A DNA stretch of 64,000 nt from Haladaptatus sp. QDMS2 (GTDB lineage Archaea > Halobacteriota > Halobacteria > Halobacteriales > Halococcaceae), in contig NZ_CP119791.1 of NCBI RefSeq assembly GCF_029338295.1, forward strand, positions 1,054,001 to 1,118,000, in the 5' to 3' direction. The notes beneath the pieces were generated by a model. That model did not search any database, had not been told where the DNA came from, and saw only the letters and a list, made by a program, of their open reading frames with translations. Every line of letters begins with the position of its first letter. Position 1 is the first letter of the stretch. A program made the position numbers and the translations under genes. Of this stretch, positions 1 to 64,000 are shown in pieces.

Positions 1-780
1 CCCGAATCGTTCGAAAACGTTCCCGGCCACGGCGTGCGGGCGACCGTAGACCGCGGCGAGGTGCTCATCGGGAACCGGAAACTCCTCGCAGACGAGGGTA
101 TCGACACCGACCCCGCAGCGGAGACGATGGAGCAACTGGAACGCGAGGGGAAAACCGCGATGCTCGTCGCCCTCGACGGCCGCTTGCTCGGGGTCATCGC
201 TACTGCAGACACGGTGAAACCGGGCGCGAAAGATGCCGTCTCGCAACTCCACGAGCGCGGCCTCGACGTGTGGCTCATCACGGGCGACAACGAACTGACC
301 GCGCGCGCCGTGGCCGAAGAAGTCGGCATCGACCCGAACCACGTTCGCGCCGAGGTGTTGCCCGAGGACAAAGCAGAAGCCGTCGAGTCCATCCAGGCGG
401 ATGGCCGAACGGCGATGATGGTCGGCGACGGCGTCAACGACGCGCCAGCACTGGCCGCCGCGTTCGTCGGAACCGCCCTCGGCAGCGGGACCGACGTGGC
501 GATTCAGGCGGCGGACGTGACGCTGATGCGCGACGACCCAGTGGACGTGGTGAAGGCCATTCGCATCTCGGAGGGGACGCTTCAGAAGATAAAACAGAAC
601 CTGTTCTGGGCGCTCGGCTACAACACGGCGATGATTCCTCTCGCCTCCCTCGGCCTGTTGCAACCGGTGCTCGCCGCGGGCGCGATGGCGTTTTCGAGCG
701 TCTCGGTGCTCGCAAACAGCCTCGCCTTCCGACGCTACACGCCCGACCACGACTACGAACTACTGGGTCGGTTCCGGTAA
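1..780 (+). CDS. copA: Copper-translocating P-type ATPase, C-terminal part (5' end outside window)
   Basis: This is the last 259 residues of a P1B-type heavy-metal ATPase, a membrane pump that uses ATP to move Cu+ out of the cell. The reading frame is open from base 1, so the metal-binding domains, the first membrane helices and the DKTGT phosphorylation site lie upstream of the window. Visible parts are the nucleotide-binding loop VPGHGV, the P-domain motifs TGDN and GDGVNDAPALA, and two final membrane helices. Those helices carry YN (in WALGYNTAMIP) and MxxSS (in MAFSSVSVLANSL), the residue pattern that marks the copper-specific P1B-1 class. The protein ends in a short cytoplasmic tail. The copper call rests on these helix residues and family knowledge; the metal-binding CPC motif itself is not visible. 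Confidence 0.93.
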   Translation, partial: PESFENVPGHGVRATVDRGEVLIGNRKLLADEGIDTDPAAETMEQLEREGKTAMLVALDGRLLGVIATADTVKPGAKDAVSQLHERGLDVWLITGDNELTARAVAEEVGIDPNHVRAEVLPEDKAEAVESIQADGRTAMMVGDGVNDAPALAAAFVGTALGSGTDVAIQAADVTLMRDDPVDVVKAIRISEGTLQKIKQNLFWALGYNTAMIPLASLGLLQPVLAAGAMAFSSVSVLANSLAFRRYTPDHDYELLGRFR

Positions 781-927
781 CCGCCGAGAGTGCACATCGC
801 TGTGCACTGGCCGACAGTTTTCCCCTGAATTCAACGAGTCCACTCGTCGCACTCCTGTCTGTTTTCGAGACGTTTTGACGATTCTGTCACAAGCTTTTGG
901 TAACGAAGTAGTGTGGCTGGAGATAGC

Positions 928-2955
928 ATGGCATATTCTAACTCCTTCGGCGAAGCGACACGACGGACGGTACTCAAGGCGACTGCGGGTGCACTCGGCG
1001 TCGCGGCGGTTTCGGGGACGGCAGCGGCGAGCGACGGCGAGTACGACCCGTATCAGCCGGAAACGATCGGTAAGTCGAGCGACAACGTCTCGAACGCCGG
1101 CTATCACAGCATGGGAGCCATCGGCTCTGAGAGCACGGCTGGCAGGCCCGAGAACCCCCACTACGGCGGCATCACGGAGGTTCGCGTCCACGGCGACTAC
1201 GCCTTCGTGGGGCTGTTTTCCTCGCGCGACGAAACTGACGGCCGCGGCGTCGCCATCGTCGATATCAGCGACTACAACCGCGCAGAGACGGAGGCCGACT
1301 TGGACCAGGCCGAGATGACGGTCCTCTCGTTCTTCGGCAACCAGAATCCGGGGACGGCCATCATGGACGTGAAGGTCTCCGCGGACGGGAACTATCTGTT
1401 CCTCGGCACACAGCCGATTACGGCCCTGTTCGGCGAACTCACCACGAGTACGGACTCGGATGCAGACAGCACGTCCGGGACGAACACCGGCGGCGTCGTC
1501 GCCGTGGACGTAACCGACAAGGGCAATCCCACCATCGCGGGGACGTTCGACGCCTTCACGACGGGAATTCATAATCTGTTTCACCACCGCATTGGCGGAA
1601 ACGACTACGTCTTCGCGTGCAAGGACATCGAGTACGCGGGCGACGCCGGGATGTACGTCTTCGAGTTCCACCGAGACACCGGCCTGCTCGAACTCGTGAA
1701 TCGCTGGACGGTGCCGGAAGAACCAAACACGGACGCCGCGCCGTTCCCGTTCTTCTACTGTCACGACGTGGAAGTGCAAGACGACCCGAAGACGGGGACG
1801 CCAACGGCGTATCTCTCGTACTGGGACGCCGGCCTCCAAGTGCTGGACGTGAGTGACCCGACCAGCATCACGCGCATCGGCCGCTTCGAGATGCGCCAGG
1901 CACACTTCGCGACGCCAGCGCCAGACCTCGTGGACGGAAAGCGCGTCTGCATCGCCAGTCACGAGGAACCGTCGGGTGACTACGACGACGGCATGGAGGA
2001 GAAATCGAATCCAAAGTCCACTGGGACGGTATTCCTGGTGGACGCAGACGGCATCTACGAGGACCCCTCCGTCACGACGGACCTCCCGCTCCTCGACGAC
2101 TGGACGTGGCAGAACGCCACGACTATCGAGGGCGTAGACGACATCGAATTTACCGACTTCGCGCTCAGTCCGCACAACTCCACCGTCGAGAAGCACGTGG
2201 ACCCGAGGTCCGGCGCGGTCGAATTCTACGTCCACCAGGCTCACTACCACGGCGGCCTGCGCTACCTCAACATCGACACGGGTGACTGGTCGCTCGTCGA
2301 GACCGGGTGGTCGCGCCCACAGTACGACGTTCCAGAAGCCTCGATGATGGAAGGGTTGAACGCGACGTCGCCGAACATCTGGGGGGCCGATGTGAGCAAC
2401 GGCGTCACCTTCGCCGCGGACATCAACCAGGGCATTCACGCCATCTACAACACAGATCTCCCGATTAGCGGCGCGACGCCGGTCGTGGCGCTCGAACGGT
2501 CCGACGACGGCTCCGTGTTCACAGGTGGCCAGACCGACCACGTGACGCTCACGCTGCAGTACGCAGAGAGCGACGTGCTCATCCGCGACCGCCTGCCCGA
2601 ATCGTGGACGGTCGCAGACGGCGACGACCACACGACGTACCTCGAAGGCGGCGCGCGCATGGTCGAGTTCACGAACCCCGTGAGCGAGGCCGACCCAGAG
2701 CGCAACTACTTCGCCGAAGTGCCGTCCGGCGCGGAGACGACCGGCGACTACACCTTCGGCCCAGTCGAGTTCAGCCACGACGGCGGCGACACCTGGCACG
2801 AAATCGAGGCGACGACGGAGGTCAACACCGTCTCCGGCACGTCCACGAACACGAACTCGCTGACGCTCGGCACCATCGGCGGCGCGGCCGGTGTGTTCTA
2901 CCACCAACGCGAAAAAGTTCTGAACACGGTTCGCGGTGTGTTCGGCGACGAGTAG
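928..2955 (+). CDS. Tat-exported LVIVD-repeat beta-propeller protein
   Basis: A secreted 675-residue protein of the LVIVD-repeat class. Residues 1-35 form a Tat signal with RRTVLKA followed by a hydrophobic stretch and an Ala-rich cleavage region. The body holds repeated blades of the type VxVxDVSDPxxxxxIGxF, for example LQVLDVSDPTSITRIGRF and VAVDVTDKGNPTIAGTF, as expected of a cell-surface beta-propeller. The last 130 residues form a separate beta-rich domain and end in a short Gly/Ala hydrophobic segment plus a charged tail, so the protein may stay attached to the membrane. I chose the ATG at 928 over the GTG at 913 because GGAG lies 7 bases before it and it begins the Tat signal cleanly. 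It is monocistronic and convergent with the aspartoacylase-like gene, 3 bases away. The substrate is unknown. Confidence 0.85.
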   Translation: MAYSNSFGEATRRTVLKATAGALGVAAVSGTAAASDGEYDPYQPETIGKSSDNVSNAGYHSMGAIGSESTAGRPENPHYGGITEVRVHGDYAFVGLFSSRDETDGRGVAIVDISDYNRAETEADLDQAEMTVLSFFGNQNPGTAIMDVKVSADGNYLFLGTQPITALFGELTTSTDSDADSTSGTNTGGVVAVDVTDKGNPTIAGTFDAFTTGIHNLFHHRIGGNDYVFACKDIEYAGDAGMYVFEFHRDTGLLELVNRWTVPEEPNTDAAPFPFFYCHDVEVQDDPKTGTPTAYLSYWDAGLQVLDVSDPTSITRIGRFEMRQAHFATPAPDLVDGKRVCIASHEEPSGDYDDGMEEKSNPKSTGTVFLVDADGIYEDPSVTTDLPLLDDWTWQNATTIEGVDDIEFTDFALSPHNSTVEKHVDPRSGAVEFYVHQAHYHGGLRYLNIDTGDWSLVETGWSRPQYDVPEASMMEGLNATSPNIWGADVSNGVTFAADINQGIHAIYNTDLPISGATPVVALERSDDGSVFTGGQTDHVTLTLQYAESDVLIRDRLPESWTVADGDDHTTYLEGGARMVEFTNPVSEADPERNYFAEVPSGAETTGDYTFGPVEFSHDGGDTWHEIEATTEVNTVSGTSTNTNSLTLGTIGGAAGVFYHQREKVLNTVRGVFGDE

Positions 2956-2958
2956 GGT

Positions 2959-4002
2959 TCAGTACCCTTCGAGCACCGCGTTTCTGCGCTGAATCCGGTC
3001 CTGTTCTGATTCGATAACTTCGCGCGTGCGGTCGTCCACTTCGACGAGATGACAGAGCGGGTGGCCCGGCGCTGCGACCGGGTTCTGGAGCAAGCCAACG
3101 AGGAGTCCGGTGAACGGCGCTTCTACGTCGTGGACCTCGTCTTTGAAGTGGTCGGTGATGGTCGCGATGACTTCGCCTTCGTAGACGAGTTCTCGCCGCC
3201 CGTGGTGCATCTCCACGAGGCCGCCGACGTCCGCGCGCAGCCAGGTTTTGTCGCTGTCGCTCCCGATGACCTTCGTCCAGCCGGGCCAGTGGATGGCCGC
3301 GTCGGGAAGCATCTCGTACTCTGCGAGGATGCTTTCGACGCCTTGCAGGCCACGTTTGATGAGGCGACGCTGGAACCGGTGGGCTTGCCCCATCTCGATG
3401 GTGATGGTCGGCACGCCAGCACTCGTCGCCGCCCCGCGCAGCGACCCGCCATCGCCCCCACCGCCGAGGATGACGTTCGCACCGAACGACCGGGCGAGGC
3501 GTTCGACTTCGGGGTCGCTCATGTCGGCGCGGACGTGAAACATCGTCGTCCGATTGCGCGTCGAGGTGTGGAAATCGAGGCCGAGGTCACATTGCTTGAT
3601 GAAGGTCGAAAATAGGTTGTTCGCCATGCGCTCTGCGGTGTTCGACCGCTCTTTCCCCGGGAACGATCGGTTCAGGTCGAGGTCGTAAATCGGGATGTAG
3701 CGTTGCTGGGCGAGGTACCCCGGAATGTTGACGACGTGGATACAAACGAGCGTCCCGTGCAGGTTGCCCGGCTTGTACGTCGAGGCGGCTTCCTGGACGA
3801 CTTTCACCCCGTTCAGTTCGTCGCCGTGGATGGCGGCGGTCAGGAAAACCGACGGCCCGGGCTGGCGGCCGTTGATGATGGTGACTGGAATCTCGACGGG
3901 GTCGCCGAGGTAGGTTTCGCTGATTTCGTGTCGGAGCGTCCGAACCTCCCCTGGTTCGACCGTTTCCCCGTTGTAGTGAAAGGCGTTCGAAAATTCGGCC
4001 AT
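2959..4002 (-). CDS. Succinylglutamate desuccinylase/aspartoacylase family zinc hydrolase
   Basis: A 347-residue enzyme of the M14-like AstE/ASPA family, which cleaves N-acyl groups from amino acids (or similar amide substrates) in the cytoplasm using one zinc ion. The zinc ligands are visible as HGDE (H59, E62) and H145 in LDFHTS, and the likely catalytic Glu is E203 in TIEMGQ. DLNRSFPG (about residues 109-116) is the usual substrate-loop motif. The C-terminal 100 residues form the beta-rich domain typical of the archaeal members. The start at 4002 (MAEFSN) fits the family; the open frame upstream lacks homology-like content and overlaps the divergent promoter region. It stands alone, so the natural substrate is not shown by context. 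Confidence 0.88.
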   Translation of the reverse strand: MAEFSNAFHYNGETVEPGEVRTLRHEISETYLGDPVEIPVTIINGRQPGPSVFLTAAIHGDELNGVKVVQEAASTYKPGNLHGTLVCIHVVNIPGYLAQQRYIPIYDLDLNRSFPGKERSNTAERMANNLFSTFIKQCDLGLDFHTSTRNRTTMFHVRADMSDPEVERLARSFGANVILGGGGDGGSLRGAATSAGVPTITIEMGQAHRFQRRLIKRGLQGVESILAEYEMLPDAAIHWPGWTKVIGSDSDKTWLRADVGGLVEMHHGRRELVYEGEVIATITDHFKDEVHDVEAPFTGLLVGLLQNPVAAPGHPLCHLVEVDDRTREVIESEQDRIQRRNAVLEGY

Positions 4003-4123
4003 ATCGGAGTGTCTCAGGGTGACGCAAAGTAGCTTCCCCCGGCCGTGAGAAATCGTGTAAAACCGAGAGAGGAGGCCTCTGTGGACCGTTGGCGTTTTAT
4101 CGGAGAACCGTCTATCGGGGTGC

Positions 4124-4756
4124 GTGCAGAATATTACCGACCGGACGCGCAACCCCTTCGGCATGCGCACGCCACCGGAATACGCCGAGACGGCCGCCCA
4201 GACGGTGTTCGGCTACGGGGACGCGAACGCCGACTTCCACCTCATCGGCGACCACCCGGGCGTCCACGGCGGTCGGAAGACGGGCGTCCCCTTCACGGGG
4301 GGAGTCGCCGGCAAGCGCCTCCAGCCGATTCTCCACGAACTTGGGTTCCTCGCGGACGCCTACGACGACGAGCCACGCCCGACGAACCTCTACTGTTCGT
4401 ACATCCACATGTGCACCGTCGACGACGGCGAGACACCGACGCGAGCGCAGTACGACGCACTCGAACGCTACTTCGACGCCGAGTTGCGAGCCATCAACGG
4501 ACACATCTTGATGCCCGTCGGTGAGCAGGCGACCCGGCACGTCGTGCGCGAGTACACCACCCAGGAGCGCCACCTCGATTTCGACATGGCTGCGCTTCAC
4601 GGAAACGACGTGCGCGGCGGTGGCTTTCTCGTGTTTCCGATTCGTGACCCGACCGAGTGGGAGGACGGCGACGCCGAGTATCTCGAAACGAAACTCCGCG
4701 CTCTGCTGAACTCCGACTACCGCCAGACGAAAGGCGTGGCGACGATGATCGGGTGA
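4124..4756 (+). CDS. Uracil-DNA glycosylase superfamily-like protein
   Basis: A 210-residue protein resembling family 4/5 uracil-DNA glycosylases, which remove uracil from DNA. The N-terminal motif IGDHPGVHGGRKTGVPFTGG (about residues 41-60) corresponds to the GExPGxxEDxxGxPFVG motif of the family, and MPVGEQATRHV (about 130-140) sits where motif B is expected. The acidic residues normally used in motif A (Glu and Glu-Asp) are replaced here by Asp, His and Gly-Gly, and there is no clear four-Cys iron-sulfur set. Glycosylase activity is therefore uncertain; it may be a divergent or repurposed member. GTG at 4124 is used; an ATG at 4163 would also give an intact domain. It is divergent from the aspartoacylase-like gene. 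Confidence 0.68.
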   Translation: MQNITDRTRNPFGMRTPPEYAETAAQTVFGYGDANADFHLIGDHPGVHGGRKTGVPFTGGVAGKRLQPILHELGFLADAYDDEPRPTNLYCSYIHMCTVDDGETPTRAQYDALERYFDAELRAINGHILMPVGEQATRHVVREYTTQERHLDFDMAALHGNDVRGGGFLVFPIRDPTEWEDGDAEYLETKLRALLNSDYRQTKGVATMIG

Positions 4757-4796
4757 CGTTGCTTCTCGCTGACTGAATTACCTTCCCGTTACCGGC

Positions 4797-4804
4797 GTAT
4801 TATG
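4797..4804 (+). promoter_or_regulatory. TATA-like box for the flavoprotein gene
   Basis: GTATTATG lies 25-32 bases before the ATG at 4829. This is the spacing of haloarchaeal leaderless promoters and supports the start at 4829 over the upstream in-frame ATG at 4802. Confidence 0.45.
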
Positions 4805-4828
4805 AGGCTCTGGCGACTACGCAGTTCC

Positions 4829-5872
4829 ATGAATGAGACGCCCGAGTACGACGTGACCGTTGTCGGCGGTGGTCCCGCCGGTCTGACTGCTGCGCTCTAC
4901 ACGACCCGTCTGTCGCACGACACGGCGGTCATCAACCGCGGCGGCGGCCGCGCGGCGATGATGATGGACACCCACAACGTCCTCGGCATCACCGAAGACG
5001 TATCCGGAAACGAGTTTCTCCAGACCGCAGTCGAACAGTTGGAGGGCTACGGCACAGACTACTTCCGCGATACGGTGACGGCCATTACGGCAACCGAGGA
5101 CGGCCCGCGACGCTTCCTCGTCGAGGCAGGCGACGTCTCCGTCTACACCGACTACGTGGTCGTGGCAACCGGGTTCACCGACAAGCGCCCGGAGCCACCG
5201 CTTCCCCGCACCGGTCGTGGCCTCCACTACTGTCTGCACTGTGACGCCTACATGTTCGTGGACGAACCGGTGTACGTGATGGGGCACTCGAACAGCGCGG
5301 CCCACGTCGCGATGATTATGCTGAACTTCACCGACCGCGTGGACATCCTGCTCCGGGGTGCAGAGCCAACGTGGTCCGAGAAAACGGACACACTCGTTCG
5401 CGCCCACCCGGTAAACATCATCGAGGCGGACATCGAATCGAAGTTCCCGGACGAAGACGACCCCTCCTGGCTCGGCGGCTTCGAGTTCGAAGACGGCACC
5501 CGCCGCGAGTACAAGGGCGGATTCGCGATGTACGGCTCCGAGTACAACACCGCCCTCGCCGAATCGCTCGGCGTGGACCTCAACGACGACGGAACCATCG
5601 CGGTGGACGACCACGGGAAGACGAACGTCGAAGGCGTCTACGCCGTCGGCGACGTGACGCCCGGGCACAACCAGATTCCCGTCGCGCTCGGCGAAGGGGC
5701 AAAAGCCGGCATCTCCATCCACTACAGCGCTCGGACGTTCCCGATGTCGCTCGACGAAATCGAGGAGCTGGGCGGCGAAATCGACGCGGCGCACGCGCCC
5801 GCCATCTCCGAAAAACTCCGCGACGCGGCAGTCAAACACGAAGCCGGCGAAGTCGTCGCCGACGACGACTGA
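4829..5872 (+). CDS. Thioredoxin-reductase-like FAD/NAD(P)H oxidoreductase
   Basis: A 347-residue two-dinucleotide-domain flavoprotein of the thioredoxin reductase family. The FAD-binding loop VVGGGPAG is at residues 11-18. The redox-active pair is C135-L-H-C138 in the place of the CATC motif of TrxB. A second nucleotide loop follows (VMGHSNSAA, where TrxB has GGGDSA), and the C-terminal FAD motif is VYAVGDVTPGHNQ. The altered second loop means NADPH preference cannot be read from sequence, and the electron acceptor may not be a standard thioredoxin. The 15 or so residues after the last motif are an acidic tail. It is followed on the same strand by a MoaD-fold gene (60-base gap) and an MBL hydrolase, which could form one sulfur- or thiol-related unit. 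That link is inference. Confidence 0.85.
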   Translation: MNETPEYDVTVVGGGPAGLTAALYTTRLSHDTAVINRGGGRAAMMMDTHNVLGITEDVSGNEFLQTAVEQLEGYGTDYFRDTVTAITATEDGPRRFLVEAGDVSVYTDYVVVATGFTDKRPEPPLPRTGRGLHYCLHCDAYMFVDEPVYVMGHSNSAAHVAMIMLNFTDRVDILLRGAEPTWSEKTDTLVRAHPVNIIEADIESKFPDEDDPSWLGGFEFEDGTRREYKGGFAMYGSEYNTALAESLGVDLNDDGTIAVDDHGKTNVEGVYAVGDVTPGHNQIPVALGEGAKAGISIHYSARTFPMSLDEIEELGGEIDAAHAPAISEKLRDAAVKHEAGEVVADDD

Positions 5873-5932
5873 ACATCGCCCACCGGTCGGTTCACACGCG
5901 AATTTTTCACTCCGGGTCGCCAATGTGCGAGC

Positions 5933-6211
5933 ATGCCCGTTACCCTGGACCTCGCTTCGAACTACGCCGACGCCGTCGGTAACGACCACCTGACCGAACC
6001 GCTCGCAGAGGAGACGACGGTGTACGCCCTTCTGAACGAAATCGCCGAGGCACATCCCCCCGTCCACGCCCTCTGGTTCCGGGCGAACGGCCAGTTGCGC
6101 GGCCACGTCGAGATAAACGTCGATGGCACGGACATCCACGACCTGCAAGGTCCCGAGACGGTCGTCACCGACGGCGCGAGGATTACAGTGCAGCCGGCGA
6201 TGGGGTGCTGA
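5933..6211 (+). CDS. MoaD/ThiS-fold ubiquitin-like small protein ending in Gly-Cys
   Basis: A 92-residue beta-grasp protein of the MoaD/ThiS/SAMP type. Members carry sulfur as a C-terminal thiocarboxylate or are joined to other proteins. The pattern fits: an early hydrophobic strand, a helix with VYALLNEIAEAHP (about residues 31-43), and the late strand ITVQPAMGC at the end. The striking point is the terminus. The usual last two residues are Gly-Gly, but the codons here are ATG GGG TGC TGA, giving Met-Gly-Cys. Without a terminal Gly it may not be adenylated by an E1-like enzyme, or it may work through the Cys. A TATA-like GAATTTTTC lies about 25 bases before the ATG. Neighbours are the thioredoxin-reductase-like gene upstream and an MBL hydrolase 18 bases downstream. 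Confidence 0.75.
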   Translation: MPVTLDLASNYADAVGNDHLTEPLAEETTVYALLNEIAEAHPPVHALWFRANGQLRGHVEINVDGTDIHDLQGPETVVTDGARITVQPAMGC

Positions 6212-6229
6212 GAAACCAGAAACAGTGAT

Positions 6230-7249
6230 GTGTCCGCCCACTCGACTGTGCGTGTGAAGCAGATTCAACTCGAGTGTACGGTGTTCGAGGGGGAAAACAG
6301 CGTGTACCTGCTCGGGACCGACGACCCCGAGGCTCCCGTCACGCTCGTGGACACGGGCGTCGCGGTGGACGAGGTGCGCGAGCAATTGCACGACGCCCTC
6401 GCCGCCGAGGGACTCGCGTTCGCGGACGTAGACGAAGTGCTCCTGACCCATTGGCACGAGGACCACAGCGGCCTCGCCGGGTTCGTCCAGGAGCGAAGTG
6501 GTGCGACGGTTCGCGCCCACCACGCTGACGCCGACCTCATCGAACGCGACCCGGCGGCCTGGGACGACCTGTTCGACAGTCAGCGGTCGAAACTCGACGA
6601 GTGGGGGATGCCAGAAGACAAGCAGGCAGAACTCCTGCCCATCATCGAACGCGACGAGGCGATGGCCGAGGGCGCACCCGAAGTCACGCGCTTCGAGGCG
6701 GGCGACCGCTTCGAGATTGGCGACCTCACGCTCGAAGTCGTCCATCTCCCCGGACACACCGAAGGTCAGTGCGGGTTCGTGTTCGAAGGCGAGGAGGGGG
6801 CGGAACTGTTCTCCGGCGACGCGCTGTTGCCCAAGTACACGCCGAACGTCGGCGGAGCGGACGTGCGCGTTGACGAGCCACTCGCCAAGTACCTCGACAC
6901 GCTCACCAACATCGTAGACGCAGACTATTCGGTCACGTGGCCGGGCCACCGCCAGCGTATCGACGACCCGGCGGCGCGGGCGAAGTACATCGTCGACCAC
7001 CACCGCGAGCGCACCGAGAAGGTCCTCGCGGTTCTGCGCGAACACGGCCCTGCGGACGCGTGGACCGTGAGTGCCCACCTGTTCGGGGAACTGCGCTCGA
7101 TTCACATCCTGCATGGACCGGGCGAGGCGTCCGCTCACCTCTCGCACCTTGAAGCGGACGGCGTGGTCGAACAGACCGAAGAAGGGTACGCGATTGTGGA
7201 AGCTACGCCGGAGTTAGACGACCTGTTCCCGGCCGTCGAACTGGCGTAG
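6230..7249 (+). CDS. MBL-fold metallo-hydrolase with C-terminal winged helix
   Basis: A 339-residue metallo-beta-lactamase-fold hydrolase. The metal site is clear: THWHEDHSG at residues 73-81 (H74, H76, D78, H79), LPGHTEG, FSGDALL and WPGHRQR supply the remaining ligands for two zinc ions. The region after about residue 255 has a winged-helix look (TVSAHLFGEL, then SAHLSHLEADGVVE), as in the LACTB2/glyoxalase-II-like branch. The substrate is not determined; hydroxyacylglutathione-type thioesters are one option for the branch. The GTG at 6230 is used; another in-frame GTG at 6248 is possible. It starts 18 bases after the MoaD-fold gene and is probably co-transcribed with it. Confidence 0.85.
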   Translation: MSAHSTVRVKQIQLECTVFEGENSVYLLGTDDPEAPVTLVDTGVAVDEVREQLHDALAAEGLAFADVDEVLLTHWHEDHSGLAGFVQERSGATVRAHHADADLIERDPAAWDDLFDSQRSKLDEWGMPEDKQAELLPIIERDEAMAEGAPEVTRFEAGDRFEIGDLTLEVVHLPGHTEGQCGFVFEGEEGAELFSGDALLPKYTPNVGGADVRVDEPLAKYLDTLTNIVDADYSVTWPGHRQRIDDPAARAKYIVDHHRERTEKVLAVLREHGPADAWTVSAHLFGELRSIHILHGPGEASAHLSHLEADGVVEQTEEGYAIVEATPELDDLFPAVELA

Positions 7250-7251
7250 AT

Positions 7252-7446
7252 TCACTTCGTGGAGAGTTGGCTCTGATTTTCCGCGTCAACGAGGTTGCGC
7301 AGGCGGTTCCTGCACGTCGTAGAGAAGGTTCGCTGGGCCTGTTGCCAGGCTGGCCGGGTCGGTTCTGTCGTGGTTTCTGGTGTCGGTTCGGTGGGCGAAG
7401 CCCACTTGTCGCCGGGGAAGGTGTAGGTCTCCTGGTTCGTGCTCAT
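7252..7446 (-). CDS. Small hypothetical protein, 64 aa
   Basis: A short open frame starting MSTNQETYTFPGDKW. It has no recognised domain. Codon third positions are GC-rich as in neighbouring genes, and the protein is rich in Thr, Glu, Pro and Gln with a basic middle (CRNRLRNLVDAENQSQ), which argues for a real gene over noise. Its stop is 2 bases from the stop of the convergent MBL gene, a tight fit typical of true gene ends. The upstream extension in the same frame (to 7563) looks non-coding, so the ATG at 7446 is preferred. A competing plus-strand frame at 7267 has no protein-like features. Function unknown. Confidence 0.5.
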   Translation of the reverse strand: MSTNQETYTFPGDKWASPTEPTPETTTEPTRPAWQQAQRTFSTTCRNRLRNLVDAENQSQLSTK

Positions 7447-7520
7447 GTCGATGGTGGATTGCAATTTGTTCGATAGCGAAACGCGGACGTGCTGGCTTTG
7501 CGTGCGAGACCTACGGGAAG

Positions 7521-7538
7521 GTGATGAAGTGTCATCAC
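7521..7538. promoter_or_regulatory. Inverted repeat, possible operator
   Basis: GTGATGA-AGTG-TCATCAC is a perfect 7-bp inverted repeat with a 4-base centre. It lies in the 206-base gap between the divergent small gene (start 7446) and the SnoaL-like gene (start 7653). It could bind a dimeric regulator or form a hairpin. No matching regulator gene is adjacent. Confidence 0.4.
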
Positions 7539-7652
7539 TCCTTCCTGCGACCCAGACTATCATAAACGTTCATGTTGAACGCAACTGTTGCCTGCGCGCT
7601 CGTATGCTACCTTATCTCGTGAGAACTCGTAGCTCTATTTGGGGTGAAACCC

Positions 7653-8120
7653 ATGGCAGCAACAAGTGGCCTCACCATTGACCAGAACAGGGAACGGGCA
7701 CGACAGTACCTGAAAGCAATTGAAGACCACACTGACGGCCGTATCGAGACGTTGACCGACCTCGTTGCGACGGACGTCGTGAACCACGCGCCGGTATCGA
7801 GTGACGAACTCAGCACGGGGGAAATGCGGGGCATCGACGCCTTCCGCGAACACGCAGAATCCGTCACGCACGCCTTCCCAGACGTGCGATTCGATATTCA
7901 CGACATGCTCGCAGAGGACGACCGCGTGATGGTGCGGTTCGACCTCGTTGGTACACACGACGGTCCCTTCATGGGGGTCGACGCAACGGGCAAGAAGATA
8001 ACCGTATCTGGCATCGTCGTCTACCGGTTCGAAGATGGAAAGATAGTCGAACGATGGAGCGAAGCCGACCTCGTCGGCCTGCTCCGGCAAGTCGGCGCGT
8101 TACCCGAATCGCTCGCGTAA
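7653..8120 (+). CDS. SnoaL-like / ester cyclase family protein
   Basis: A 155-residue protein with the NTF2-like alpha+beta barrel of the SnoaL polyketide-cyclase/ester-cyclase group. Typical features are the start NRERARQYLKAIEDH, the middle GIDAFREHAESVTHAFPDV, and the strands RVMVRFDLVGTHDGPFMG and GIVVYRFEDGKIVERWSE. Members often bind small hydrophobic molecules, and many have no known reaction; no polyketide genes are nearby, so only the fold-level call is safe. The ATG at 7653 is preferred over a GTG at 7644 because GGGGTGA sits just before it as a ribosome binding site. It is convergent with the aldehyde dehydrogenase gene, separated by a hairpin terminator. Confidence 0.82.
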   Translation: MAATSGLTIDQNRERARQYLKAIEDHTDGRIETLTDLVATDVVNHAPVSSDELSTGEMRGIDAFREHAESVTHAFPDVRFDIHDMLAEDDRVMVRFDLVGTHDGPFMGVDATGKKITVSGIVVYRFEDGKIVERWSEADLVGLLRQVGALPESLA

Positions 8121-8150
8121 TTTCGCGCCCTCATTTTTGACAGCGTAAAA

Positions 8151-8176
8151 CCGATGGCTCATCGGAAAGAAAAATA
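8151..8176. terminator. Hairpin with flanking A/T tracts between convergent genes
   Basis: CCGATG-GCT-CATCGG (8151-8165) is a perfect 6-bp stem. Read on the minus strand it is followed by TTTT, and A-rich sequence (AAAGAAAAATATAAAA) lies on the other side. It fits a shared bidirectional terminator for the SnoaL-like and aldehyde dehydrogenase genes. Confidence 0.55.
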
Positions 8177-8198
8177 TAAAACGTAGATTCGAGGGCGC

Positions 8199-9728
8199 TC
8201 AGTCGTCCTGGGTCTTGATGTCCGCAGAGAGGCCCTGAGCCATCTGGATGTCCTTCGAGTTGTTGAGCGTCCACGCGGTGCGCTCGGTGACGGCTTCGAT
8301 GATTTCGCGGGCCGAAGGATAGCCGTTGCCCGACTTCTTGACGCCGCCGAACGGGAGGTGGACCTCTGCGCCGATGCACGGGAGGTTCCCGTAGGCGAGG
8401 CCGACTTCTGCGTGGTCGCGGAAGTAGTTGATTTCGCGGTAGTCCTCGGAGATGATTGCGCCGGCGAGGCCGTACTCGGTGTCGTTCTGAATCTCGACGC
8501 CTTCCTCGATGTCACCGGAGTACTTGAGGAGCGCAACGTGCGGGCCAAACACTTCCTCGTGGGTGCAGCGAAGTGGCTCGTAGGGGTCTGCTTCGTAGAC
8601 GAACGGGCCGACCCAGTGACCGTCTTCGTGGCCGTCTGGAATCTCGCTTTCGTCGAGTTCGGTGCGGTCTACGAGCACGTTCACGTCCTCTTTGCGGGCG
8701 AGGTCCGCGTAGGAGAGGACCTTTTCCTTGTGGCCTTCCTCGATGAGCGGGCCCATGAAGGTGTTCTCGTCGAGTGGGTCACCGACGGAGACCTGCTCTG
8801 CGAGTTCGACGAATCGCTCTTTGAACTCGTCGTAGACTTCCTCGTGGACGACGAGACGCTCTGAGGAGACACAGCGCTGGCCGGTCGTCTTGAACGAGGA
8901 CATCAGCGCGGAGTGGACGGCGATGTCTAGGTCCGCCTTCTCCGTGACGACGATGTTGTTCTTGCCGCCCATCTCTGCGGCGACGAGTTTGCCCGGTTCG
9001 CCACCGACTTTGGAGGCGATTTCGTGGCCGACTTCGGCGGAGCCGGTGAACAGGACCGTGTCGATTTCGGGGTTGTCGACGATGGCCGCACCGGCGTCGC
9101 CGAAGCCCTGAATCATGTTGAACACGCCGTCTGGAATGCCCGCGTCCTCGAACATCTCCGCGATAATCTTCGCACACCACGGGGTCTGCTCTGCCGGCTT
9201 CCACACGACGGTGTTGCCTTCGACGAGCGCGACGGCCATGTGCCAGAACGGAATCGCGACCGGGAAGTTCCACGGCGTGATGCAGCCGATGACGCCGCGG
9301 GGCTTGCGGCGCATGTAGGCGTCCTTGCTCGGAATCTCCGAGGGGATGACGTCCCCTTTCGGGTGGCGGGCGTCGCCTGCGGCCCACTCCACCATGTGGT
9401 AGGCTTCGATGACGTCTGCGCGACCTTCGGAAATCTCCTTGCCGCACTCTTTGGTGACGATTTCGGCGAGTTCCTCGGTGCGTTCTCGCATCTCGTGGTA
9501 GATGTCCCAGAGGTACTCTGCGCGGTCGATGTGCGAGAGGTTGCGCCACTCCTCGAAGGAGTCTTCTGCGATGTCGATTGCCGATTCTACGTCCGCTTCG
9601 GTTCCGCGGCGGAACTCGCCGAGAACCTCTCCCGTTGCCGGGTTCTTGCTTTCGAAGGTGTCGTCACCTTCGCCGTCTGTCCACTCACCGTTGATGTAAT
9701 GCTGAAAGACGCTCGTCTCCTGAGCCAT
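8199..9728 (-). CDS. NAD(P)-dependent aldehyde dehydrogenase
   Basis: A 509-residue member of the aldehyde dehydrogenase superfamily, which oxidises aldehydes to acids in the cytoplasm. The landmark residues are all present: N154 in TPWNFP, the cofactor loop FTGSAEVG (about 227-234), the general base E252 in AAEMGGKNN, and the catalytic C286 in TGQRCVSSE. The length is normal for the family. The sequence style resembles haloarchaeal enzymes of sugar-acid or semialdehyde oxidation, but the substrate cannot be set from this. The ATG at 9728 lies just after a short palindrome (9735-9749) that may be a control site. The divergent neighbour is a Bat-type regulator, a possible but unproven controller. 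Confidence 0.9.
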   Translation of the reverse strand: MAQETSVFQHYINGEWTDGEGDDTFESKNPATGEVLGEFRRGTEADVESAIDIAEDSFEEWRNLSHIDRAEYLWDIYHEMRERTEELAEIVTKECGKEISEGRADVIEAYHMVEWAAGDARHPKGDVIPSEIPSKDAYMRRKPRGVIGCITPWNFPVAIPFWHMAVALVEGNTVVWKPAEQTPWCAKIIAEMFEDAGIPDGVFNMIQGFGDAGAAIVDNPEIDTVLFTGSAEVGHEIASKVGGEPGKLVAAEMGGKNNIVVTEKADLDIAVHSALMSSFKTTGQRCVSSERLVVHEEVYDEFKERFVELAEQVSVGDPLDENTFMGPLIEEGHKEKVLSYADLARKEDVNVLVDRTELDESEIPDGHEDGHWVGPFVYEADPYEPLRCTHEEVFGPHVALLKYSGDIEEGVEIQNDTEYGLAGAIISEDYREINYFRDHAEVGLAYGNLPCIGAEVHLPFGGVKKSGNGYPSAREIIEAVTERTAWTLNNSKDIQMAQGLSADIKTQDD

Positions 9729-9734
9729 ATTTAC

Positions 9735-9749
9735 AATCTATCGAAGATT
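9735..9749. promoter_or_regulatory. Short inverted repeat between aldehyde dehydrogenase and regulator genes
   Basis: AATCT-ATCGA-AGATT has 5-bp arms and begins 7 bases upstream of the aldehyde dehydrogenase start. The position would suit a repressor or activator site acting on either divergent gene. The arms are short, so chance is possible. Confidence 0.3.
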
Positions 9750-9809
9750 ACGGTATAACCCAACCCGCCCATGGAAGGGTACAAGTGGATACTCCCCTAG
9801 ACACCGATA

Positions 9810-10526
9810 ATGAGCCAGACCAGACAGCACACGGGCACGCGGCTGACGCTCACCCTCTGGCACCCCGACTGCTGGGCAATCGAATCGACGGAAAAGACCG
9901 GTGGCGGCGTCCTTGGGCACGCGGTGTACAGTTCGCCAAAAACCACGGACACCGAGATAAACGGGCTGTTCACCGCCTACGGCGAGAGTACGGCGCAGGT
10001 CGAAGCCTTACTCGAAACCATCAAGGAGTCACCGCACGCCGGGCAGGTTCACGAATTGCAGGAGCGATTCGGGAAACAGAGTTCGACCAGCGTCCCCGGA
10101 AACGTCGCCCGCGAGTTCTTCGTGGAGTACAACCCGCAGGATATGGTGTGCCCCACGCTCCTCAAGTACGGGTTCGTCCACAGTGCCCCGGTTCGCATCG
10201 AGGACGGCCGCGAATACTGGCAGGTCGTCTTCGCCGGTGAACGGAGCGAAATCGAGTCCCAGCTCGATGGCGTCCGCGACGAAGCGGGAGCCGAGGTCAC
10301 CGTCTCGCGCATCTCCGCCTCGCCGCCGGCAGAACCAGAACGCAAGCGTCGCGTCGAGACGCTCACGTCGAGCCAACGAGAGGTGTTCGACCTCGCGCGC
10401 AAACGCGGTTACTACCAGTGGCCACGGGGCGTTTCGACCCGTGAACTCGCCGCCGAACTCGACGTCTCGAAGACGACGCTCCTCGAACACTTGCGCAAGG
10501 CCGAGGCGAAACTCTTAGACCCCTAA
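9810..10526 (+). CDS. Bat-type helix-turn-helix transcription regulator (HTH_10 family)
   Basis: A 238-residue haloarchaeal regulator related to the bacterio-opsin activator C-terminal half. The N-terminal 150 residues form the usual beta-rich sensor-like region (LTLTLWHPDCW, EYNPQDMVCPTLLKYG). The last 60 residues carry the HTH_10 DNA-binding domain: LTSSQREVFDLARKRGYYQ, then STRELAAELDVSKTTLLEHL as the recognition helix region. There are no PAS or GAF domains, so this is the short form of the family. It is divergent from an aldehyde dehydrogenase gene and 177 bases upstream of a branched-chain amino acid importer; it could control either. Effector unknown. Confidence 0.85.
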   Translation: MSQTRQHTGTRLTLTLWHPDCWAIESTEKTGGGVLGHAVYSSPKTTDTEINGLFTAYGESTAQVEALLETIKESPHAGQVHELQERFGKQSSTSVPGNVAREFFVEYNPQDMVCPTLLKYGFVHSAPVRIEDGREYWQVVFAGERSEIESQLDGVRDEAGAEVTVSRISASPPAEPERKRRVETLTSSQREVFDLARKRGYYQWPRGVSTRELAAELDVSKTTLLEHLRKAEAKLLDP

Positions 10527-10703
10527 ACGGGCGTCAGTTCGGACGCGCGCCCTGCTATTTTGGTTTACTTTCGAACAAGTACTGGGTAAATTCGGTTCGG
10601 GCGGGAAGATAATTGGTGCCACCGAGACGGGAACTTTACCGAGTACCGACCATGGGCGGTGATAGATATAACCAATGGTAGTAGTAAGCAGAGAACAGTT
10701 CAC

Positions 10704-12026
10704 ATGATACCAAATGACGGGCGTGAACCGCTCACTCGCAGAGATCTTCTGAAAGTATCGGGGGCCGGTGGCCTCGCACTCATCGCGGCGACAGCAGGTT
10801 GCCTCGAATCGGGCGACGACGGCGGCGACGGTGGTAATGGCGGAGACGGTGGCGGCAACGACGGCGGTAACGACGGCGGCGGTAGCGGAACCGGCGGCAG
10901 CGACACGCTGACTATCGGGATGGTCGACTCCATCACCGGGTCGCTCGCACCCTACGGCGAGCGCAACGAACGCGGACGGACGCTCGCGCTCGACGCCGTA
11001 AACGCGGCGGGTATCGGCGAGAACGGTGCGAAACTCGAAATTACCGTCGAGGACGACGAGAGCAAAAGTGCGCCGGGGGTCAACGCCGCGCGCAAACTCG
11101 TCAATCAGGACGGCGTCCCGTTGCTCATCGGCTCTGTCGGGTCGGGCGTCTCCATCGCCATGCACGATTCCGTCATCTCGGGGACGGACGTGGTCCACAT
11201 CAGTCAGAACTCCACGAGTCCGAAACTCACCGACAAGCCGGACCTCCTGCGGATGAGTCCGAGCGGTGCAGCGAAGGGCAAGGCGCTCGCCGAACTCATC
11301 GGCCGCGACCACGACAACGTGGCAGTCACGTGGATTAACAACGACTACGGGACGGGACTCTCTGAGGTGTTCGAAGCCGAGTTCGCGGGCACCGTTTCCT
11401 ACAACTCGCCGCACGACCAGGGGCAGGCATCCTACCGCGGCGTGCTCACCGAGATGGCCGACACTGACGCCAGCGCGTGGCTGTTCATCACCTACGCGAA
11501 CGAGTACACCAACATGGTCAACGAGGCGTACGACCAGGGCTACCACGAGCAAGTGGACTACTACGGTGCGGAGAGTACCATCGCCGACTCCATCATCGAA
11601 AACACGGAACCGGGTAGCCAGAACGGCATGACCGGCATCACCGAGAGCGCACCGAGCGACCAGGAGAGCTACAAGCAGTTCAAGAGCGACTTCGAGGCAG
11701 AGTTCGACACCTCACCGACCGTCTGGGCCGCCTACGCCTACGACGCAGTGACCGTCGCCGCAATCGCCATCGAGGCTGCAGACGACTTCTCGGGGGCGGC
11801 AATCTCCGAAGTCGTCCGCGACGTCACGCGTCCAGAAGGCACGAAGGTGTACTCCTTCGAGGAGGCGAAACAGGCGCTCGCAGACGGCAGCTCCGCCGCC
11901 GACATCAACTACGAAGGCGTCAGTGGCCCAGTCGACTTAGACGAGAACGGTGACCCACCTGGCTTCTACCAGATTTACCGGGTCACGGACCACGAGTACG
12001 AGTTCGGCGACTTCATCACGGGCTAA
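10704..12026 (+). CDS. Branched-chain amino acid ABC transporter, substrate-binding lipoprotein
   Basis: A 440-residue extracellular binding protein of the Leu/Ile/Val (periplasmic binding fold type I) class. It has a Tat lipoprotein signal: TRRDLLK at residues 11-17, a hydrophobic core, and lipobox ATAGC with C33 as the lipid anchor. A Gly/Asp/Asn linker (about 36-67) follows, common in haloarchaeal lipoproteins. The mature domain starts at TLTIGMVDSITGSLAPYG. The start at 10704 gives a normal signal length; the frame upstream is not protein-like. A TATA-like GATAGATATAACC lies about 30 bases before. It is first in a five-gene importer operon. Substrates of this family include amino acids, amides and urea, so leucine-type specificity is assumed, not shown. 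Confidence 0.88.
   Translation: MIPNDGREPLTRRDLLKVSGAGGLALIAATAGCLESGDDGGDGGNGGDGGGNDGGNDGGGSGTGGSDTLTIGMVDSITGSLAPYGERNERGRTLALDAVNAAGIGENGAKLEITVEDDESKSAPGVNAARKLVNQDGVPLLIGSVGSGVSIAMHDSVISGTDVVHISQNSTSPKLTDKPDLLRMSPSGAAKGKALAELIGRDHDNVAVTWINNDYGTGLSEVFEAEFAGTVSYNSPHDQGQASYRGVLTEMADTDASAWLFITYANEYTNMVNEAYDQGYHEQVDYYGAESTIADSIIENTEPGSQNGMTGITESAPSDQESYKQFKSDFEAEFDTSPTVWAAYAYDAVTVAAIAIEAADDFSGAAISEVVRDVTRPEGTKVYSFEEAKQALADGSSAADINYEGVSGPVDLDENGDPPGFYQIYRVTDHEYEFGDFITG
10811..10904 (+). repeat. Low-complexity GGC/GAC/AAC triplet repeat encoding the lipoprotein linker
   Basis: An irregular tandem run of Gly, Asp and Asn codons inside the substrate-binding protein gene. It makes a flexible spacer between the lipid anchor and the binding domain, and may vary in length between strains. 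Confidence 0.7.
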
Positions 12027-12063
12027 TCTATGCCCGTATTCTTTCAGCGTGGAGGTGTGAGCA

Positions 12064-12996
12064 ATGGCTAACGTCGCCCAGGTGCTCGCTGATGGCCTCG
12101 TCTTCAGTTGCATCATCATCCTCGGAGCGATTGGCCTCTCGCTCATCTACTCCATCGCCGACTTCGCGAACTTCGCCCACGGCGACCTGATGACGGTCGG
12201 CGCGTTCGGCGCACTCGTCGGCGCGACGGAACTCGCCAAAGTGCTCCCCGGCGAGAGCATCGTCTTCTTCGAGTTGCCACTCTCGCTCTACGGCGGTCTG
12301 GTCATTGGCATGGCAGTCGCCGCCGCCGTTGCGCTCATCACCGAACGCCTCATCTACCGGCCGCTCAGCGATGCCGGCTCTATCGAGTTGCTCATCACGA
12401 GTATCGGGATTGCACTCGCCTACCGGGCAATCATCCAACTGGGCTTCGGTGCCGACCAGGAGCGGTACGACTTTTCCTCGCAGGGCCCCATCGACTGGCT
12501 CCTCGAGTTGACGCAAGGAATCGGCGGCGTCGCACTCACGCAACGCGACGTCATCATCCTCGTGTTCACGATACTGCTCGTCGCCGGCCTCCACGCGCTG
12601 TTGCAGTACACGACCCTCGGCCGGAAGATGCGAGCGACCGCGGACAATCCGAATCTCGCTCGCGTGAGCGGCATCCGCACCCGTGAGGTCGTTCTCGCGA
12701 TGTGGATTATCGGTGGCGCACTCGCCGCTGCGGGCGGGATCTTCCTCGGTATCGACACCCTCGTCCGCCCACGCATGGGCTTCGACCTGCTCTTGGTCGT
12801 CTTCGCCGCGGTCATCCTCGGCGGCATTGGCTCCGTCTACGGCGCGATGCTTGGCGGGCTCGTCATCGGGATGGCCCACGAGATGACGATTCTGGTTCCG
12901 TTCGTGCCAGTCGAGTACGCACCTGCCGTCGCGTTCGCGCTGATGATTATCATCCTACTCGTCCGTCCGCAGGGCATCATGGGGGAGGCCGTATGA
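12064..12996 (+). CDS. livH: Branched-chain amino acid ABC transporter permease, LivH type
   Basis: A 310-residue inner permease subunit of the importer. It has about eight hydrophobic helices; the family stretch LSLIYSIADFANFAHGDLM (about residues 25-43) and the loop GRKMRATADNPNLARVSG (about 186-203) are diagnostic for LivH, the latter being the contact site for the ATPases. A strong ribosome binding site GGAGGTG at 12051-12057 precedes the ATG. The gene is 37 bases after the binding-protein gene and its stop overlaps the next start (ATGA). Confidence 0.92.
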   Translation: MANVAQVLADGLVFSCIIILGAIGLSLIYSIADFANFAHGDLMTVGAFGALVGATELAKVLPGESIVFFELPLSLYGGLVIGMAVAAAVALITERLIYRPLSDAGSIELLITSIGIALAYRAIIQLGFGADQERYDFSSQGPIDWLLELTQGIGGVALTQRDVIILVFTILLVAGLHALLQYTTLGRKMRATADNPNLARVSGIRTREVVLAMWIIGGALAAAGGIFLGIDTLVRPRMGFDLLLVVFAAVILGGIGSVYGAMLGGLVIGMAHEMTILVPFVPVEYAPAVAFALMIIILLVRPQGIMGEAV

Positions 12997-14072
12997 GCGA
13001 CGATTCGTCTCCGATGGACGCCGTATCGGCGCGCTTTGACCGAACAGAGATTGGCGTGATTATCGGCGTCCTCCTCGCGATGGGTGCTGCGCTTCTCATC
13101 TTCGAGTTGAGCTTCGTGCTCCCGACGCTCGCGGTAGCGGGAATGTGGATTCTCCTCGCACTCGGTCTCAACGTCCAATGGGGCTACGCGGGCCTCATCA
13201 ACTTCAGCGTCGCCGCGTTTTGGGGCATCGGAATGTACTCCGTCGCGCTACTCTCGGCTCCCGGGTCGCCACTCGGCTTCGAATTCGGCCCGGGGGTGGC
13301 GCTCCTCGGGGCCATCGTCGTGAGCGCGCTGACCGCGCTCATCATCGGGATTCCGACGCTCCGCCTGCGTGCTGACTACCTCGCGATTGCGAGTATCGGG
13401 TTCGCAGAGATTATCCGAGAAGTCGTGAGCAACGAGCGGTGGCTTACAGCAGGAACGCAGGGTGTAAGCATTCCAGCCCTCCTGCCCGAACTGGCCACGA
13501 CGCTCGACGCGCTGTTCGCTCCAGACGCACCGGCGTTCCCGTACCGGGGACTCGTCGACCTGCTGCTGGTGGCGATTGTAGTGTTCGCCGTCTACTTGCT
13601 CCTCCGACGGGTGCACCTCTCGCCGTGGGGGCGCGTTCTTCGGACGATTCGCTCGGACGAGGACCTCGCAAAGGCGCTCGGTAAGGACACCTACTGGCTG
13701 AAGATGCAGGCGTTCGTCCTCGGGAGCATCCTGATGGCAGTCGCTGGATTCTTCTACGCCTACCAGTTCCGCTTCGTGCTGCCGGAGACGCTCGAACCCA
13801 TCAACACGTTCTACGTGTGGGTCGCCGTCATTCTCGGCGGAACGGGGAGCAATCGAGGCGCGATACTCGGTGGCCTGACCATCGTGGCGATTCGGGTACT
13901 CCCGAGTTTCTTCATCGACTTCCTCTCGCTCGATGTGAACGTCGGTGCCGTTCGCCTGCTCATCGTTGGGCTACTCATCATCGGCATCATCCGCTTCCGC
14001 TCGCAGGGCATCTTGCCCCCGCGTTCGGAACTCATCTGGCCGGCTGCGCGGGACAGAGGTGAGAAACAATGA
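12993..14072 (+). CDS. livM: Branched-chain amino acid ABC transporter permease, LivM type
   Basis: A 359-residue second permease subunit, with about nine to ten hydrophobic helices. WILLALGLNVQWGYAGLINF and the cytoplasmic loop GRVLRTIRSDEDLAKALGKD (about 204-223) are LivM family marks. The ATG at 12993 overlaps the stop of livH and follows GGGGGAGG; an open frame reaching back to 12702 is only the shadow of livH. The stop overlaps the start of livG. It pairs with LivH to form the membrane channel. Confidence 0.92.
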   Translation: MSDDSSPMDAVSARFDRTEIGVIIGVLLAMGAALLIFELSFVLPTLAVAGMWILLALGLNVQWGYAGLINFSVAAFWGIGMYSVALLSAPGSPLGFEFGPGVALLGAIVVSALTALIIGIPTLRLRADYLAIASIGFAEIIREVVSNERWLTAGTQGVSIPALLPELATTLDALFAPDAPAFPYRGLVDLLLVAIVVFAVYLLLRRVHLSPWGRVLRTIRSDEDLAKALGKDTYWLKMQAFVLGSILMAVAGFFYAYQFRFVLPETLEPINTFYVWVAVILGGTGSNRGAILGGLTIVAIRVLPSFFIDFLSLDVNVGAVRLLIVGLLIIGIIRFRSQGILPPRSELIWPAARDRGEKQ

Positions 14073-14872
14073 CCGAGATGATTTACGAAGGTGCGAATCT
14101 CGACAAGCAGGACCCGGTACTCCGGACGGAAGGGCTCAAAAAATCGTTCGGGGGCCTGACCGCGACCAACGACGTCACCATCCAAGTCGAGCGCGGTTCG
14201 ATTACGGGGATGATTGGCCCGAACGGCGCGGGCAAGTCCACGCTGTTCAACCTCATCTCCGGATTCTACGACCTCGACGCAGGCCGCGTCTGGGTTAACA
14301 ACGAGGAAGTCACGGACGCAGAGCCACACGAGACGGCTCGTACTGGCCTCATCCGGACGTTCCAGACGCCACGCCGCCTCGAAGGCATGACCGTTCGAGA
14401 GGCGATGCTGGTAGGGCCAGGCCCACAGGTGGGCGAGTCCATCATCCCGCTGTTCCTACGACCGGGGACGGTCAAGAAGCAGGAGCGGGCGAACATCGAA
14501 GAGGCCGAGCGACTGCTCGAACGGTTCGAAATCGACCACCTCATCGACCAGCCATCGACCGACCTCTCTGGTGGACAGCTCAAGCTGGTGGAACTCGCTC
14601 GGGCCATTATGACTGAGCCGGACATCCTCCTGCTGGACGAACCGGTCGCTGGCGTCAATCCGACGCTCGCAAACGATATCAAGCGGTTCATCAGGGAACT
14701 GAATGAGGAGGGACAGACCTTCCTCATCATCGAACACGATATGCCGTTCATCATGGACCTCGCAGACCCGATTATCGTCTTAGACCAGGGCCGCGTTCTC
14801 ATGGAGGGGACGCCGGAGGAAGTCAGAAACGACCAGCGCGTCATCGACGCGTACCTCGGAGGTGCCGAATGA
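14069..14872 (+). CDS. livG: Branched-chain amino acid ABC transporter ATP-binding protein, LivG type
   Basis: A 267-residue ATPase that powers the importer. Walker A is GPNGAGKST (residues 50-58), the signature is LSGGQLKLVELARA (about 168-181), and Walker B is DILLLDEPVAGVNP. The long insert between Walker A and the signature (about 105-150) is typical of LivG compared with LivF. It starts inside the livM stop (ATGA) with a GAGGTGA ribosome binding site and ends overlapping livF, so it is translationally coupled with both neighbours. Confidence 0.93.
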   Translation: MTEMIYEGANLDKQDPVLRTEGLKKSFGGLTATNDVTIQVERGSITGMIGPNGAGKSTLFNLISGFYDLDAGRVWVNNEEVTDAEPHETARTGLIRTFQTPRRLEGMTVREAMLVGPGPQVGESIIPLFLRPGTVKKQERANIEEAERLLERFEIDHLIDQPSTDLSGGQLKLVELARAIMTEPDILLLDEPVAGVNPTLANDIKRFIRELNEEGQTFLIIEHDMPFIMDLADPIIVLDQGRVLMEGTPEEVRNDQRVIDAYLGGAE

Positions 14873-15579
14873 GCGACCGCGCGCTCACCGTCGACTCCGT
14901 CGATTCGGGATACGGCGAGGCGCAGGTTCTCGACGACCTCTCGCTCTACTTAGAACAGGACGAAATCGTCTGCATCATCGGACCGAACGGGGCCGGGAAG
15001 TCCACCGTCCTCAAGACGGTATTTGGTCTGCTCGAACCGTGGGAGGGGGCCATCCACTTAGACGGCGAGGACATTACGGGGACGCCGCCGGAGGACCTCG
15101 TCCGTGAGGGCGTCGGCTACGTCCCGCAGGTGGACAACGTGTTCGGGTCGATGACCATCGAGGAGAACCTCCGCATGGGCGGCGTCGCCCGTGACGGCGG
15201 CTTGGACGAGATCATCGCGGAACTCTACGACCGATTCCCCGTCCTCGACGAGAAGCGGGAGGCCAAAGCCCGGACCCTCTCGGGCGGACAGCGACAGGTG
15301 CTCGCGTTCGCCCGGGCGCTGGTGATGGAACCCCACGTCCTGCTCATCGACGAACCGTCTGCGGGTCTCGCGCCCAACATCGTCCAGGACGTGTTCAGGG
15401 ACGTTCAGAAGGTGAACGACCTCGGGACGGCCATTCTCATGGTCGAACAGAACGCCCGCGAAGGCCTCGCCATCTCGGACAGGGGCTACGTGCTGGACCA
15501 GGGGGCGGTGGCCTACACCGACGAGGCAGACGCGCTGCTCGACAATCCGGAAGTGTCTCGGCTGTACCTCGGCGGATAG
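14869..15579 (+). CDS. livF: Branched-chain amino acid ABC transporter ATP-binding protein, LivF type
   Basis: A 236-residue second ATPase of the importer. Walker A is GPNGAGKST (residues 38-46), the signature LSGGQRQVLAFARA, and Walker B HVLLIDEPSAGLAP; the GYVPQVDNVFGSMTIEENL segment is the LivF-type Q-loop region. It overlaps livG by four bases and has GGAGGTG directly upstream. It is the last gene of the five-gene operon and is convergent with the HTTM gene, with only 24 bases between them. Confidence 0.93.
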   Translation: MSDRALTVDSVDSGYGEAQVLDDLSLYLEQDEIVCIIGPNGAGKSTVLKTVFGLLEPWEGAIHLDGEDITGTPPEDLVREGVGYVPQVDNVFGSMTIEENLRMGGVARDGGLDEIIAELYDRFPVLDEKREAKARTLSGGQRQVLAFARALVMEPHVLLIDEPSAGLAPNIVQDVFRDVQKVNDLGTAILMVEQNAREGLAISDRGYVLDQGAVAYTDEADALLDNPEVSRLYLGG

Positions 15580-15595
15580 CACGGCACAGGTCTCA

Positions 15596-15601
15596 TTTTT
15601 T
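15596..15601 (+). terminator. T-tract at the end of the importer operon
   Basis: A run of six T lies 16 bases after the livF stop, in the 24-base gap to the convergent HTTM gene. Archaeal termination often needs only a U-rich tract. Confidence 0.4.
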
Positions 15602-15603
15602 AG

Positions 15604-17073
15604 TCACGACTGCGGTACGCAAGACTGATTCGCGACGACCGTCCGCGAACGAGGCTTCTCGCTGTCTGCCTGCGCCGAGTGTTCTAACTGGACGACCGAC
15701 ACAGTTTGCAGCGTCGTGTCGTGGTTCGCGTTCCAGCGATGGCAGAGATACGTCGCCAGATTTCCGGGGTCGCTGACCTCGCGGTTCTCTACGTGTTCGA
15801 GGTACTTTCGCCAACGCGCGCTCGGGTACGCGCCCGAGACCTCCACGGGTCGAGTCCACGAAACTGCCCCCTCCTGAAAGGCGTCCACTTGTCCACCGGA
15901 TTCGAGTCTCCCGGGAGCGACGAACCAGCTATCTTCGTTCGGTGGTGTGGGCGCGAACATCCGCCATGGGGTCGAATCCGGTGCGACGGCTTCGCCGCGC
16001 TCTGTCGGGATGGCGACGACGCCTAACGCCGTTGCGTTTACCAGCAACATCACGACGATGACCAGTGTCGCGAGAATCGTCACGGCCCGAGTTCGCAGTG
16101 GGTGGGCCGTGGTTTCCGGTTCGTCGTGGCTTGAGAGGTCGGAGCGGCTCCCGCGACTGCGCGACACCATCGTCGCTGTCGTCCGTTCGACCTGGTTCCA
16201 GACGCCAGCGGGAAAGAACACCAACAGACTCGCAATCGAGACGAGCGGGAACAGGCCGATTCTGAGCGTCAGGGCCATTCCAACGTGCATGCCGACGAAC
16301 AACAGTGCGAGGGCGGTTCTGGCCCGCCCGCGGAGCACAACGAGCAGCGGCGCACAAATGACCAATACGAGCCAGAGCGTGCCGAGAACCGAGAGCAGAG
16401 TGGGAAACTGTGCGAGTTCGTCGCCGAGGAAAACCGTGAGATAATCGACCTGAAACACGGACTGAATCGCCGTGCCCGCGGTCCATGCGTCCCCGCGGAG
16501 TTTCAGAACCGCGTTCACCGAATAGACGACGATGGTCTGGACCAGCAGACCAACGGTAGCCATTGAGACGACCCGACTCGCCTGCGGCGCGGTGAGTTCG
16601 CGAGAATCGACCGACCACCGCGCACCGAGCGGGAGGAACAGGCTCCAGAACAGCAGTCGGCGCAGGAGTACGTCGCCCGCACTCAAGACGAGTGGATTGC
16701 GAATGTGCAGCGAGACGAGCAGGAGCAACAAACAGAGCGTCGCCACTCGGGTTCGATACCCGACGAGCAACGCGAGCGCGGCCACTCCGGCCACAAAAAA
16801 CAGGACGCCCTGCATCCAGGCGCTTCCGGAGAGAGCGTGCAGCGAGAGGTGCGAGAGACGCGGATACATCGTCTGGAGGGCGCTGCGCGGGAGGACGCCG
16901 GCGTCGGTGTAGAAGGCAACGAGATGCCGGGAGCGCAGGCTCAAATCGGCGAGCAAGAGTACCCCGAGCGAGATGCGGAGGGCGGCGAGCGCGCGCACGT
17001 CGATGCCGACGTGCTCGGCGAGGCGTCGCCACCCGACAGAACGGCGTGAAGCGCGGAAGAATGGGGGAGTCAC
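15604..17073 (-). CDS. HTTM domain membrane protein (gamma-carboxylase-like)
   Basis: A 489-residue membrane protein with the horizontally transferred transmembrane (HTTM) domain found in vitamin K-dependent gamma-carboxylase and bacterial relatives. The N-terminal part ALAALRISLGVLLLADLSLR, the next segment FYTDAGVLPRSALQ, and the helices that follow (about residues 60-300) match the family layout. The last 130 residues after a charged loop and one further helix (LATLVIVVMLLVNATALGV) form an extracytoplasmic tail with WRMFAPTPPNEDSWFV, also a family mark. The start codon is GTG. Whether such haloarchaeal proteins have carboxylase activity is unknown. It is divergent from the cupin gene and monocistronic. 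Confidence 0.82.
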   Translation of the reverse strand: MTPPFFRASRRSVGWRRLAEHVGIDVRALAALRISLGVLLLADLSLRSRHLVAFYTDAGVLPRSALQTMYPRLSHLSLHALSGSAWMQGVLFFVAGVAALALLVGYRTRVATLCLLLLLVSLHIRNPLVLSAGDVLLRRLLFWSLFLPLGARWSVDSRELTAPQASRVVSMATVGLLVQTIVVYSVNAVLKLRGDAWTAGTAIQSVFQVDYLTVFLGDELAQFPTLLSVLGTLWLVLVICAPLLVVLRGRARTALALLFVGMHVGMALTLRIGLFPLVSIASLLVFFPAGVWNQVERTTATMVSRSRGSRSDLSSHDEPETTAHPLRTRAVTILATLVIVVMLLVNATALGVVAIPTERGEAVAPDSTPWRMFAPTPPNEDSWFVAPGRLESGGQVDAFQEGAVSWTRPVEVSGAYPSARWRKYLEHVENREVSDPGNLATYLCHRWNANHDTTLQTVSVVQLEHSAQADSEKPRSRTVVANQSCVPQS

Positions 17074-17154
17074 ACATCACCGCAATCATGTCAATGATAA
17101 ATGTCTTGTGTAGATAGTTTTCGGTGACGGCAACAGCCGAACGCTGGCACACGC

Positions 17155-17160
17155 TTTTAC
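17155..17160 (+). promoter_or_regulatory. TATA-like box for the cupin gene
   Basis: TTTTAC (in CGCTTTTACGTTT) lies about 26 bases before the ATG at 17184, the spacing of a leaderless haloarchaeal promoter, and supports that start. Confidence 0.4.
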
Positions 17161-17183
17161 GTTTCTACCCGGTACGAACGCGC

Positions 17184-17684
17184 ATGAAGAAAGTCGCCAT
17201 CGACGAGGTCAACGTCGTCACCAACCCGATGAACGTCCACAGCATCCGTCGCCCCGTCTCCCGCGCCCTCGGGACCGAGGAGTTCGCGATGAACTACTTC
17301 GAACTCGAAACCGGCGAGTCGTTCTCCGGCGGCCTGCACACCCACTACGACCAAGAGGAGGTGTTCTACGTCCAGTCCGGAACCGCGACGTTCGAGACGA
17401 AAATCGATGGCGAGCGCGACACCGTCACCGTGGACGCGGGCGAGGCCATTCGCTTTGCCCCCGGTGAGTTCCAGCAGGGACTCAACGGCGAGGACGAACC
17501 GGTCGTCGGCTTCGCCTTCGGCGCACCCGGCGCGACCCACGACTGGGACGAAATCGAGTCCATCACCTACTGCCGAGACTGCGAAGAAGAGACACCCCAC
17601 GGCCTCGACCTGACCGAGAAGGGTGGTTTCAAGATGGATTGCAAGGAGTGTGACATGACGTTCACGATTGAACGGTCTGACTAG
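17184..17684 (+). CDS. Cupin-domain protein with C-terminal zinc-ribbon-like motif
   Basis: A 166-residue protein in two parts. Residues 35-115 form a single cupin barrel, with the metal motif seen as H52-T-H54 and E59 (GLHTHYDQEEVFYV) and the second cupin motif around FAPGEFQQGLNG, where the usual final His is replaced by Gln. Residues 128-160 hold two CxxC pairs (C130/C133 and C153/C156), spaced as in a zinc ribbon. The combination suggests a metal-binding enzyme or sensor with a zinc-held protein- or nucleic-acid-contact module. Substrate unknown. The start at 17184 fits the TATA spacing; the frame further upstream is not protein-like. It stands alone before tRNA-Arg. Confidence 0.75.
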   Translation: MKKVAIDEVNVVTNPMNVHSIRRPVSRALGTEEFAMNYFELETGESFSGGLHTHYDQEEVFYVQSGTATFETKIDGERDTVTVDAGEAIRFAPGEFQQGLNGEDEPVVGFAFGAPGATHDWDEIESITYCRDCEEETPHGLDLTEKGGFKMDCKECDMTFTIERSD

Positions 17685-17730
17685 TCCACGAGCGCGGACG
17701 ATTCTGAGAACGATAGTTTTTGAAGATGAT

Positions 17731-17743
17731 GGGCGTGACGGGA
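17731..17743. repeat. 13-bp copy of the tRNA-Arg 3' end
   Basis: GGGCGTGACGGGA here is identical to the bases 17798-17810 that form the 3' end of the neighbouring tRNA gene (acceptor and T-stem). Partial copies of tRNA 3' ends can be integrase attachment scars, though the two copies are only 67 bp apart here. Confidence 0.35.
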
Positions 17744-17747
17744 GTGA

Positions 17748-17766
17748 GCAAACGCTTCGCGTTTGC
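17748..17766. repeat. Perfect hairpin in the tRNA-Arg trailer region
   Basis: GCAAACGC-TTC-GCGTTTGC is an 8-bp perfect stem with a 3-base loop, located 30 bases past the tRNA 3' end. It may end transcription of the tRNA or shape the trailer. Confidence 0.45.
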
Positions 17767-17796
17767 GAACGCCGTCGCGCCCGCGAATGAAATGAG

Positions 17797-17869
17797 CGGG
17801 CGTGACGGGATTTGAACCCGCGATCGAGAGGTTAGGAACCCCTCGCCCTATCCACTAGGCCACACGCCC
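17797..17869 (-). tRNA. tRNA-Arg (anticodon CCT)
   Basis: On the minus strand a full cloverleaf can be drawn: 7-bp acceptor GGGCGTG/CACGCCC, D arm GCCT...GGGC, anticodon stem AGGGG/CCTCT with loop TTCCTAA (anticodon CCT, reads AGG), T arm GCGGG-TTCAAAT-CCCGT, and G as discriminator base. No intron is present, and CCA is not encoded. Confidence 0.95.
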
Positions 17870-17931
17870 TCACGGGAGACACCGACGTGTCTACGTACAG
17901 GTGGAGGGCGCGAGAGAAAAACGGTTACTCT

Positions 17932-18276
17932 TTACTTCTCTTTCTCGGTTTCGACGTCGTCTTCGTCGTCGGCACCGATTTTGGGTTCCGATTCGGACTC
18001 CTCGGCCGCGGCCGTCGCCTCTGCCTTGTCGGCGTCGGCGTCGGTGGTGTCCGTCTCGGACTTCGTTGCGCCTTCTTTGCTCTTCTTGCGCATCTCTTCG
18101 AGTTCGCCTTCGACTTCTTCGCGGCCTTTCTGGAACTCACCCATCGCTTGCCCGGTCGAACGGGCGAGTTTTGGAATCTTGTTTGCGCCAAACAGGAGGA
18201 TGGCGATGAACAGGATGACGAGCAGTTCCGGCCCGCCCGGGATTCCCGGGAACAGCGGAGTGATTGTATCGAGCAT
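17932..18276 (-). CDS. tatA: Twin-arginine translocase subunit TatA/E
   Basis: A 114-residue TatA-family protein, the pore- or patch-forming part of the Tat system that exports folded proteins, the main export route in haloarchaea. It has a single N-terminal membrane helix (about 17-33, ELLVILFIAILLFGANKIP) with the conserved FG hinge. An amphipathic helix follows (KLARSTGQAMGEFQKG), then a long, very acidic tail rich in Glu, Asp, Ala and Thr, as is common in salt-adapted versions. No tatC is nearby. Several genes in this window (for example the proteins starting at 928, 10704, 32700 and 60768) make Tat substrates. It is divergent from the peroxiredoxin gene. Confidence 0.93.
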   Translation of the reverse strand: MLDTITPLFPGIPGGPELLVILFIAILLFGANKIPKLARSTGQAMGEFQKGREEVEGELEEMRKKSKEGATKSETDTTDADADKAEATAAAEESESEPKIGADDEDDVETEKEK

Positions 18277-18420
18277 CTCTACCCCATGCTTGCCTACTGT
18301 TTAATATAGGCTTTTTGCTCAACCGATAAGACCCTCTCAAAACCGGAAGACTCGGGGATGGCGGGTCCGTTAGCCGATAGCGCAAACGTCTTTTGGGTGT
18401 CTCCGTAAGCCACAGACGCA

Positions 18421-18894
18421 ATGGTCAACACTGGCGACGACGCACCAGACTTCAGCGCACCGGTAGCAAACGGCGATATCGAGCAGTTCGACCTCGGCGA
18501 GCGCCTCGACGATGCGCCCATCGTCCTCGCGTTCTTCCCAGGCGCGTTCACGAGCGTTTGCACGGACGAGATGTGCACGTTCCGCGACAACCTGAGCGAC
18601 TTCGAAGAGGTCGGCGCAGAAGTGTACGGCGTCAGCCGCGACTCGCCGTTCACGCTCAACGAGTTCCGCGCCCAGAATGACCTCAACTTCGGCCTCATCT
18701 CCGATTTCAACAAAGAGGTCATCGACGCCTTCGACGTCGAGATGGACTTCGCGGACCTCGGCGTCTACGGCGTCGCAAAGCGCTCCGTGTTCGTCGTCGA
18801 CGGCGACGGCGATGTCACCTACTCGTGGGTCAGCGACGACCCCGGCGTCGAACCCGACTACGCCGAAGTCGCGGACGCCGCAGCAGAGGCGTAA
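18421..18894 (+). CDS. Peroxiredoxin (AhpC/TSA or BCP-like redoxin)
   Basis: A 157-residue thiol peroxidase that reduces hydrogen peroxide and organic peroxides. The active-site segment is FFPGAFTSVCTDEMCTFRD, with T44 and the peroxidatic C47; C52 five residues later is the likely resolving cysteine, as in atypical two-Cys BCP/PrxQ enzymes. The conserved Arg expected about 75 residues later is not obvious beyond AKRSVFVVDGDG. Length is normal. It is monocistronic, divergent from tatA. Confidence 0.9.
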   Translation: MVNTGDDAPDFSAPVANGDIEQFDLGERLDDAPIVLAFFPGAFTSVCTDEMCTFRDNLSDFEEVGAEVYGVSRDSPFTLNEFRAQNDLNFGLISDFNKEVIDAFDVEMDFADLGVYGVAKRSVFVVDGDGDVTYSWVSDDPGVEPDYAEVADAAAEA

Positions 18895-18944
18895 GTCGAT
18901 ACGGGCCCGAGGTTTTTTTCTCGCTGCGCCGCATTCACGTAGGT

Positions 18945-19763
18945 ATGAGTGACGTTTCAGATGTCGATAGCGAGAGCCTTTCTTACGACCCCAGCGCCGA
19001 CCACGCCTTTCCTGACGAAAAACTGAACCGGGTTCTCGATTTTATCGAACGAGACGAGGAGATTCAGGCACTCCTCGAAGCCCAGAACGTGAACCCCGTG
19101 GCGCGAAAGCGGTACAACGACCACGGGGCAAAACACATCGAAATCGTCCGCGACCGCGCACTCACCCTCTACGACCTCTTGAAACGTGGGGGTATCCCGT
19201 TCAACGGCGCACGCGACCAGGGCTTAGAAGAAGAAGACGAGGCCGTCATCATCGCGTTCGCGGCCACCCTCCACGACATCGGCCACATCGTCCACCGCGA
19301 CGACCACGTCTACTACTCGATTCCGCTCGCCTCTGACGTTCTCGACCGCGTGCTGCCCGAGTTCTACGACACCATCGCCGAGTGCGTGCAAGTGAAGGCA
19401 GAAGTGCTTCACGCGATTCTCTGTCACCACACTGTCGAAGACCCCCTTTCGCTCGAAGCAGGCGTCATCCGCGTCGCGGACGCCCTCGACATGGAACACG
19501 GCCGTTCGCGCATCCCGTACGAGAGTGGCGGGCGCGGCATCAACACAGTCTCCAGTCAGGCGATTCGGAAGGTAACGCTCCAGGAGGGCGAGGAGGCCCC
19601 CGTCACCGTCGAAATCGAGATGACAAACGCCGCCGGTGTCTACCAGGTAGACAATCTGCTCAAGGCGAAACTCCGTGGTTCGGGCCTCGAAGACTTCGTC
19701 CGCATCGTCGCGCTCAACACCCACATCGACGGCGACCAGATCGTAGAGCGCATCGAACTTTGA
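18945..19763 (+). CDS. HD-domain phosphohydrolase
   Basis: A 272-residue metal-dependent phosphohydrolase. The HD signature is LHDIGHIVHRDD with H110 and D111; an earlier His in GAKHIEIVRDRA (H64) and a later Asp in RVADALDMEHG complete the metal set. The C-terminal 70 residues are a beta-rich domain (VTVEIEMTNAAGVYQVDNLL) seen in archaeal members of this group. Possible substrates are nucleotides or phosphodiesters; none is shown by context. The ATG at 18945 is chosen over upstream options because the preceding frame is an Arg-rich shadow of the peroxiredoxin gene. Confidence 0.85.
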   Translation: MSDVSDVDSESLSYDPSADHAFPDEKLNRVLDFIERDEEIQALLEAQNVNPVARKRYNDHGAKHIEIVRDRALTLYDLLKRGGIPFNGARDQGLEEEDEAVIIAFAATLHDIGHIVHRDDHVYYSIPLASDVLDRVLPEFYDTIAECVQVKAEVLHAILCHHTVEDPLSLEAGVIRVADALDMEHGRSRIPYESGGRGINTVSSQAIRKVTLQEGEEAPVTVEIEMTNAAGVYQVDNLLKAKLRGSGLEDFVRIVALNTHIDGDQIVERIEL

Positions 19764-19791
19764 ACCGGCAGTTCTGTCGCAAGTAGTACCG

Positions 19792-19796
19792 TTTAT
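19792..19796 (+). promoter_or_regulatory. TATA-like box for the ABC-2 exporter genes
   Basis: TTTAT lies 28 bases upstream of the ATG at 19824, at leaderless-promoter distance. Confidence 0.4.
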
Positions 19797-19823
19797 CCGC
19801 GCCCGACCGTTTCCTGCTGGTAG

Positions 19824-20789
19824 ATGGTTCTCGCGATAGAAACGACGGATCTCAGAAAGTCCTACGGCGACGTGGAGGCGTTGCAGGGCCTCGACCTCGC
19901 CGTCGAGGAGGGGGAGTTCTTCGGCCTCCTCGGCCCGAACGGGGCTGGCAAGACGACGTTCATCTCGATTCTCACCGGTCTCGTGCGTAAATCCGGCGGC
20001 GATGCCAGTGTGTTCGGCTACGACGTGGAGACAGACTACCAGCAAGCACGCGACGCGATAGGCGTTGCGCCCCAGGAGTTTAACGTAGACCGCTTTTTCC
20101 CCATCAAGGAAGTGCTGATGCACAAAGCCGGCTATCACGGTATCGGGAAAGAGGAAGCCTCTCGACGCGCGGATGCGGCGCTCAAGAAAGTCGGCATCTA
20201 CGACAAGCGCGACACCCGCTTCGACTGGCTCTCCGGCGGGATGAAACGCCGCCTCCTGCTCGCCCGGGCCATCGTCACGGAACCGGACCTCCTCATTCTG
20301 GACGAACCCACAGCAGGCGTGGACGTGCAACTCCGTCGCGACCTCTGGAACATCATTACCGAGATGAACGAGGAGGGGACGACGATTCTGCTCACCACTC
20401 ACTACATCGAGGAAGCAGAACGTCTCTGTGACCGGGTCGCCATCATGAACGAGGGGCAGAAGGTGACCGTCGCGAGTCCGGAGGACCTGATGGACGAGGG
20501 CGTGGACAACATCACGATTACGCTTCGCGACACACCGGAGACGGTCCCTGACCTCCGTATCGACGCGGTCCAATCGGCAGAGTTGAAGGCGGGCAAACTC
20601 GTGATTCGCGCCCAGCGTGCCGGGCGCGTTGCGCCCGAAATCCTGCTCGCGCTCGACGACGCCGGCCACGAAGTCGTCGACCTCGACATCTCTCGGACGT
20701 CGCTCGAAGAGGTGTTCGTCTCGCTCACGAACGGGAGCGAATCGACCAACGGGGACAAACCACGAGTTGCCCCACAGGAGGGACAGTAA
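19824..20789 (+). CDS. ABC-2 type exporter, ATP-binding protein
   Basis: A 321-residue ATPase of an ABC-2 export system of the DrrA/NodI type. Walker A is GPNGAGKTT (residues 37-45), the signature LSGGMKRRLLLARA, and Walker B DLLILDEPTAGVDVQ. The C-terminal 90 residues form the extra domain of this group and end in an acidic and polar tail. It is followed 2 bases later by the permease gene with GGAGGG between, so the two form an operon. The cargo (drug, lipid or polysaccharide) cannot be told. Confidence 0.9.
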   Translation: MVLAIETTDLRKSYGDVEALQGLDLAVEEGEFFGLLGPNGAGKTTFISILTGLVRKSGGDASVFGYDVETDYQQARDAIGVAPQEFNVDRFFPIKEVLMHKAGYHGIGKEEASRRADAALKKVGIYDKRDTRFDWLSGGMKRRLLLARAIVTEPDLLILDEPTAGVDVQLRRDLWNIITEMNEEGTTILLTTHYIEEAERLCDRVAIMNEGQKVTVASPEDLMDEGVDNITITLRDTPETVPDLRIDAVQSAELKAGKLVIRAQRAGRVAPEILLALDDAGHEVVDLDISRTSLEEVFVSLTNGSESTNGDKPRVAPQEGQ

Positions 20790-20791
20790 CG

Positions 20792-21556
20792 ATGAGTAGC
20801 TACGTCCAACTCAAATCGCTGATTCAACGAGAGATACTTCGCTACGTCAGACGCCCGTACAACACGTTCCTGCCCCCGATAATTACGAATTCCCTCTATT
20901 TCGCGGTGTTCGGGGTGATTCTCGGTAGCCGAATTGGGTCGATTGCCGGCGTGAGCTACATCCAGTTCGTCTTGCCGGGGCTGGTCGTGCTTGGCGCAAT
21001 CTCAGACGCGTTCGAGAACGCCTCGTTCTCCATCTTCCACGGCCGGTGGAACGAGTACATCGACGAGGTAATCACCTCCCCGATGTCGAATCGAGATATC
21101 GTCGCCTCCTACGTGACGGCAAGCGCAATCAGAGGCATTCTCACCGCGCTTCTCATCGTCGGTGTCGGCCTCGTCTTTACGTCGGTCAGCCTGTCGCATC
21201 CGTTCTATCTGGTCAGTTTCCTGCTCGTCATCACCGCGCTGTTCGGCGGCCTCGGCATCATGGGCGGACTCTGGGCGACGGATTTCGACTATTTGACCGT
21301 CCTCAACCAGTTCATTCTGCGCCCGCTCGTGTTCTTCGGTGCGGTGTTCTACTCGCTCGACGTCCTTCCCCCACTCTGGCGGACGGTTTCGCTGTTCAAC
21401 CCGATGGTCTACATGGTCAACGGTGTCAGATACGGGATGATCGGTGTCACAGAAGTCGACCCAAACCTCTCGCTCGCCATTCTGTCCGCCGCAACCGCGG
21501 TCGTCCTCACAATCGATTATCTATTGTTCAAACGCGGGTACGGTATCGCCGACTGA
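20792..21556 (+). CDS. ABC-2 type exporter, permease
   Basis: A 254-residue membrane protein with about six hydrophobic helices and the ABC-2 family layout: a short cytoplasmic start (LIQREILRYVRRPYNTF), the helix pair around ISDAFENASFSIFHGRWNEY, and the late segment RPLVFFGAVFYSLDVLPP with LFNPMVYMVNGVRYGMIG, which is highly typical of DrrB/NodJ-like permeases. It works with the ATPase encoded 2 bases upstream. Confidence 0.9.
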   Translation: MSSYVQLKSLIQREILRYVRRPYNTFLPPIITNSLYFAVFGVILGSRIGSIAGVSYIQFVLPGLVVLGAISDAFENASFSIFHGRWNEYIDEVITSPMSNRDIVASYVTASAIRGILTALLIVGVGLVFTSVSLSHPFYLVSFLLVITALFGGLGIMGGLWATDFDYLTVLNQFILRPLVFFGAVFYSLDVLPPLWRTVSLFNPMVYMVNGVRYGMIGVTEVDPNLSLAILSAATAVVLTIDYLLFKRGYGIAD

Positions 21557-21595
21557 GGCGAACCCCTATGCGGGTGGTTCGCGTACTAGTTTCTA

Positions 21596-22774
21596 ATGAA
21601 CACTCGCTGTTACGCCTGCGACAGTGTGTACGACGCCTCGCGCGTCCGCTGTGACTGTGGCGAACCCGTCTGGTTCGACGTAGACGCCACCGCGTTCGCG
21701 TGGCCGATGGGCGACACGCGCAGGGTCTGGCGCTACGCTGACCTCCTCCCTGTGGACCCGGCGAACGGGCTTGGCTGGGCGGCCGGCGGCACGCCCCTCC
21801 TTCGGCTGGACCGACTCGACGAATACGCCGGGTGTCGCGTCTGGGTGAAAGACGAGACGGCCAACCCAACCGGGACGTTCAAAGACCGCGGCAGCGCCGT
21901 CGCCGTGGCCGCCGTCGCAGAACGTGGGGGTCGCCACATCGGGACCGTCTCGCATGGGAACATGGCGATGAGCACGGCGGCCCACGCCGCGGCCTGCGGC
22001 CTCGAGTGCGTTGTACTCGTTCCCAAGGACATCTCCGAGAAGCGACTCGCCGCCATCGGCCAGTACCGGCCAACCATCGTTCGCGTCGATGGGGACTACG
22101 GGCAACTCTACTACGACAGCCTCGACATCGGCCGGGAGTTCAGCATCGAATTCGTCAACTCTGACGTCCCGCTTCGAGTGGCCGGTCAGAAGACTGTCGC
22201 CCTCGAAATCGTCGAGCGATTCGACGGCGTCCCGGACGCTATCTGTCTCCCGGTGAGCAGCGGCGGCCAGGCGAGCGGCGTCTGGAAGGCCCTCCGCGAA
22301 CTCGAAACGGCGGGTCTCATCGAGTCGGTCCCCCGCCTCTACTTCGTGCAGGCGGCCAACTGCGACCCGATTGCACAGGCGTACGAGGCGGGGCACGACG
22401 TCGAGCGAATCGAGCCAAAATCCACGGCCGCCTACTCCATCGCGAACGCGAACCCACCGAGCGGAAACCGCGTCCTTGCGGCCGCCGCAGAGACCGACGG
22501 GGCGGTCCTCTCGGTGAGTGAGGATGCGATTTCGGAGGCGACCCGTCGGTTTGCCGAGCTGGCAGGGTTGTGCGTCGAACCCTCCTCCGCCGTCGCGCTC
22601 GCGGGTTTGCACGACCTCACCGCGGCCGGTGAACTAGACGAAGACGAATCCGTCGCGCTCATCCTCACGGGAACCGGATTCAAGGAATTGAGCCGTGACT
22701 TCGCTGACTCGCCCATCGTCCCGCTCTCCGGCCTCCACGAGTATTTCGAGTCGGCCCTCGGTGCCCACTTATGA
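21596..22774 (+). CDS. Threonine synthase-like PLP enzyme
   Basis: A 392-residue fold-type II PLP enzyme related to archaeal threonine synthase, which makes threonine from O-phosphohomoserine. The N-terminus holds a zinc-ribbon-like set (C5, C8, C19, C21). K96 in NPTGTFKDRGS is the PLP lysine, and LPVSSGGQASGVWKAL is the phosphate-binding Gly-rich loop. Paralogs of this family are common in haloarchaea and not all are threonine synthases. Its four-base overlap (ATGA) with a cyclase-family hydrolase gene makes a non-standard substrate plausible. Upstream is the exporter permease, 39 bases away. Confidence 0.82.
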   Translation: MNTRCYACDSVYDASRVRCDCGEPVWFDVDATAFAWPMGDTRRVWRYADLLPVDPANGLGWAAGGTPLLRLDRLDEYAGCRVWVKDETANPTGTFKDRGSAVAVAAVAERGGRHIGTVSHGNMAMSTAAHAAACGLECVVLVPKDISEKRLAAIGQYRPTIVRVDGDYGQLYYDSLDIGREFSIEFVNSDVPLRVAGQKTVALEIVERFDGVPDAICLPVSSGGQASGVWKALRELETAGLIESVPRLYFVQAANCDPIAQAYEAGHDVERIEPKSTAAYSIANANPPSGNRVLAAAAETDGAVLSVSEDAISEATRRFAELAGLCVEPSSAVALAGLHDLTAAGELDEDESVALILTGTGFKELSRDFADSPIVPLSGLHEYFESALGAHL

Positions 22775-23415
22775 CGATTATCGACCTCACCTACCCGCTC
22801 GAAGACGAAATGTCCGTGTACCCGGGCGACCCGTTGGTCTCGATTCGCGACCACGACGTGTACGAACTCGACGGCTACCGCGTGACCGGCCTGTCACTTG
22901 GCACGCACTCGGGAACCCACATCGACGCGCCGAGTCACACCGAGGCGGACGGGAAGTCCCTCGACGAATTTCCGATTACGACCTTCATCTTCGAAGCAGA
23001 GCGGGTCGATTGTCGCCACCGTGGTGCCCGTGAGCGGATTCGGCTGGAGGACTTGCCGGAGACCGTAGACGGCGACCTCCTCGTGTTTCAAACCGGGTGG
23101 GACACCCACTGGGGAACCGACGCCTACCTCGACCACCCCTACCTCGACGTCGGCGTCGCGAAGTGGTGTGCAGAGCGGGGCATCCACGTCGCCCTCGACG
23201 CCTTCGGTCCGGACCCGACGCCGAGCGACAACGCACGACCGAGGGAACCGACCGACAGCCCTGCTCACCACGCGCTGCTCAGTAACGACTGCCTCATCAT
23301 CGAGAACCTCCGCGGGGTGGACCGCGTTCCCGACCGATTCGTCCTGGAGGCCTTCCCGCTCGCCATCGCTGGAGCAGATGGGGCTCCGGTTCGGGCCATC
23401 GCCCGATTCGCCTGA
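22771..23415 (+). CDS. Cyclase family / kynurenine formamidase-like hydrolase
   Basis: A 214-residue metal-dependent amidohydrolase of the cyclase family. The family metal motif is clear in HSGTHIDAPSH (about residues 50-60), and the start MTIIDLTYPLEDEMSVYPGD is typical. Relatives hydrolyse N-formylkynurenine or cyclic amides. Two residues used by kynurenine formamidase later in the chain cannot be verified by eye. It is translationally coupled to the threonine-synthase-like gene. Together they could act in amino acid metabolism, but the joint reaction is unknown. Confidence 0.85.
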   Translation: MTIIDLTYPLEDEMSVYPGDPLVSIRDHDVYELDGYRVTGLSLGTHSGTHIDAPSHTEADGKSLDEFPITTFIFEAERVDCRHRGARERIRLEDLPETVDGDLLVFQTGWDTHWGTDAYLDHPYLDVGVAKWCAERGIHVALDAFGPDPTPSDNARPREPTDSPAHHALLSNDCLIIENLRGVDRVPDRFVLEAFPLAIAGADGAPVRAIARFA

Positions 23416-23445
23416 CGGCGGCAAAGGACGACGGCGACCACCGCG

Positions 23446-23450
23446 TTTAT
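23446..23450 (+). promoter_or_regulatory. TATA box for the 23477 gene
   Basis: TTTAT in CGCGTTTATGTGGG lies 27 bases upstream of the ATG at 23477. Leaderless spacing supports that start over the in-frame ATGs at 23462 and 23465. Confidence 0.5.
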
Positions 23451-23476
23451 GTGGGTAAATCATGATGGTACAGCCA

Positions 23477-23857
23477 ATGGAAAACGCACTCCTCGCTTCC
23501 GACACGGCCGAGACCATCGTCACGACGTGCCGAACCGCAATGGGCGACAGTCTCCGGTCGGTTACCTACTTCACGCGCGACGACTTCGACCAGCTCTACC
23601 TCCGCGACGATTTAGAACAGGACGCAGACCTCACGGGCTTTATCGGCAACGAGTGGCGCAGTTTCAAGACGACACGGGAGGCCTATCGCGGGTCTGAACT
23701 CGGCGACTACAAGTACACCATCCGCACCTTCGAAAACGGCTTCTTGCTCCGAGTGACTACCGACCGCGAGGGTGTGTTCGCCACGACGGACGGCCTGACG
23801 ATTCAGGCGTTCGACAACGTCGCGACGGCGATTCGAAAAGTCCTCGGCGAGGCTTAA
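23477..23857 (+). CDS. Conserved-looking haloarchaeal hypothetical protein, 126 aa
   Basis: A 126-residue acidic protein without recognised catalytic motifs. It begins with a helix (LLASDTAETIVTTCRTAMGD) followed by alternating strands and turns: SVTYFTRDDFDQLYLRDDL, then YKYTIRTFENGFLLRVTTD and a C-terminal helix FDNVATAIRKVLGEA. The pattern looks like a small alpha/beta domain shared among haloarchaea, but I cannot name the family with certainty. There is no signal peptide or membrane segment, so it is cytoplasmic. It stands alone, convergent with the PHP gene, whose stop overlaps its own by 4 bases. Confidence 0.75.
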   Translation: MENALLASDTAETIVTTCRTAMGDSLRSVTYFTRDDFDQLYLRDDLEQDADLTGFIGNEWRSFKTTREAYRGSELGDYKYTIRTFENGFLLRVTTDREGVFATTDGLTIQAFDNVATAIRKVLGEA

Positions 23858-24624
23858 ACGACGTACAGCGGGTCCAGTTCCTGTTCTTCGAAGAACTCGC
23901 GCAGTTTCTTGACTCGAGGAGCGATTTCTTCGGGACGGTGTGAGTCCGACCCGACGGTGAACCGAACCTCATGTTCCAGAAGCACGTCGAGGAATCGCGG
24001 GACAGGGTGGAACTTTCCGTAATCAGTGAGCACGCGCCCGGCGTTGATTTCCGGAACCGTCCGCGACCGCTTGAACGCTCGGGCGGCGGCGTGGTAGTGG
24101 TCGTCGGTCGCCAGGTCACGGAAGGCGGGATTGCGTTCGAGCAGGTCCACGTGCGCCGCGATGTCGAACAGTTCTGACTGGGCGAGGGAGACGAGTTTCT
24201 CGAAGTATTCGTCCACGAGTTTGCGGCGTTCTGCCTCCGACTTCTTCGCGAAGTAACTCTCGATGTGGACGTTCACTTCTTCCAAGTGGTGGACGCTCCC
24301 GATGGTGTAGTCGAAGTCAGTCTGATTGAAGAAATTTCGAATCGCGCCGTGGTCGTCCGGGTCGTAGTCCATCTCGACTGCGTTGTAAATCTCGATATCG
24401 AACTGGCGAGAGAGGCTCCGTATCGCCCGCAGTCGGCGGTCGTACGTCTGGTCGAGATTGAATCCAAGGAGGTGTTTCAGGTCCTGCATTCGCTCGCGAT
24501 CTGAGACGTTGCAGTGGTCTGCGAAACCGACGCCCTTCAGCCCAGCCTGCTCTGCGGATTGCAGCATCTGGAAGAGGAATCGCCCGTCCGAGTAGTTCGA
24601 GTGGACGTGGTAGTCGTGGAGCAT
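23854..24624 (-). CDS. PHP-domain phosphoesterase
   Basis: A 256-residue PHP-fold metal-dependent phosphoesterase. The metal motifs run in order: DYHVHSNYSDG (H6, H8), GFADHCN, EMDY, DIAAHVDL and GSDSHRPEE. This resembles the histidinol-phosphatase HisK branch in length and layout, although no other histidine genes are nearby, so a general sugar- or nucleoside-phosphate substrate is equally possible. Its stop overlaps that of the convergent 23477 gene. The ATG at 24624 follows directly after a structured intergenic region. Confidence 0.85.
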   Translation of the reverse strand: MLHDYHVHSNYSDGRFLFQMLQSAEQAGLKGVGFADHCNVSDRERMQDLKHLLGFNLDQTYDRRLRAIRSLSRQFDIEIYNAVEMDYDPDDHGAIRNFFNQTDFDYTIGSVHHLEEVNVHIESYFAKKSEAERRKLVDEYFEKLVSLAQSELFDIAAHVDLLERNPAFRDLATDDHYHAAARAFKRSRTVPEINAGRVLTDYGKFHPVPRFLDVLLEHEVRFTVGSDSHRPEEIAPRVKKLREFFEEQELDPLYVV

Positions 24625-24734
24625 TCGTTAGTGCAGTGTAGTGAGTCATTCGGGATAACTGTGTGGCCGCCCGCCCGCAGTGCACGAGTGATAGCCCCGT
24701 GTCACCGACGCGATTCAGAAACCGGCGAATATCC

Positions 24735-24752
24735 TACCTATCAAAATAGGTA
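24735..24752. promoter_or_regulatory. Perfect palindromic operator-like site
   Basis: TACCTAT-CAAA-ATAGGTA has 7-bp perfect arms. It is AT-rich, 111 bases upstream of the PHP gene start on the minus strand, and just before a possible plus-strand RNA. It looks like a dimer-binding operator, similar in style to metal or redox regulator sites, but the regulator is unknown. Confidence 0.45.
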
Positions 24753-24771
24753 ACTGTCTCGTCTCCTCGTA

Positions 24772-24890
24772 CCCAGGTGCGAGTGGAGGATGGCGGGCAC
24801 GCACACGTCCGTCCCACGGATGGAGCCCAGGCTGCATCCCAGACGGGTTCCCGGGCATCTGATCAGAGGTGCCACCGTGTCCGCGTTTTT
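24772..24890 (+). ncRNA. Candidate structured small RNA
   Basis: The stretch folds into consecutive hairpins: CGTCCGT-CCC-ACGGATG (24806-24822, one G-U pair), AGCC-CA-GGCT, and GGCATCT-GATCAG-AGGTGCC (24863-24882). TTTTT (24886-24890) follows as a possible end. An AT-rich CTATCAAAATA about 25-30 bases before 24772 could act as TATA box. No family match was recognised; the start is a guess from that box. Confidence 0.25.
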
Positions 24891-25001
24891 CACTCGCATT
24901 CATCCAACGCACCTGCGAGTACGCGAGAGGTCGCTACTCACCGCACAGAGGGCCAGAGGAACGTACCGCTGCATACGACACGCTCACGAAGAATTGTGAA
25001 G

Positions 25002-25072
25002 TGCGGGGTGCGGGAATTGAACCCGCGTCGAAAGCTTGGAAGGCTTTAGTCATACCACTAGACCAACCCCGC
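25002..25072 (-). tRNA. tRNA-Gly (anticodon TCC)
   Basis: On the minus strand the cloverleaf is complete: acceptor GCGGGGT/ACCCCGC, D arm, anticodon stem AAAGC/GCTTT with loop CTTCCAA (anticodon TCC, reads GGA), and T arm GCGGG-TTCAATT-CCCGC. The discriminator base is A. No intron; CCA is not encoded. Confidence 0.95.
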
Positions 25073-25277
25073 GTGTTACGGTTTTGGCGCTCACACGACA
25101 CGAAAGCGCGTAGTCGAGCCAAAGCCCGAGTACGCGAACGATATGATCCACGCCGTGTCCGACCCGCCCAGGTCGGACGCGGTAATCGTGTGTCGCAGAT
25201 AGGTCTAAACCGTGCCCCGTTAAGGGTGTTTCTTTTTTCGCACGAACGTTTTGTACGTGGCAATCGTCTACTGAGGT

Positions 25278-25679
25278 ATGCGAATCCTGGTCGCCATCGA
25301 CAGTTCCGAGTGCAGTTTCACCGCGCTTTCGTACGCACTGGACTTCTACGAGATGGGCGGGGTCGAACTCGACGTGGTCCACGTCACGGATTTCAAGACC
25401 GACGCGACCGAGGCGCTCGTCGCGAAGGCACGCGAGATGCTCGCCGACGCCGGGATCGATACTGAACCGGAGGTCGTCACCAATCTCGGACTCGATACGC
25501 CGAAGGCCTCTGTTCGCGTGGGGCAGCGAATCGTCGAACTCGCGACCGAGCGCGGCGCAGACCAGATTGTCGTCGGGCGGCACGGCGAAACCGGTATGTT
25601 AGAGAAGATAATTCTCGGCAGCACGTCAGAGACCGTCGTCAAAGGGGCGGAAATCCCGGTGACGGTCATTCCGGCGTGA
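25278..25679 (+). CDS. Universal stress protein (UspA family)
   Basis: A 133-residue single-domain USP, a cytoplasmic nucleotide-binding protein of stress responses. It begins MRILVAIDSSECSFTALSYA with the first strand and Asp of the family, and the ATP-loop region is IVVGRHGETGMLEKIILGS near residues 98-116, followed by VVKGAEIPVTVIPA. The spacing between GRHG and GS is one residue longer than in the standard loop. The gene is monocistronic; its stop overlaps the convergent methyltransferase gene end by 14 bases. Confidence 0.9.
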   Translation: MRILVAIDSSECSFTALSYALDFYEMGGVELDVVHVTDFKTDATEALVAKAREMLADAGIDTEPEVVTNLGLDTPKASVRVGQRIVELATERGADQIVVGRHGETGMLEKIILGSTSETVVKGAEIPVTVIPA

Positions 25680-26310
25680 CGACTGTGTAGCAGTTGCCAC
25701 TAGAGAGTTCGTTCGACACTACGCGAAGGTCGCTCGCCGCGAAGTCGGCATCGAATTCGGCCGGCGCGTAGATGTGGTAGAATCGCGGGACAGTCTCGCC
25801 ACCGGGCAGCGTCCAATCGACCAGGGTATCGAAGCCTTCCGGGCCGTCGTGGTCGAAGGCGTCGTGGGCAGTCGACCAGACGCTCACGAGCGCCCGGGCC
25901 TCCGGTTCGAGGACGCGAGCGAGTTCGTCGAGACTCGCCCGGCGCAGCGAGCGTTCTGGGAGGTGGTGCAGGGTCGCAACGTAGAGTGCGAGGTCAATGC
26001 TATTTGCGGCGAACGGGAGGCTGGCGGCGTCGCCGGCGACGAACGCGGCGTCGAACCCGCGGTCTGTGGCCCGTGCTCGCGCCTCGCCGAGCAGGCCGAT
26101 ACTCGCGTCGAGACCGATGGCTCGCGTCGCCTTCTCCGCGAGCAGTTCCGTGTGTCGGCCGTTTCCACAGCCGATGTCGAGGGCCGTCTCGGCGGGTGGC
26201 TGGGCGTCGAGAAACGACGCCACCTCCGGCCAGGCGTACTCGCGAGTTTTCGAGAAATGGGCCGCGATGCGGTCGTAGGTGTCTTTGACCGCCTTGCGTG
26301 ACCGGTCCAT
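25666..26310 (-). CDS. Class I SAM-dependent methyltransferase
   Basis: A 214-residue methyltransferase with the Rossmann SAM-binding core: motif I ALDIGCGNGRHTELLAE (about residues 39-55), the acidic residue ending strand 2 (GLDAS), and motif VAGDAASLPFAANSIDLALY. The start MDRSRKAVKDTYDRIAAHFSKTREY resembles the TRM9/ABH8-type tRNA wobble-uridine methyltransferase group, as does LHHLPERSLRRASLDELARVL. A tRNA-modifying role is therefore a reasonable but unproven guess. The ATG at 26310 is preferred over the TTG two codons upstream. The 3' end overlaps the stress protein gene. Confidence 0.83.
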   Translation of the reverse strand: MDRSRKAVKDTYDRIAAHFSKTREYAWPEVASFLDAQPPAETALDIGCGNGRHTELLAEKATRAIGLDASIGLLGEARARATDRGFDAAFVAGDAASLPFAANSIDLALYVATLHHLPERSLRRASLDELARVLEPEARALVSVWSTAHDAFDHDGPEGFDTLVDWTLPGGETVPRFYHIYAPAEFDADFAASDLRVVSNELSSGNCYTVVTPE

Positions 26311-26349
26311 GAGCAAACCAACTTCTGGACAGCCTTCCGTGTTGCCTTC

Positions 26350-28440
26350 TCAGAGGACGAGAAACATCCCGTAGGCGATGAGCAGCATGATGGTGGCGTG
26401 TTTCGCACCGGCCCTGACCGTCCCCTCGCTCATTTGGCCAGCGACGAGTCCCGAGAAGAACCCCTGTAACAGCGCAGCGTGGAAGAAAATCATCTCGTAC
26501 TGCAGTTTCTCTGCGTCGGTGATGCCGGCGGCCTGACCGGCCAGTCCCACCGAGTTGACGAGGTCGCCCGACGGGATGCTCGGGATGAACACGCTCACCA
26601 TCACGTAGACGATGGTGAGGAAGACGAGAAACGAGATGTACGTGATGATGAGGTAAACCATCATCTCCTGTTCGCGTTTTTCTTCTAACTGCTGAATCGA
26701 CCGCGCCTCGTCCGCGGCGATTCTGAGCACGGGCGCGATGTCACCGCTCGCGCGAATGGCGTTCGAGATGAGCGTCACCGCTCTGGTCACGCTCGGTGCG
26801 CGCACCCGGTATTCGAAGCGATGGAGGGCCGTCTCCACGTCCGCGCCGTAGTTGATGTCGTGCCAGATGCGCGTCATCTCTGTGTCAAGCGCACCAAGGT
26901 CGTTCTGGCGGATTTTTTCGATCCCACCGACGACCGAGATGCCCGCCTCGTTGAGGCTGGCGAGGCGTTCGAACAGTTCGGGGATGGCGTTCTCGATGGC
27001 GGCCCGCCGACGGGCGTGAACCTCCCAGACGATTGCAAACGTCGCGATTACGAACAATACGCCCTGTATCAACACGTCGTCGAGGCCGGCTACGGCCACC
27101 GTGCCGCCGAGCACTGCGGGCCAGATAATAATCATCACCCAGAGCGCTGCGAGCGGCATCGTCGCGTAGAGGAGGACGAACGGCCGCTCGAACACGGTCT
27201 GTACCGGACGTTCGAGGGTCCGGGCGACGGTCCGGAACCGTTCGTACAGTTCGAGTTGCGCGAGGAGTTCTCGGTCGCGCGGCGAGTGCGCGTAGCCACC
27301 GTCGGTCAGTGGCCGGGCCGCGTCGGGTGAGCGGGTCGTTCGAACGCCGGTGACGGCGAGCGGCTGGGTGGTCGAATCGTGGGAGATGCGTGGACCGCCC
27401 GTGGCGGTGGTAAACCGGTCGAGGTAGAGGATGAACGCTATCGTCGCCAGTGGGACGAGGACGTAGACGACCACCTGCAAAGCGAGCAGCGTGCCGCCAC
27501 TCACGAGACCGATGATGAGCAACACGGTAATTAGGAACAGCGGTCCGACGACCAGCACCGACACGTACCCCTCCGCGAACGCGGCGAGCAGTTCGAGGAA
27601 CGACGACTGTCGCGACTCCGCTTCCTGCTTTCGCCGTTCGTACTCTTCACGGAGGAAGTCGGGAACGTGCTGACCGCTCTGCAGGACGCTCGAAACGTTC
27701 TCCAGAAACGTCTTCAACTCCGTGCTCGGCGTCCGGCGAGACACCCGCTGAATCGCAGTGAGAATGTCCGCGCCAAGCAGGTCCATGTCGCGGGTCGCGA
27801 CGGCCAGCTCCTCCGCCGATTCGCCGTACACCGAACTGTTGTCTCTGAGCGCGCGCAGAATCTTCGGAAACGCCATCCCACCCCGAGAGAGGGCGTACAT
27901 GAACGCGACGGTCCGAGCGATGCTCTCGTCGATTCTGCGCTCGCGGCCGTCCGCGTGGGCGGCGGGAACACCCCAGCGAAGGCGGTAGGTGACGAATCCA
28001 CCGAGAAGCGCGGCGGTGGCGCTGAGGGCGAACAGGACGACGAACCGCCGAATCTCGGGAATCTGCACGCCGGGAATACGGCTGAGCATCCCCAGTGCAG
28101 GGACCTGTTCGACGATGAGGCCACTCGACACGGAGATGACGAAGAGCACGAAAACGGCGACGTAAATCCCGAGAATCGCAGACACGACGGCGATAGTGCC
28201 ACTGTAGAGCAGCGTCTTCGAAGCGAACACCCGGTAGGGGATGTCGATTTGCGCCCGCTGGAGGGTTCGGCGTCGTGCCAGCCGATTGCCGACGTTCTGG
28301 ACGTAGTTCCCGAAGGTAGCGAGCGCGAGCCGCGTGAACAAGCGGTCGAGCCAGTTACTGTAGGGCGTCGCCACGAGCATCGCGAGGAGGGCGACGCTGC
28401 CGACCAGCGGCGCGACGGAGAGCAGAGTCTTGAGCATCAT
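26350..28440 (-). CDS. PilC/TadC-like type IV pilus platform protein (T2SSF domains)
   Basis: A 696-residue multi-spanning membrane protein of the type II secretion F / archaeal pilus platform family, on which pilins are assembled. It has two T2SSF-like cytoplasmic domains (about residues 165-290 and 500-620), the first with RRIDESIARTVAFMYALSRG and the second with IENAIPELFERLASLNEAGI, each bounded by membrane helices. The last helices lie near residues 570-690. The length and double-domain layout match haloarchaeal PilC-type proteins. Translation starts at an ATG whose bases overlap the PilB-like stop (ATGA at 28440-28437), so the two are tightly coupled. Confidence 0.88.
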   Translation of the reverse strand: MMLKTLLSVAPLVGSVALLAMLVATPYSNWLDRLFTRLALATFGNYVQNVGNRLARRRTLQRAQIDIPYRVFASKTLLYSGTIAVVSAILGIYVAVFVLFVISVSSGLIVEQVPALGMLSRIPGVQIPEIRRFVVLFALSATAALLGGFVTYRLRWGVPAAHADGRERRIDESIARTVAFMYALSRGGMAFPKILRALRDNSSVYGESAEELAVATRDMDLLGADILTAIQRVSRRTPSTELKTFLENVSSVLQSGQHVPDFLREEYERRKQEAESRQSSFLELLAAFAEGYVSVLVVGPLFLITVLLIIGLVSGGTLLALQVVVYVLVPLATIAFILYLDRFTTATGGPRISHDSTTQPLAVTGVRTTRSPDAARPLTDGGYAHSPRDRELLAQLELYERFRTVARTLERPVQTVFERPFVLLYATMPLAALWVMIIIWPAVLGGTVAVAGLDDVLIQGVLFVIATFAIVWEVHARRRAAIENAIPELFERLASLNEAGISVVGGIEKIRQNDLGALDTEMTRIWHDINYGADVETALHRFEYRVRAPSVTRAVTLISNAIRASGDIAPVLRIAADEARSIQQLEEKREQEMMVYLIITYISFLVFLTIVYVMVSVFIPSIPSGDLVNSVGLAGQAAGITDAEKLQYEMIFFHAALLQGFFSGLVAGQMSEGTVRAGAKHATIMLLIAYGMFLVL

Positions 28441-30092
28441 TCTGCCGAGGGGGCGGGTGCCTTCTCGGCGTCGATTCTCGCCAGAACCGCTGCCTTGTCG
28501 GCGTAGTACTCGTTGACCTCCGCGGTGAACTGCCGGTAGTCGGACACCCCCTGTTCGCGCAGGTGTTCGAGGAAGCGCCGCCGATTCCTGAGCTCCGAGA
28601 GCAACTGCGCCTGTGACCACCCGCGCTCGTCGCGTATCTCGTCGAGCACAGTGCTCGTCCCCTCGGTGACGGTGTCGGTGCTCGGATTCCAGGTGTACGC
28701 CGTCGAGTAGTCGAGTTCGCCGGTTCGCTGGTTAATTCCCTCTATCTCTGCGATGGTCCGGTTACGTCTCGAGCGCTCGCCGTCGATTCTGACGAGCGAC
28801 TGGATACAGAGTATGTCGAGCGACTGGACCATCTGCCGGGGGACGTTGATGGGTTCGTTTTCGAGACGGTTGATGACCGTCTGGACGCTGTCTGCGTGCA
28901 TCGTCGAGTAGGTGGTGTGGCCGGTGTTCATCGCCTGAAACAGCGTCATCGCCTCCTCGCCGCGCACCTCGCCGACGATGATGTACTCGGGGCGGTGGCG
29001 CAACGCAGAGCGCAACAGGTCGAACATCGTGATGTCGGCTCCCGCGTCCAGTCGGTCGCGGGTGACCGAGGAGAGCCAGTTTTCGTGGTACAGCGCGAGT
29101 TCGTGAGTGTCCTCGATGGTGAGCACCTTCGCTCGCGGCGGGATGAACATCGAGACGGCGTTCATCGAGGTGGTCTTCCCGGAGGCCGTCCCGCCAGCGA
29201 AGATGAGCGATTTGCCGCTCTCGATACCGAGCCACAGATAGGCCATCTGGCGGAGCGTGAACGTCCCGTAGTTGATGAGGTCGATGGGCGTGAGCGGGTC
29301 TTCGGCGTAGCGCCGAATCGTGAACGCAGAACCGCGCGGCGTCACCTCCTGGCCAATGACGAGTTCGGCACGACTGCCGTCGGGGAGCGTGGTACCCACC
29401 ACCGGCGACCCGATAGAGATGTGCTGGCCCGAGCGCTGGGCGAGTTGGATAACGAAGTTGTCGAGTTCGTCGCGCTGGAAGCTGATGCTCGTCTCGATGT
29501 TGTCCTGTTGGTCGTGGTAAATGAACAGCGGGATGTCGTACCCGTCACACGAGATGTCCTCTACGTGGGGGTCGTGCATGACCGGGTCGAGCTTTCCGTA
29601 GCCCAGAAACGAGCGATAGAGGTAGTAAAAGAGGCGGTAGAACGTCGCCATCTCGACGGAGACGCCGTACTCCTCCAAGCGTTTTCGCAGTTCGTCTTTC
29701 AGCACGTCTTCGGGCGAGTGTTCGCCGGTCTTCCGGTACAGCAGCGGGTCACGGATGTCGTCGACGAGCGTTTCGAGCAGGCGCGCTTCGACTGACGAGA
29801 GGTCGGGTTCGACGACGTGATAGCGGTGGTCGTTCGCCGCCGGGTTGAACAGAATCGTGACGAACGCGAACGGAGCGTTCACCCAGTAGCGGTCGATTTC
29901 TTCCCAGCCATCCAGGCCGTCGTAGGTGACGAGCGGGCCATCCTCGTTCGGGTCGTAGTTTTCGAGTTCGAGCGACGACCCGGAAAGCATCTTCGAAGCG
30001 CGTGACAGCCAGTTTTGAAACTGGCTCAGGGCACTCGATTCGGGTTCGTAGGCGTCGTGTGTGTCCGTGTCTGTCGGTCGTTGTCCTGCCAT
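28437..30092 (-). CDS. PilB-like type II/IV secretion ATPase
   Basis: A 551-residue motor ATPase of the GspE/PilB/VirB11 family that drives pilus assembly. Walker A is GGTASGKTTSMN near residue 300, the Walker B region contains YIIVGEVRGEEA, and the His-box contains GHTTYSTMHADS. The N-terminal 150 residues form the usual archaeal lead domain (LVTYDGLDGWEEIDRYWVN). The ATG at 30092 is preferred over the GTG extension. It sits between a small membrane protein gene upstream and the PilC-like gene downstream, on the same strand. No pilin or prepilin peptidase gene is adjacent; the nearest pilin-signal protein is 8 kb away on the plus strand. Confidence 0.92.
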   Translation of the reverse strand: MAGQRPTDTDTHDAYEPESSALSQFQNWLSRASKMLSGSSLELENYDPNEDGPLVTYDGLDGWEEIDRYWVNAPFAFVTILFNPAANDHRYHVVEPDLSSVEARLLETLVDDIRDPLLYRKTGEHSPEDVLKDELRKRLEEYGVSVEMATFYRLFYYLYRSFLGYGKLDPVMHDPHVEDISCDGYDIPLFIYHDQQDNIETSISFQRDELDNFVIQLAQRSGQHISIGSPVVGTTLPDGSRAELVIGQEVTPRGSAFTIRRYAEDPLTPIDLINYGTFTLRQMAYLWLGIESGKSLIFAGGTASGKTTSMNAVSMFIPPRAKVLTIEDTHELALYHENWLSSVTRDRLDAGADITMFDLLRSALRHRPEYIIVGEVRGEEAMTLFQAMNTGHTTYSTMHADSVQTVINRLENEPINVPRQMVQSLDILCIQSLVRIDGERSRRNRTIAEIEGINQRTGELDYSTAYTWNPSTDTVTEGTSTVLDEIRDERGWSQAQLLSELRNRRRFLEHLREQGVSDYRQFTAEVNEYYADKAAVLARIDAEKAPAPSAE

Positions 30093-30173
30093 GAAATCCC
30101 CACTGACGCCCCGCACGGGCGGTCGGTTACTGTCATGACTGTGCGGCGGAAACTACATAAATCCGACCCAAAA

Positions 30174-30674
30174 TCAGGCCCGCTCGACCCGCAGCAGTGT
30201 CGCCCCGAAGACGAGGAAAAACAGCGCCCCGAGGGGGACGGCGATGCCGATGAACGACTGAAAGAGGAGTGCCGTCGCCACGGTGAGCACGAGGCCCGTA
30301 ACGAGCAACAGGCCGCCGATGGCGCGAACGGGGTCCACTGGTCCCGCTTCGACAGTGTCCTCAGCGAGGTAGAGCGCGATACTCACGACGAGCGCGAGGA
30401 AGAACACGAACGCACCGACGAGCCAGATTTGCTGGGCAAGGATGGTCTGTGCGTTCTCGTAAAAGGACTGCAGTTCGAGAACGGTAAACAGAATCTGTTC
30501 CTGTTCGCCAAAGGAGATGCCGAAGATGTACTGTACGTGGAAGAATAGGAACCGAATGACGACGACGGTCCCGATGTCGAGGGAGGCGACCGAGAACGAC
30601 CACGGCATCAGCGCCGACAGCCACGTCGCCAGCACCGCGAGTTCGTTCGCGTAGTCCTCATTTACCCAGGCCAT
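30174..30674 (-). CDS. Hypothetical membrane protein upstream of the pilus genes
   Basis: A 166-residue protein with at least three clear C-terminal membrane helices (about 84-104, 117-137 and 140-160; for example IWLVGAFVFFLALVVSIALY) and one or two weaker hydrophobic stretches near the N-terminus (ATWLSALMPWSF, VVVIRFLFFHVQYIFG). No family could be named. It lies 81 bases upstream of the PilB-like gene on the same strand and may be part of the same transcription unit, but the gap also leaves room for a separate promoter. The start MAWVNEDYANE is chosen because the upstream frame is rich in Pro and Arg. Divergent from the 30775 gene. Confidence 0.75.
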   Translation of the reverse strand: MAWVNEDYANELAVLATWLSALMPWSFSVASLDIGTVVVIRFLFFHVQYIFGISFGEQEQILFTVLELQSFYENAQTILAQQIWLVGAFVFFLALVVSIALYLAEDTVEAGPVDPVRAIGGLLLVTGLVLTVATALLFQSFIGIAVPLGALFFLVFGATLLRVERA

Positions 30675-30774
30675 TACACAAATCGGCACTGTCCATCGGG
30701 TAAAAACTACCGCAAGACGGGCGTCTGACGGAGGCGGTACGTACTTAGGGTGTGCGTCCATATAGCACACGAAG

Positions 30775-31233
30775 ATGAGGCGTGACTATTTCGGGGCGTC
30801 ATTTTCGAACCTCGATGGTGGGTCCCCAGACGACCAACCAACGCTCTCGATTTCCTTCACCGGACCCCGGGAGAAGTTCGACGACCGGCTCTCTGGCCGC
30901 GACGACGCGCCGTTCGACCAGGACAGCATCGACGTATCGTTCCGACTCAGAAATCCACTCGAAGCCGACGACACAGCGGGCGTGCTCGCCGTGTCGAACC
31001 GAACGACAGGCGAGTTCCTTCTCGAAGTGAACGTCGCGACGGAAGGGGTCCTCCGGTTCATCCGTGCGGCCCGTCGATACGGCAACCTGAGCGACGGCGA
31101 CAGCAATTATACCCTCGTCGTGGACGTCGGGGACGACCGCATCGAGATGGACAAATCGACGTTCCTCGTTTACGGCCACGCGGGTGACCTCCTCCACCAG
31201 CACAGCCTCATTCCGAGCGGTGTCGAACTCTGA
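30775..31233 (+). CDS. Haloarchaeal hypothetical protein (resembles DUF5793 family)
   Basis: A 152-residue acidic cytoplasmic protein starting MRRDYFGASFSNLD. The sequence alternates charged turns with short strands: PTLSISFTGPREKFDDRL, IDVSFRLRN, AGVLAVSNRTTGEFLLEVN and NYTLVVDVGDDRIEMDKST. The start and strand pattern resemble a haloarchaeal family of unknown function that I recall as DUF5793; this assignment needs a database search. There are no catalytic motifs or membrane helices. Monocistronic, 50 bases upstream of the sugar-phosphate mutase gene. Confidence 0.75.
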   Translation: MRRDYFGASFSNLDGGSPDDQPTLSISFTGPREKFDDRLSGRDDAPFDQDSIDVSFRLRNPLEADDTAGVLAVSNRTTGEFLLEVNVATEGVLRFIRAARRYGNLSDGDSNYTLVVDVGDDRIEMDKSTFLVYGHAGDLLHQHSLIPSGVEL

Positions 31234-31254
31234 GGGCGACGGAAACTGCGTGGA

Positions 31255-31262
31255 AATAAATA
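31255..31262 (+). promoter_or_regulatory. TATA box for the phosphomutase gene
   Basis: AAATAAAT lies 22-29 bases before the ATG at 31284. The spacing indicates a leaderless transcript and confirms the start codon. Confidence 0.5.
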
Positions 31263-31283
31263 GCCACCGCGGGAATTCGAGGT

Positions 31284-32636
31284 ATGGAACTATTCGGAAC
31301 GGCGGGGATTCGCGGAAGTGCCCGCGACCGAGTAACGCCGTCGCTGGCGCTCGCAGTCGGCCGCGCCGCCGGTGACGAACACGACGAATTCGTCGTTGCG
31401 CGTGACGGCCGAGAGACGGGTCCCGCGCTCGCCGCCGCCATCGAGGCGGGTCTCGAAAGCGCGGGTGCGACCGTCTACCGGGCCGGACAACTCCCGACTC
31501 CGGCACTCGCGTTCGCCTCACAGGGCCGTCACGGCGTGATGATTACAGCGAGCCACAATCCGCCCCAGGACAACGGCATCAAACTCTTTCGTGACGGCGT
31601 CGAGTACGACCGTGACGCAGAGCGGCGCATCGAAGAGCGCGTCGAAGCGGGCCAGTCGCCGGTCGAGTGGGACGAGTGGGGCACCGCGAGCGCCATCGAA
31701 CCCCTGTCGGCCTACTGTGACGCCGTCGTCGAATACGCGAAGGTGATGGGCGAGCCGCTCGACGGGCTCAAGGTCGCCGTCGATTGTGGCAACGGAATGT
31801 CCGCCCTCGCGACGCCGCAGGTGCTCCGCGAACTCGGTGCGCACGTCGTCACCCTGAACGGAAACGTGGACGGGCGCTTCCCGGGTCGCGAGAGCAAGCC
31901 AACGCCGGAGACGCTAGCCGACCTGCGGGCGTTCCTCGCTGACGGCGACTTCGCCTTCGGCATCGGGCACGACGGCGACGCCGACCGCGCCGTGTTTCTG
32001 GACGGCGACGGAGATATCGTCCACGAGGACACTGTCGTCGCCATCCTCGCAGAGCACTATGTCCGTGCGAGCGACGTCGCCGACTCAGTGGTCGTGACCA
32101 CGCCGAACGCCTCCGCGCGCATCGACGAGCGTGTCCGCGAGGCCGGAGGCCGCGTCGAACGGGTTCGACTCGGCGCACTCCACGAGGGCATCGCGAGCGC
32201 ACTCGACGCCGGCGAGGACGGGACGAGCGTCGTCTTCGCCGCAGAACCGTGGAAACACATCCACACGCAGTTCGGCGGCTGGATAGACGGCCCAGCGAGT
32301 GCGGCGGTGTTCGCCCGTCTCGTGGCGGCACACGGCCTCGACGCACTTCGCAAACCGGTCACAGAACGGCCGTACCGCAAGGTCAGCACTGAGTGCCCGG
32401 ACGACCGGAAAGCTGCGACGATGGGCCAGCTGGCAAAGACGCTACCCGCGGCATTCCCCGAAGCGACGGTGGATACAGAATACGGCGTCCGCCTCGAACG
32501 AGAAGACGGGTCGTGGGTGCTCGTGCGCCCGAGCGGGACCGAGCCGTATGTCAGAGTGTACGCAGAAAGCGACGACGTAGACACCCTTGTTTCTGAGGTT
32601 ATCGAAATCGTAAAAACGGCGGTTGCAGGGCGCTAA
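31284..32636 (+). CDS. Phosphoglucosamine mutase / phosphomannomutase family enzyme
   Basis: A 450-residue alpha-D-phosphohexomutase, which moves phosphate between C1 and C6 of a hexose phosphate. The phosphoserine loop is TASHNPPQDNG with S90, the metal loop is GHDGDADRAVF (about 231-241), the sugar-binding motif near residue 318 contains AAEPWKHIH, and the phosphate-binding end is RPSGTEPYVRVYAE. Archaeal members serve as GlmM or ManB; sequence by eye does not separate these. It starts a run of plus-strand genes that continues with the nucleoside importer, and a role in converting ribose- or hexose-phosphates from nucleosides is possible. Confidence 0.9.
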   Translation: MELFGTAGIRGSARDRVTPSLALAVGRAAGDEHDEFVVARDGRETGPALAAAIEAGLESAGATVYRAGQLPTPALAFASQGRHGVMITASHNPPQDNGIKLFRDGVEYDRDAERRIEERVEAGQSPVEWDEWGTASAIEPLSAYCDAVVEYAKVMGEPLDGLKVAVDCGNGMSALATPQVLRELGAHVVTLNGNVDGRFPGRESKPTPETLADLRAFLADGDFAFGIGHDGDADRAVFLDGDGDIVHEDTVVAILAEHYVRASDVADSVVVTTPNASARIDERVREAGGRVERVRLGALHEGIASALDAGEDGTSVVFAAEPWKHIHTQFGGWIDGPASAAVFARLVAAHGLDALRKPVTERPYRKVSTECPDDRKAATMGQLAKTLPAAFPEATVDTEYGVRLEREDGSWVLVRPSGTEPYVRVYAESDDVDTLVSEVIEIVKTAVAGR

Positions 32637-32668
32637 TCTGCGACAGCGCGCACATTCAAAACGAACGA

Positions 32669-32675
32669 TTTATAC
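32669..32675 (+). promoter_or_regulatory. TATA box for the nucleoside importer operon
   Basis: TTTATAC in ACGATTTATACAGTTC is 25 bases upstream of the ATG at 32700. This marks a promoter separate from the phosphomutase gene and a leaderless start. Confidence 0.55.
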
Positions 32676-32699
32676 AGTTCTTGCCTGCTTTTGTGAGAT

Positions 32700-33815
32700 A
32701 TGCCTGTCGACCGACGACGATTCCTCAAAGCAACGGGTGCACTCGGGGCAGTGGGCCTCGCTGGGTGTACGACAAATCCGAACAACGACGCGGGTGACAA
32801 CAATAACAACAACACGGGCAACGGAGACGGCGACGGCGGCGAAGACCCCGTCAACGTTGGGATGGTCTACGCCACGGGCGGCCTCGGTGACAAGTCGTTC
32901 AACGACATGGCCCACCAGGGCGTCCAGCAGGCGGCAAAGGAATACAACGTCGAGTACCAGAACGCAGAGCCAGAAGAGGCCTCGCAGGTCGGGAGCCTCC
33001 AGAAGCGCTTCGCACAGGAAGGAACCTTCGACCTCATCACGGGCGTTGGCTTCGTCCAGAAAGACGGCATGGTCACGAACGCCCAGGAGTTCCCCGACCA
33101 GAACTGGATTCTCATCGACGAGACCGCTCAGACCGAGGACGGAAAACTCTTGGAGAACGTCGCAAACTACCGCTTCAAGGAACACCAGGGCTCGTTCCAG
33201 ATTGGCTACCTCTCTGCACTGCTCTCCACCCAGGAGTTCAGCGCCGGTGAGAGTTCGACGAAACCAGACCAGAAGTCCGTCGGCTTCGTCGGCGGGTTCG
33301 AGATTCCGCTCATCAAGAAGTTCCTCGCTGGCTTCCAGGCTGGCGTCGCTCACTACGACGACAGCATCGAAGTCCAGTCCGCCTACGCGGGTGCGTTCAA
33401 CGACCCTGCGACGGGGAAAGAGATCGCGCTCTCGATGTACGACAACGGTGCGGACATCGTCTACCACGCGGCCGGTGGCACGGGCCTCGGCGTCTTCCAG
33501 GCGGCCCGTCAGGTTGGTGGCTTCGCGATGGGCGTCGACGCAGACCAGTCGAAATCCAACGCGGAGTACAAGGACGTCATCCTCGCGAGCATGGTCAAGC
33601 ACGTCGACCTCGCCGTCTACGAGTCGGTCGAGGCCGTCGTCAACGGTAACTTCAAAGGCGGCGTCGAGAACCGCCTCGGGCTCAAGGAAGAAGGTGTCGA
33701 GGCCGTCTACGGGCAGGAACTCGGCAGCGCCATCCCAGAGGACGTAAAGAGCAAGCTCGAAGAGAGCAAACAGCAGATCATCGACGGTGAGATTACGGTT
33801 CCGTCAGAGCTGTAA
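32700..33815 (+). CDS. BMP-family ABC transporter substrate-binding lipoprotein (nucleoside type)
   Basis: A 371-residue extracellular binding protein of the basic membrane protein (BMP/PnrA/Med) family. Members capture nucleosides. The signal is of Tat-lipoprotein type: DRRRFLKATG then lipobox LAGC with C23. An Asn/Asp/Gly linker (about 26-50) follows. The mature domain shows family marks such as GMVYATGGLGDKSFNDMA and GFVQKDGMV, and the late motif YHAAGGTGLGVFQAA. It is the first gene of an operon with an ATPase and two permeases, followed further on by cytidine deaminase and uridine phosphorylase, which supports nucleoside uptake. Confidence 0.9.
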   Translation: MPVDRRRFLKATGALGAVGLAGCTTNPNNDAGDNNNNNTGNGDGDGGEDPVNVGMVYATGGLGDKSFNDMAHQGVQQAAKEYNVEYQNAEPEEASQVGSLQKRFAQEGTFDLITGVGFVQKDGMVTNAQEFPDQNWILIDETAQTEDGKLLENVANYRFKEHQGSFQIGYLSALLSTQEFSAGESSTKPDQKSVGFVGGFEIPLIKKFLAGFQAGVAHYDDSIEVQSAYAGAFNDPATGKEIALSMYDNGADIVYHAAGGTGLGVFQAARQVGGFAMGVDADQSKSNAEYKDVILASMVKHVDLAVYESVEAVVNGNFKGGVENRLGLKEEGVEAVYGQELGSAIPEDVKSKLEESKQQIIDGEITVPSEL

Positions 33816-33833
33816 TCGGAAACCGTACAATAC

Positions 33834-33862
33834 TTGCCCGAACCTTCCGAACCCTCGGGCAA
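33834..33862 (+). promoter_or_regulatory. Intercistronic stem-loop after the binding-protein gene
   Basis: TTGCCCGA (33834-33841) and TCGGGCAA (33855-33862) form a perfect 8-bp stem with a 13-base loop between the binding-protein and ATPase genes. Such hairpins often stabilise the upstream message or limit read-through, giving more binding protein than transporter. Confidence 0.5.
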
Positions 33863-33881
33863 AGCTGCGCAACCTATTTCA

Positions 33882-35429
33882 ATGAGTGAGACACCAGCAG
33901 TACGACTAGCCGGGATTACGAAGCGGTTTCCGGGCGTAGTTGCCAACGACAATGTCGACCTGACCGTCGAGCAGGGGAGCGTTCACGCGCTTCTCGGTGA
34001 GAACGGGGCCGGAAAGACGACCCTGATGAACGTTCTCTACGGGCTGTATCGACCGAATGAGGGGGCCGTCAGCATAAACGGCACGCCCCGCGAGTTCTCC
34101 TCCCCACGCGATGCCATCGACGCCGGCATCGGAATGATTCACCAGCACTTCATGCTGGTCGACCCGATGCCCGTCGCCGACAACGTCGTCCTCGGAAACG
34201 AGCCCAGAAAGTGGTTCGGGCTCTCGATGGACCGACAGCAGGCAGTCGCAGAGGTCACCGAACTCGCAGACAGATACGGCTTCGACGTAGACCCCACCGC
34301 GACGCTCGAGAACGTGAGCGTCGGAGAACAACAGCGCGTCGAGATTCTGAAGGCTCTCTACCGCGGCGCGGACATCCTCATTCTAGACGAACCGACGGCC
34401 GTCCTCACGCCACAGGAGGTAGAGGAACTGTTCACCGTGTTCGACGAACTGACCGCCCAGGGCAAGACGATTATCTTCATCTCGCACAAACTCGGCGAGG
34501 CAATGGAGGCCGCAGACGACATCACCGTCCTCCGCGACGGGAAGAACGTCGGCAGCGTGGACGCGAACGCGACCAGCCGCGAGGAACTCGCGGAACTGAT
34601 GGTCGGCCGTGAGGTCATGCTCGAAGTCGACAAGACTGCTGCCGACCCGGGTGAGCAGATTCTCGGCGTCGACGACGTGCACGTTCGCGACGACCGCGGC
34701 GTCCCGAAACTCTCCGCCCTCGACTTCGAGGTGCGGGCGGGCGAGGTGTTCGGCATCGCCGGCGTGGACGGCAACGGTCAGTCGGAACTCATCAACGCCG
34801 TCACCGGGCTCTCGTCGGTCGACGAAGGAACCATCGTCTATCAGGGTGCGGACATCACCGACATGCCACGGCGCGAGCGCATCGCGCAGGGCATGTCCTA
34901 CATCCCGGAGGACCGCCAGGAGAGCGGTGTCGTCATGGACTACGATCTCGTTCAGAACGCGGTCCTCGGCAACCAGCACACAGAACCGTTCTCGCGCGGC
35001 GGGCGAATCGACTGGTCGTACACGGCGCAACACGCAGGTGACATCATCGACAAGTACGACGTGCGACCGCCAGACAAGCGGGCGACCGCCGAGTCGCTCT
35101 CCGGTGGGAACCAGCAGAAGTTCATCGTCGGGCGCGAGTTCGAGCGCAACCCCGACTTCGTGGTCGCGGCCCACCCGACACGCGGCGTGGACGTCGGTTC
35201 CATCGAGTTCATCCACGACCGGCTCATCGACCTGCGAGACGACGGAACGGCGGTGTTGCTCGTCTCCTCGAAACTCGAAGAGGTCACGCAACTTTCTGAC
35301 CGACTCGCGGTGATGCACGACGGTGAATTCATGGCAATCGTAGACCCAGACGACGTGACCGAAGAGGACCTCGGCTTGCTCATGGCAGGGGAGTACCCCG
35401 CCGGATTCGACGGAGGTGACCAGCCGTGA
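33882..35429 (+). CDS. Nucleoside ABC transporter, double ATP-binding protein
   Basis: A 515-residue protein with two fused ATPase domains, as in ribose/nucleoside-type (RbsA/NupA) importers. The first domain carries Walker A GENGAGKTT (about 40-48), signature VSVGEQQRVEILKAL and Walker B DILILDEPTAVL. In the second, the Walker A place reads GVDGNGQSEL (Lys replaced), the signature is LSGGNQQKFIVGRE and the Walker B place AAHPTRGVDVG, the degenerate form normal for this group. The ATG at 33882 is preferred; the open frame upstream contains the stem-loop. It overlaps the permease gene at a GTGA. Confidence 0.9.
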   Translation: MSETPAVRLAGITKRFPGVVANDNVDLTVEQGSVHALLGENGAGKTTLMNVLYGLYRPNEGAVSINGTPREFSSPRDAIDAGIGMIHQHFMLVDPMPVADNVVLGNEPRKWFGLSMDRQQAVAEVTELADRYGFDVDPTATLENVSVGEQQRVEILKALYRGADILILDEPTAVLTPQEVEELFTVFDELTAQGKTIIFISHKLGEAMEAADDITVLRDGKNVGSVDANATSREELAELMVGREVMLEVDKTAADPGEQILGVDDVHVRDDRGVPKLSALDFEVRAGEVFGIAGVDGNGQSELINAVTGLSSVDEGTIVYQGADITDMPRRERIAQGMSYIPEDRQESGVVMDYDLVQNAVLGNQHTEPFSRGGRIDWSYTAQHAGDIIDKYDVRPPDKRATAESLSGGNQQKFIVGREFERNPDFVVAAHPTRGVDVGSIEFIHDRLIDLRDDGTAVLLVSSKLEEVTQLSDRLAVMHDGEFMAIVDPDDVTEEDLGLLMAGEYPAGFDGGDQP

Positions 35430-36613
35430 AACAGCAGTTCGAGGCCGCCGTCGCACGCATGACGACCGCCTCGAATCTCGAACGCATCGCCATCAGCATC
35501 GCCGCACTCGTCGCGTCGATTCTCGTCGGTGGCGTCGTCGTACTCGTCGCCGGGTTCGTCGCGCAGTGTTCTCAGCCGGTTCTGTTCTTCCCCGGCGTGG
35601 GCTATTCCTGTTACAACCCGGTCTCGGTGTACGTCGAACTCTTCCTCGGCCCGTTCTCTGGACCGGGCGTGTTCGGTGAAACGCTCCAGCAGACGACCAT
35701 CCTCCTGCTCACGGGGCTGTCCGTGGCCATCGCGTTCCGCGCTGGCCTGTTCAACATCGGGACGCAGGGACAGTTCGTGATGGGGTCGATGGCGACGGCC
35801 ATCGTCGTCCCACTGCTCGCGCCGGCTGTCCCAGCGAATGCCGTGGGTGCGCTCATCCTGATTCCGCTTGGTCTGCTCGCAGGCGCGCTCGTCGGCGGCC
35901 TGTACGGCGCGATTCCCGGCGCACTCAAGGCCTACGCAGAGGCAAACGAGGTCATCACGACCATCATGCTGAACTTCATCGCGACGTTCCTCGCCCTGCT
36001 CATCGTCTCGACGTGGTTCAAGGACCCGAACAGCACGAACAACACGCAGACGGCGAAGGTGCCGGACTTCGCGATGCTCGACTCCTCTGTGTTGCCGGGG
36101 GACTTCTCGTTCATCGCCCTCGCACTGGCGCTGGCGCTTGTCGCCACGATTAGCTGGCTGCTCGTGAAGACCGCGTTCGGCTACGACCTGCGAATAAGCG
36201 GCATCCAGGAGGGAGCGGCCGCCTACAGCGGTGTCAGCGCGAAGAAGATGACCGTGCTGTCGATGGCCCTCTCGGGGGCGCTCGGTGGCATCGCCGGAGC
36301 CGTCTACATTCTGATGGTGACCGGCCGCTGGCTGCCAACCGCGCCCGCGTTCGGCTTCGACGGCATCACCGTCTCCATCCTCGCAGGCAACAACCCCGTC
36401 GGGGCCATCTTCGCGGCGTTCCTCTTTGGCATCCTCAAGGTAGGTCGCATCGCAATCGACTTCAACCTCGACGTTCCCTCGCAGTTGGTGGGCGTCCTCC
36501 GGGGGCTCATCATCCTGTTCGTCGCCATGCCGGAGTTCTTCCGCATGTTCGGCACCCGCTTCAACGTCGGTTCTGACATGGCCGTCACGACCGACGGAGG
36601 TGAAGACACATGA
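35426..36613 (+). CDS. Nucleoside ABC transporter permease (first)
   Basis: A 395-residue permease of the BPD_transp_2 family (NupB/YufP-like). About ten hydrophobic helices are seen. ETLQQTTILLLTGLSVAIAF and the segment FRAGLFNIGTQGQFVMGS (about 106-123) are the conserved family core. KAYAEANEVITTIMLNFIAT is the region contacting the ATPase. The start is GTG, overlapping the ATPase stop, with GGAGGTG at 35413-35419. The N-terminal segment before the first helix is longer than in the second permease, with an added helix and loop, as usual for this subunit. Confidence 0.9.
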   Translation: MKQQFEAAVARMTTASNLERIAISIAALVASILVGGVVVLVAGFVAQCSQPVLFFPGVGYSCYNPVSVYVELFLGPFSGPGVFGETLQQTTILLLTGLSVAIAFRAGLFNIGTQGQFVMGSMATAIVVPLLAPAVPANAVGALILIPLGLLAGALVGGLYGAIPGALKAYAEANEVITTIMLNFIATFLALLIVSTWFKDPNSTNNTQTAKVPDFAMLDSSVLPGDFSFIALALALALVATISWLLVKTAFGYDLRISGIQEGAAAYSGVSAKKMTVLSMALSGALGGIAGAVYILMVTGRWLPTAPAFGFDGITVSILAGNNPVGAIFAAFLFGILKVGRIAIDFNLDVPSQLVGVLRGLIILFVAMPEFFRMFGTRFNVGSDMAVTTDGGEDT

Positions 36614-37683
36614 ACCGACTGAACCATCTCGACACTCGCAGCAAAGTCGGGCTCGGCGCACTGGCACTGTTCTTGCTTGCGGTCGCCGTGCTCGCGATTA
36701 CCGCCCCGGAGACCGCAGGCGACGTGTTCGGACTCATCGACGGCAATCTCGCTTCGGCCGCGCTCCGGACGGCGGTTCCAATCGCCTTCGCCGCTCTCGG
36801 TGGCCTGTTCGCTGAGAAGTCCGGCGTCATCAACATCGGACTGGAGGGCCTGCTCATCGTCTCGGCGTTCGCTGGGGCGGCGAGTATCGCCCTACTGACC
36901 GGCGACCCCGGATCCGCCTCCCAGAGCATGGTGTGGGTCGGTTTCCTCATCGGCGTGCTCGCGAGTGTCCTGCTCTCGCTGTTGTTCGCCGTGGTCACAA
37001 TCGACTTAGAAGCCGACCAGATTATCGCCGGCCTCGCCGTCTGGCTCATCGCCCTCGGACTCGGCCCGTTCGCCGCACAGGTGTTGTTCAGCCAGTTCGA
37101 CTCGCCGTCCGTCTCGACGCTGAACACGGTAGCGATTCCGGGGCTCTCGCAACTTCCGGTCGTCGGGCCGATTCTGTTCGACGCGAATCCGACGGTGTAC
37201 ATGCTGCTCGTCGCCGTGCCCGCTTCGTGGTACTTCCTGTATCACACCGCGTTCGGGCAGTGGATTCGCGCGAGCGGCGAGAACCCGAAGGCTCTCGACA
37301 CCGCCGGCATCGACGTGCGCCGAGTGCGCTACGGCAGTGTCCTGCTCTCGGGTGCGCTCACGGGTATCGGCGGGGCGGCGCTCTCGCTCGTTCTCGTCGG
37401 GAAGTTCACCGGTGGCGGCGCGACCATCGTCAACGGTCGCGGCTTCATCGCGATTACCGCCTACCTGTTCGGGAACTACAACCCGGTCGGCGCGTTCGGG
37501 GCATCGCTGCTGTTCGCGACGCTCGAAGCCCTGCAGTTCCGCCTGCAGATTCTCGGCATCGGGATTCCGAAGTCGCTCATCCAGATGATTCCGTTCGTCC
37601 TCGTCATCGTCGTGCTCGCGCTCGTCGGACGCACGCGCCTGCCAGCGGCGGCCGGCGAGCACTACGATTCCGGCGAAGACTGA
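36610..37683 (+). CDS. Nucleoside ABC transporter permease (second)
   Basis: A 357-residue partner permease of the same family (NupC/YufQ-like). The core motif is AALGGLFAEKSGVINIGLEG (about 58-77), and the contact loop FGQWIRASGENPKALDTAG lies near 217-235. The ATG overlaps the first permease stop (ATGA) and has GGAGGTGA at 36597-36604. It is the last importer gene; a 22-base gap with A-rich sequence separates it from the convergent SDR gene. In other haloarchaea the deaminase and phosphorylase genes would be expected near here; in this genome they follow after 3 kb. Confidence 0.9.
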   Translation: MNRLNHLDTRSKVGLGALALFLLAVAVLAITAPETAGDVFGLIDGNLASAALRTAVPIAFAALGGLFAEKSGVINIGLEGLLIVSAFAGAASIALLTGDPGSASQSMVWVGFLIGVLASVLLSLLFAVVTIDLEADQIIAGLAVWLIALGLGPFAAQVLFSQFDSPSVSTLNTVAIPGLSQLPVVGPILFDANPTVYMLLVAVPASWYFLYHTAFGQWIRASGENPKALDTAGIDVRRVRYGSVLLSGALTGIGGAALSLVLVGKFTGGGATIVNGRGFIAITAYLFGNYNPVGAFGASLLFATLEALQFRLQILGIGIPKSLIQMIPFVLVIVVLALVGRTRLPAAAGEHYDSGED

Positions 37684-37705
37684 AAAAATCAGGTTTTCCG
37701 GTCGT

Positions 37706-38461
37706 TCAGATGGACATGAGCCCACCATCGACCGGGAGTGGGTGTGCCGTGATGAACGACGCGTCGTCGCTGCAGAGGTAGACGACGGCGCTCGCAATCT
37801 CTTCGGGTTCTGCCATCCTTCCGAGCGGTTGCATGGCGACGAATTGTTCGATCTGCTCCGGGGTTTCTTCACCCGCACGCTGGACCATGGGAGTGTCCAC
37901 GACGCCGGGACAGACTGCGTTCACCCGAATTCCCTGTTTCGCGTACTCGACGGCGGCGACCCGGGTGAGGCCGATGACGCCGTGTTTGCTCGCGACGTAC
38001 GGTGCGCCGCCCGCGGCCATGAGTCCGGCGACGGACGATGTGTTCACGATGCTCCCACCGCCGCGGTCTACCATCACCGGGATTTCGTGTTTCATACAGC
38101 GCCAGACCCCGCCCAGGTTCACGTCGATGACGCGACTCCAATCGTCGTCCGCAGTGTCGGCGAGCGGAGCCATCTCTCCCTCGATGCCGGCGTTGTTGTG
38201 CGCGAAGTCGAGTCCGCCGTAGGTGTCGAGCGCCGTCTCGACCATGGTTTTCACGTCCTCGTCGCTGGTCACGTCTACGCGGACGAACGTGGCGTCGCCG
38301 CCCGCATCGGTGATGCGTTCGATCGTCTCACGACCCCCGTCTTCGACAACGTCCGCGACTATGACTTTGGCCCCTTCGGCCGCAAAGCGTTCTGCGGTCG
38401 CCCGACCGATTCCCGAACTCGCGCCGGTGACTATTGCTACCTTCCCCTCGATTCCGTTCAT
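37706..38461 (-). CDS. Short-chain dehydrogenase/reductase (SDR)
   Basis: A 251-residue classical SDR. The NAD(P)-binding loop is TGASSGIG (residues 12-19), followed by HNNAG (88-92) and the catalytic set S142/S143, Y155 and K159 in APYVASKHG. The glucose-1-dehydrogenase/3-oxoacyl reductase style C-terminus is [12 protein letters not shown] and later [18 protein letters not shown]37 after strand 2 (VIVADVV) suggests a preference for NAD over NADP. The substrate is open. It breaks the direction of the nucleoside gene cluster, sitting on the opposite strand between the importer and the pilin-signal gene. Confidence 0.88.
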
Positions 38462-38814
38462 TTCGTGGCTACCTCCACGTTAACAATGGACATGTATGCC
38501 TATGAGTATTCGCAGGGATTCGATTCCGCAAATCGGGCCTCCGTCTGACGTTCGAGAAGTTTCGATAACGGCAACATCTGACTGAAAATTTACTATTTCA
38601 TGCCTTATCGAGAGACTACTGGGGCACTCTCTAGAGAATATTACTTCGGTGGATCGAATGCACAGAATAGGGCATATGTCGCTATTCGAGGTGTCTCAGT
38701 CGATTGGTTTTCGTTCGACTTTGTGGCTCGACTCCCGCAATCACCAGCCAATTAACCGTACGGTAGGTTTATATTATCAGTCAGCGTTTGGGACAGTCGG
38801 GAAAGGGGGAACAT
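38462..38814. other. 353-base AT-rich intergenic region
   Basis: No protein gene is supported. Base composition is visibly more AT-rich than the flanking genes. The region must hold the SDR promoter (minus) and the promoter of the pilin-signal gene (plus). It includes a perfect 10-base palindrome TCTCTAGAGA near 38624 and another, ACCGTACGGT, at 38755-38764 beside the TATA box. Confidence 0.5.
38755..38777 (+). promoter_or_regulatory. TATA box with adjoining palindrome before the pilin-signal gene
   Basis: TTTATATTAT (38768-38777) is a good TATA box, with the palindrome ACCGTACGGT (38755-38764) immediately upstream at the BRE or activator position. The start codon is 38 bases further on, so this message has a short leader containing AGGGGG (38804-38809) as ribosome binding site. 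Confidence 0.5.
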
Positions 38815-40656
38815 ATGGTTCGCATTAACGTCCTTGGGGGAGGATTGAGCCTCGCGGCTATCGCGAGTAGAATTACGAAGTACGTACCCACGAGTGTGCG
38901 TATCGATTTTGACGACAGAGCGATATCGCCGATTATCGGTATCGTGCTCGTGTTTGGGATGACCATCGCCGGGTCTGCAGCGGTCCTGTACGTGGGGTCG
39001 CCTGCGTTAGAAAATATGCAGGGCGAAGCCGACGTCAGCAAGGTAGAGATTGGGATGGTTCAGATTGCGAGTCGCGTCGAAACCGTCGGCATGAGTGACG
39101 AACGCATGAGCGTTGCGCTCGCGCAAAGCAAGGGTCAGTACTACGTCGATGAAACGGCGGGTCACATCACGATTCGCCACCTCGACTACGATGGAGAAGG
39201 GGGAGACGCAGACATCTATACGTCCGATCTTGGGGCCATCATTTACGTCACTGACGAAACAGAGATTGCCTATCAGGGCGGCGGTGTCTGGCGGTTCGAC
39301 AAGAGCGGAAGCTCAATGATGATCTCTGCTCCTGACATTGGCTACCAGTACCAGACGCTTAAATCCGACTCCGGTTCTGAGGAAGACGAGTATACACTCA
39401 TCGTTCCAGTGACGAAAATCGAGGGTACTGCAGCTGTTTCGGGTGCAACGACGGCAGCGGTGACGAAAACAACGCGCTCGCAGGCAATCTATCCAAATAA
39501 GATGGCAGTCTACCCGAACGGTCAGGAGTTCCGAAATCCAGCATTCAACGGCACGCTCGAAATCGAAATCCAGAGTGAGTACTACGAGGCGTGGGGCCGT
39601 TACCTCTCTGCAGAACTCGGTCAATCTGCTGAGTACAACCACGACACGAAAACTGTCCGCGTCTCACTCACACCGTACGACCGTACCGCAGTGGCAGTAG
39701 GCGGAAGCGACCCACGCATCAATGTGATCACGGCCGCGCTGTACTCCGACACGATGTCACAAACAACGCACCTCAACTCGCAATCAACGATTGATAGTTA
39801 CGATTCGCGGGTCGGTGACTACGACTCGTCGAATATGACGAGCGGGGCAGACGTCGTTATCGGTGGACCGTTGAAATTAAACAATCCTGCAGGTGTGTAT
39901 GGAAACGTCACTGCGGCTGTTGTGGAGAATAACAATCCTGGTGACATTACCGGTGCCATTGACACTGAGTTCACCTCCGGACTGCCGACGCTCGAACCAA
40001 TCGATGCGATGATTGTGGGGCACATCACTCGCATTCAAGAGGACAATGATAATGACAATGCTAGCAGTATTACGGTCTATGCCAACGATATAGAACTTGA
40101 TTGCACGAACGACTGTGAACTCTCTGCAGGGAGTTACTACGTCAATCAGACCGTGAAAGTGAAAAAGACGATGACGCTCGACACGACGAAGGGGGACATC
40201 GAACTCGCAATCGATGACGGCATGAAATTCGAGGCAGACAAAGGAACGATACAGATCATCGGTGACGGAAAAGTGTTCATCTACATGGCCGGCGGCGATA
40301 TCGGCATCAAACAAAGCACCGTCGAAATACCGAACGACAATGCAATCCAGTTCTGGATGTTCAACCTCGATTCAGCTGCTGTGACCTTCGAAGGAGGTTC
40401 AGAATTTACGGGCATCGTCTATGCTCCTGGGGCGACCATCATCATCAAGTCTGACACGCACGTCTACGGTGCAGTGGTGGGTTATCTTGCGGACCTCCAG
40501 TCAAACGCCGGTATCCACTTTGACCGGGCACTCCTTGGTGGAACTGCCTACAAGGCACCGACCTACGAATGGGATTACGTCAAACCGAACACGACGCTCC
40601 CGCCGGTAAAATTCCTGCTTGGCACGGAACGCACCGTCACGGTCGAACTCGAATAA
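38815..40656 (+). CDS. Large surface protein with archaeal pilin-type N-terminus (DUF7289-like)
   Basis: A 613-residue protein with an archaeal class III pilin-type signal near the N-terminus: DDRAISPIIGIVLVFGM (residues 33-49), a charged stretch, SPIIG, then a hydrophobic helix to about residue 61. The rest is a large exterior region rich in Thr, Asp, Ser and beta-type strands. Near the C-terminus a segment (IYMAGGDIGIKQSTVEIPN, then GIVYAPGATIII and YGAVVGYLADLQ) resembles the polymer-like surface domain that accompanies such proteins; I recall the families DUF7289 and DUF7305. Codon use is more AT-rich than in neighbours. The 35-residue leader is unusually long; a GTG at 38896 would give a 9-residue leader, but the ribosome site favours 38815. 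Confidence 0.72.
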   Translation: MVRINVLGGGLSLAAIASRITKYVPTSVRIDFDDRAISPIIGIVLVFGMTIAGSAAVLYVGSPALENMQGEADVSKVEIGMVQIASRVETVGMSDERMSVALAQSKGQYYVDETAGHITIRHLDYDGEGGDADIYTSDLGAIIYVTDETEIAYQGGGVWRFDKSGSSMMISAPDIGYQYQTLKSDSGSEEDEYTLIVPVTKIEGTAAVSGATTAAVTKTTRSQAIYPNKMAVYPNGQEFRNPAFNGTLEIEIQSEYYEAWGRYLSAELGQSAEYNHDTKTVRVSLTPYDRTAVAVGGSDPRINVITAALYSDTMSQTTHLNSQSTIDSYDSRVGDYDSSNMTSGADVVIGGPLKLNNPAGVYGNVTAAVVENNNPGDITGAIDTEFTSGLPTLEPIDAMIVGHITRIQEDNDNDNASSITVYANDIELDCTNDCELSAGSYYVNQTVKVKKTMTLDTTKGDIELAIDDGMKFEADKGTIQIIGDGKVFIYMAGGDIGIKQSTVEIPNDNAIQFWMFNLDSAAVTFEGGSEFTGIVYAPGATIIIKSDTHVYGAVVGYLADLQSNAGIHFDRALLGGTAYKAPTYEWDYVKPNTTLPPVKFLLGTERTVTVELE

Positions 40657-40846
40657 GCGACCACGCGCACCAGTTTCACCAAACTTCACGAGGTCGCCAC
40701 AGGAACCAATCCAGTGGCGACGCTCGACATTCGCACGAGACGTCTCGGGAGTCAATCAGCTCTACGAGACGGCCATAAAATCCCTTTCGGGAACGACGCT
40801 CCGGGAGCGAAACCTCCACGGGGCGGCCATTGATTTCTCTCCGGCA

Positions 40847-40875
40847 CGCCGCCGGGTGGGTTCACCCGGTCGGCG
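40847..40875. repeat. Strong GC hairpin between the pilin-signal gene and cytidine deaminase gene
   Basis: The stem CGCCGCCGGGTG pairs with CACCCGG and CGGCG across a GGTT loop, giving 12 pairs with one bulged T (40870). There is no T tract after it. It could be a terminator for the upstream gene or a DNA-level element. Confidence 0.5.
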
Positions 40876-40881
40876 GCCACT

Positions 40882-40898
40882 GGTGCGCTCAGCGCACC
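40882..40898. repeat. Second perfect hairpin upstream of cytidine deaminase gene
   Basis: GGTGCGC-TCA-GCGCACC is a perfect 7-bp inverted repeat lying 25 bases before the TATA box of the deaminase gene. As an operator it would sit where an activator or repressor could affect that promoter. Confidence 0.45.
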
Positions 40899-40922
40899 GA
40901 TTTGCGACTCCATTACAGAGGC

Positions 40923-40930
40923 TATTTTTA
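40923..40930 (+). promoter_or_regulatory. TATA box for cytidine deaminase gene
   Basis: TATTTTTA lies 23-30 bases before the ATG at 40953, the standard leaderless distance, and decides that start against the in-frame upstream extension. Confidence 0.5.
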
Positions 40931-40952
40931 CCGCCTCACCCAACGTCAGTTC

Positions 40953-41339
40953 ATGAACGCCCTCATCGAAGCGGCCCGCGATATTCAGGCGGCCGCGCAC
41001 GTGCCGTACTCCGACTACCGCGTGGGTGCGGCTCTCGAAACCGCGGACGGGATCGTGTTCACCGGCTGTAATCTCGAAAATGCGAACTACTCGAACTCCC
41101 TGCACGCAGAGGAGGTCGCCATTGCCGAGGCCGTGAAGAACGGCCACCGCGAGTTCGCTCGCATCGCAGTCAGTTCCGGGCGACGCGACGGCGTCACGCC
41201 GTGTGGCATGTGCCGCCAGACGCTCTCTGAGTTCTGTGACAAGGACCTCGTCGTGCTCTGTGACGAGGGCGACAGTGTCTCCGAGTATACGCTCGGCGAA
41301 CTGCTTCCGAACACCATCACTGAAGGGCATCTCAAATAA
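40953..41339 (+). CDS. cdd: Cytidine deaminase
   Basis: A 128-residue zinc enzyme that converts cytidine to uridine. The active site is H51-A-E53 (LHAEE) and P-C84-G-M-C87 (TPCGMC): one His, two Cys and the catalytic Glu. Most short tetrameric cytidine deaminases use three Cys ligands (C-A-E), while the His version is typical of the long dimeric type; this short enzyme therefore has an unusual ligand set. The substrate-binding segment PYSDYRVGAALE and NLENANYSNS are intact. The stop overlaps the start of the uridine phosphorylase gene (TAATG), so the pair performs cytidine to uridine to uracil plus ribose-1-phosphate. Confidence 0.92.
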   Translation: MNALIEAARDIQAAAHVPYSDYRVGAALETADGIVFTGCNLENANYSNSLHAEEVAIAEAVKNGHREFARIAVSSGRRDGVTPCGMCRQTLSEFCDKDLVVLCDEGDSVSEYTLGELLPNTITEGHLK

Positions 41340-42154
41340 TGGACGCAGAAGACCCCAACGACGACGTCCAATACCACATCGGCGTCGGTTCCGACGACGT
41401 GGCGAACGCCGTGCTCCTCCCCGGCGACCCGGACCGACTGGAGAAAATCACGACGTTCTGGGACGACGCGGAGATTCGCGGCGCACACCGCGAGTACCGC
41501 ACCGCGACGGGCACCTACGACGGCGCACCGATTAGCGTGACCTCCACGGGCATCGGCGGCCCCTCTGCCGCCATCGCCGTCGAGGAACTCGCCCGCATCG
41601 GCGTGGACACCTTCATTCGCGTCGGTTCCTGTGGCGCAATCCAGCCCGAGATGGACGTCGGCGACCTCGTGATTACCACGGGCGGCGTCCGACAGGAAGG
41701 CACGAGCAAGGAGTACGTCCGCGAGGACTACCCCGCCGTCGCAGACCAGCAGGTCGTTATGGCGCTGATTGCCGCCGCAGAACGCCTCGGCTATGACTAC
41801 CACACCGGCATCACGATGTCCGCGGACAGTTTCTACGCCGGACAGGGTCGGCCCGGGTTCGAGGGCTTCGAGGCTCGCGGTGCCGAGGAGATGATTCAGG
41901 AACTGAAGGACGCGAACGTCAAGAACATCGAGATGGAGGCCGCCGCCATCATGACCATCGCGAACATCTACGGCCTGCGTTCGGGGGCGGTCTGTACGGT
42001 GTATGCCAACCGGACGACCGGCGAGTTCCGGACCGAGGGTGAGGGACGCGCCGCGGAGACTGCTTCACTCGCCGTGAAACTGCTCGCGAAGATGGACGAA
42101 GCCGCAAACGAGGCCGGTGCCGCCCAGTGGCACCCGGGTCTCGCGCTCGACTGA
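41339..42154 (+). CDS. udp: Uridine phosphorylase-type nucleoside phosphorylase
   Basis: A 271-residue PNP/UDP family phosphorylase that splits nucleosides with phosphate into base and ribose-1-phosphate. Family marks are NAVLLPGDPDRLEKI at the start, the phosphate-binding region GSCGAIQPEMDVGDLV, and the ribose-binding NIEMEAAAIMTIA. The linked deaminase gene favours uridine as substrate. Ribose-1-phosphate can then feed the archaeal pentose bisphosphate route known in haloarchaea, although those genes are not in view. It is convergent with the secreted propeller gene, 9 bases away. Confidence 0.9.
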   Translation: MDAEDPNDDVQYHIGVGSDDVANAVLLPGDPDRLEKITTFWDDAEIRGAHREYRTATGTYDGAPISVTSTGIGGPSAAIAVEELARIGVDTFIRVGSCGAIQPEMDVGDLVITTGGVRQEGTSKEYVREDYPAVADQQVVMALIAAAERLGYDYHTGITMSADSFYAGQGRPGFEGFEARGAEEMIQELKDANVKNIEMEAAAIMTIANIYGLRSGAVCTVYANRTTGEFRTEGEGRAAETASLAVKLLAKMDEAANEAGAAQWHPGLALD

Positions 42155-42163
42155 GCGTCTGGG

Positions 42164-43156
42164 TTACCCAGTCATCGGGCGTCCGGGCACGCCGACATCG
42201 AGTTTTGCCAATCCTGGCTTCTGATTCTCCGGCGTGAGGAACGCGAAGTTCGTGATGAACAGCGATTTCTGGTCACCACCGGTCGTCCCGAAGGCCACGT
42301 CAGAGGGCCCGTCGAGCCCGTCCTCGGCAGTCGCCAGCGTATCGACGCTCCGGTCACGATTCACCCGGACGACGGTATTCTGACCGATTACTGCGACGTA
42401 GAAGTTGCCCCGATTGTCGAGGGTAATTCCGTCGCCGCCAACCAGCTGTGGGTCTTGGGCGTACACCTCGGGCGTCCCCGCGCTGCCGTCCCGGTTGACC
42501 GGAATTCTGGCGAGGTAATCTCGCTCCGTGACGACGACGTAGATAGCGCTATCCCGGCAACTGACGAGGCCGTTGGCTCCGAGCGGGAACCCGAAGTCGA
42601 AATCGCCCGTACCCGTGAGGAGGTCTGAGACGACCCATGGGGTGGCATTCCCCTCCGTGACGTACCAGATTGCCCCAGCAGTGGTGTCGGAGACGAGGAA
42701 CCCGTCTCTGAACGGCGTCAGGTCGTTCGGGAACGTGTCGGTTGGAAGCGCGGCATAGAGCGACTTCGTCCCGTCGCGTTCCACCTGCCAGATGCCGTGC
42801 GTGTCGGCTGAGTCGTCACCCTCGCCGACGCCGGTCAACAGACACAGGTGGACGGTTCCCCGAGCGTTCACGTTCACCCCGAGGATACCGAACTGGTCGC
42901 CGACCTCGAACGAGGCGAGTACCTCAGGTGTGTCGCTTCCTCGTGCAATTTTCCAGAGCTGGCCAATGGTCGCGATGCCGAGATAGATGGTTCCTCGTGG
43001 GTCGATTGCGAGGTTCTCCGGGAACTGCCCCTGCGCGGGGTCGAACTCGAAGAGAATCTTGACGTGTTCTGCCGCCTTCGCACTCCCTATCGCCAGGATG
43101 AATCCACCCGCGCCAATCGTTTTGAGAACGGTTCTCCGCGTTGTAGCTGCTGTCAT
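42164..43156 (-). CDS. Tat-exported SMP-30/gluconolactonase-like beta-propeller protein
   Basis: A 330-residue secreted protein. The Tat signal is TTRRTVLKTIGAGGFILAIG (about 6-25) followed by SAKA, the likely cleavage site; there is no lipobox Cys. The rest has NHL or SMP-30-like propeller blades, such as FPENLAIDPRGTIYLGIATI, GDGITLDNRGNFYVAVIGQN and GLDGPSDVAFGTTGGD. Such proteins include lactonases, but the metal-binding Glu and Asn residues are not certain here. The ATG at 43156 begins a normal signal; the earlier frame has no protein features. Confidence 0.8.
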   Translation of the reverse strand: MTAATTRRTVLKTIGAGGFILAIGSAKAAEHVKILFEFDPAQGQFPENLAIDPRGTIYLGIATIGQLWKIARGSDTPEVLASFEVGDQFGILGVNVNARGTVHLCLLTGVGEGDDSADTHGIWQVERDGTKSLYAALPTDTFPNDLTPFRDGFLVSDTTAGAIWYVTEGNATPWVVSDLLTGTGDFDFGFPLGANGLVSCRDSAIYVVVTERDYLARIPVNRDGSAGTPEVYAQDPQLVGGDGITLDNRGNFYVAVIGQNTVVRVNRDRSVDTLATAEDGLDGPSDVAFGTTGGDQKSLFITNFAFLTPENQKPGLAKLDVGVPGRPMTG

Positions 43157-43332
43157 TGTATCCCTCACCTCGTGGCCCCAGCGGCCGCACCAATGCTCAC
43201 CTGCCCGGCGCGATTCTGGCACCTATGCTAGATGTCGGCACTAGACAGTATTGTTATGACAGGAGCACGCGAGAAACAGGCCGTTAATCGCGAGTGACCG
43301 GTTTTTCCGACGATTGCGAGTTGTCGGTCAGA

Positions 43333-43348
43333 AACGGTGAGAACCGTT
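43333..43348. promoter_or_regulatory. Inverted repeat in the gap upstream of the propeller gene
   Basis: AACGGT-GAGA-ACCGTT has perfect 6-bp arms. It lies in the 281-base gap between the minus-strand flavoprotein gene end (43438) and the propeller gene start (43156). It may be a terminator stem for the former or an operator for the latter. Nothing else is apparent in the gap. Confidence 0.35.
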
Positions 43349-43437
43349 CTGAAAGCCGTCTAATATCGAGCCAGTCCTCTATCTTGGAATGGCACTCACG
43401 AGTGGAAATAGAACCGGAAAACGTCACTTGCCGAACG

Positions 43438-44595
43438 TTACATGTCGCCCCAGGCGGACATCGCGCGTCCGACCGAGGTGATGTCTGCAATCCAGCGCGT
43501 CGCGATGGACTTCTTCAAAACGCGGGCGGCCGGGCCGCCGAACGTGCCGATTGGGACCATCATGACGTTGTGGGCGACGGCGTCGTCGCCGACGGAGACG
43601 ACCGTCCCCTTGTCTTTGTAGCTCCAGGAGTTGAGGGCCTGCCCGCGCATCGCACGGGCAACGTTCTCGCCGACGACGCCGCCGGCCTGCCAGGCGGCCT
43701 GTGCCGTCGGTGGGGCGGGGCGCTCTGAGTTGAGTTGCTCGACGATAGCCGAGTCACCGAGCGCGAACACGCGCTCGTCGGAGGTCTGGAAGGTCGCGTC
43801 TGCATTGACGCGGTTGTGGTTCTTCTCGACGTTTGCCACTTCGAGGGCGTCCTGACCCGTGATGCCGCCAGTCCAGACGAACACGTCGAATTCGAGGGGT
43901 TCGCCTTCGTCGAAGTAGATGGTGTCCTCCGCGGCTTCCGTGATTGGGTCGTTCGTGAGGATGTTGATGTCGGCATCGAGGAGGCGCTTGCGGAGTGCGC
44001 CCTGGACCTCTGGGTCCTGCCCGGGGAAGATTTCCTCCATCGCCTCGACGAGGTAAATCTCGATTGGAGCGCGGTGCATGTCGCGGAACTCCGCGATTTC
44101 GCCCGCGGTCTGGATGCCCGACAGGCCTGCGCCGCCGATGACGATTTTCGCGGGGTCGTTGCGGGAGGCTTCGCGGGCGGCCTCCTTGACCTGGTTGTGG
44201 ATTTCGAGGGCGTCGTCTAAGCCTTTCAGCGTGAGGGAGTTCTCTTCTAAGCCTGGGATGCCGTAGTAGGCCGTCTTCGACCCGAGGGCGACGACGAGGT
44301 AGTCGTATTCGACGGTGGAGTCGTCGTCCAGCGTAATCTCTCGGTCGTCTGTGTCTACGGACTCGACTTCAGCCTTGATGAATCGCGTGCGTGGCGATTT
44401 GATGTCCGCGACGGGGAGCGAAATCTTGTCTCGGACGCTCGGGTCGCGGATGCAGCGGTGGACCTCGTGGAGGACGAGGTGGTAGTCCTCCTTCGAAATC
44501 CACGTGATATCGGCGTTGTCAACCTCGGCTTCCAGGCTCTGAATCGCGGCAGCACCGGCGTATCCTGCGCCGATGACCACGATGTTCTCGGTCAT
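43438..44595 (-). CDS. NDH-2-like NAD(P)/FAD-dependent oxidoreductase
   Basis: A 385-residue flavoprotein of the type II NADH dehydrogenase/sulfide-quinone reductase group, which passes electrons to membrane quinones. FAD loop VVIGAGYAGAAA (residues 5-16); NAD loop IVIGGAGLSGIQTAGEIAEF (about 157-176); late FAD motif VFALGDSAIV. The C-terminus (VVSVGDDAVAHNVM and the amphipathic end) suits membrane attachment. There is no CxxxxC pair typical of sulfide-quinone reductases, so NADH to menaquinone activity is the better guess. The ATG at 44595 is favoured over the upstream extension. It is followed by a regulator gene 142 bases upstream. Confidence 0.87.
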   Translation of the reverse strand: MTENIVVIGAGYAGAAAIQSLEAEVDNADITWISKEDYHLVLHEVHRCIRDPSVRDKISLPVADIKSPRTRFIKAEVESVDTDDREITLDDDSTVEYDYLVVALGSKTAYYGIPGLEENSLTLKGLDDALEIHNQVKEAAREASRNDPAKIVIGGAGLSGIQTAGEIAEFRDMHRAPIEIYLVEAMEEIFPGQDPEVQGALRKRLLDADINILTNDPITEAAEDTIYFDEGEPLEFDVFVWTGGITGQDALEVANVEKNHNRVNADATFQTSDERVFALGDSAIVEQLNSERPAPPTAQAAWQAGGVVGENVARAMRGQALNSWSYKDKGTVVSVGDDAVAHNVMMVPIGTFGGPAARVLKKSIATRWIADITSVGRAMSAWGDM

Positions 44596-44720
44596 GGTGG
44601 CATCTCGGAAGTCCTGCGATACAAAGGCTTTGGAATCGACACGCCGTTGTAGCCGGGTTTCTGCGAATATTGCCACCATGAACCAGGGTGTCACTACTCA
44701 CTGGTTGGCGAGAAAGCAAG

Positions 44721-44736
44721 GAGAGAGAGAGAGAGG
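44721..44736. repeat. GA dinucleotide repeat
   Basis: A (GA)n tract of about 16 bases lies directly after the stop codon of the HTH gene (on its strand a CT-rich tract following TAA). It may act as part of the terminator or be a site of length change. Confidence 0.6.
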
Positions 44737-44737
44737 G

Positions 44738-45271
44738 TTACTTCTTCGGTTCGCCGACGGGCGCTTTCATGTCGTCGATGGTCAGGATGAGGACGTTGTC
44801 CGTGTCGTCCTTTCCGTCCACGACGCCCTCAATGACGAGTTTCGACAGCGGCGTTGGGCCGACGACGACTTCGTCGCCTTCGTGGAACTCGCGGATGGAG
44901 CCACGAAGCGAAATCTCCGCGCGGCAGAGTTCGGGGTGGTGGACGCTCGAGAGGTTAATCTGCGTGACGTTCGCGCCCTCTACGGCCTCACCGTTGTGGA
45001 ACAGGGGGACCTCTGCTGGCTGGTCCATGTCCTGAATTTCGAGTGCCTCGTAGGCGTTGGCCGTCGGCTTGTAGCCGCCCTTCGGGCCAGGGACGCCCTC
45101 TACCAGTTGGAGGGCCTTCAGACTCTGCATCTGGTTACGGATAGTGCCCGGATTGCGGTCGACTTCCGCCGCGATGTCTTCGCCTTTTACAGCATCTTCC
45201 GTCTCCCGGTGGAGATTGATCAGGGCAGAAAGGATTCGTTTCTGGCTTGGGGTCAGCTCTATCGATGACAT
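44738..45271 (-). CDS. HTH transcription regulator (Rrf2/TrmB-like)
   Basis: A 177-residue regulator. Residues 5-65 form a winged-helix domain: LTPSQKRILSALINLHRETE, then GEDIAAEVDRNPGTIRNQMQ as the recognition region and the wing GVPGPKGGYKPTANAYEAL. The C-terminal 100 residues are a small beta-rich ligand or dimer domain (VPLFHNGEAVEGANVTQINL; VLILTIDDMKAPVGEPKK). The haloarchaeal group is often labelled Rrf2 or TrmB-like. Two direct repeats CGTGATA(A/G)AT flank a TATA-like TTTAAGG before its start, suggesting self-control. No ligand is indicated. Confidence 0.75.
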   Translation of the reverse strand: MSSIELTPSQKRILSALINLHRETEDAVKGEDIAAEVDRNPGTIRNQMQSLKALQLVEGVPGPKGGYKPTANAYEALEIQDMDQPAEVPLFHNGEAVEGANVTQINLSSVHHPELCRAEISLRGSIREFHEGDEVVVGPTPLSKLVIEGVVDGKDDTDNVLILTIDDMKAPVGEPKK

Positions 45272-45281
45272 AGACGCCTTT

Positions 45282-45324
45282 CGTGATAGATTTCCTTAAA
45301 TGCGGCGGATACTCCGTGATAAAT
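45282..45324 (-). promoter_or_regulatory. Direct repeats flanking the regulator promoter
   Basis: CGTGATAGAT (45282-45291) and CGTGATAAAT (45315-45324) are near-identical, 33 bases apart, about three helical turns. Between them, on the minus strand, lies a TATA-like TTTAAGG about 25 bases before the HTH gene start. This layout fits binding of the regulator to its own promoter, and possibly control of the divergent epimerase gene. Confidence 0.4.
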
Positions 45325-45437
45325 CGGCGATTCACGGGTTGGTTTCTCGACAAGAATTGCCTGCAGGCGATGGGATACCAGTCGAGTAACATGCCGTACC
45401 GGTACTTCTTTGAGGACACACATATCTAACTTGTATA

Positions 45438-46355
45438 ATGAACGGCAAGCGCGTTCTCGTCACGGGTGGGGCGGGATTTATCGGTTCGAACCTCGCGAAT
45501 CATCTCGCGAAACACAACGACGTCGTCGCCATCGACGACCTCTATCTCGGTACGCCCGACAATCTGGATGACGCGGTCGAGTTCGTCGAAGCGAGCGCCG
45601 TAGACGACGACCTCCCGACCGACGTGGACGTGGTGTTCCACCTCGCCGCACTCTCCTCGTACGCGATGCACGAGGAGGATCCCGTCAAGGGTGCTCGGGT
45701 CAACGTCGAAGGCTTCGTGAACACAGTCGACCAGGCGCGAAACGACGGGTGTGACACCGTCGTCTACGCCTCTACGTCCTCCATCTACGGGAACCGAACG
45801 GAACCGTCGCCGGAGTCGATGGACGTCACCGCGCGAACCGGCTACGAGGCGTCGAAACTCGCCCGCGAACGCTACGCCGAGTACTTCGATTACCACTACG
45901 ACATGCACATGGCCGGGATGCGATTTTTCTCGGTCTACCAGGGCTACGGCGGCGCTGAGGAGCACAAAGGCGAGTACGCGAACCTCATCGCCCAGTTCGC
46001 AGACGAACTCGCCCACGGAAACGCGCCGGTCATCTACGGCGACGGCACCCAGACGCGAGATTTCACCCACGTAGACGACATCGTCCGCGGTCTCGAACTC
46101 GCCGCAGACCACCAGCTCACCGGCATTTACAACCTTGGCACGGGTGAGAGCTACACCATCAATACCCTCGTCTCGAAACTAAACGAGATTCTCGGTACGG
46201 ACATCGAGCCCGAGTACATCGAGAATCCCATCGGCGAGGACGTGTACGTCCACGACACGATGGCGGACCCATCGAAGATGCGCGAGGCGACGGACTGGGA
46301 ACCGGCCATCTCCTTCGAAGACGGCCTCCGACTCGTCTGCGAGCAATATCAGTAA
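45438..46355 (+). CDS. NAD-dependent sugar-nucleotide epimerase/dehydratase (GalE-like)
   Basis: A 305-residue extended SDR. NAD loop TGGAGFIGSNL (residues 9-19), D33 for NAD ribose (AIDDLYLG), the active site S114 (ASTSSIYGN), Y136 and K140 (GYEASK), and the late SDR-e region RDFTHVDDIVRGLELA with YNLGTGESYTIN. This is the UDP-glucose 4-epimerase group, which feeds surface glycan making; the exact sugar is not set. It stands alone, 40 bases upstream of the arginase gene and divergent from the HTH gene. Confidence 0.9.
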   Translation: MNGKRVLVTGGAGFIGSNLANHLAKHNDVVAIDDLYLGTPDNLDDAVEFVEASAVDDDLPTDVDVVFHLAALSSYAMHEEDPVKGARVNVEGFVNTVDQARNDGCDTVVYASTSSIYGNRTEPSPESMDVTARTGYEASKLARERYAEYFDYHYDMHMAGMRFFSVYQGYGGAEEHKGEYANLIAQFADELAHGNAPVIYGDGTQTRDFTHVDDIVRGLELAADHQLTGIYNLGTGESYTINTLVSKLNEILGTDIEPEYIENPIGEDVYVHDTMADPSKMREATDWEPAISFEDGLRLVCEQYQ

Positions 46356-46394
46356 TCGCGTCCCTTTTTGCACCCGTCCAGAGTAGTTGTCAGT

Positions 46395-47315
46395 ATGCAG
46401 CGTACTGCACGACTTATCGGCGTTCCGATGGACCTCGGTGCGGACCGACGCGGGGTTGACATGGGCCCCTCGGCGATTCGCTACGCGGGGCTCGTCTCAC
46501 GACTCGCAGACATCGACGTCACCTGCACAGACGCCGGTGACATCCTCGTCCCCCACGCACACGTCAGCGACCCGGAAGCGGGCGAACCGCAAAACAGGAA
46601 GGCGAAGTATCTAAACGAAACCGCGACGGTCTGTTCACGACTGGCAGAGGAGGTGGCAGAAACCCTTGAAAACGACGAGTTCCCGCTCGTCCTCGGCGGC
46701 GACCACTCTATCGCCATCGGGACGATGTCGGGTGCGGCCCGCGAGGCCGAGATCGGCGTCATCTGGTTCGACGCACACGGCGACTTCAACACGCCGTCTA
46801 CCTCTCCGAGCGGGAACGTCCACGGGATGCCCCTCGCCGCGGTACTCGGGAACGACGAATTCGAAGGGGCAGACTGGGCGCACACGCCGGCGGTCAGCGA
46901 GGAGAACATCGTCATTGTCGGTCTTCGGAGCGTAGACGATATGGAGCGAGAAGCCATCCGCGACAGCGAGATTACGGCGTTCACCATGTCCGATATCGAC
47001 GAACGTGGCGTCTCCTCGGTGGTCGAAGAGGCCCTCGAAATTGCCAGTGACGGCGTCGACGGCGTCCACGTAAGTCTCGACATGGACTGGCTCGACCCGA
47101 AGGAAGCACCCGGCGTCGGCACGCCCGTTCGTGGCGGCGTAAACTACCGTGAAGCGCACGCTGCCCTCGAGATGGTCGCCGCCCACGACAGGAAAACCGG
47201 GTTCATGCGGTCGCTCGAAATCGTCGAAGTGAATCCGATTTTAGACGAACACAACGAGACAGCAGAACTCGCGACGGAACTCGCCGCGAGTGCCCTCGGA
47301 AAAACGACGCTGTAA
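46395..47315 (+). CDS. rocF: Arginase
   Basis: A 306-residue ureohydrolase that splits arginine into ornithine and urea with two manganese ions. Metal ligands are H104 (GGDHS), D126, H128 and D130 (WFDAHGDFN), and D229 and D231 (SLDMDWLDP). The start LIGVPMDLGADRRGVDMGPS is the arginase-type N-terminus and separates it from agmatinase. The C-terminus SLEIVEVNPILDEHNETAEL is also typical. The ATG at 46395 is favoured; the nine residues upstream belong to a promoter region with CCCTTTTTGC about 28 bases before the start. Convergent with an HTH regulator gene, 2 bases apart. Confidence 0.93.
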   Translation: MQRTARLIGVPMDLGADRRGVDMGPSAIRYAGLVSRLADIDVTCTDAGDILVPHAHVSDPEAGEPQNRKAKYLNETATVCSRLAEEVAETLENDEFPLVLGGDHSIAIGTMSGAAREAEIGVIWFDAHGDFNTPSTSPSGNVHGMPLAAVLGNDEFEGADWAHTPAVSEENIVIVGLRSVDDMEREAIRDSEITAFTMSDIDERGVSSVVEEALEIASDGVDGVHVSLDMDWLDPKEAPGVGTPVRGGVNYREAHAALEMVAAHDRKTGFMRSLEIVEVNPILDEHNETAELATELAASALGKTTL

Positions 47316-47317
47316 CG

Positions 47318-47818
47318 TTAGCTTCGTTTTGCACCCCACTCCTGGCGCGTTTGTGCCTCGTCGGCGTAGCGCTGCAGTGGGTGTTTTGCCGCATCTGGGA
47401 CGTATTCGGGGAGGAATACGACCTTCTCATTTCCAACCTGGATTCGGTTGATGTTCGACTGGTCTTCCATCTTCGTGAGGAGTCGGCTAACCGACGCTTC
47501 AGACCAGCCCGTCGCATCGACAATCTGTTGCTGGCGCATTCGGCCATCGTACTCGCCGAGGAGTTCGATGAGAAGTTCCATCGGCGTCAACCCGGTTTCG
47601 AGGACGATGTCAGCTTTGGACTTCGATTCGGCCGATTGCAACTGGTCCAGGGGCGATTCGTCGGCGCGGGGACCTGATTCGGTGGGTTCGTCACGACCAC
47701 TCGCGTCGTCACTGCCCGAATCATCCTCACCGACGGGCATTTCGATGAAATCCTCTAGAACGTTGTTAAGGTCTCCCCAGAGGTCCTTAAACCGGTCCTT
47801 GTCCAGTGGCATTTTCAT
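47318..47818 (-). CDS. Winged-helix (MarR-like) transcription regulator
   Basis: A 166-residue regulator with a disordered, acidic Ser/Asp/Glu region (about 25-70) and a C-terminal winged helix: TPMELLIELLGEYDGRMRQQ, then QIVDATGWSEASVSRLLTKM as the recognition helix, and the wing NRIQVGNEKVVFLPEYVPDA. The haloarchaeal group is known only by this domain order. It ends 2 bases from the arginase gene end. There are two in-frame ATGs (47818 and 47812); the first is used. It could control nearby genes, but convergence with rocF is not evidence of that. Confidence 0.78.
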   Translation of the reverse strand: MKMPLDKDRFKDLWGDLNNVLEDFIEMPVGEDDSGSDDASGRDEPTESGPRADESPLDQLQSAESKSKADIVLETGLTPMELLIELLGEYDGRMRQQQIVDATGWSEASVSRLLTKMEDQSNINRIQVGNEKVVFLPEYVPDAAKHPLQRYADEAQTRQEWGAKRS

Positions 47819-48006
47819 TACGTAGGTACGATTGCCAGAGACCGTACACCGGCGTCGGTCAGGGACTGGCGCATACTGGCGGTACCTTGAACAGTTCGTC
47901 GCAGTCCTACTACAAAAATCAAATGGGTTGCACCTTATCTGACCAACGAATGCGCCGCTGTCTGCCGTATTTCAGCAAATTGGTTAAAAACTATCTCGCA
48001 AGTAAA

Positions 48007-48018
48007 CTAACTAGTTAG
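48007..48018. promoter_or_regulatory. 12-base perfect palindrome downstream of trpB
   Basis: CTAACTAGTTAG is a perfect palindrome 13 bases past the trpB stop, within the 213-base gap to the HTH gene start at 47818. The gap otherwise shows only an AT-rich stretch. It may be an operator or simple terminator stem; chance is possible. Confidence 0.3.
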
Positions 48019-48031
48019 GGAGCGTGGTCGG

Positions 48032-49201
48032 TCAATCGCCGAGGTCCAGTAACGACGCGGCCTGCTCCATATCCTTGTCACCGCGTCCACTCAGGTTGAC
48101 GACGATGGTGTCGTGGTTCTGTGCAACCTGTTTTGCGAGCGCGATGGCGTGACTGCTCTCCAATGCGGGGATGATCCCTTCTGTCTCACTCAGCGTGCGG
48201 AACGCGTCGATGGCCTCGTCGTCGGTGATGGCGCGGTACTCACACCGCCCGACCGCGCGGAACATCGCGTGCTCCGGGCCGACGCCGGGGTAATCCAGCC
48301 CCGCGGAGACGGAGTGGACCTCCACGTCATCGTCGATGACGCGGGTCGCCATTCCGTGGATGACGCCGTCTTTCCCCGACGCGAGTGGCGCGGCGTGGCG
48401 TTTCGAGTCGCCGCCCTCACCGCCACCCTCGCCGCCGTAGAATTTCACGTCATCGTCACGGAACGCGTGGAACAACCCAATCGCGTTTGACCCGCCGCCG
48501 ACGCAGGCGACCGCGGCGTCCGGGAGGCCGCCGGTCTGCTCCTGAATCTGCTCGCGGGCCTCTTCGCCGATGACTGACTGAAACTCCCGCACCATCCGCG
48601 GGAAGGGGTCGGGACCGACCGCAGAGCCAACGAGGTAGTGGGTGTCGTCCATGTTGCCCGCGAAGTCTTCGAGCGCGGCGTCCACCGCGTCGGCGAGGCC
48701 TTTCCCACCTCTGGTGACCTCGTTCACCGTCGCGCCCATCAACCGCATCCGGAAGACGTTCATCTTCTGGCGCTCGACGTCTTTTTTCCCCATGTAAATC
48801 TCCGTGTCGAGGCCGAACAGCGCCCCGACCATCGCCGTCGCGGTGCCGTGCTGGCCCGCGCCCGTCTCCGCGATGAGTCGCGTCTTGCCGGCCTTCTTCG
48901 CGAGGAGCGCCTGCCCGAGGGCGTTGTTTATCTTGTGAGCACCCCCGTGGAGCAGGTCCTCACGCTTCAGGTAGATGTCCGCACCGTATTCTGCAGAGAG
49001 ATTTTCCGCGTAGTAGAGCGGCGTTTCGCGGCCCGCGTACTTCGTCAACAGGTCGCGGAATTCGGCGCGGAACTCCGGGGACTTCGCAATCTCGTCGAAT
49101 GCCTCCCCGAGTTGTGCGAGTGGCTCTTCGAGCGGTTCCGGGACGTGACGCCCGCCGAACGCGCCGAACGCTCCCTCGTCGTCGCCAGACTGCTGTGACA
49201 T
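48032..49201 (-). CDS. trpB: Tryptophan synthase beta subunit
   Basis: A 389-residue PLP enzyme joining indole and serine to form tryptophan. K90 in [15 protein letters not shown] is the PLP lysine; [12 protein letters not shown] (about 111-122) and the Gly-rich phosphate loop [14 protein letters not shown] are clear, as is [12 protein letters not shown]. It belongs to the TrpB1 type that normally works with TrpA, yet no trpA, trpC or other trp gene is in view. The segment [19 protein letters not shown] is a flexible surface loop with Gly/Glu repeats. It lies directly downstream of gyrA (64-base gap), and could be a second copy. Confidence 0.92.
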
Positions 49202-49265
49202 AGTAGCCTACCGATGTACAACGATGAACAAAAGTGTATTGCAACACCCAGTGGTTTCCGAGTGC

Positions 49266-51758
49266 TTACTCGGCGTCGTCGGCTGCGTCGTCGTCCTCTT
49301 CTGCCGGTCCCTCGCGTGCCTCAGCAGGTGGAATCACGTCCACGCTCACCACTTTGTCGCCCGCCGTGAGGCGCATCACGATGACGCCCATCGTGTTGCG
49401 GCCGACTTCGGAGATGTCGGCGACGCGGGTACGCATAATCTGGCCGTCGTCGCTCATCACGACCACGTCGTCGTCGGCGGTGACGGCCTTCACGGCCGTG
49501 ACCTTCCCGTTTCGCTCGTTGGTCTTGATGTCGATGAGCCCCTTGCCGTAGCGCGACTGGGTGCGGTACTTGCTGATTGGCGTGCGCTTGCCGTAGCCAT
49601 TTTCGGTAACGGTGAGCAGGTCGGCCGACTCGTCTGCGGCGATGAGTCCAGCGACGGTGTCGCCGTCAGCGAGTTTGATGCCGTTGACACCGCGAGCGGT
49701 TCGGCCCATCGCCCGGGCATCGGTCTCCTTGAACCGGATGGACATCCCGCCAGCCGTCGCGATGAGGAGGTCCTGCTTGCCGTCGGTAATCTCCACGTCC
49801 ACGAGTTCGTCGCCGTCTTCCAAGCGGATGGCGCGAATGCCCGTAGAGAGGATGTTCGTGAAGTTGTTCGCACCCGTCCGTTTGACGTAGCCGTGTTTCG
49901 TCGCGAAGGTGAGGAACTCGTCTTCGCTGAAGTCGTCGGTGTTGACGACGGCGGTAATCTCTTCACCGGCGTCGAGTTTGAGCAGGTTGACGGCGGACTT
50001 CCCGCGTGCGGTCCGACTGACCTCGGGAATCTCGTAGGTCTTGAGCTGGTAGACCTGCCCGTGGTTCGTAAAGGCGAGTAGGTAGTCGTGGGTGTTCGCC
50101 ATGAACACCTTGGAGACGCGGTCGCCTTCCTTGAGATTCGTCCCGATGATGCCCTTCCCGCCGCGACCCTGGGCGTCGAAGCGGTCGACGGGCATCCGTT
50201 TGACGTAGTCGTCTTCGGTGATGACGACGAGCACGTCCTCCTGTGGGATGAGGTCCTCGTGGGTGACCGTCCCGTAGTCCTCGACGATGGAGGTGCGACG
50301 GTCGTCGTCGTACTTGTCCTTGATGTCGAGCAGCTCTCCCTTGATGACCGCGAGGAGTTCGTCCTCGTCTCCGAGAATCGTCTCTAAGCGCTCGATGGTT
50401 TCGAGAACGTCCTCGTATTCCGTCTCTATTTCCTGGGCTTCGAGGGAGGTGAGGCTCCCGAGTTGCATCCGGACGATGTGCTCTGATTGTTTCTCAGAGA
50501 GGTCGAAGTTCTCCTGCAGGGCGGTTTTCGCCTTGTCCCGGTCCTCGGAGTTGCGGATGGTCTCGACGACTTCTTCGACGTTTTCGAGCGCGATAAGGCG
50601 GCCTTCTAAGATGTGGGCGCGTTCCTCTGCCTCGTTCAACTCGAACTCAGAGCGCCGACGCACCACGTCGCGGCGGTGGTCGAGGTAGTGTTCGAGCATC
50701 TCCTTCAGCGTCAGGATGCGCGGTTGGCCGTCCACCAGCGCGAGGTTGATGACGCCGAAGGTGGATTCTAGGTGGTGTTCTAACAACTGGTTGCGAACGA
50801 TGTCCGTGTTCGCGTTGTGCTTCAGTTCGATGACGACGCGGATGCCTTCGCGGTCTGACTCGTCGCGGAGGTCAGAAATCCCGTCGATGGTGCCGTCGTT
50901 TACGTTGTCCGCGATGCGCTCGATGAGCCGCGACTTGTTCTCCTGATACGGAATCTCCGTGATGATGATGCGGTCGCGGCTCTTCTCGTTCTCCTCGACT
51001 TCGAACTCGGCGCGGACGCGAAGGCGACCCCGGCCCGTCGTGTAGGCGTTGTAGATGCCCTGTCGGCCGACGATGTTCGCTCCCGTCGGGAAGTCGGGCC
51101 CCTGGACGTGGTCCATGAGGTCCTCGATTTCCGCGTCGGGATTCTCGATGAGTTCGACGGTTGCGTCTATCACTTCGCCGAGGTTGTGCGGCGGAATGTT
51201 CGTGGACATCCCGACGGCGATTCCCGACGACCCGTTGAGCAGGAGGTTCGGAATCGCTGCGGGCAGCACGTCCGGTTCCTGCAAGCGGTCGTCGTAGTTG
51301 CCCGAGAAATCGACGGTGTCCTTCTCGATGTCGGCGAGCAGTTCCTCCGCGATGGAACTCATCCGCGCTTCCGTATAGCGCATCGCGGCCGGCGGGTCGC
51401 CGTCGATGGAACCGAAGTTACCCTGTCCGTCGATGAGCGGGTAGCGAAGCGAGAAGTCCTGGGCCATGCGCGCGAGGGCGTCGTAGATTGCCGAGTCGCC
51501 GTGCGGATGGTAGTTACCCATCGTCTGCCCGACGATGGAGGAGGACTTGCGGTGACTGGAGCCACTCGACAGGCCCATCTCGTGCATCGCGTAGAGGATG
51601 CGGCGGTGGACCGGCTTCAGGCCGTCCTCGACGGCGGGAAGCGCCCGACCCACGATGACGCTCATCGCGTAGTCGATGTAGGACTGCTCCATCTCGTCCT
51701 CGATGAGGACGGTGGAGTGAATCTCTGCAGGCTCGTCAGAAGGTGCTTCAGAACTCAT
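49266..51758 (-). CDS. gyrA: DNA gyrase subunit A
   Basis: An 830-residue DNA-cutting subunit of gyrase, which introduces negative supercoils with GyrB. The catalytic Tyr is Y128 in [11 protein letters not shown]. The quinolone-region motif [16 protein letters not shown] (81-96) keeps Ser89 and Asp93. The C-terminal half has the repeated blades of the GyrA beta-pinwheel, including the GyrA-box-like segment [13 protein letters not shown] that is required for supercoiling. The tail is acidic ([11 protein letters not shown]). The ATG follows the gyrB stop with no gap (TAA ATG). The gyrB-gyrA pair is divergent from the topoisomerase VI genes. Confidence 0.96.
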
Positions 51759-53765
<2,007 letters not shown>

Positions 53766-53838
53766 CTAATCTGTCACGAAATTAATCGACCTGTTAGGGG
53801 GGCAACACCTGTTCACTTTCACTCTACTATCGCGGGCG

Positions 53839-53844
53839 TTTTAA
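53839..53844 (+). promoter_or_regulatory. TATA box for the topoisomerase VI operon
   Basis: TTTTAA in GGGCGTTTTAATGCCC is about 26-31 bases before the ATG at 53870, giving a leaderless message. GGGCGTTTTAATGCCC itself is an imperfect palindrome around the box (GGGC...GCCC). Confidence 0.5.
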
Positions 53845-53869
53845 TGCCCCCACGTCAATCTACCAGTCA

Positions 53870-56800
53870 ATGACCTCGTTCCAATCGACGCTCGGCGAGG
53901 GCGAGGGGATCGCAGAGGAGCTGGCCCAGAGTCAGCGCGAGATCTCCATCGCCGAGTTCTTCGAGAAGAACAAGCATATGCTCGGGTTCGACAGCGGTGC
54001 CCGCGGTCTGGTCACTGCTGTCAAGGAGGCTGTCGACAACGCCCTCGACGCCACCGAGGAGGCCGGAATCCTTCCCGACATCTACGTAGAGATTGCAGAA
54101 GTCGGCGACTACTATCGCCTCATCATCGAGGACAACGGGCCCGGCATCACGGGCGAGCAGATTCCGAAAGTGTTCGGGAAACTGCTCTATGGCTCTCGCT
54201 TCCACAAACGCGAGCAATCGCTGACACCGAGTCAACGAATCCTCGTCAACCGAGACGGGACTATCGAGTTCATCCCCATCGGAGTGCTATGTGATGCCTA
54301 CCTCCCACAGGAAGGAGCAGAGACTGTCCCAGTCTCAGACGACATCACGGTGCCATCGTTCACTCGTGATGATCACACCCTGTCGTGGCAGCCGATAACC
54401 CATGTGATTCGACACGAAACTACCGAACAAACCTACAAAATCACGACCGAGAAGGGGCGGACTGTCGAGGTCACGGGGAACCACAGCGTGTTTAGTGTGA
54501 CTAAGGACGGTAACACGAAGGAGGTGAAAGCCAGCGAACTTGACGCGAGCGACACCATTCTCGCTCCCCGAAAGCTCCCCCGGTTCGGCGAAACTGTCGA
54601 GGAAGTGAATCTCCTTGAACACATCACCCGAGAACAGCTCACGGGCCGGAATCTCTACGTCTATGGCTTCGACGAAGAGACCTTACAGGAGCTTCAGACT
54701 GGGGATACCGTTCGGCGCAAACCGTCCTCTGACAGTTCTCGAAAGCGGTACTACTACCAGTACAACGGCGTCGAAATTCTCAAAGACAGTCTGGACCAAA
54801 ACTACATCAGAAAGGGCTATCTGCCAGCTGAAAAAGTGCTTGAGTTAGGGTGGGAACACCGAGCTAGCGACTGTGAACTCAAAACGTACAAAGTCGGTGG
54901 GAAAGAGACAACCATTCCGGTGACGATTTCTGTTGACGACGCGTTCGTTGAGTTACTCGCGTACTACATCTCCGAGGGACACGTCGGCCCACGGCAGGTC
55001 GGGTTCACGTTCGGTTCGCACGAATCGGAACTGATTCAGCGTACGGAACGAGCAGTTGCAGGACTCACTGGTTCTGCTACGACAGTCGAACGAGAACGAA
55101 ATTCCACGCGCGTGAAGGCGTTTGGCTCCCCACTCTCGATGTTCTTGCAGGCTGTCTGTGGAGACTCCTCCGCAAGTAAGCGCATCCCTGATTTCGTTTT
55201 CCACCTGTCTCCAGAACTTCAACAGCGGTTCATCGCCGCGCTATACGAAGGAGATGGCTCTGACTCCCACCCGGCAGATGAACTCTCACACACGACGACG
55301 AGTGAGACACTTGCGCGCCAGCTCTCGGTCCTTTGGAACATGCAAGGGGTAATTGCGAGTTCTGAAACTGTCGAAAACCACCATGGGTACGCCGATGAAC
55401 CGGCCACGGTGTATCGAACGAAAGTCTACGGAGGGGATGTGAATCTCTCTTCCGTGTTTTCGGAAAAGAAACGAACGGGCGAACAACAATACAAGCGGCT
55501 TCCTGTTTCGCTCTTAGCTGACCTTCAGGTCGGACCCGTCACTTCACAAACCGTTCCGGATACCATTCCTGGACTCCTGATGGGTGCAGGTGTGGGCTCA
55601 AGCATCGAACACGCAGAAGTGTATCAGGCACTCATCGAAAAGGCGCGTTCGGGCGAATATGTGGATAAGCCACGGTACGTCCACAATCTGAAACAAAAAG
55701 GACTGCTCGACGAGGAACATAACCCGACTGCACAGCTAGAAGCGCTCTGGGGGACGATTCAGAACCTCCACGGATTCACTGAGACAGATATGTGTCTGCT
55801 CCCGGTGAAATCGGTCGAAAAAACTGAGCCACCAGCGTATGTATACGATATCTCGGTCCCTGGAGTAAGTGGCCACGACGAGAACTTCGTCGTCGCAAAC
55901 GATGGTGCATTGAGCGTGAAGAACAGTCGCGGGCAGCAGGGTATCGGTATCTCCGCGGCCGTCCTCTACTCGCAACTGACCTCCGGGAAACCCGCGAAAA
56001 TCACGAGTCGGACGAAGGGGAGTGCCGAGGCGAAGTACTTCGAACTCATCATCGACACCGACACGAACGAACCGGAGATTCAGACCGAACGCACCACGAC
56101 GTGGGACCGGCCACACGGGACGCGCATCGAACTCGAGATGGAGGCGAACATGCGAGCGCGGGCCAACCTCCACAGCTACATCAAGCACACGGCGGTCGTG
56201 AACCCCCACGCCCGCATCGAGATGCGCGAACCCGAGGAGTCGTTCAAGTTCGAACGTGCCACTGACCAGTTGCCCGCAGAGACCGAAGAGATTCGACCCC
56301 ACCCACACGGCGTGGAACTCGGGACGCTGCTCAAGATGCTCGACAACACCGCTTCTCACTCCGTCTCCGGGTTCCTCCAGGAGGAGTTCACCCGTGTCGG
56401 GAAAAAGACCACAGAGAGCATTCTCGCGAATTTCAGCGACCGCCATTTCGGCCGCGAGATGGCGTGGACGCCGCCACAGGCCCACGAACAGGAAACTCTT
56501 CACACTGCCATCGAGGAGGCCGTCGTCAACAAAGGCGAAACACCGACCGACTCGTTCGCCACAGAGGTGACGAAGCGAATCTGCGCGATGGACCGCGTCT
56601 CCTACTCGAATCTCGTGCGAGTCGTCGGCGACGTGGCCGACGAGACGGAGAACACCTTCGACCCCACATTCGGCAAAACGGTTCGCAAGAACGCCGTCGC
56701 CGCGGCGTGGGACGTTCTCACCGAGAATCGCGCTGCAGACCTCTACGGCCTCGTCGACGAGGCGACGACCAGTCGCAAGGACGACGCCGTCGTGCAGACA

Positions 56801-57970
56801 CTCGCAGAGCGCATCGCGGCCAAGTTCGAAGCCGACGACAACGAACGGGACCGCGCGACGTTGAAAACGCTCAAATCCTACGTCGACCGGGCGGCGGACA
56901 TGACCAAAGAGCGCGAAGACGCGACCGTCGGCGAGACGGCCCGCACCAACATCGTCGAGTCACTCTGGCGGGTGATGAAGCCGGTTCAGGACGACTTACC
57001 GAGCGTCAAAGAAGTCGCCGGCAACCGCGATTTCGCCAGTGAACTGCTCGAAGGGATGCGCGAAGCAGACATCATGTCCCCACCGACGACGTGTCTCTCG
57101 CCCATCACCGACGATCTGGTGCTTGCCGGACTCAAAAAGGAGTTCGAGGCCGACTTCTACTCTGCGGCGACCCGTGACGCGGATGTCCACGGCGGCGACC
57201 CGTTCATCGTCGAGGCCGGTATCGCCTACGGCGGGAACCTGCCCGCCGAGGGAACCGTCGAACTGCTTCGGTTCGCCAACCGCGTCCCGCTGGTCTACCA
57301 GCAGGGAGCGTGTACGATTACGGAAGTGACGAAATCCATTGGCTGGCGCAACTACGGCTTGGACCAGCCGGGCGGCAGCGGCCTGCCGAAAGGCCCCGCC
57401 GTCATCATGGTGCACGTCGCCTCCACGAACGTGCCGTTCACGAGCGAGTCGAAGGACGCACTCGCGAACGTGCCCGAGATTCACGACGAAATCGAACTCG
57501 CCATCCGCGAGGCGGCCCGCGAACTCAAATCCTACCTCAAAAAGCGTCGGTCGCTCCAGAAGCGCCAGCGCAAGCAGGACGTTCTCGCCAGCATCCTCCC
57601 GAAGATGGCGACGAAACTCTCCGACGTGACGGGACGCCCGCAACTGGTCATCGACGATTCGATGGCCCGCATCATGAACAACGTCCTCGTCGAGCGGTCG
57701 GTCGAAGACGGGACGGTCGAAGTGGTCGTCGAGAACCACTCGAACGTGAACGCGAACCTGGAGATAACGGACATCGTGAACGCAGAACCCACGAACGTCT
57801 CGAAAGGCGCGACCGTCATCGAGATGGACGGCGAGTGGTTCGTAAAGTGGGCCCCGGAGGTGAGCGCCGGCGACGACGCCGTGCTCAAATACACGGTGGC
57901 CGACGAAGACGCATCGTTCGACCTCAACGTGACCGGGGTCGAGAATGAACGACTAACTGTAAACGCATGA
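53870..57970 (+). CDS. top6B: DNA topoisomerase VI subunit B, interrupted by an intein
   Basis: A 1366-residue precursor. Without the intein (residues 117-685) the host protein is 797 residues, normal for haloarchaeal Top6B. It is the ATPase subunit of topoisomerase VI, which passes one DNA double helix through another. The GHKL motifs are [12 protein letters not shown] (N57), [14 protein letters not shown] and GRQQGIG-type loop [13 protein letters not shown]. The intein is inserted exactly before the Ser of this last motif ([12 protein letters not shown]), so splicing is needed to rebuild the ATP lid. Later come the H2TH and transducer domains and a C-terminal Ig-like region. The stop overlaps top6A (ATGA). 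Confidence 0.96.
54218..55924 (+). mobile_element. Intein with LAGLIDADG homing endonuclease domain in Top6B
   Basis: A 569-residue in-frame intein (host residues 117-685). It starts with Ser1 ([14 protein letters not shown]). Block B is EVTGNHSVF with H205. The endonuclease motifs are [11 protein letters not shown] (361-371) and [13 protein letters not shown] (454-466), the two DOD helices. The end blocks are [16 protein letters not shown] (F) and GALSVKN (G), followed by the extein Ser686. The penultimate residue of the intein is Lys684, not the common His, while the last is Asn685. Base composition is lower in GC than the host sections, a sign of separate origin. Splicing and homing activity are inferred. 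Confidence 0.95.
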
Positions 57971-59061
57971 GCCCGAGCAAAAACGACGACGTGGCCCGCG
58001 AGCAACTCATCGACCTCGCTGCATCGTTCTACGACCAGTTCGCCGGGGGCGACATCCCGAAGATGAAGATCCCGACGCGGACCAAGAGCAACATCATCTA
58101 CGACGAGGAGATGGGCGTCTGGGTGTACGGCGACCGAACCAGCACCCGAAGCGCCAACAGCGTCCGCGGCGCGCGCAAACTCCTCAAGGCGGTCTACACC
58201 ATCGACTTCCTCGCAAAACAGCTCGAAGAAGACCGTTCTTCGACCCTTCGTGAGTTGTACTACCTCTCTGAATCGTGGAACGAGGAGGAAGCCCAGTTCT
58301 CGAATCAGGACGAATCGAACCAACTCATTGAGGACTTAGAAATCGTCTCGAACGTCACCCGCGAGGACTTCCACATGCGCCCGGAAGAGTCGGGTGCGAC
58401 CCTCATGGGACCGCTGTTCCTCCGCGAACAAACCCGCCGCGGCGAACGCGACATCCACTGTCAGGAGGACGTGGGCGAAGGTGGCTACCAGATTCCGAAC
58501 AACCCGGACACCATCGAGTTCCTCGACCACGACGCCGACTTCATCCTCTGCGTGGAGACCGGTGGTATGCGCGACCGGCTCGTCGAGAACGGCTTCGACG
58601 AGAAGTACAACGTCATCGTCGTCCACCTGAAGGGCCAGCCCGCCCGGGCGACCCGGCGCATCACCAAACGCCTGCACAACGAACTGGACCTGCCCGTCGT
58701 GGTCTTCACAGACGGCGACCCGTGGTCGTACCGCATCTTTGGCTCCGTCGCGTACGGGTCCATCAAGAGCGCCCATCTCTCTAAGTATCTGGCAACGCCG
58801 GACGCACAGTTCATCGGCATCCAGCCAGAGGACATCGTGAAGTACGACCTGCCGACCGACCCGCTCAGCGACTCCGACCGCAACGCCCTCGAAAGCGAAC
58901 TGGACGACCCGCGATTCCAGTCTGAGTACTGGACCGAGCAAATCGAACTCCAGCTCGATATCGACAAGAAGGCAGAACAGCAGGCACTCGCGGCCCGTGG
59001 TCTCGACTTCGTGACCGACACCTACCTGCCAGAACGCCTCGAAGCGATGGGCATCATCTAA
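57967..59061 (+). CDS. top6A: DNA topoisomerase VI subunit A
   Basis: A 364-residue Spo11-like DNA-cutting subunit. The catalytic Tyr is in the pair Y98-Y99 of [12 protein letters not shown], in the CAP-type domain. The Toprim acidic residues are visible in [20 protein letters not shown] and earlier in the E region (ILCVETGGM). Length fits the family. It overlaps the top6B stop (ATGA), so both subunits are made together. Its TAA overlaps the stop of the convergent DehI-family gene by four bases. Confidence 0.96.
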
Positions 59062-59942
59062 GGTCGGTCGCGTTTTCCGTCCGCATTCACCGTCGTCGCG
59101 TAGAGTGGCAACGCCGGAATCACCGTCCGAACCGGGCCGGTGTTGAACGACGCGAAGAGGTCCTGTACGTCCTCGATTGTCGCGTTCGAGAATCCCACAT
59201 CGCTCAACACCGACGCGCTGAGTTGAGGTTGGTAGGCCACTCGCTCGACGAATTCTGTCTTCAGTCGCTCGCTCGAAGAAACAGCGGCCTCGAATTCGGC
59301 ACTCTCGAACACCGGTTCGAGGTCACGCCACACCGTATCCAGATACGACGGCCACTGGCCGAGACACCGATAGATGCTCGGCAGACCGCCGCTGAAGCCG
59401 TGAAACTCGGTCAGGCCGTCGATGGCCGACTGGGCGTCGTTGGGGACGTATCCTTGGGGGAGCATCGTCGGAGCCAGCCCCCTGTCGCGGTCGAGGGCGT
59501 CGGGAAACGGAGCACAGGCCGCCTCCTGCTTGTCGGAATTCGTCCCCACGCCACCGCCGTTTAGCCCCCGGTCCACGAGTTCAAATAGGATGGCGAGGCG
59601 AGGTGCGACTATGTCGAACGTTGCGACCTGCCCCTGCAACTCCCGAAACTCGGCGGGCGTAAGCCCCACATCTGCCGGCCCGTACCCGGGGAGTTCGTGC
59701 CCAGATTCGACTTCCGAGAGGACGGTGTCTCGGTACGCGACGGTGAATTCGGCGAACGCTTCCGTCTCGAAAACGGGCTTCACCTGCCCCCAGGCGTACC
59801 GTAAAAATTCGGGTTCGTTCGCCATCGTCGTCCGAAAAATCCAGTTGACGAGCGGCGCGCGGAAGGTGGTCCTGATGTCTTGATACAGCCCTCGTTGCCA
59901 CCCCGTCGCATCCGCCTCGTACACCTGCGCAGTGGTGTCCAT
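59058..59942 (-). CDS. DehI-family (group I 2-haloacid dehalogenase-like) protein
   Basis: A 294-residue all-helical protein of the halocarboxylic acid dehydrogenase DehI group. It is a pseudo-dimer: the segment [20 protein letters not shown] (first half) is echoed by [20 protein letters not shown] (second half), each followed by PVFE(T/S)(A/E)(A/E)F. Group I enzymes remove halogen from D- and L-2-haloacids; the catalytic Asp of DehI cannot be placed with confidence here, and many haloarchaeal members have no known activity. No transporter or haloacid genes accompany it. It may be a lipid- or radical-related protein of another kind. Confidence 0.72.
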
Positions 59943-59981
59943 ACCTGAGACACGTCCCAGACTGGGATAGTCGTTCCCGCC

Positions 59982-60683
59982 TCAGCGTTCGTCTAGCACG
60001 ACCGGAACGCTCCGGGAGGCAACGTCCGCGGCGAAGGCCTGCCCATCCGCCTCGAGTGCCTCGAAGGTGTTGTAGTGAATCGGGCAGACGAGGTCCGGGT
60101 CCATGGCTTCTGCGAGGTCTGCGGCTTCGTGGCGGTCCATCGTGTAACTCCCGCCAATTGGGGGCATGAACAGTGACACGTCGAGTTGCTCGTGGCCCTC
60201 CAGTACGTCCGTGTCGCCCGGCCAGAACACGTTCACGCCGTTGAGGGTGACGAGGTAGCCGACGCCGGTGCCCTCCTTGTGGAACGGTTCGCCACTCGAC
60301 TTCGTGTGCGGGCCGTCCGGTTCGTTGTACGCGGCGAACGAGCGGATGATGACGTCACCGACGGCGATGTCGACCTCGTCGTCCACCTTCCGGACCTCGT
60401 AGGGCAGGCGATTTACGTCCAGCACATCTCGGTCGATGAACCGGTGGTTCACGTTCTCGAAGATGACGACGGTGGCGTCCTCCTTCGCCACGCGCTCGAT
60501 GCCGTCAGAATCGTAGTGGTGGTTGTGGGTGACGCAAACCACGTCGCCGTCGCGGGCGTTGTAGTCGTCCAGCACGCCGTAGCGACCGGGGTCGAAGTAG
60601 ACGACGGTGCCGTCCTGAGCTTCGAGCCGGACGGTCGCGTAGCCGAGCCAATCGACGAGTAGGCCATCGTGGCGGAAGGTCAT
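59982..60683 (-). CDS. MBL-fold metal-dependent hydrolase (UlaG/UPF0173-like)
   Basis: A 233-residue member of the metallo-beta-lactamase fold, in the short-chain UlaG-like branch. It starts with VDWLGYATVRLEAQDGTVVY and DPGRYG; the metal motif is VTHNHHYDSDG (H53, H55, H56, D58), in place of the usual HxHxDH: the second His of the DH pair is Ser here. Other ligands are FWPGDTDVL and CPIHYNTF. The altered motif may change metal number or substrate. Substrate unknown. It starts 84 bases from the divergent lipoprotein gene and lies 39 bases upstream of the DehI-family gene on the same strand. Confidence 0.82.
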   Translation of the reverse strand: MTFRHDGLLVDWLGYATVRLEAQDGTVVYFDPGRYGVLDDYNARDGDVVCVTHNHHYDSDGIERVAKEDATVVIFENVNHRFIDRDVLDVNRLPYEVRKVDDEVDIAVGDVIIRSFAAYNEPDGPHTKSSGEPFHKEGTGVGYLVTLNGVNVFWPGDTDVLEGHEQLDVSLFMPPIGGSYTMDRHEAADLAEAMDPDLVCPIHYNTFEALEADGQAFAADVASRSVPVVLDER

Positions 60684-60767
60684 AGCAGAGGGTACGAAAG
60701 CGATGACAAAGAAGGTGGCTTAATCAAAAACCCAACAATTGATAGCAGATTAAATTAAATATGAATT

Positions 60768-61199
60768 ATGTATAATGTTTCTCGAAGATTTCTTTTTAAA
60801 ATGAGTGCCGTTGGCAGCAGTAGTCTCCTTGCTGGGTGCTCATCGATTCTATCGACTGAATTCCCCCTGACCATCGATGTTTACAATTCTGACTCCAGTG
60901 CTCACCGGCTCGACATTGAAATTTGGAAAGAAGAAGAAAACGCGCTCGTGAGTACTCCTGTGGTCGATATCGAATCTGGGGCTGTGGGAGATTCAACCCA
61001 CCAGCAAATTGAAGAAACGATTGAACGAACGCCACATCTGATTCGCGTGAGCCTGAATAATGGTCCCACAGAGCATTTTCACTTCGTCCCTTCGTGTGGT
61101 GATTCAGACCGCACACAAGATGGAATACGAATCGGAATCGAACCGCATGATGGTCGTCCAACCCTCTTTTTCGACCAGAGCACCTGTACCGGCTATTGA
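60768..61199 (+). CDS. Small Tat-type lipoprotein of unknown function, AT-rich
   Basis: A 143-residue lipoprotein. Residues 5-24 hold SRRFLFKMSAVGSSSLLAGC, with the Tat pair, a short hydrophobic core and a lipobox (LAGC, C24). The mature part is short and strand-rich (FPLTIDVYNSDSSAHRLDIE; HLIRVSLNNGPTEHFHF) and has two further Cys (SCGDSD, STCTGY) that could form a disulfide. The codons are clearly more AT-rich than in flanking genes, and the upstream 84 bases are strongly AT-rich, suggesting recent gain. It resembles small haloarchaeal lipoproteins of unknown role. It overlaps the end of the convergent ligase gene by 7 bases. Confidence 0.75.
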   Translation: MYNVSRRFLFKMSAVGSSSLLAGCSSILSTEFPLTIDVYNSDSSAHRLDIEIWKEEENALVSTPVVDIESGAVGDSTHQQIEETIERTPHLIRVSLNNGPTEHFHFVPSCGDSDRTQDGIRIGIEPHDGRPTLFFDQSTCTGY

Positions 61200-62842
61200 G
61201 ATCCCGCAAGCCGCTCCACGCGCTCCAACGAATCCGCATCGTTCACCGTCTTGTCCTCCCGCACGGAGAGGAATCGCGGGAATCTAAGCGCGTACCCGGA
61301 CGAATAGGTCGGCGAGGTCTGAATCTCCTCGTAGCCCACCTCGAAGACGACCTTCGGCTGGAGGGTTACCTTCTGGCCCTGCTGGGTCTCGATTAGCGGT
61401 TCGAGCAGTTCGCTCAATTCGGCCAATTGCTCGTCCGTAATGCCAGTTGCCACCTTCCCAATGGTCTCGAACCCGTCGTCGGTTCGGGCAGAGAGCAGAA
61501 ACGTGCCGAGGAACTTCGCCCGGCGACCTTCGCCCCACTCTGCGCCGGTTACCACGAGGTCGAGCGTTTCAACGTCCGGCTTGCGCTTGAGCCAGTTCTT
61601 CCCGCGACGGCCGGGAGAGTACGTCGAATCAGGGTTCTTGAGCATGATTCCTTCGTGGCCGTCTTCGAGCGCATCTGCTTCGATTTCTGCGATTTCGTCT
61701 GCGTCGCCGGTGACCCACAGTTCCGAGACGCCCTCGTCGAGCAGGTCGATGAGCCGCGAGTGGCGTTCGGTGAGTGGCGATTCCAGTAGGTCATCACCGT
61801 CTGCGTGGAGGCAATCGAAGGCGTAGAGCGAAAGTTCGACTTCTTCCCGGGCGCGGGCCACGTCGTGCTTGCGTCGGAAGCGTTTGAGGACTTCCTGGAA
61901 GGGAAGCGGCCGGCCGTCGTCGCCAATCGCCACGACTTCGCCGTCGAGGATGGCGGGGGCGTCGAGGTGCTCGCGGACGAACTCGACAGTTTCGGGGAGC
62001 GGGTCGGTCACGTCCTCCATGTTTCGCGAGAAGATGCTGACGTCCTCGCCGTCTGAGTGAATCTGGACGCGCGCCCCGTCGAATTTGACCTCGACTGCGG
62101 CTTCGTCCCACGAGTCGAGGGCGTCTGCGACGGTTCCGGCCTGCGCGAGCATCGCCTGTACGGGCCGCCCGATTTCGAGGGTCATCTCTGCGAGTCCGTC
62201 CGCGCCCTCGTCGCGGGCAGTGACGGCGACCAGTCCGTAATCGTTCGAAACTTGCAGGGCGCGTTCGACGGCTTCGGTTTCCAAGTCGAACGCCTGGGCG
62301 ATGGCGTCCCTGACTGACCCCTCGCCGACGCCAATGCGCATCTCCGAGAGGACGAGACGGGCGAGGTAGCGCGCTTCTTCCGGGTCGGTTCGATTGAATA
62401 GACCAAAGAGGATGTCCAGTTTTCGGTCCTGGCTGCCCGACCCGTCCGCGGCGGCGACCCGCCTGAGTTCTTCGTCCACCTCGGCGACGGTGAGCGCTTG
62501 CGTGCCGCCGGTTCCGAACGCGGCGAGGCCTTGCTGGCCGCCGAAATTGTAGCTTGCGGCGACCGCGCCGATTTCCCCGAGGTCGGCGAGGCGGTCTTCG
62601 ACGTCCCCGGCGGAGACGTTCTGCCCCGCCGCACGGGCGATTGCCTCGTAAAGCAGGCGTGGACCGATGTCCAGCGTGGTCGAGTCGTGTGCCGGAAACA
62701 CTCGCCCCTGGACGAACCGGGCGATGGTGTCGAGGTCTGTGTCGGCGTCGCGAAACAACTCGGTGACGAGGTCAACGATCGCCAGGTCTGCGGGCTCGGC
62801 TTCGATGGCGGCGGCGCGGGCGGCGAACGCGGCGAACTCCAT
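61193..62842 (-). CDS. lig: ATP-dependent DNA ligase
   Basis: A 549-residue archaeal replicative DNA ligase. The nucleotide motif I is VEVKFDGARVQIH with K253 as the adenylated lysine; motif III-V regions SLYAFDCLHADGDDLL, EGIMLKNPDSTYSPG and NWLKRKPDVETLDLVV are in order, followed by the OB-fold (FLGTFLLSARTDDGFETIGK) and the C-terminal PRFLSVREDKT. The N-terminal DNA-binding domain (1-230) includes SYNFGGQQGLAAFGTGG and LSEMRIGVGEGSVRDAIAQ. The ATG at 62842 (MEFAAFAARAAA) is preferred; the extra 22 residues upstream are from the promoter. It is divergent from the SLC13 transporter gene. Confidence 0.95.
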   Translation of the reverse strand: MEFAAFAARAAAIEAEPADLAIVDLVTELFRDADTDLDTIARFVQGRVFPAHDSTTLDIGPRLLYEAIARAAGQNVSAGDVEDRLADLGEIGAVAASYNFGGQQGLAAFGTGGTQALTVAEVDEELRRVAAADGSGSQDRKLDILFGLFNRTDPEEARYLARLVLSEMRIGVGEGSVRDAIAQAFDLETEAVERALQVSNDYGLVAVTARDEGADGLAEMTLEIGRPVQAMLAQAGTVADALDSWDEAAVEVKFDGARVQIHSDGEDVSIFSRNMEDVTDPLPETVEFVREHLDAPAILDGEVVAIGDDGRPLPFQEVLKRFRRKHDVARAREEVELSLYAFDCLHADGDDLLESPLTERHSRLIDLLDEGVSELWVTGDADEIAEIEADALEDGHEGIMLKNPDSTYSPGRRGKNWLKRKPDVETLDLVVTGAEWGEGRRAKFLGTFLLSARTDDGFETIGKVATGITDEQLAELSELLEPLIETQQGQKVTLQPKVVFEVGYEEIQTSPTYSSGYALRFPRFLSVREDKTVNDADSLERVERLAGSQ

Positions 62843-62928
62843 TACCTGAGCGTTGTCGCCGTGAGGAATAAACACCCCGAACGAGTGTCGGGGTAATGGT
62901 GATATCATATCCGTGTGAATGACTGACT

Positions 62929-64000
62929 ATGGCAATTCCGCCCCCGTCCACTGGTGTGCTCGTGGTGTTCGCGCTCATCGTCGTCACGGTGGTGCTGTTC
63001 ATTACCGAGCGCCTCCCCGCGGACATCACGGCCATCGCCCTGCTGGTCACGATGGTCGTCCTCCAGCCGTGGACGCAAATCTCCGCACAGGAAGCGATCT
63101 CTGGGTTCTCGAACGCGGCGACCATCACCATCGTCGCGATGTACATCCTCAGTGCGGGTATCGAAGAGACTGGCCTCGTCCAGCAACTGGGAAGTCGGGT
63201 CGGCGAGTACACCGCCGGCAGTCAAACGAAACTCCTCGCGGCGACCATCGGCCTCACTGGCCCAGTTGCGGGCTTCATCAACAACACGCCGGTCGTGGCC
63301 GTGTTCATCCCGATGGTGACCGACCTCGCAGACCAGAGTCGCATCTCGCCGTCGAAACTCCTGATTCCGCTCTCCTACGCCGCGATGCTCGGGGGCACGC
63401 TCACGCTCATCGGCACGGCGACCAACATCCTCGCCTCCGACATCTCCGCGGACCTCATCGGCCACCCCTTCTCGATGTTCGAGTTCACGCCCCTCGGCAT
63501 CCTCGTCCTCCTCGTCGGCGCACTCTACCTGATGACCGTCGGTCAGTACCTCCTGCCAGAGCGCATCCTCGCGGCGGACCTCACCGACGAGTTCGAACTG
63601 GAAGACTACCTGGTGAAGGTGACCGTCAGCCAGAACTCCCCGCTCGTCGGCCAGACAATCAGTGACGCGCTTTCAGAGCGCGTCTACGACGTGGACGTCA
63701 TCCAGATTGTCCGCGGCGAGCGCCTCTACCTCGCCGAAGACACCGACCAGGAAATCGAGGTCAGAGACGTACTCACGGTTCGCGGTGACGAGAATGCCAT
63801 TAGCGCCTTCGCCGCGGGAGAGTCGCTGCGCATCCTTCGCAAGGCCCCGGTGACGGAACTCGAACTCGCGCCGATGGACGGGCCGGGCACGCTCGTCGAA
63901 ACCATCATCCCAGCTGAATCCTCGCTCATCGGGCAGAATCTCGCGACGGCCCGACTCCGCGAACGCTACGCGGTGACCGTGCTCGCCATCCGTCGCGGTG
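62929..64000 (+). CDS. SLC13/DASS-type permease with TrkA-C domains (3' end outside window)
   Basis: The first 357 residues of a permease of the divalent anion:sodium symporter / citrate-transporter type. It begins MAIPPPSTGVLVVFALIVV, with repeated hydrophobic helices over about 200 residues and the family motifs GFSNAATITIVAMYILSAG and LTGPVAGFINNTPVVAVFIP (with NNTPV as the transport motif), plus GTLTLIGTATNILASD. From about residue 225 a TrkA-C regulatory domain follows (LVKVTVSQNSPLVGQTISDA, IEVRDVLTVRGD), and a second one starts at AESSLIGQNLATARLRERYA before the window ends. The substrate may be sulfate, phosphate or dicarboxylates. The ATG at 62929 fits the first helix. Confidence 0.88.
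   Translation, partial: MAIPPPSTGVLVVFALIVVTVVLFITERLPADITAIALLVTMVVLQPWTQISAQEAISGFSNAATITIVAMYILSAGIEETGLVQQLGSRVGEYTAGSQTKLLAATIGLTGPVAGFINNTPVVAVFIPMVTDLADQSRISPSKLLIPLSYAAMLGGTLTLIGTATNILASDISADLIGHPFSMFEFTPLGILVLLVGALYLMTVGQYLLPERILAADLTDEFELEDYLVKVTVSQNSPLVGQTISDALSERVYDVDVIQIVRGERLYLAEDTDQEIEVRDVLTVRGDENAISAFAAGESLRILRKAPVTELELAPMDGPGTLVETIIPAESSLIGQNLATARLRERYAVTVLAIRRG

Follow-up and report, generated by a model that had tools for sequence, protein, structure and literature searches.

The closest described counterpart of the protein discussed here is ComZ of Thermus thermophilus (PDB 6QVI), a DNA-binding protein that has been proposed to be a tip pilin (PMC6561018); in pilins of this type, a solenoid is set into the pilin fold between its two final strands. 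PilB and PilC of Streptococcus sanguinis also consist of a pilin moiety that bears an adhesive module, and they have been modelled at the tip of the filament (PMC9934059). In archaea, Makarova et al. (2016, PMC4858521) described the arCOG02911 minor pilins as all-beta proteins of 250-550 amino acids that are prone to duplication and are common to PilB3- and PilB4-type systems, and the PilB3-C3 machinery of Haloferax acts on pilins encoded at other loci (PMC6491452). These sources, like the one on Haloferax volcanii below, are cited from excerpts; no mention of DUF7289 or DUF7305, the two families on which the present analysis turns, was found in the literature searched.

A protein comparable to these is encoded in the window (G000:C1:1054001-1118000, the whole stretch of 64,000 nucleotides from Haladaptatus sp. 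QDMS2 that was analysed) by a forward-strand open reading frame that begins with the ATG at 38815 and whose stop codon ends at 40656. The product is an acidic protein of 613 residues with a class III pilin-type N-terminus, DDR/AISPIIGIVLVFGMTIAG (DDR/AISPIIG), behind a long leader, the R being residue 35; a charged residue does precede a 20-residue hydrophobic stretch in this class III leader. DUF7289 (78.5 bits) and DUF7305 (126 bits) both match far above their cut-off of 27 in a Pfam scan; for TIGR02537, the model of archaellin and pilin N-termini, residues 33-59 score 17.3 bits, slightly short of the required 20. An open reading frame of this length with two curated domains above cut-off is a real gene, beyond chance, and the 613-residue protein with a class III pilin-type start that the initial annotation had described is borne out. 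The interval then given, 38462-40656, holds for its larger part only: the gene occupies it from 38815, and 38462-38814 is intergenic (353 bp, 47% GC), with 38462 being the first base past the SDR gene. The ice-binding-like adhesive domain PF20597 matches barely above its cut-off and, among the 47 family members scanned, it does so in the window protein alone; its adhesive label is not a trait of the whole family. TIGR04215 (choice-of-anchor A) scored 16.5 bits, below its cut-off of 29, the Pfam scan, run to E 1, listed no match to the ice-binding protein family DUF3494, and ice-binding PDB profiles matched only at E 0.11-0.24. The features are collected in the table.

Table. Features of the locus, in positions of the window.
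Feature	Position	Strand	Basis
PilC-like and PilB3-like genes (as ORFs; pilC start provisional)	26350..30116	-	PilB: PilB3_N and PilB3_C; PilC named from ORF
Bmp-type importer genes	32700..37683	+	binding protein at 32700 scanned; ATPase and permeases named from ORFs
SDR oxidoreductase, left flank; in both congeners	37706..38461	-	scan, synteny
AT-rich divergent spacer; TATA-like 38769-38776, Shine-Dalgarno-like GGGGG 38805-38809	38462..38814		by eye, inference
Stretch without homology to the congeners' 113-114 bp (insertion)	38464..40919		comparison with two congeneric genomes
613-residue modular pilin-like gene (DUF7289 and DUF7305)	38815..40656	+	ORF, Pfam
DUF7289 match, residues 35-293: class III cleavage region, hydrophobic helix, beta-rich head	38917..39693	+	Pfam, model
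Predicted long N-terminal helix, residues 40-93	38932..39093	+	AlphaFold2 model
Predicted ice-binding-protein-like beta-solenoid, residues 301-578	39715..40548	+	model, structure alignment
DUF7305 match, residues 389-573	39979..40533	+	Pfam
Confident C-terminal strand, residues 600-612; proposed last strand of pilin head	40612..40650	+	model; family-level support only
Cytidine deaminase, right flank	40953..41339	+	TIGR01354 above cut-off
Uridine-phosphorylase-like protein	41339..42154	+	TIGR01718 269 bits, below cut-off 280

The split of the importer genes from the deaminase/phosphorylase pair by an opposite-strand SDR gene and the pilin-like gene, as first described, is seen in the window, and 8.7 kb separates the pilin-like gene from pilB3. 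A DUF7549 protein is encoded beside pilB3 (30174-30770), as it is in both congeners. Two strong tandem hairpins lie between the pilin-like and deaminase genes (40843-40899; z -3.57, none of 200 shuffles being equally stable); the stretch is single-copy in the genome. A search of Rfam gave no match at gathering scores.

The gene (53.1% GC) also stands apart in base composition, as had been claimed. Its GC3 is 0.62, compared with a mean of 0.775 (sd 0.063; z -2.5) for 44 open reading frames picked mechanically across the window, the gene itself among them and just one lying lower, and with 0.785 in 16 other mechanically picked frames at 28-50 kb. The shortfall of 0.164 from the local mean is larger than any seen among 29 relatives when each is set against its own locus (mean 0.001, sd 0.069, minimum -0.158); these relatives, both linked and stand-alone, were taken from the loci in hand. 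Low GC3 as a trait of the family is ruled out by the relatives' mean gap of about nil (n=29), with a small margin over the most AT-rich of them.

The placement of the gene was compared by way of the neighbouring permease, a search with which gave matches in 26 of 41 genomes. At the syntenic place, the gene was found in none of the 20 permease loci compared, each from another genome, with the deaminase and phosphorylase genes being visible on the fetched stretch in ten of them. In G001 and G002, the sole further genomes of the genus searched (one genome per species), the order pilB, importer, SDR, deaminase, phosphorylase, and arginase-like gene (the last named from its open reading frame) is conserved without it: homology ends at 38462/38463 and picks up at 40920, and the interval between these two points is 114 and 113 bp, respectively, versus about 2.46 kb in the window. 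The insertion relative to the two congeners is real, and a gain is the simplest account of the gene's placement, with losses possible; the short spacers and a GC3 gap beyond that of 29 relatives thus favour the gain of a surface-type gene that the initial annotation had suspected. The SDR gene lies outside the same insertion, since it is present in both congeners. Beside the importer, it occurs in the window and in 2 of the 20 loci (those of the genus) and is absent there from the other 18, an SDR-like match (33%) being found elsewhere in locus L094. Either it came earlier than the pilin-like gene or it was lost in other groups, and the importer and deaminase genes were probably already apart before the pilin gene's arrival.

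The wider distribution is patchy. A single DUF7305 copy is present in this genome. Within the same taxonomic family, the domain was found in 2 of 18 genomes (at differing places), compared with 17 of 23 outside it, where 16 of the 17 score above the cut-off of the Pfam family. Neither a genome scan with the single sequence nor the comparison of 392 genomes of the order (at most three candidates per genome scored, cut-off 1e-30) gave a close orthologue; the best match by E-value among the 392 (in G358) has 35% identity over residues 26-584, and identity rises to 42-47% in shorter matches that cover a part of the head. In a tree of 44 rows, the window gene clusters with two stand-alone genes, L133 and L134 (100/96), on long branches; its row was flagged for unusual composition, and the stand-alone genes are not united in a single clade. 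A mobile element as the carrier was rejected: the only two tRNAs of the window lie at 17.8 and 25.0 kb, and a flanking duplication or long inverted repeat is absent, the short matches found being, by our own estimate, of about chance size. One viral scan returned no viral relative, and a plasmid search gave eight records, all haloarchaeal and all below 60% identity. On another contig of this genome, a 10-kb stretch is 95% identical, over 79% of its length, to a plasmid of Haladaptatus sp. YSMS36, a likely near relative.

In 14 of the 20 closest relatives' loci annotated, the gene is convergent to a cluster of pilB4, pilC4, pilins, and a short DUF7289 gene, and in the other six, it stands alone. 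Another set of 77 loci contained 64 of at least 18 kb, of which 59 have either the PilB4-type core (39 loci) or two or more pilins of that cluster; the five without a pilus cluster are L169, L170, L200, L219, and L225, the first two of which coincide with two of the six stand-alone loci above. These loci come from the best 80 of one scan and are not a random sample. By module, linkage to a PilB4 cluster held for 31 of 36 loci with DUF7305 and for all 21 with DUF7308, the remaining seven being unclassified. A PilB3-type core near a relative was seen in 1 of the 64 long loci, with PilB4 there too; this locus (L168), from Halarchaeum nitratireducens, has both cores near a DUF7289-DUF7305 gene. 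The functional link to the PilB/PilC operon 8 kb away, as put forward initially, is not supported: pilB3 is present in both congeners without the gene (the stretches compared reached pilB3, with pilC lying beyond), 59 of the 64 long loci are of the PilB4 type, and a conserved genetic linkage of the family to pilB3 was found neither in the two congeners nor in the 64 long loci.

The genome's own PilB4 cluster (G000:C1:1598001-1617000, L153) encodes DUF7287, DUF7288, DUF7261, DUF7266, and DUF7289 proteins, with GC3 values of 0.68-0.74 in the pilin genes, and it closes with a DUF7289-DUF7308 protein; as it ends in the DUF7308 version, the solenoid version in the window is a separate, stand-alone head. 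The genome has one gene of the prepilin-peptidase family (PF01478). Proteins with the same stem and the DUF7308 module were also seen elsewhere (L187, L192, L201, L208, and others). A further DUF7289 gene in this genome (G000:C1:468973-469692; L004, L067 about 6970-8220) is interrupted by TGA, and an intact counterpart of 482 residues with the same neighbours, one of which we take to resemble hemA, is found in G001 and G002. Two open reading frames of very low GC3 (0.38-0.42) adjoin the PilB4 cluster of G001 (L070 710-3010) and are perhaps another gained piece.

An AlphaFold2 model of the window protein, built from 47 sequences (mean pLDDT 85), predicts a long N-terminal helix, a beta head, a beta-solenoid, and a final strand. 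In a Foldseek search of the PDB, ComZ came first (6qvi_B, E 2.9e-5, over 575 alignment columns including gaps), followed by ice-binding proteins; the whole chains of ComZ and the model do not superpose (TM-score 0.20-0.23, rmsd 18.5 A). In VIA-align, ice-binding proteins score Z 16.3-18.2, and the alignment of ComZ with model residues 303-581 scores Z 15.4. The solenoid dominates such fold searches, and PDB profiles match the head weakly (Natrinema PilA2, E 0.29). Among 44 proteins compared by eye, the module is followed by the end of the chain, which in most cases is a strand of the form YLHVSxNxVxV, with DUF7305 and DUF7308 alike, and short DUF7289 proteins have a similar strand directly behind the head. 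A splice test for this last strand covered 32 of the 44 proteins, the other 12 being dropped for want of a cut motif or match: 12 of the 32 beat all 40 controls and 18 had at most two controls equally high, which is support at the level of the family; the window protein itself was equalled by 36 of 40. Homology and the model support a pilin-type protein, well for the solenoid and indirectly for the head. The model of the DUF7308 module (pLDDT 80) is jelly-roll-like, with weak matches: the best in Foldseek are neurexin fragments (probability 0.54), and the best in VIA are galectins, sialidases, and GH32 enzymes (Z at most 6.6), which may reflect a common arrangement only; ComZ and ice-binding proteins are absent among the matches listed for it.

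We consider it fairly probable that this stand-alone gene was gained and that it encodes a modular tip pilin, assembled in trans and probably acting as an adhesin. According to this proposal, the gene would have entered the spacer that separates the SDR gene from the cytidine deaminase gene, and it probably has a transcript to itself, started from the AT-rich promoter region ahead of it. Prepilin peptidase would cut ahead of residue 36, after which the hydrophobic helix would pack into a type IV filament, and the beta head would cap this filament and hold the rigid, ice-binding-protein-like solenoid as a binding surface. By analogy with ComZ, which binds DNA, and with the lectin-bearing pilin of S. 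sanguinis, which binds glycans, the solenoid should be a binding head, with adhesin being its most likely role. For the assembly in trans, the PilB4-type machine of the genome is a likelier candidate than the nearby PilB3. The domains, the placement, the absence from two congeners, and the base composition are established here, and the fold is predicted; we infer the tip position, ligand binding, transcription, and assembly in trans of the protein. Counting against this proposal, the gene is alone, with no partner pilin gene adjacent (its neighbours being SDR and cytidine deaminase), and the two rows closest to it in the tree are stand-alone as well, as are the 6 of the 20 closest loci that are unlinked to a pilus cluster; the low TM-score with ComZ, the splice-test result of the window protein, and the lack of PF20597 in the other family members weigh in the same direction.

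The choice of machine is the point at which another reading comes closest to the one above. The protein might serve the nearby PilB3/PilC3 (PilA-type) pilus as a tip or minor pilin: its hydrophobic domain, AISPIIG, resembles the AVSPVIG of three PilA-type pilins in this genome, and it does not start with GQ or AQ as in the PilB4-linked relatives compared; moreover, a minor pilin family is common to PilB3 and PilB4 systems (PMC4858521), and PilB3-C3 serve pilins encoded elsewhere (PMC6491452). However, both congeners keep pilB3 without having the gene, and the one long locus with a PilB3-type core near a relative has PilB4 too; about 22 helix residues match PilA and PilB4-type relatives about equally (by eye) and do not decide between PilB3 and PilB4. 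We regard a PilB3 pilin as rather unlikely. A surface protein with a pilin-type leader that is held in the membrane or associated with the S-layer, and that never enters a filament, would be in keeping with the protein's size and lack of pilin partners and with the unlinked relatives (5 of the 64 long loci and 6 of the 20 closest loci, with two places common to both); the long helix of the AlphaFold2 model and the 59 of 64 long loci in which the family lies near pilus clusters make this improbable.

Whatever the machine, the gain itself could be questioned. The gene could be a long-standing one of the genus that the two congeners have lost, with its low GC3 a result of drift in a surface gene: the genus sample is three genomes, and the pilin genes of the PilB4 cluster are also somewhat low in GC3. 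Against this, the gap of the gene is beyond that of any of 29 relatives, if narrowly (-0.164 versus -0.158), and other groups are also without the gene at the syntenic place (none of 20 loci), so that we hold an old gene to be unlikely. The nucleoside-use setting evokes yet another explanation, a ComZ-like tip pilin that captures DNA and supplies the surrounding locus: ComZ, the top Foldseek match, binds DNA (PMC6561018), Haloferax volcanii grows with external DNA as a phosphorus source (PMC3929857), and the gene sits between importer and deaminase/phosphorylase genes. Yet this placement is a single case. A scan of 10 neighbours of the stand-alone genes L133, L134, and L069 assigned 8 to a family and showed no nucleoside gene among them; likeness of fold to ComZ shows no function, and the protein is acidic. 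Attractive as it is, we regard such a DNA-capturing role as very improbable, and its broader version, in which a haloarchaeal pilus scavenges DNA as food by means of a ComZ-like tip pilin recruited to the nucleoside locus, as one of several interchangeable heads (solenoid or jelly-roll) that a common archaeal pilin carries at the same fixed site, strikes us as more improbable still.

If the gained tip pilin is the right reading, the DUF7289 stem carries an exchangeable head, which is a solenoid (DUF7305) or perhaps jelly-roll-like (DUF7308), and Pfam families of unknown function gain a testable interpretation as archaeal modular tip pilins. It would also identify what ends the PilB4-type pili of haloarchaea, for which no experimental function was met in the excerpts of the literature consulted, and it would mean that genes for such heads can stand by themselves and be acquired in that form.

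Compared with known systems, the window protein shares with ComZ a pilin-like part and an ice-binding-type beta-solenoid, both predicted here, but has an archaeal class III leader, no adjacent partner pilin, and a whole-chain TM of about 0.2. The arCOG02911 minor pilins resemble the DUF7289 proteins by description only and, as described in the excerpt cited (PMC4858521), have an Ig-like fold and no inserted solenoid, unlike the window protein. PilB and PilC of S. sanguinis differ in being bacterial, in the C-terminal position of the module, and in a module type unlike that of the window protein; the lectin module of PilC is ConA-like, and the DUF7308 variant is weakly jelly-roll-like. With ice-binding proteins of the DUF3494 type (FfIBP and LeIBP), the solenoid fold is shared (Z 16-18 over 187-207 aligned residues) at 10-18% identity, with the window solenoid being part of a pilin-like chain with no match to the sequence family. 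The DUF7289-DUF7308 paralogue of the same genome (L153:11480-13081) has another inserted module and sits within the PilB4 cluster, and it shares with the window protein the type of DUF7289 head and a similar C-terminal strand.
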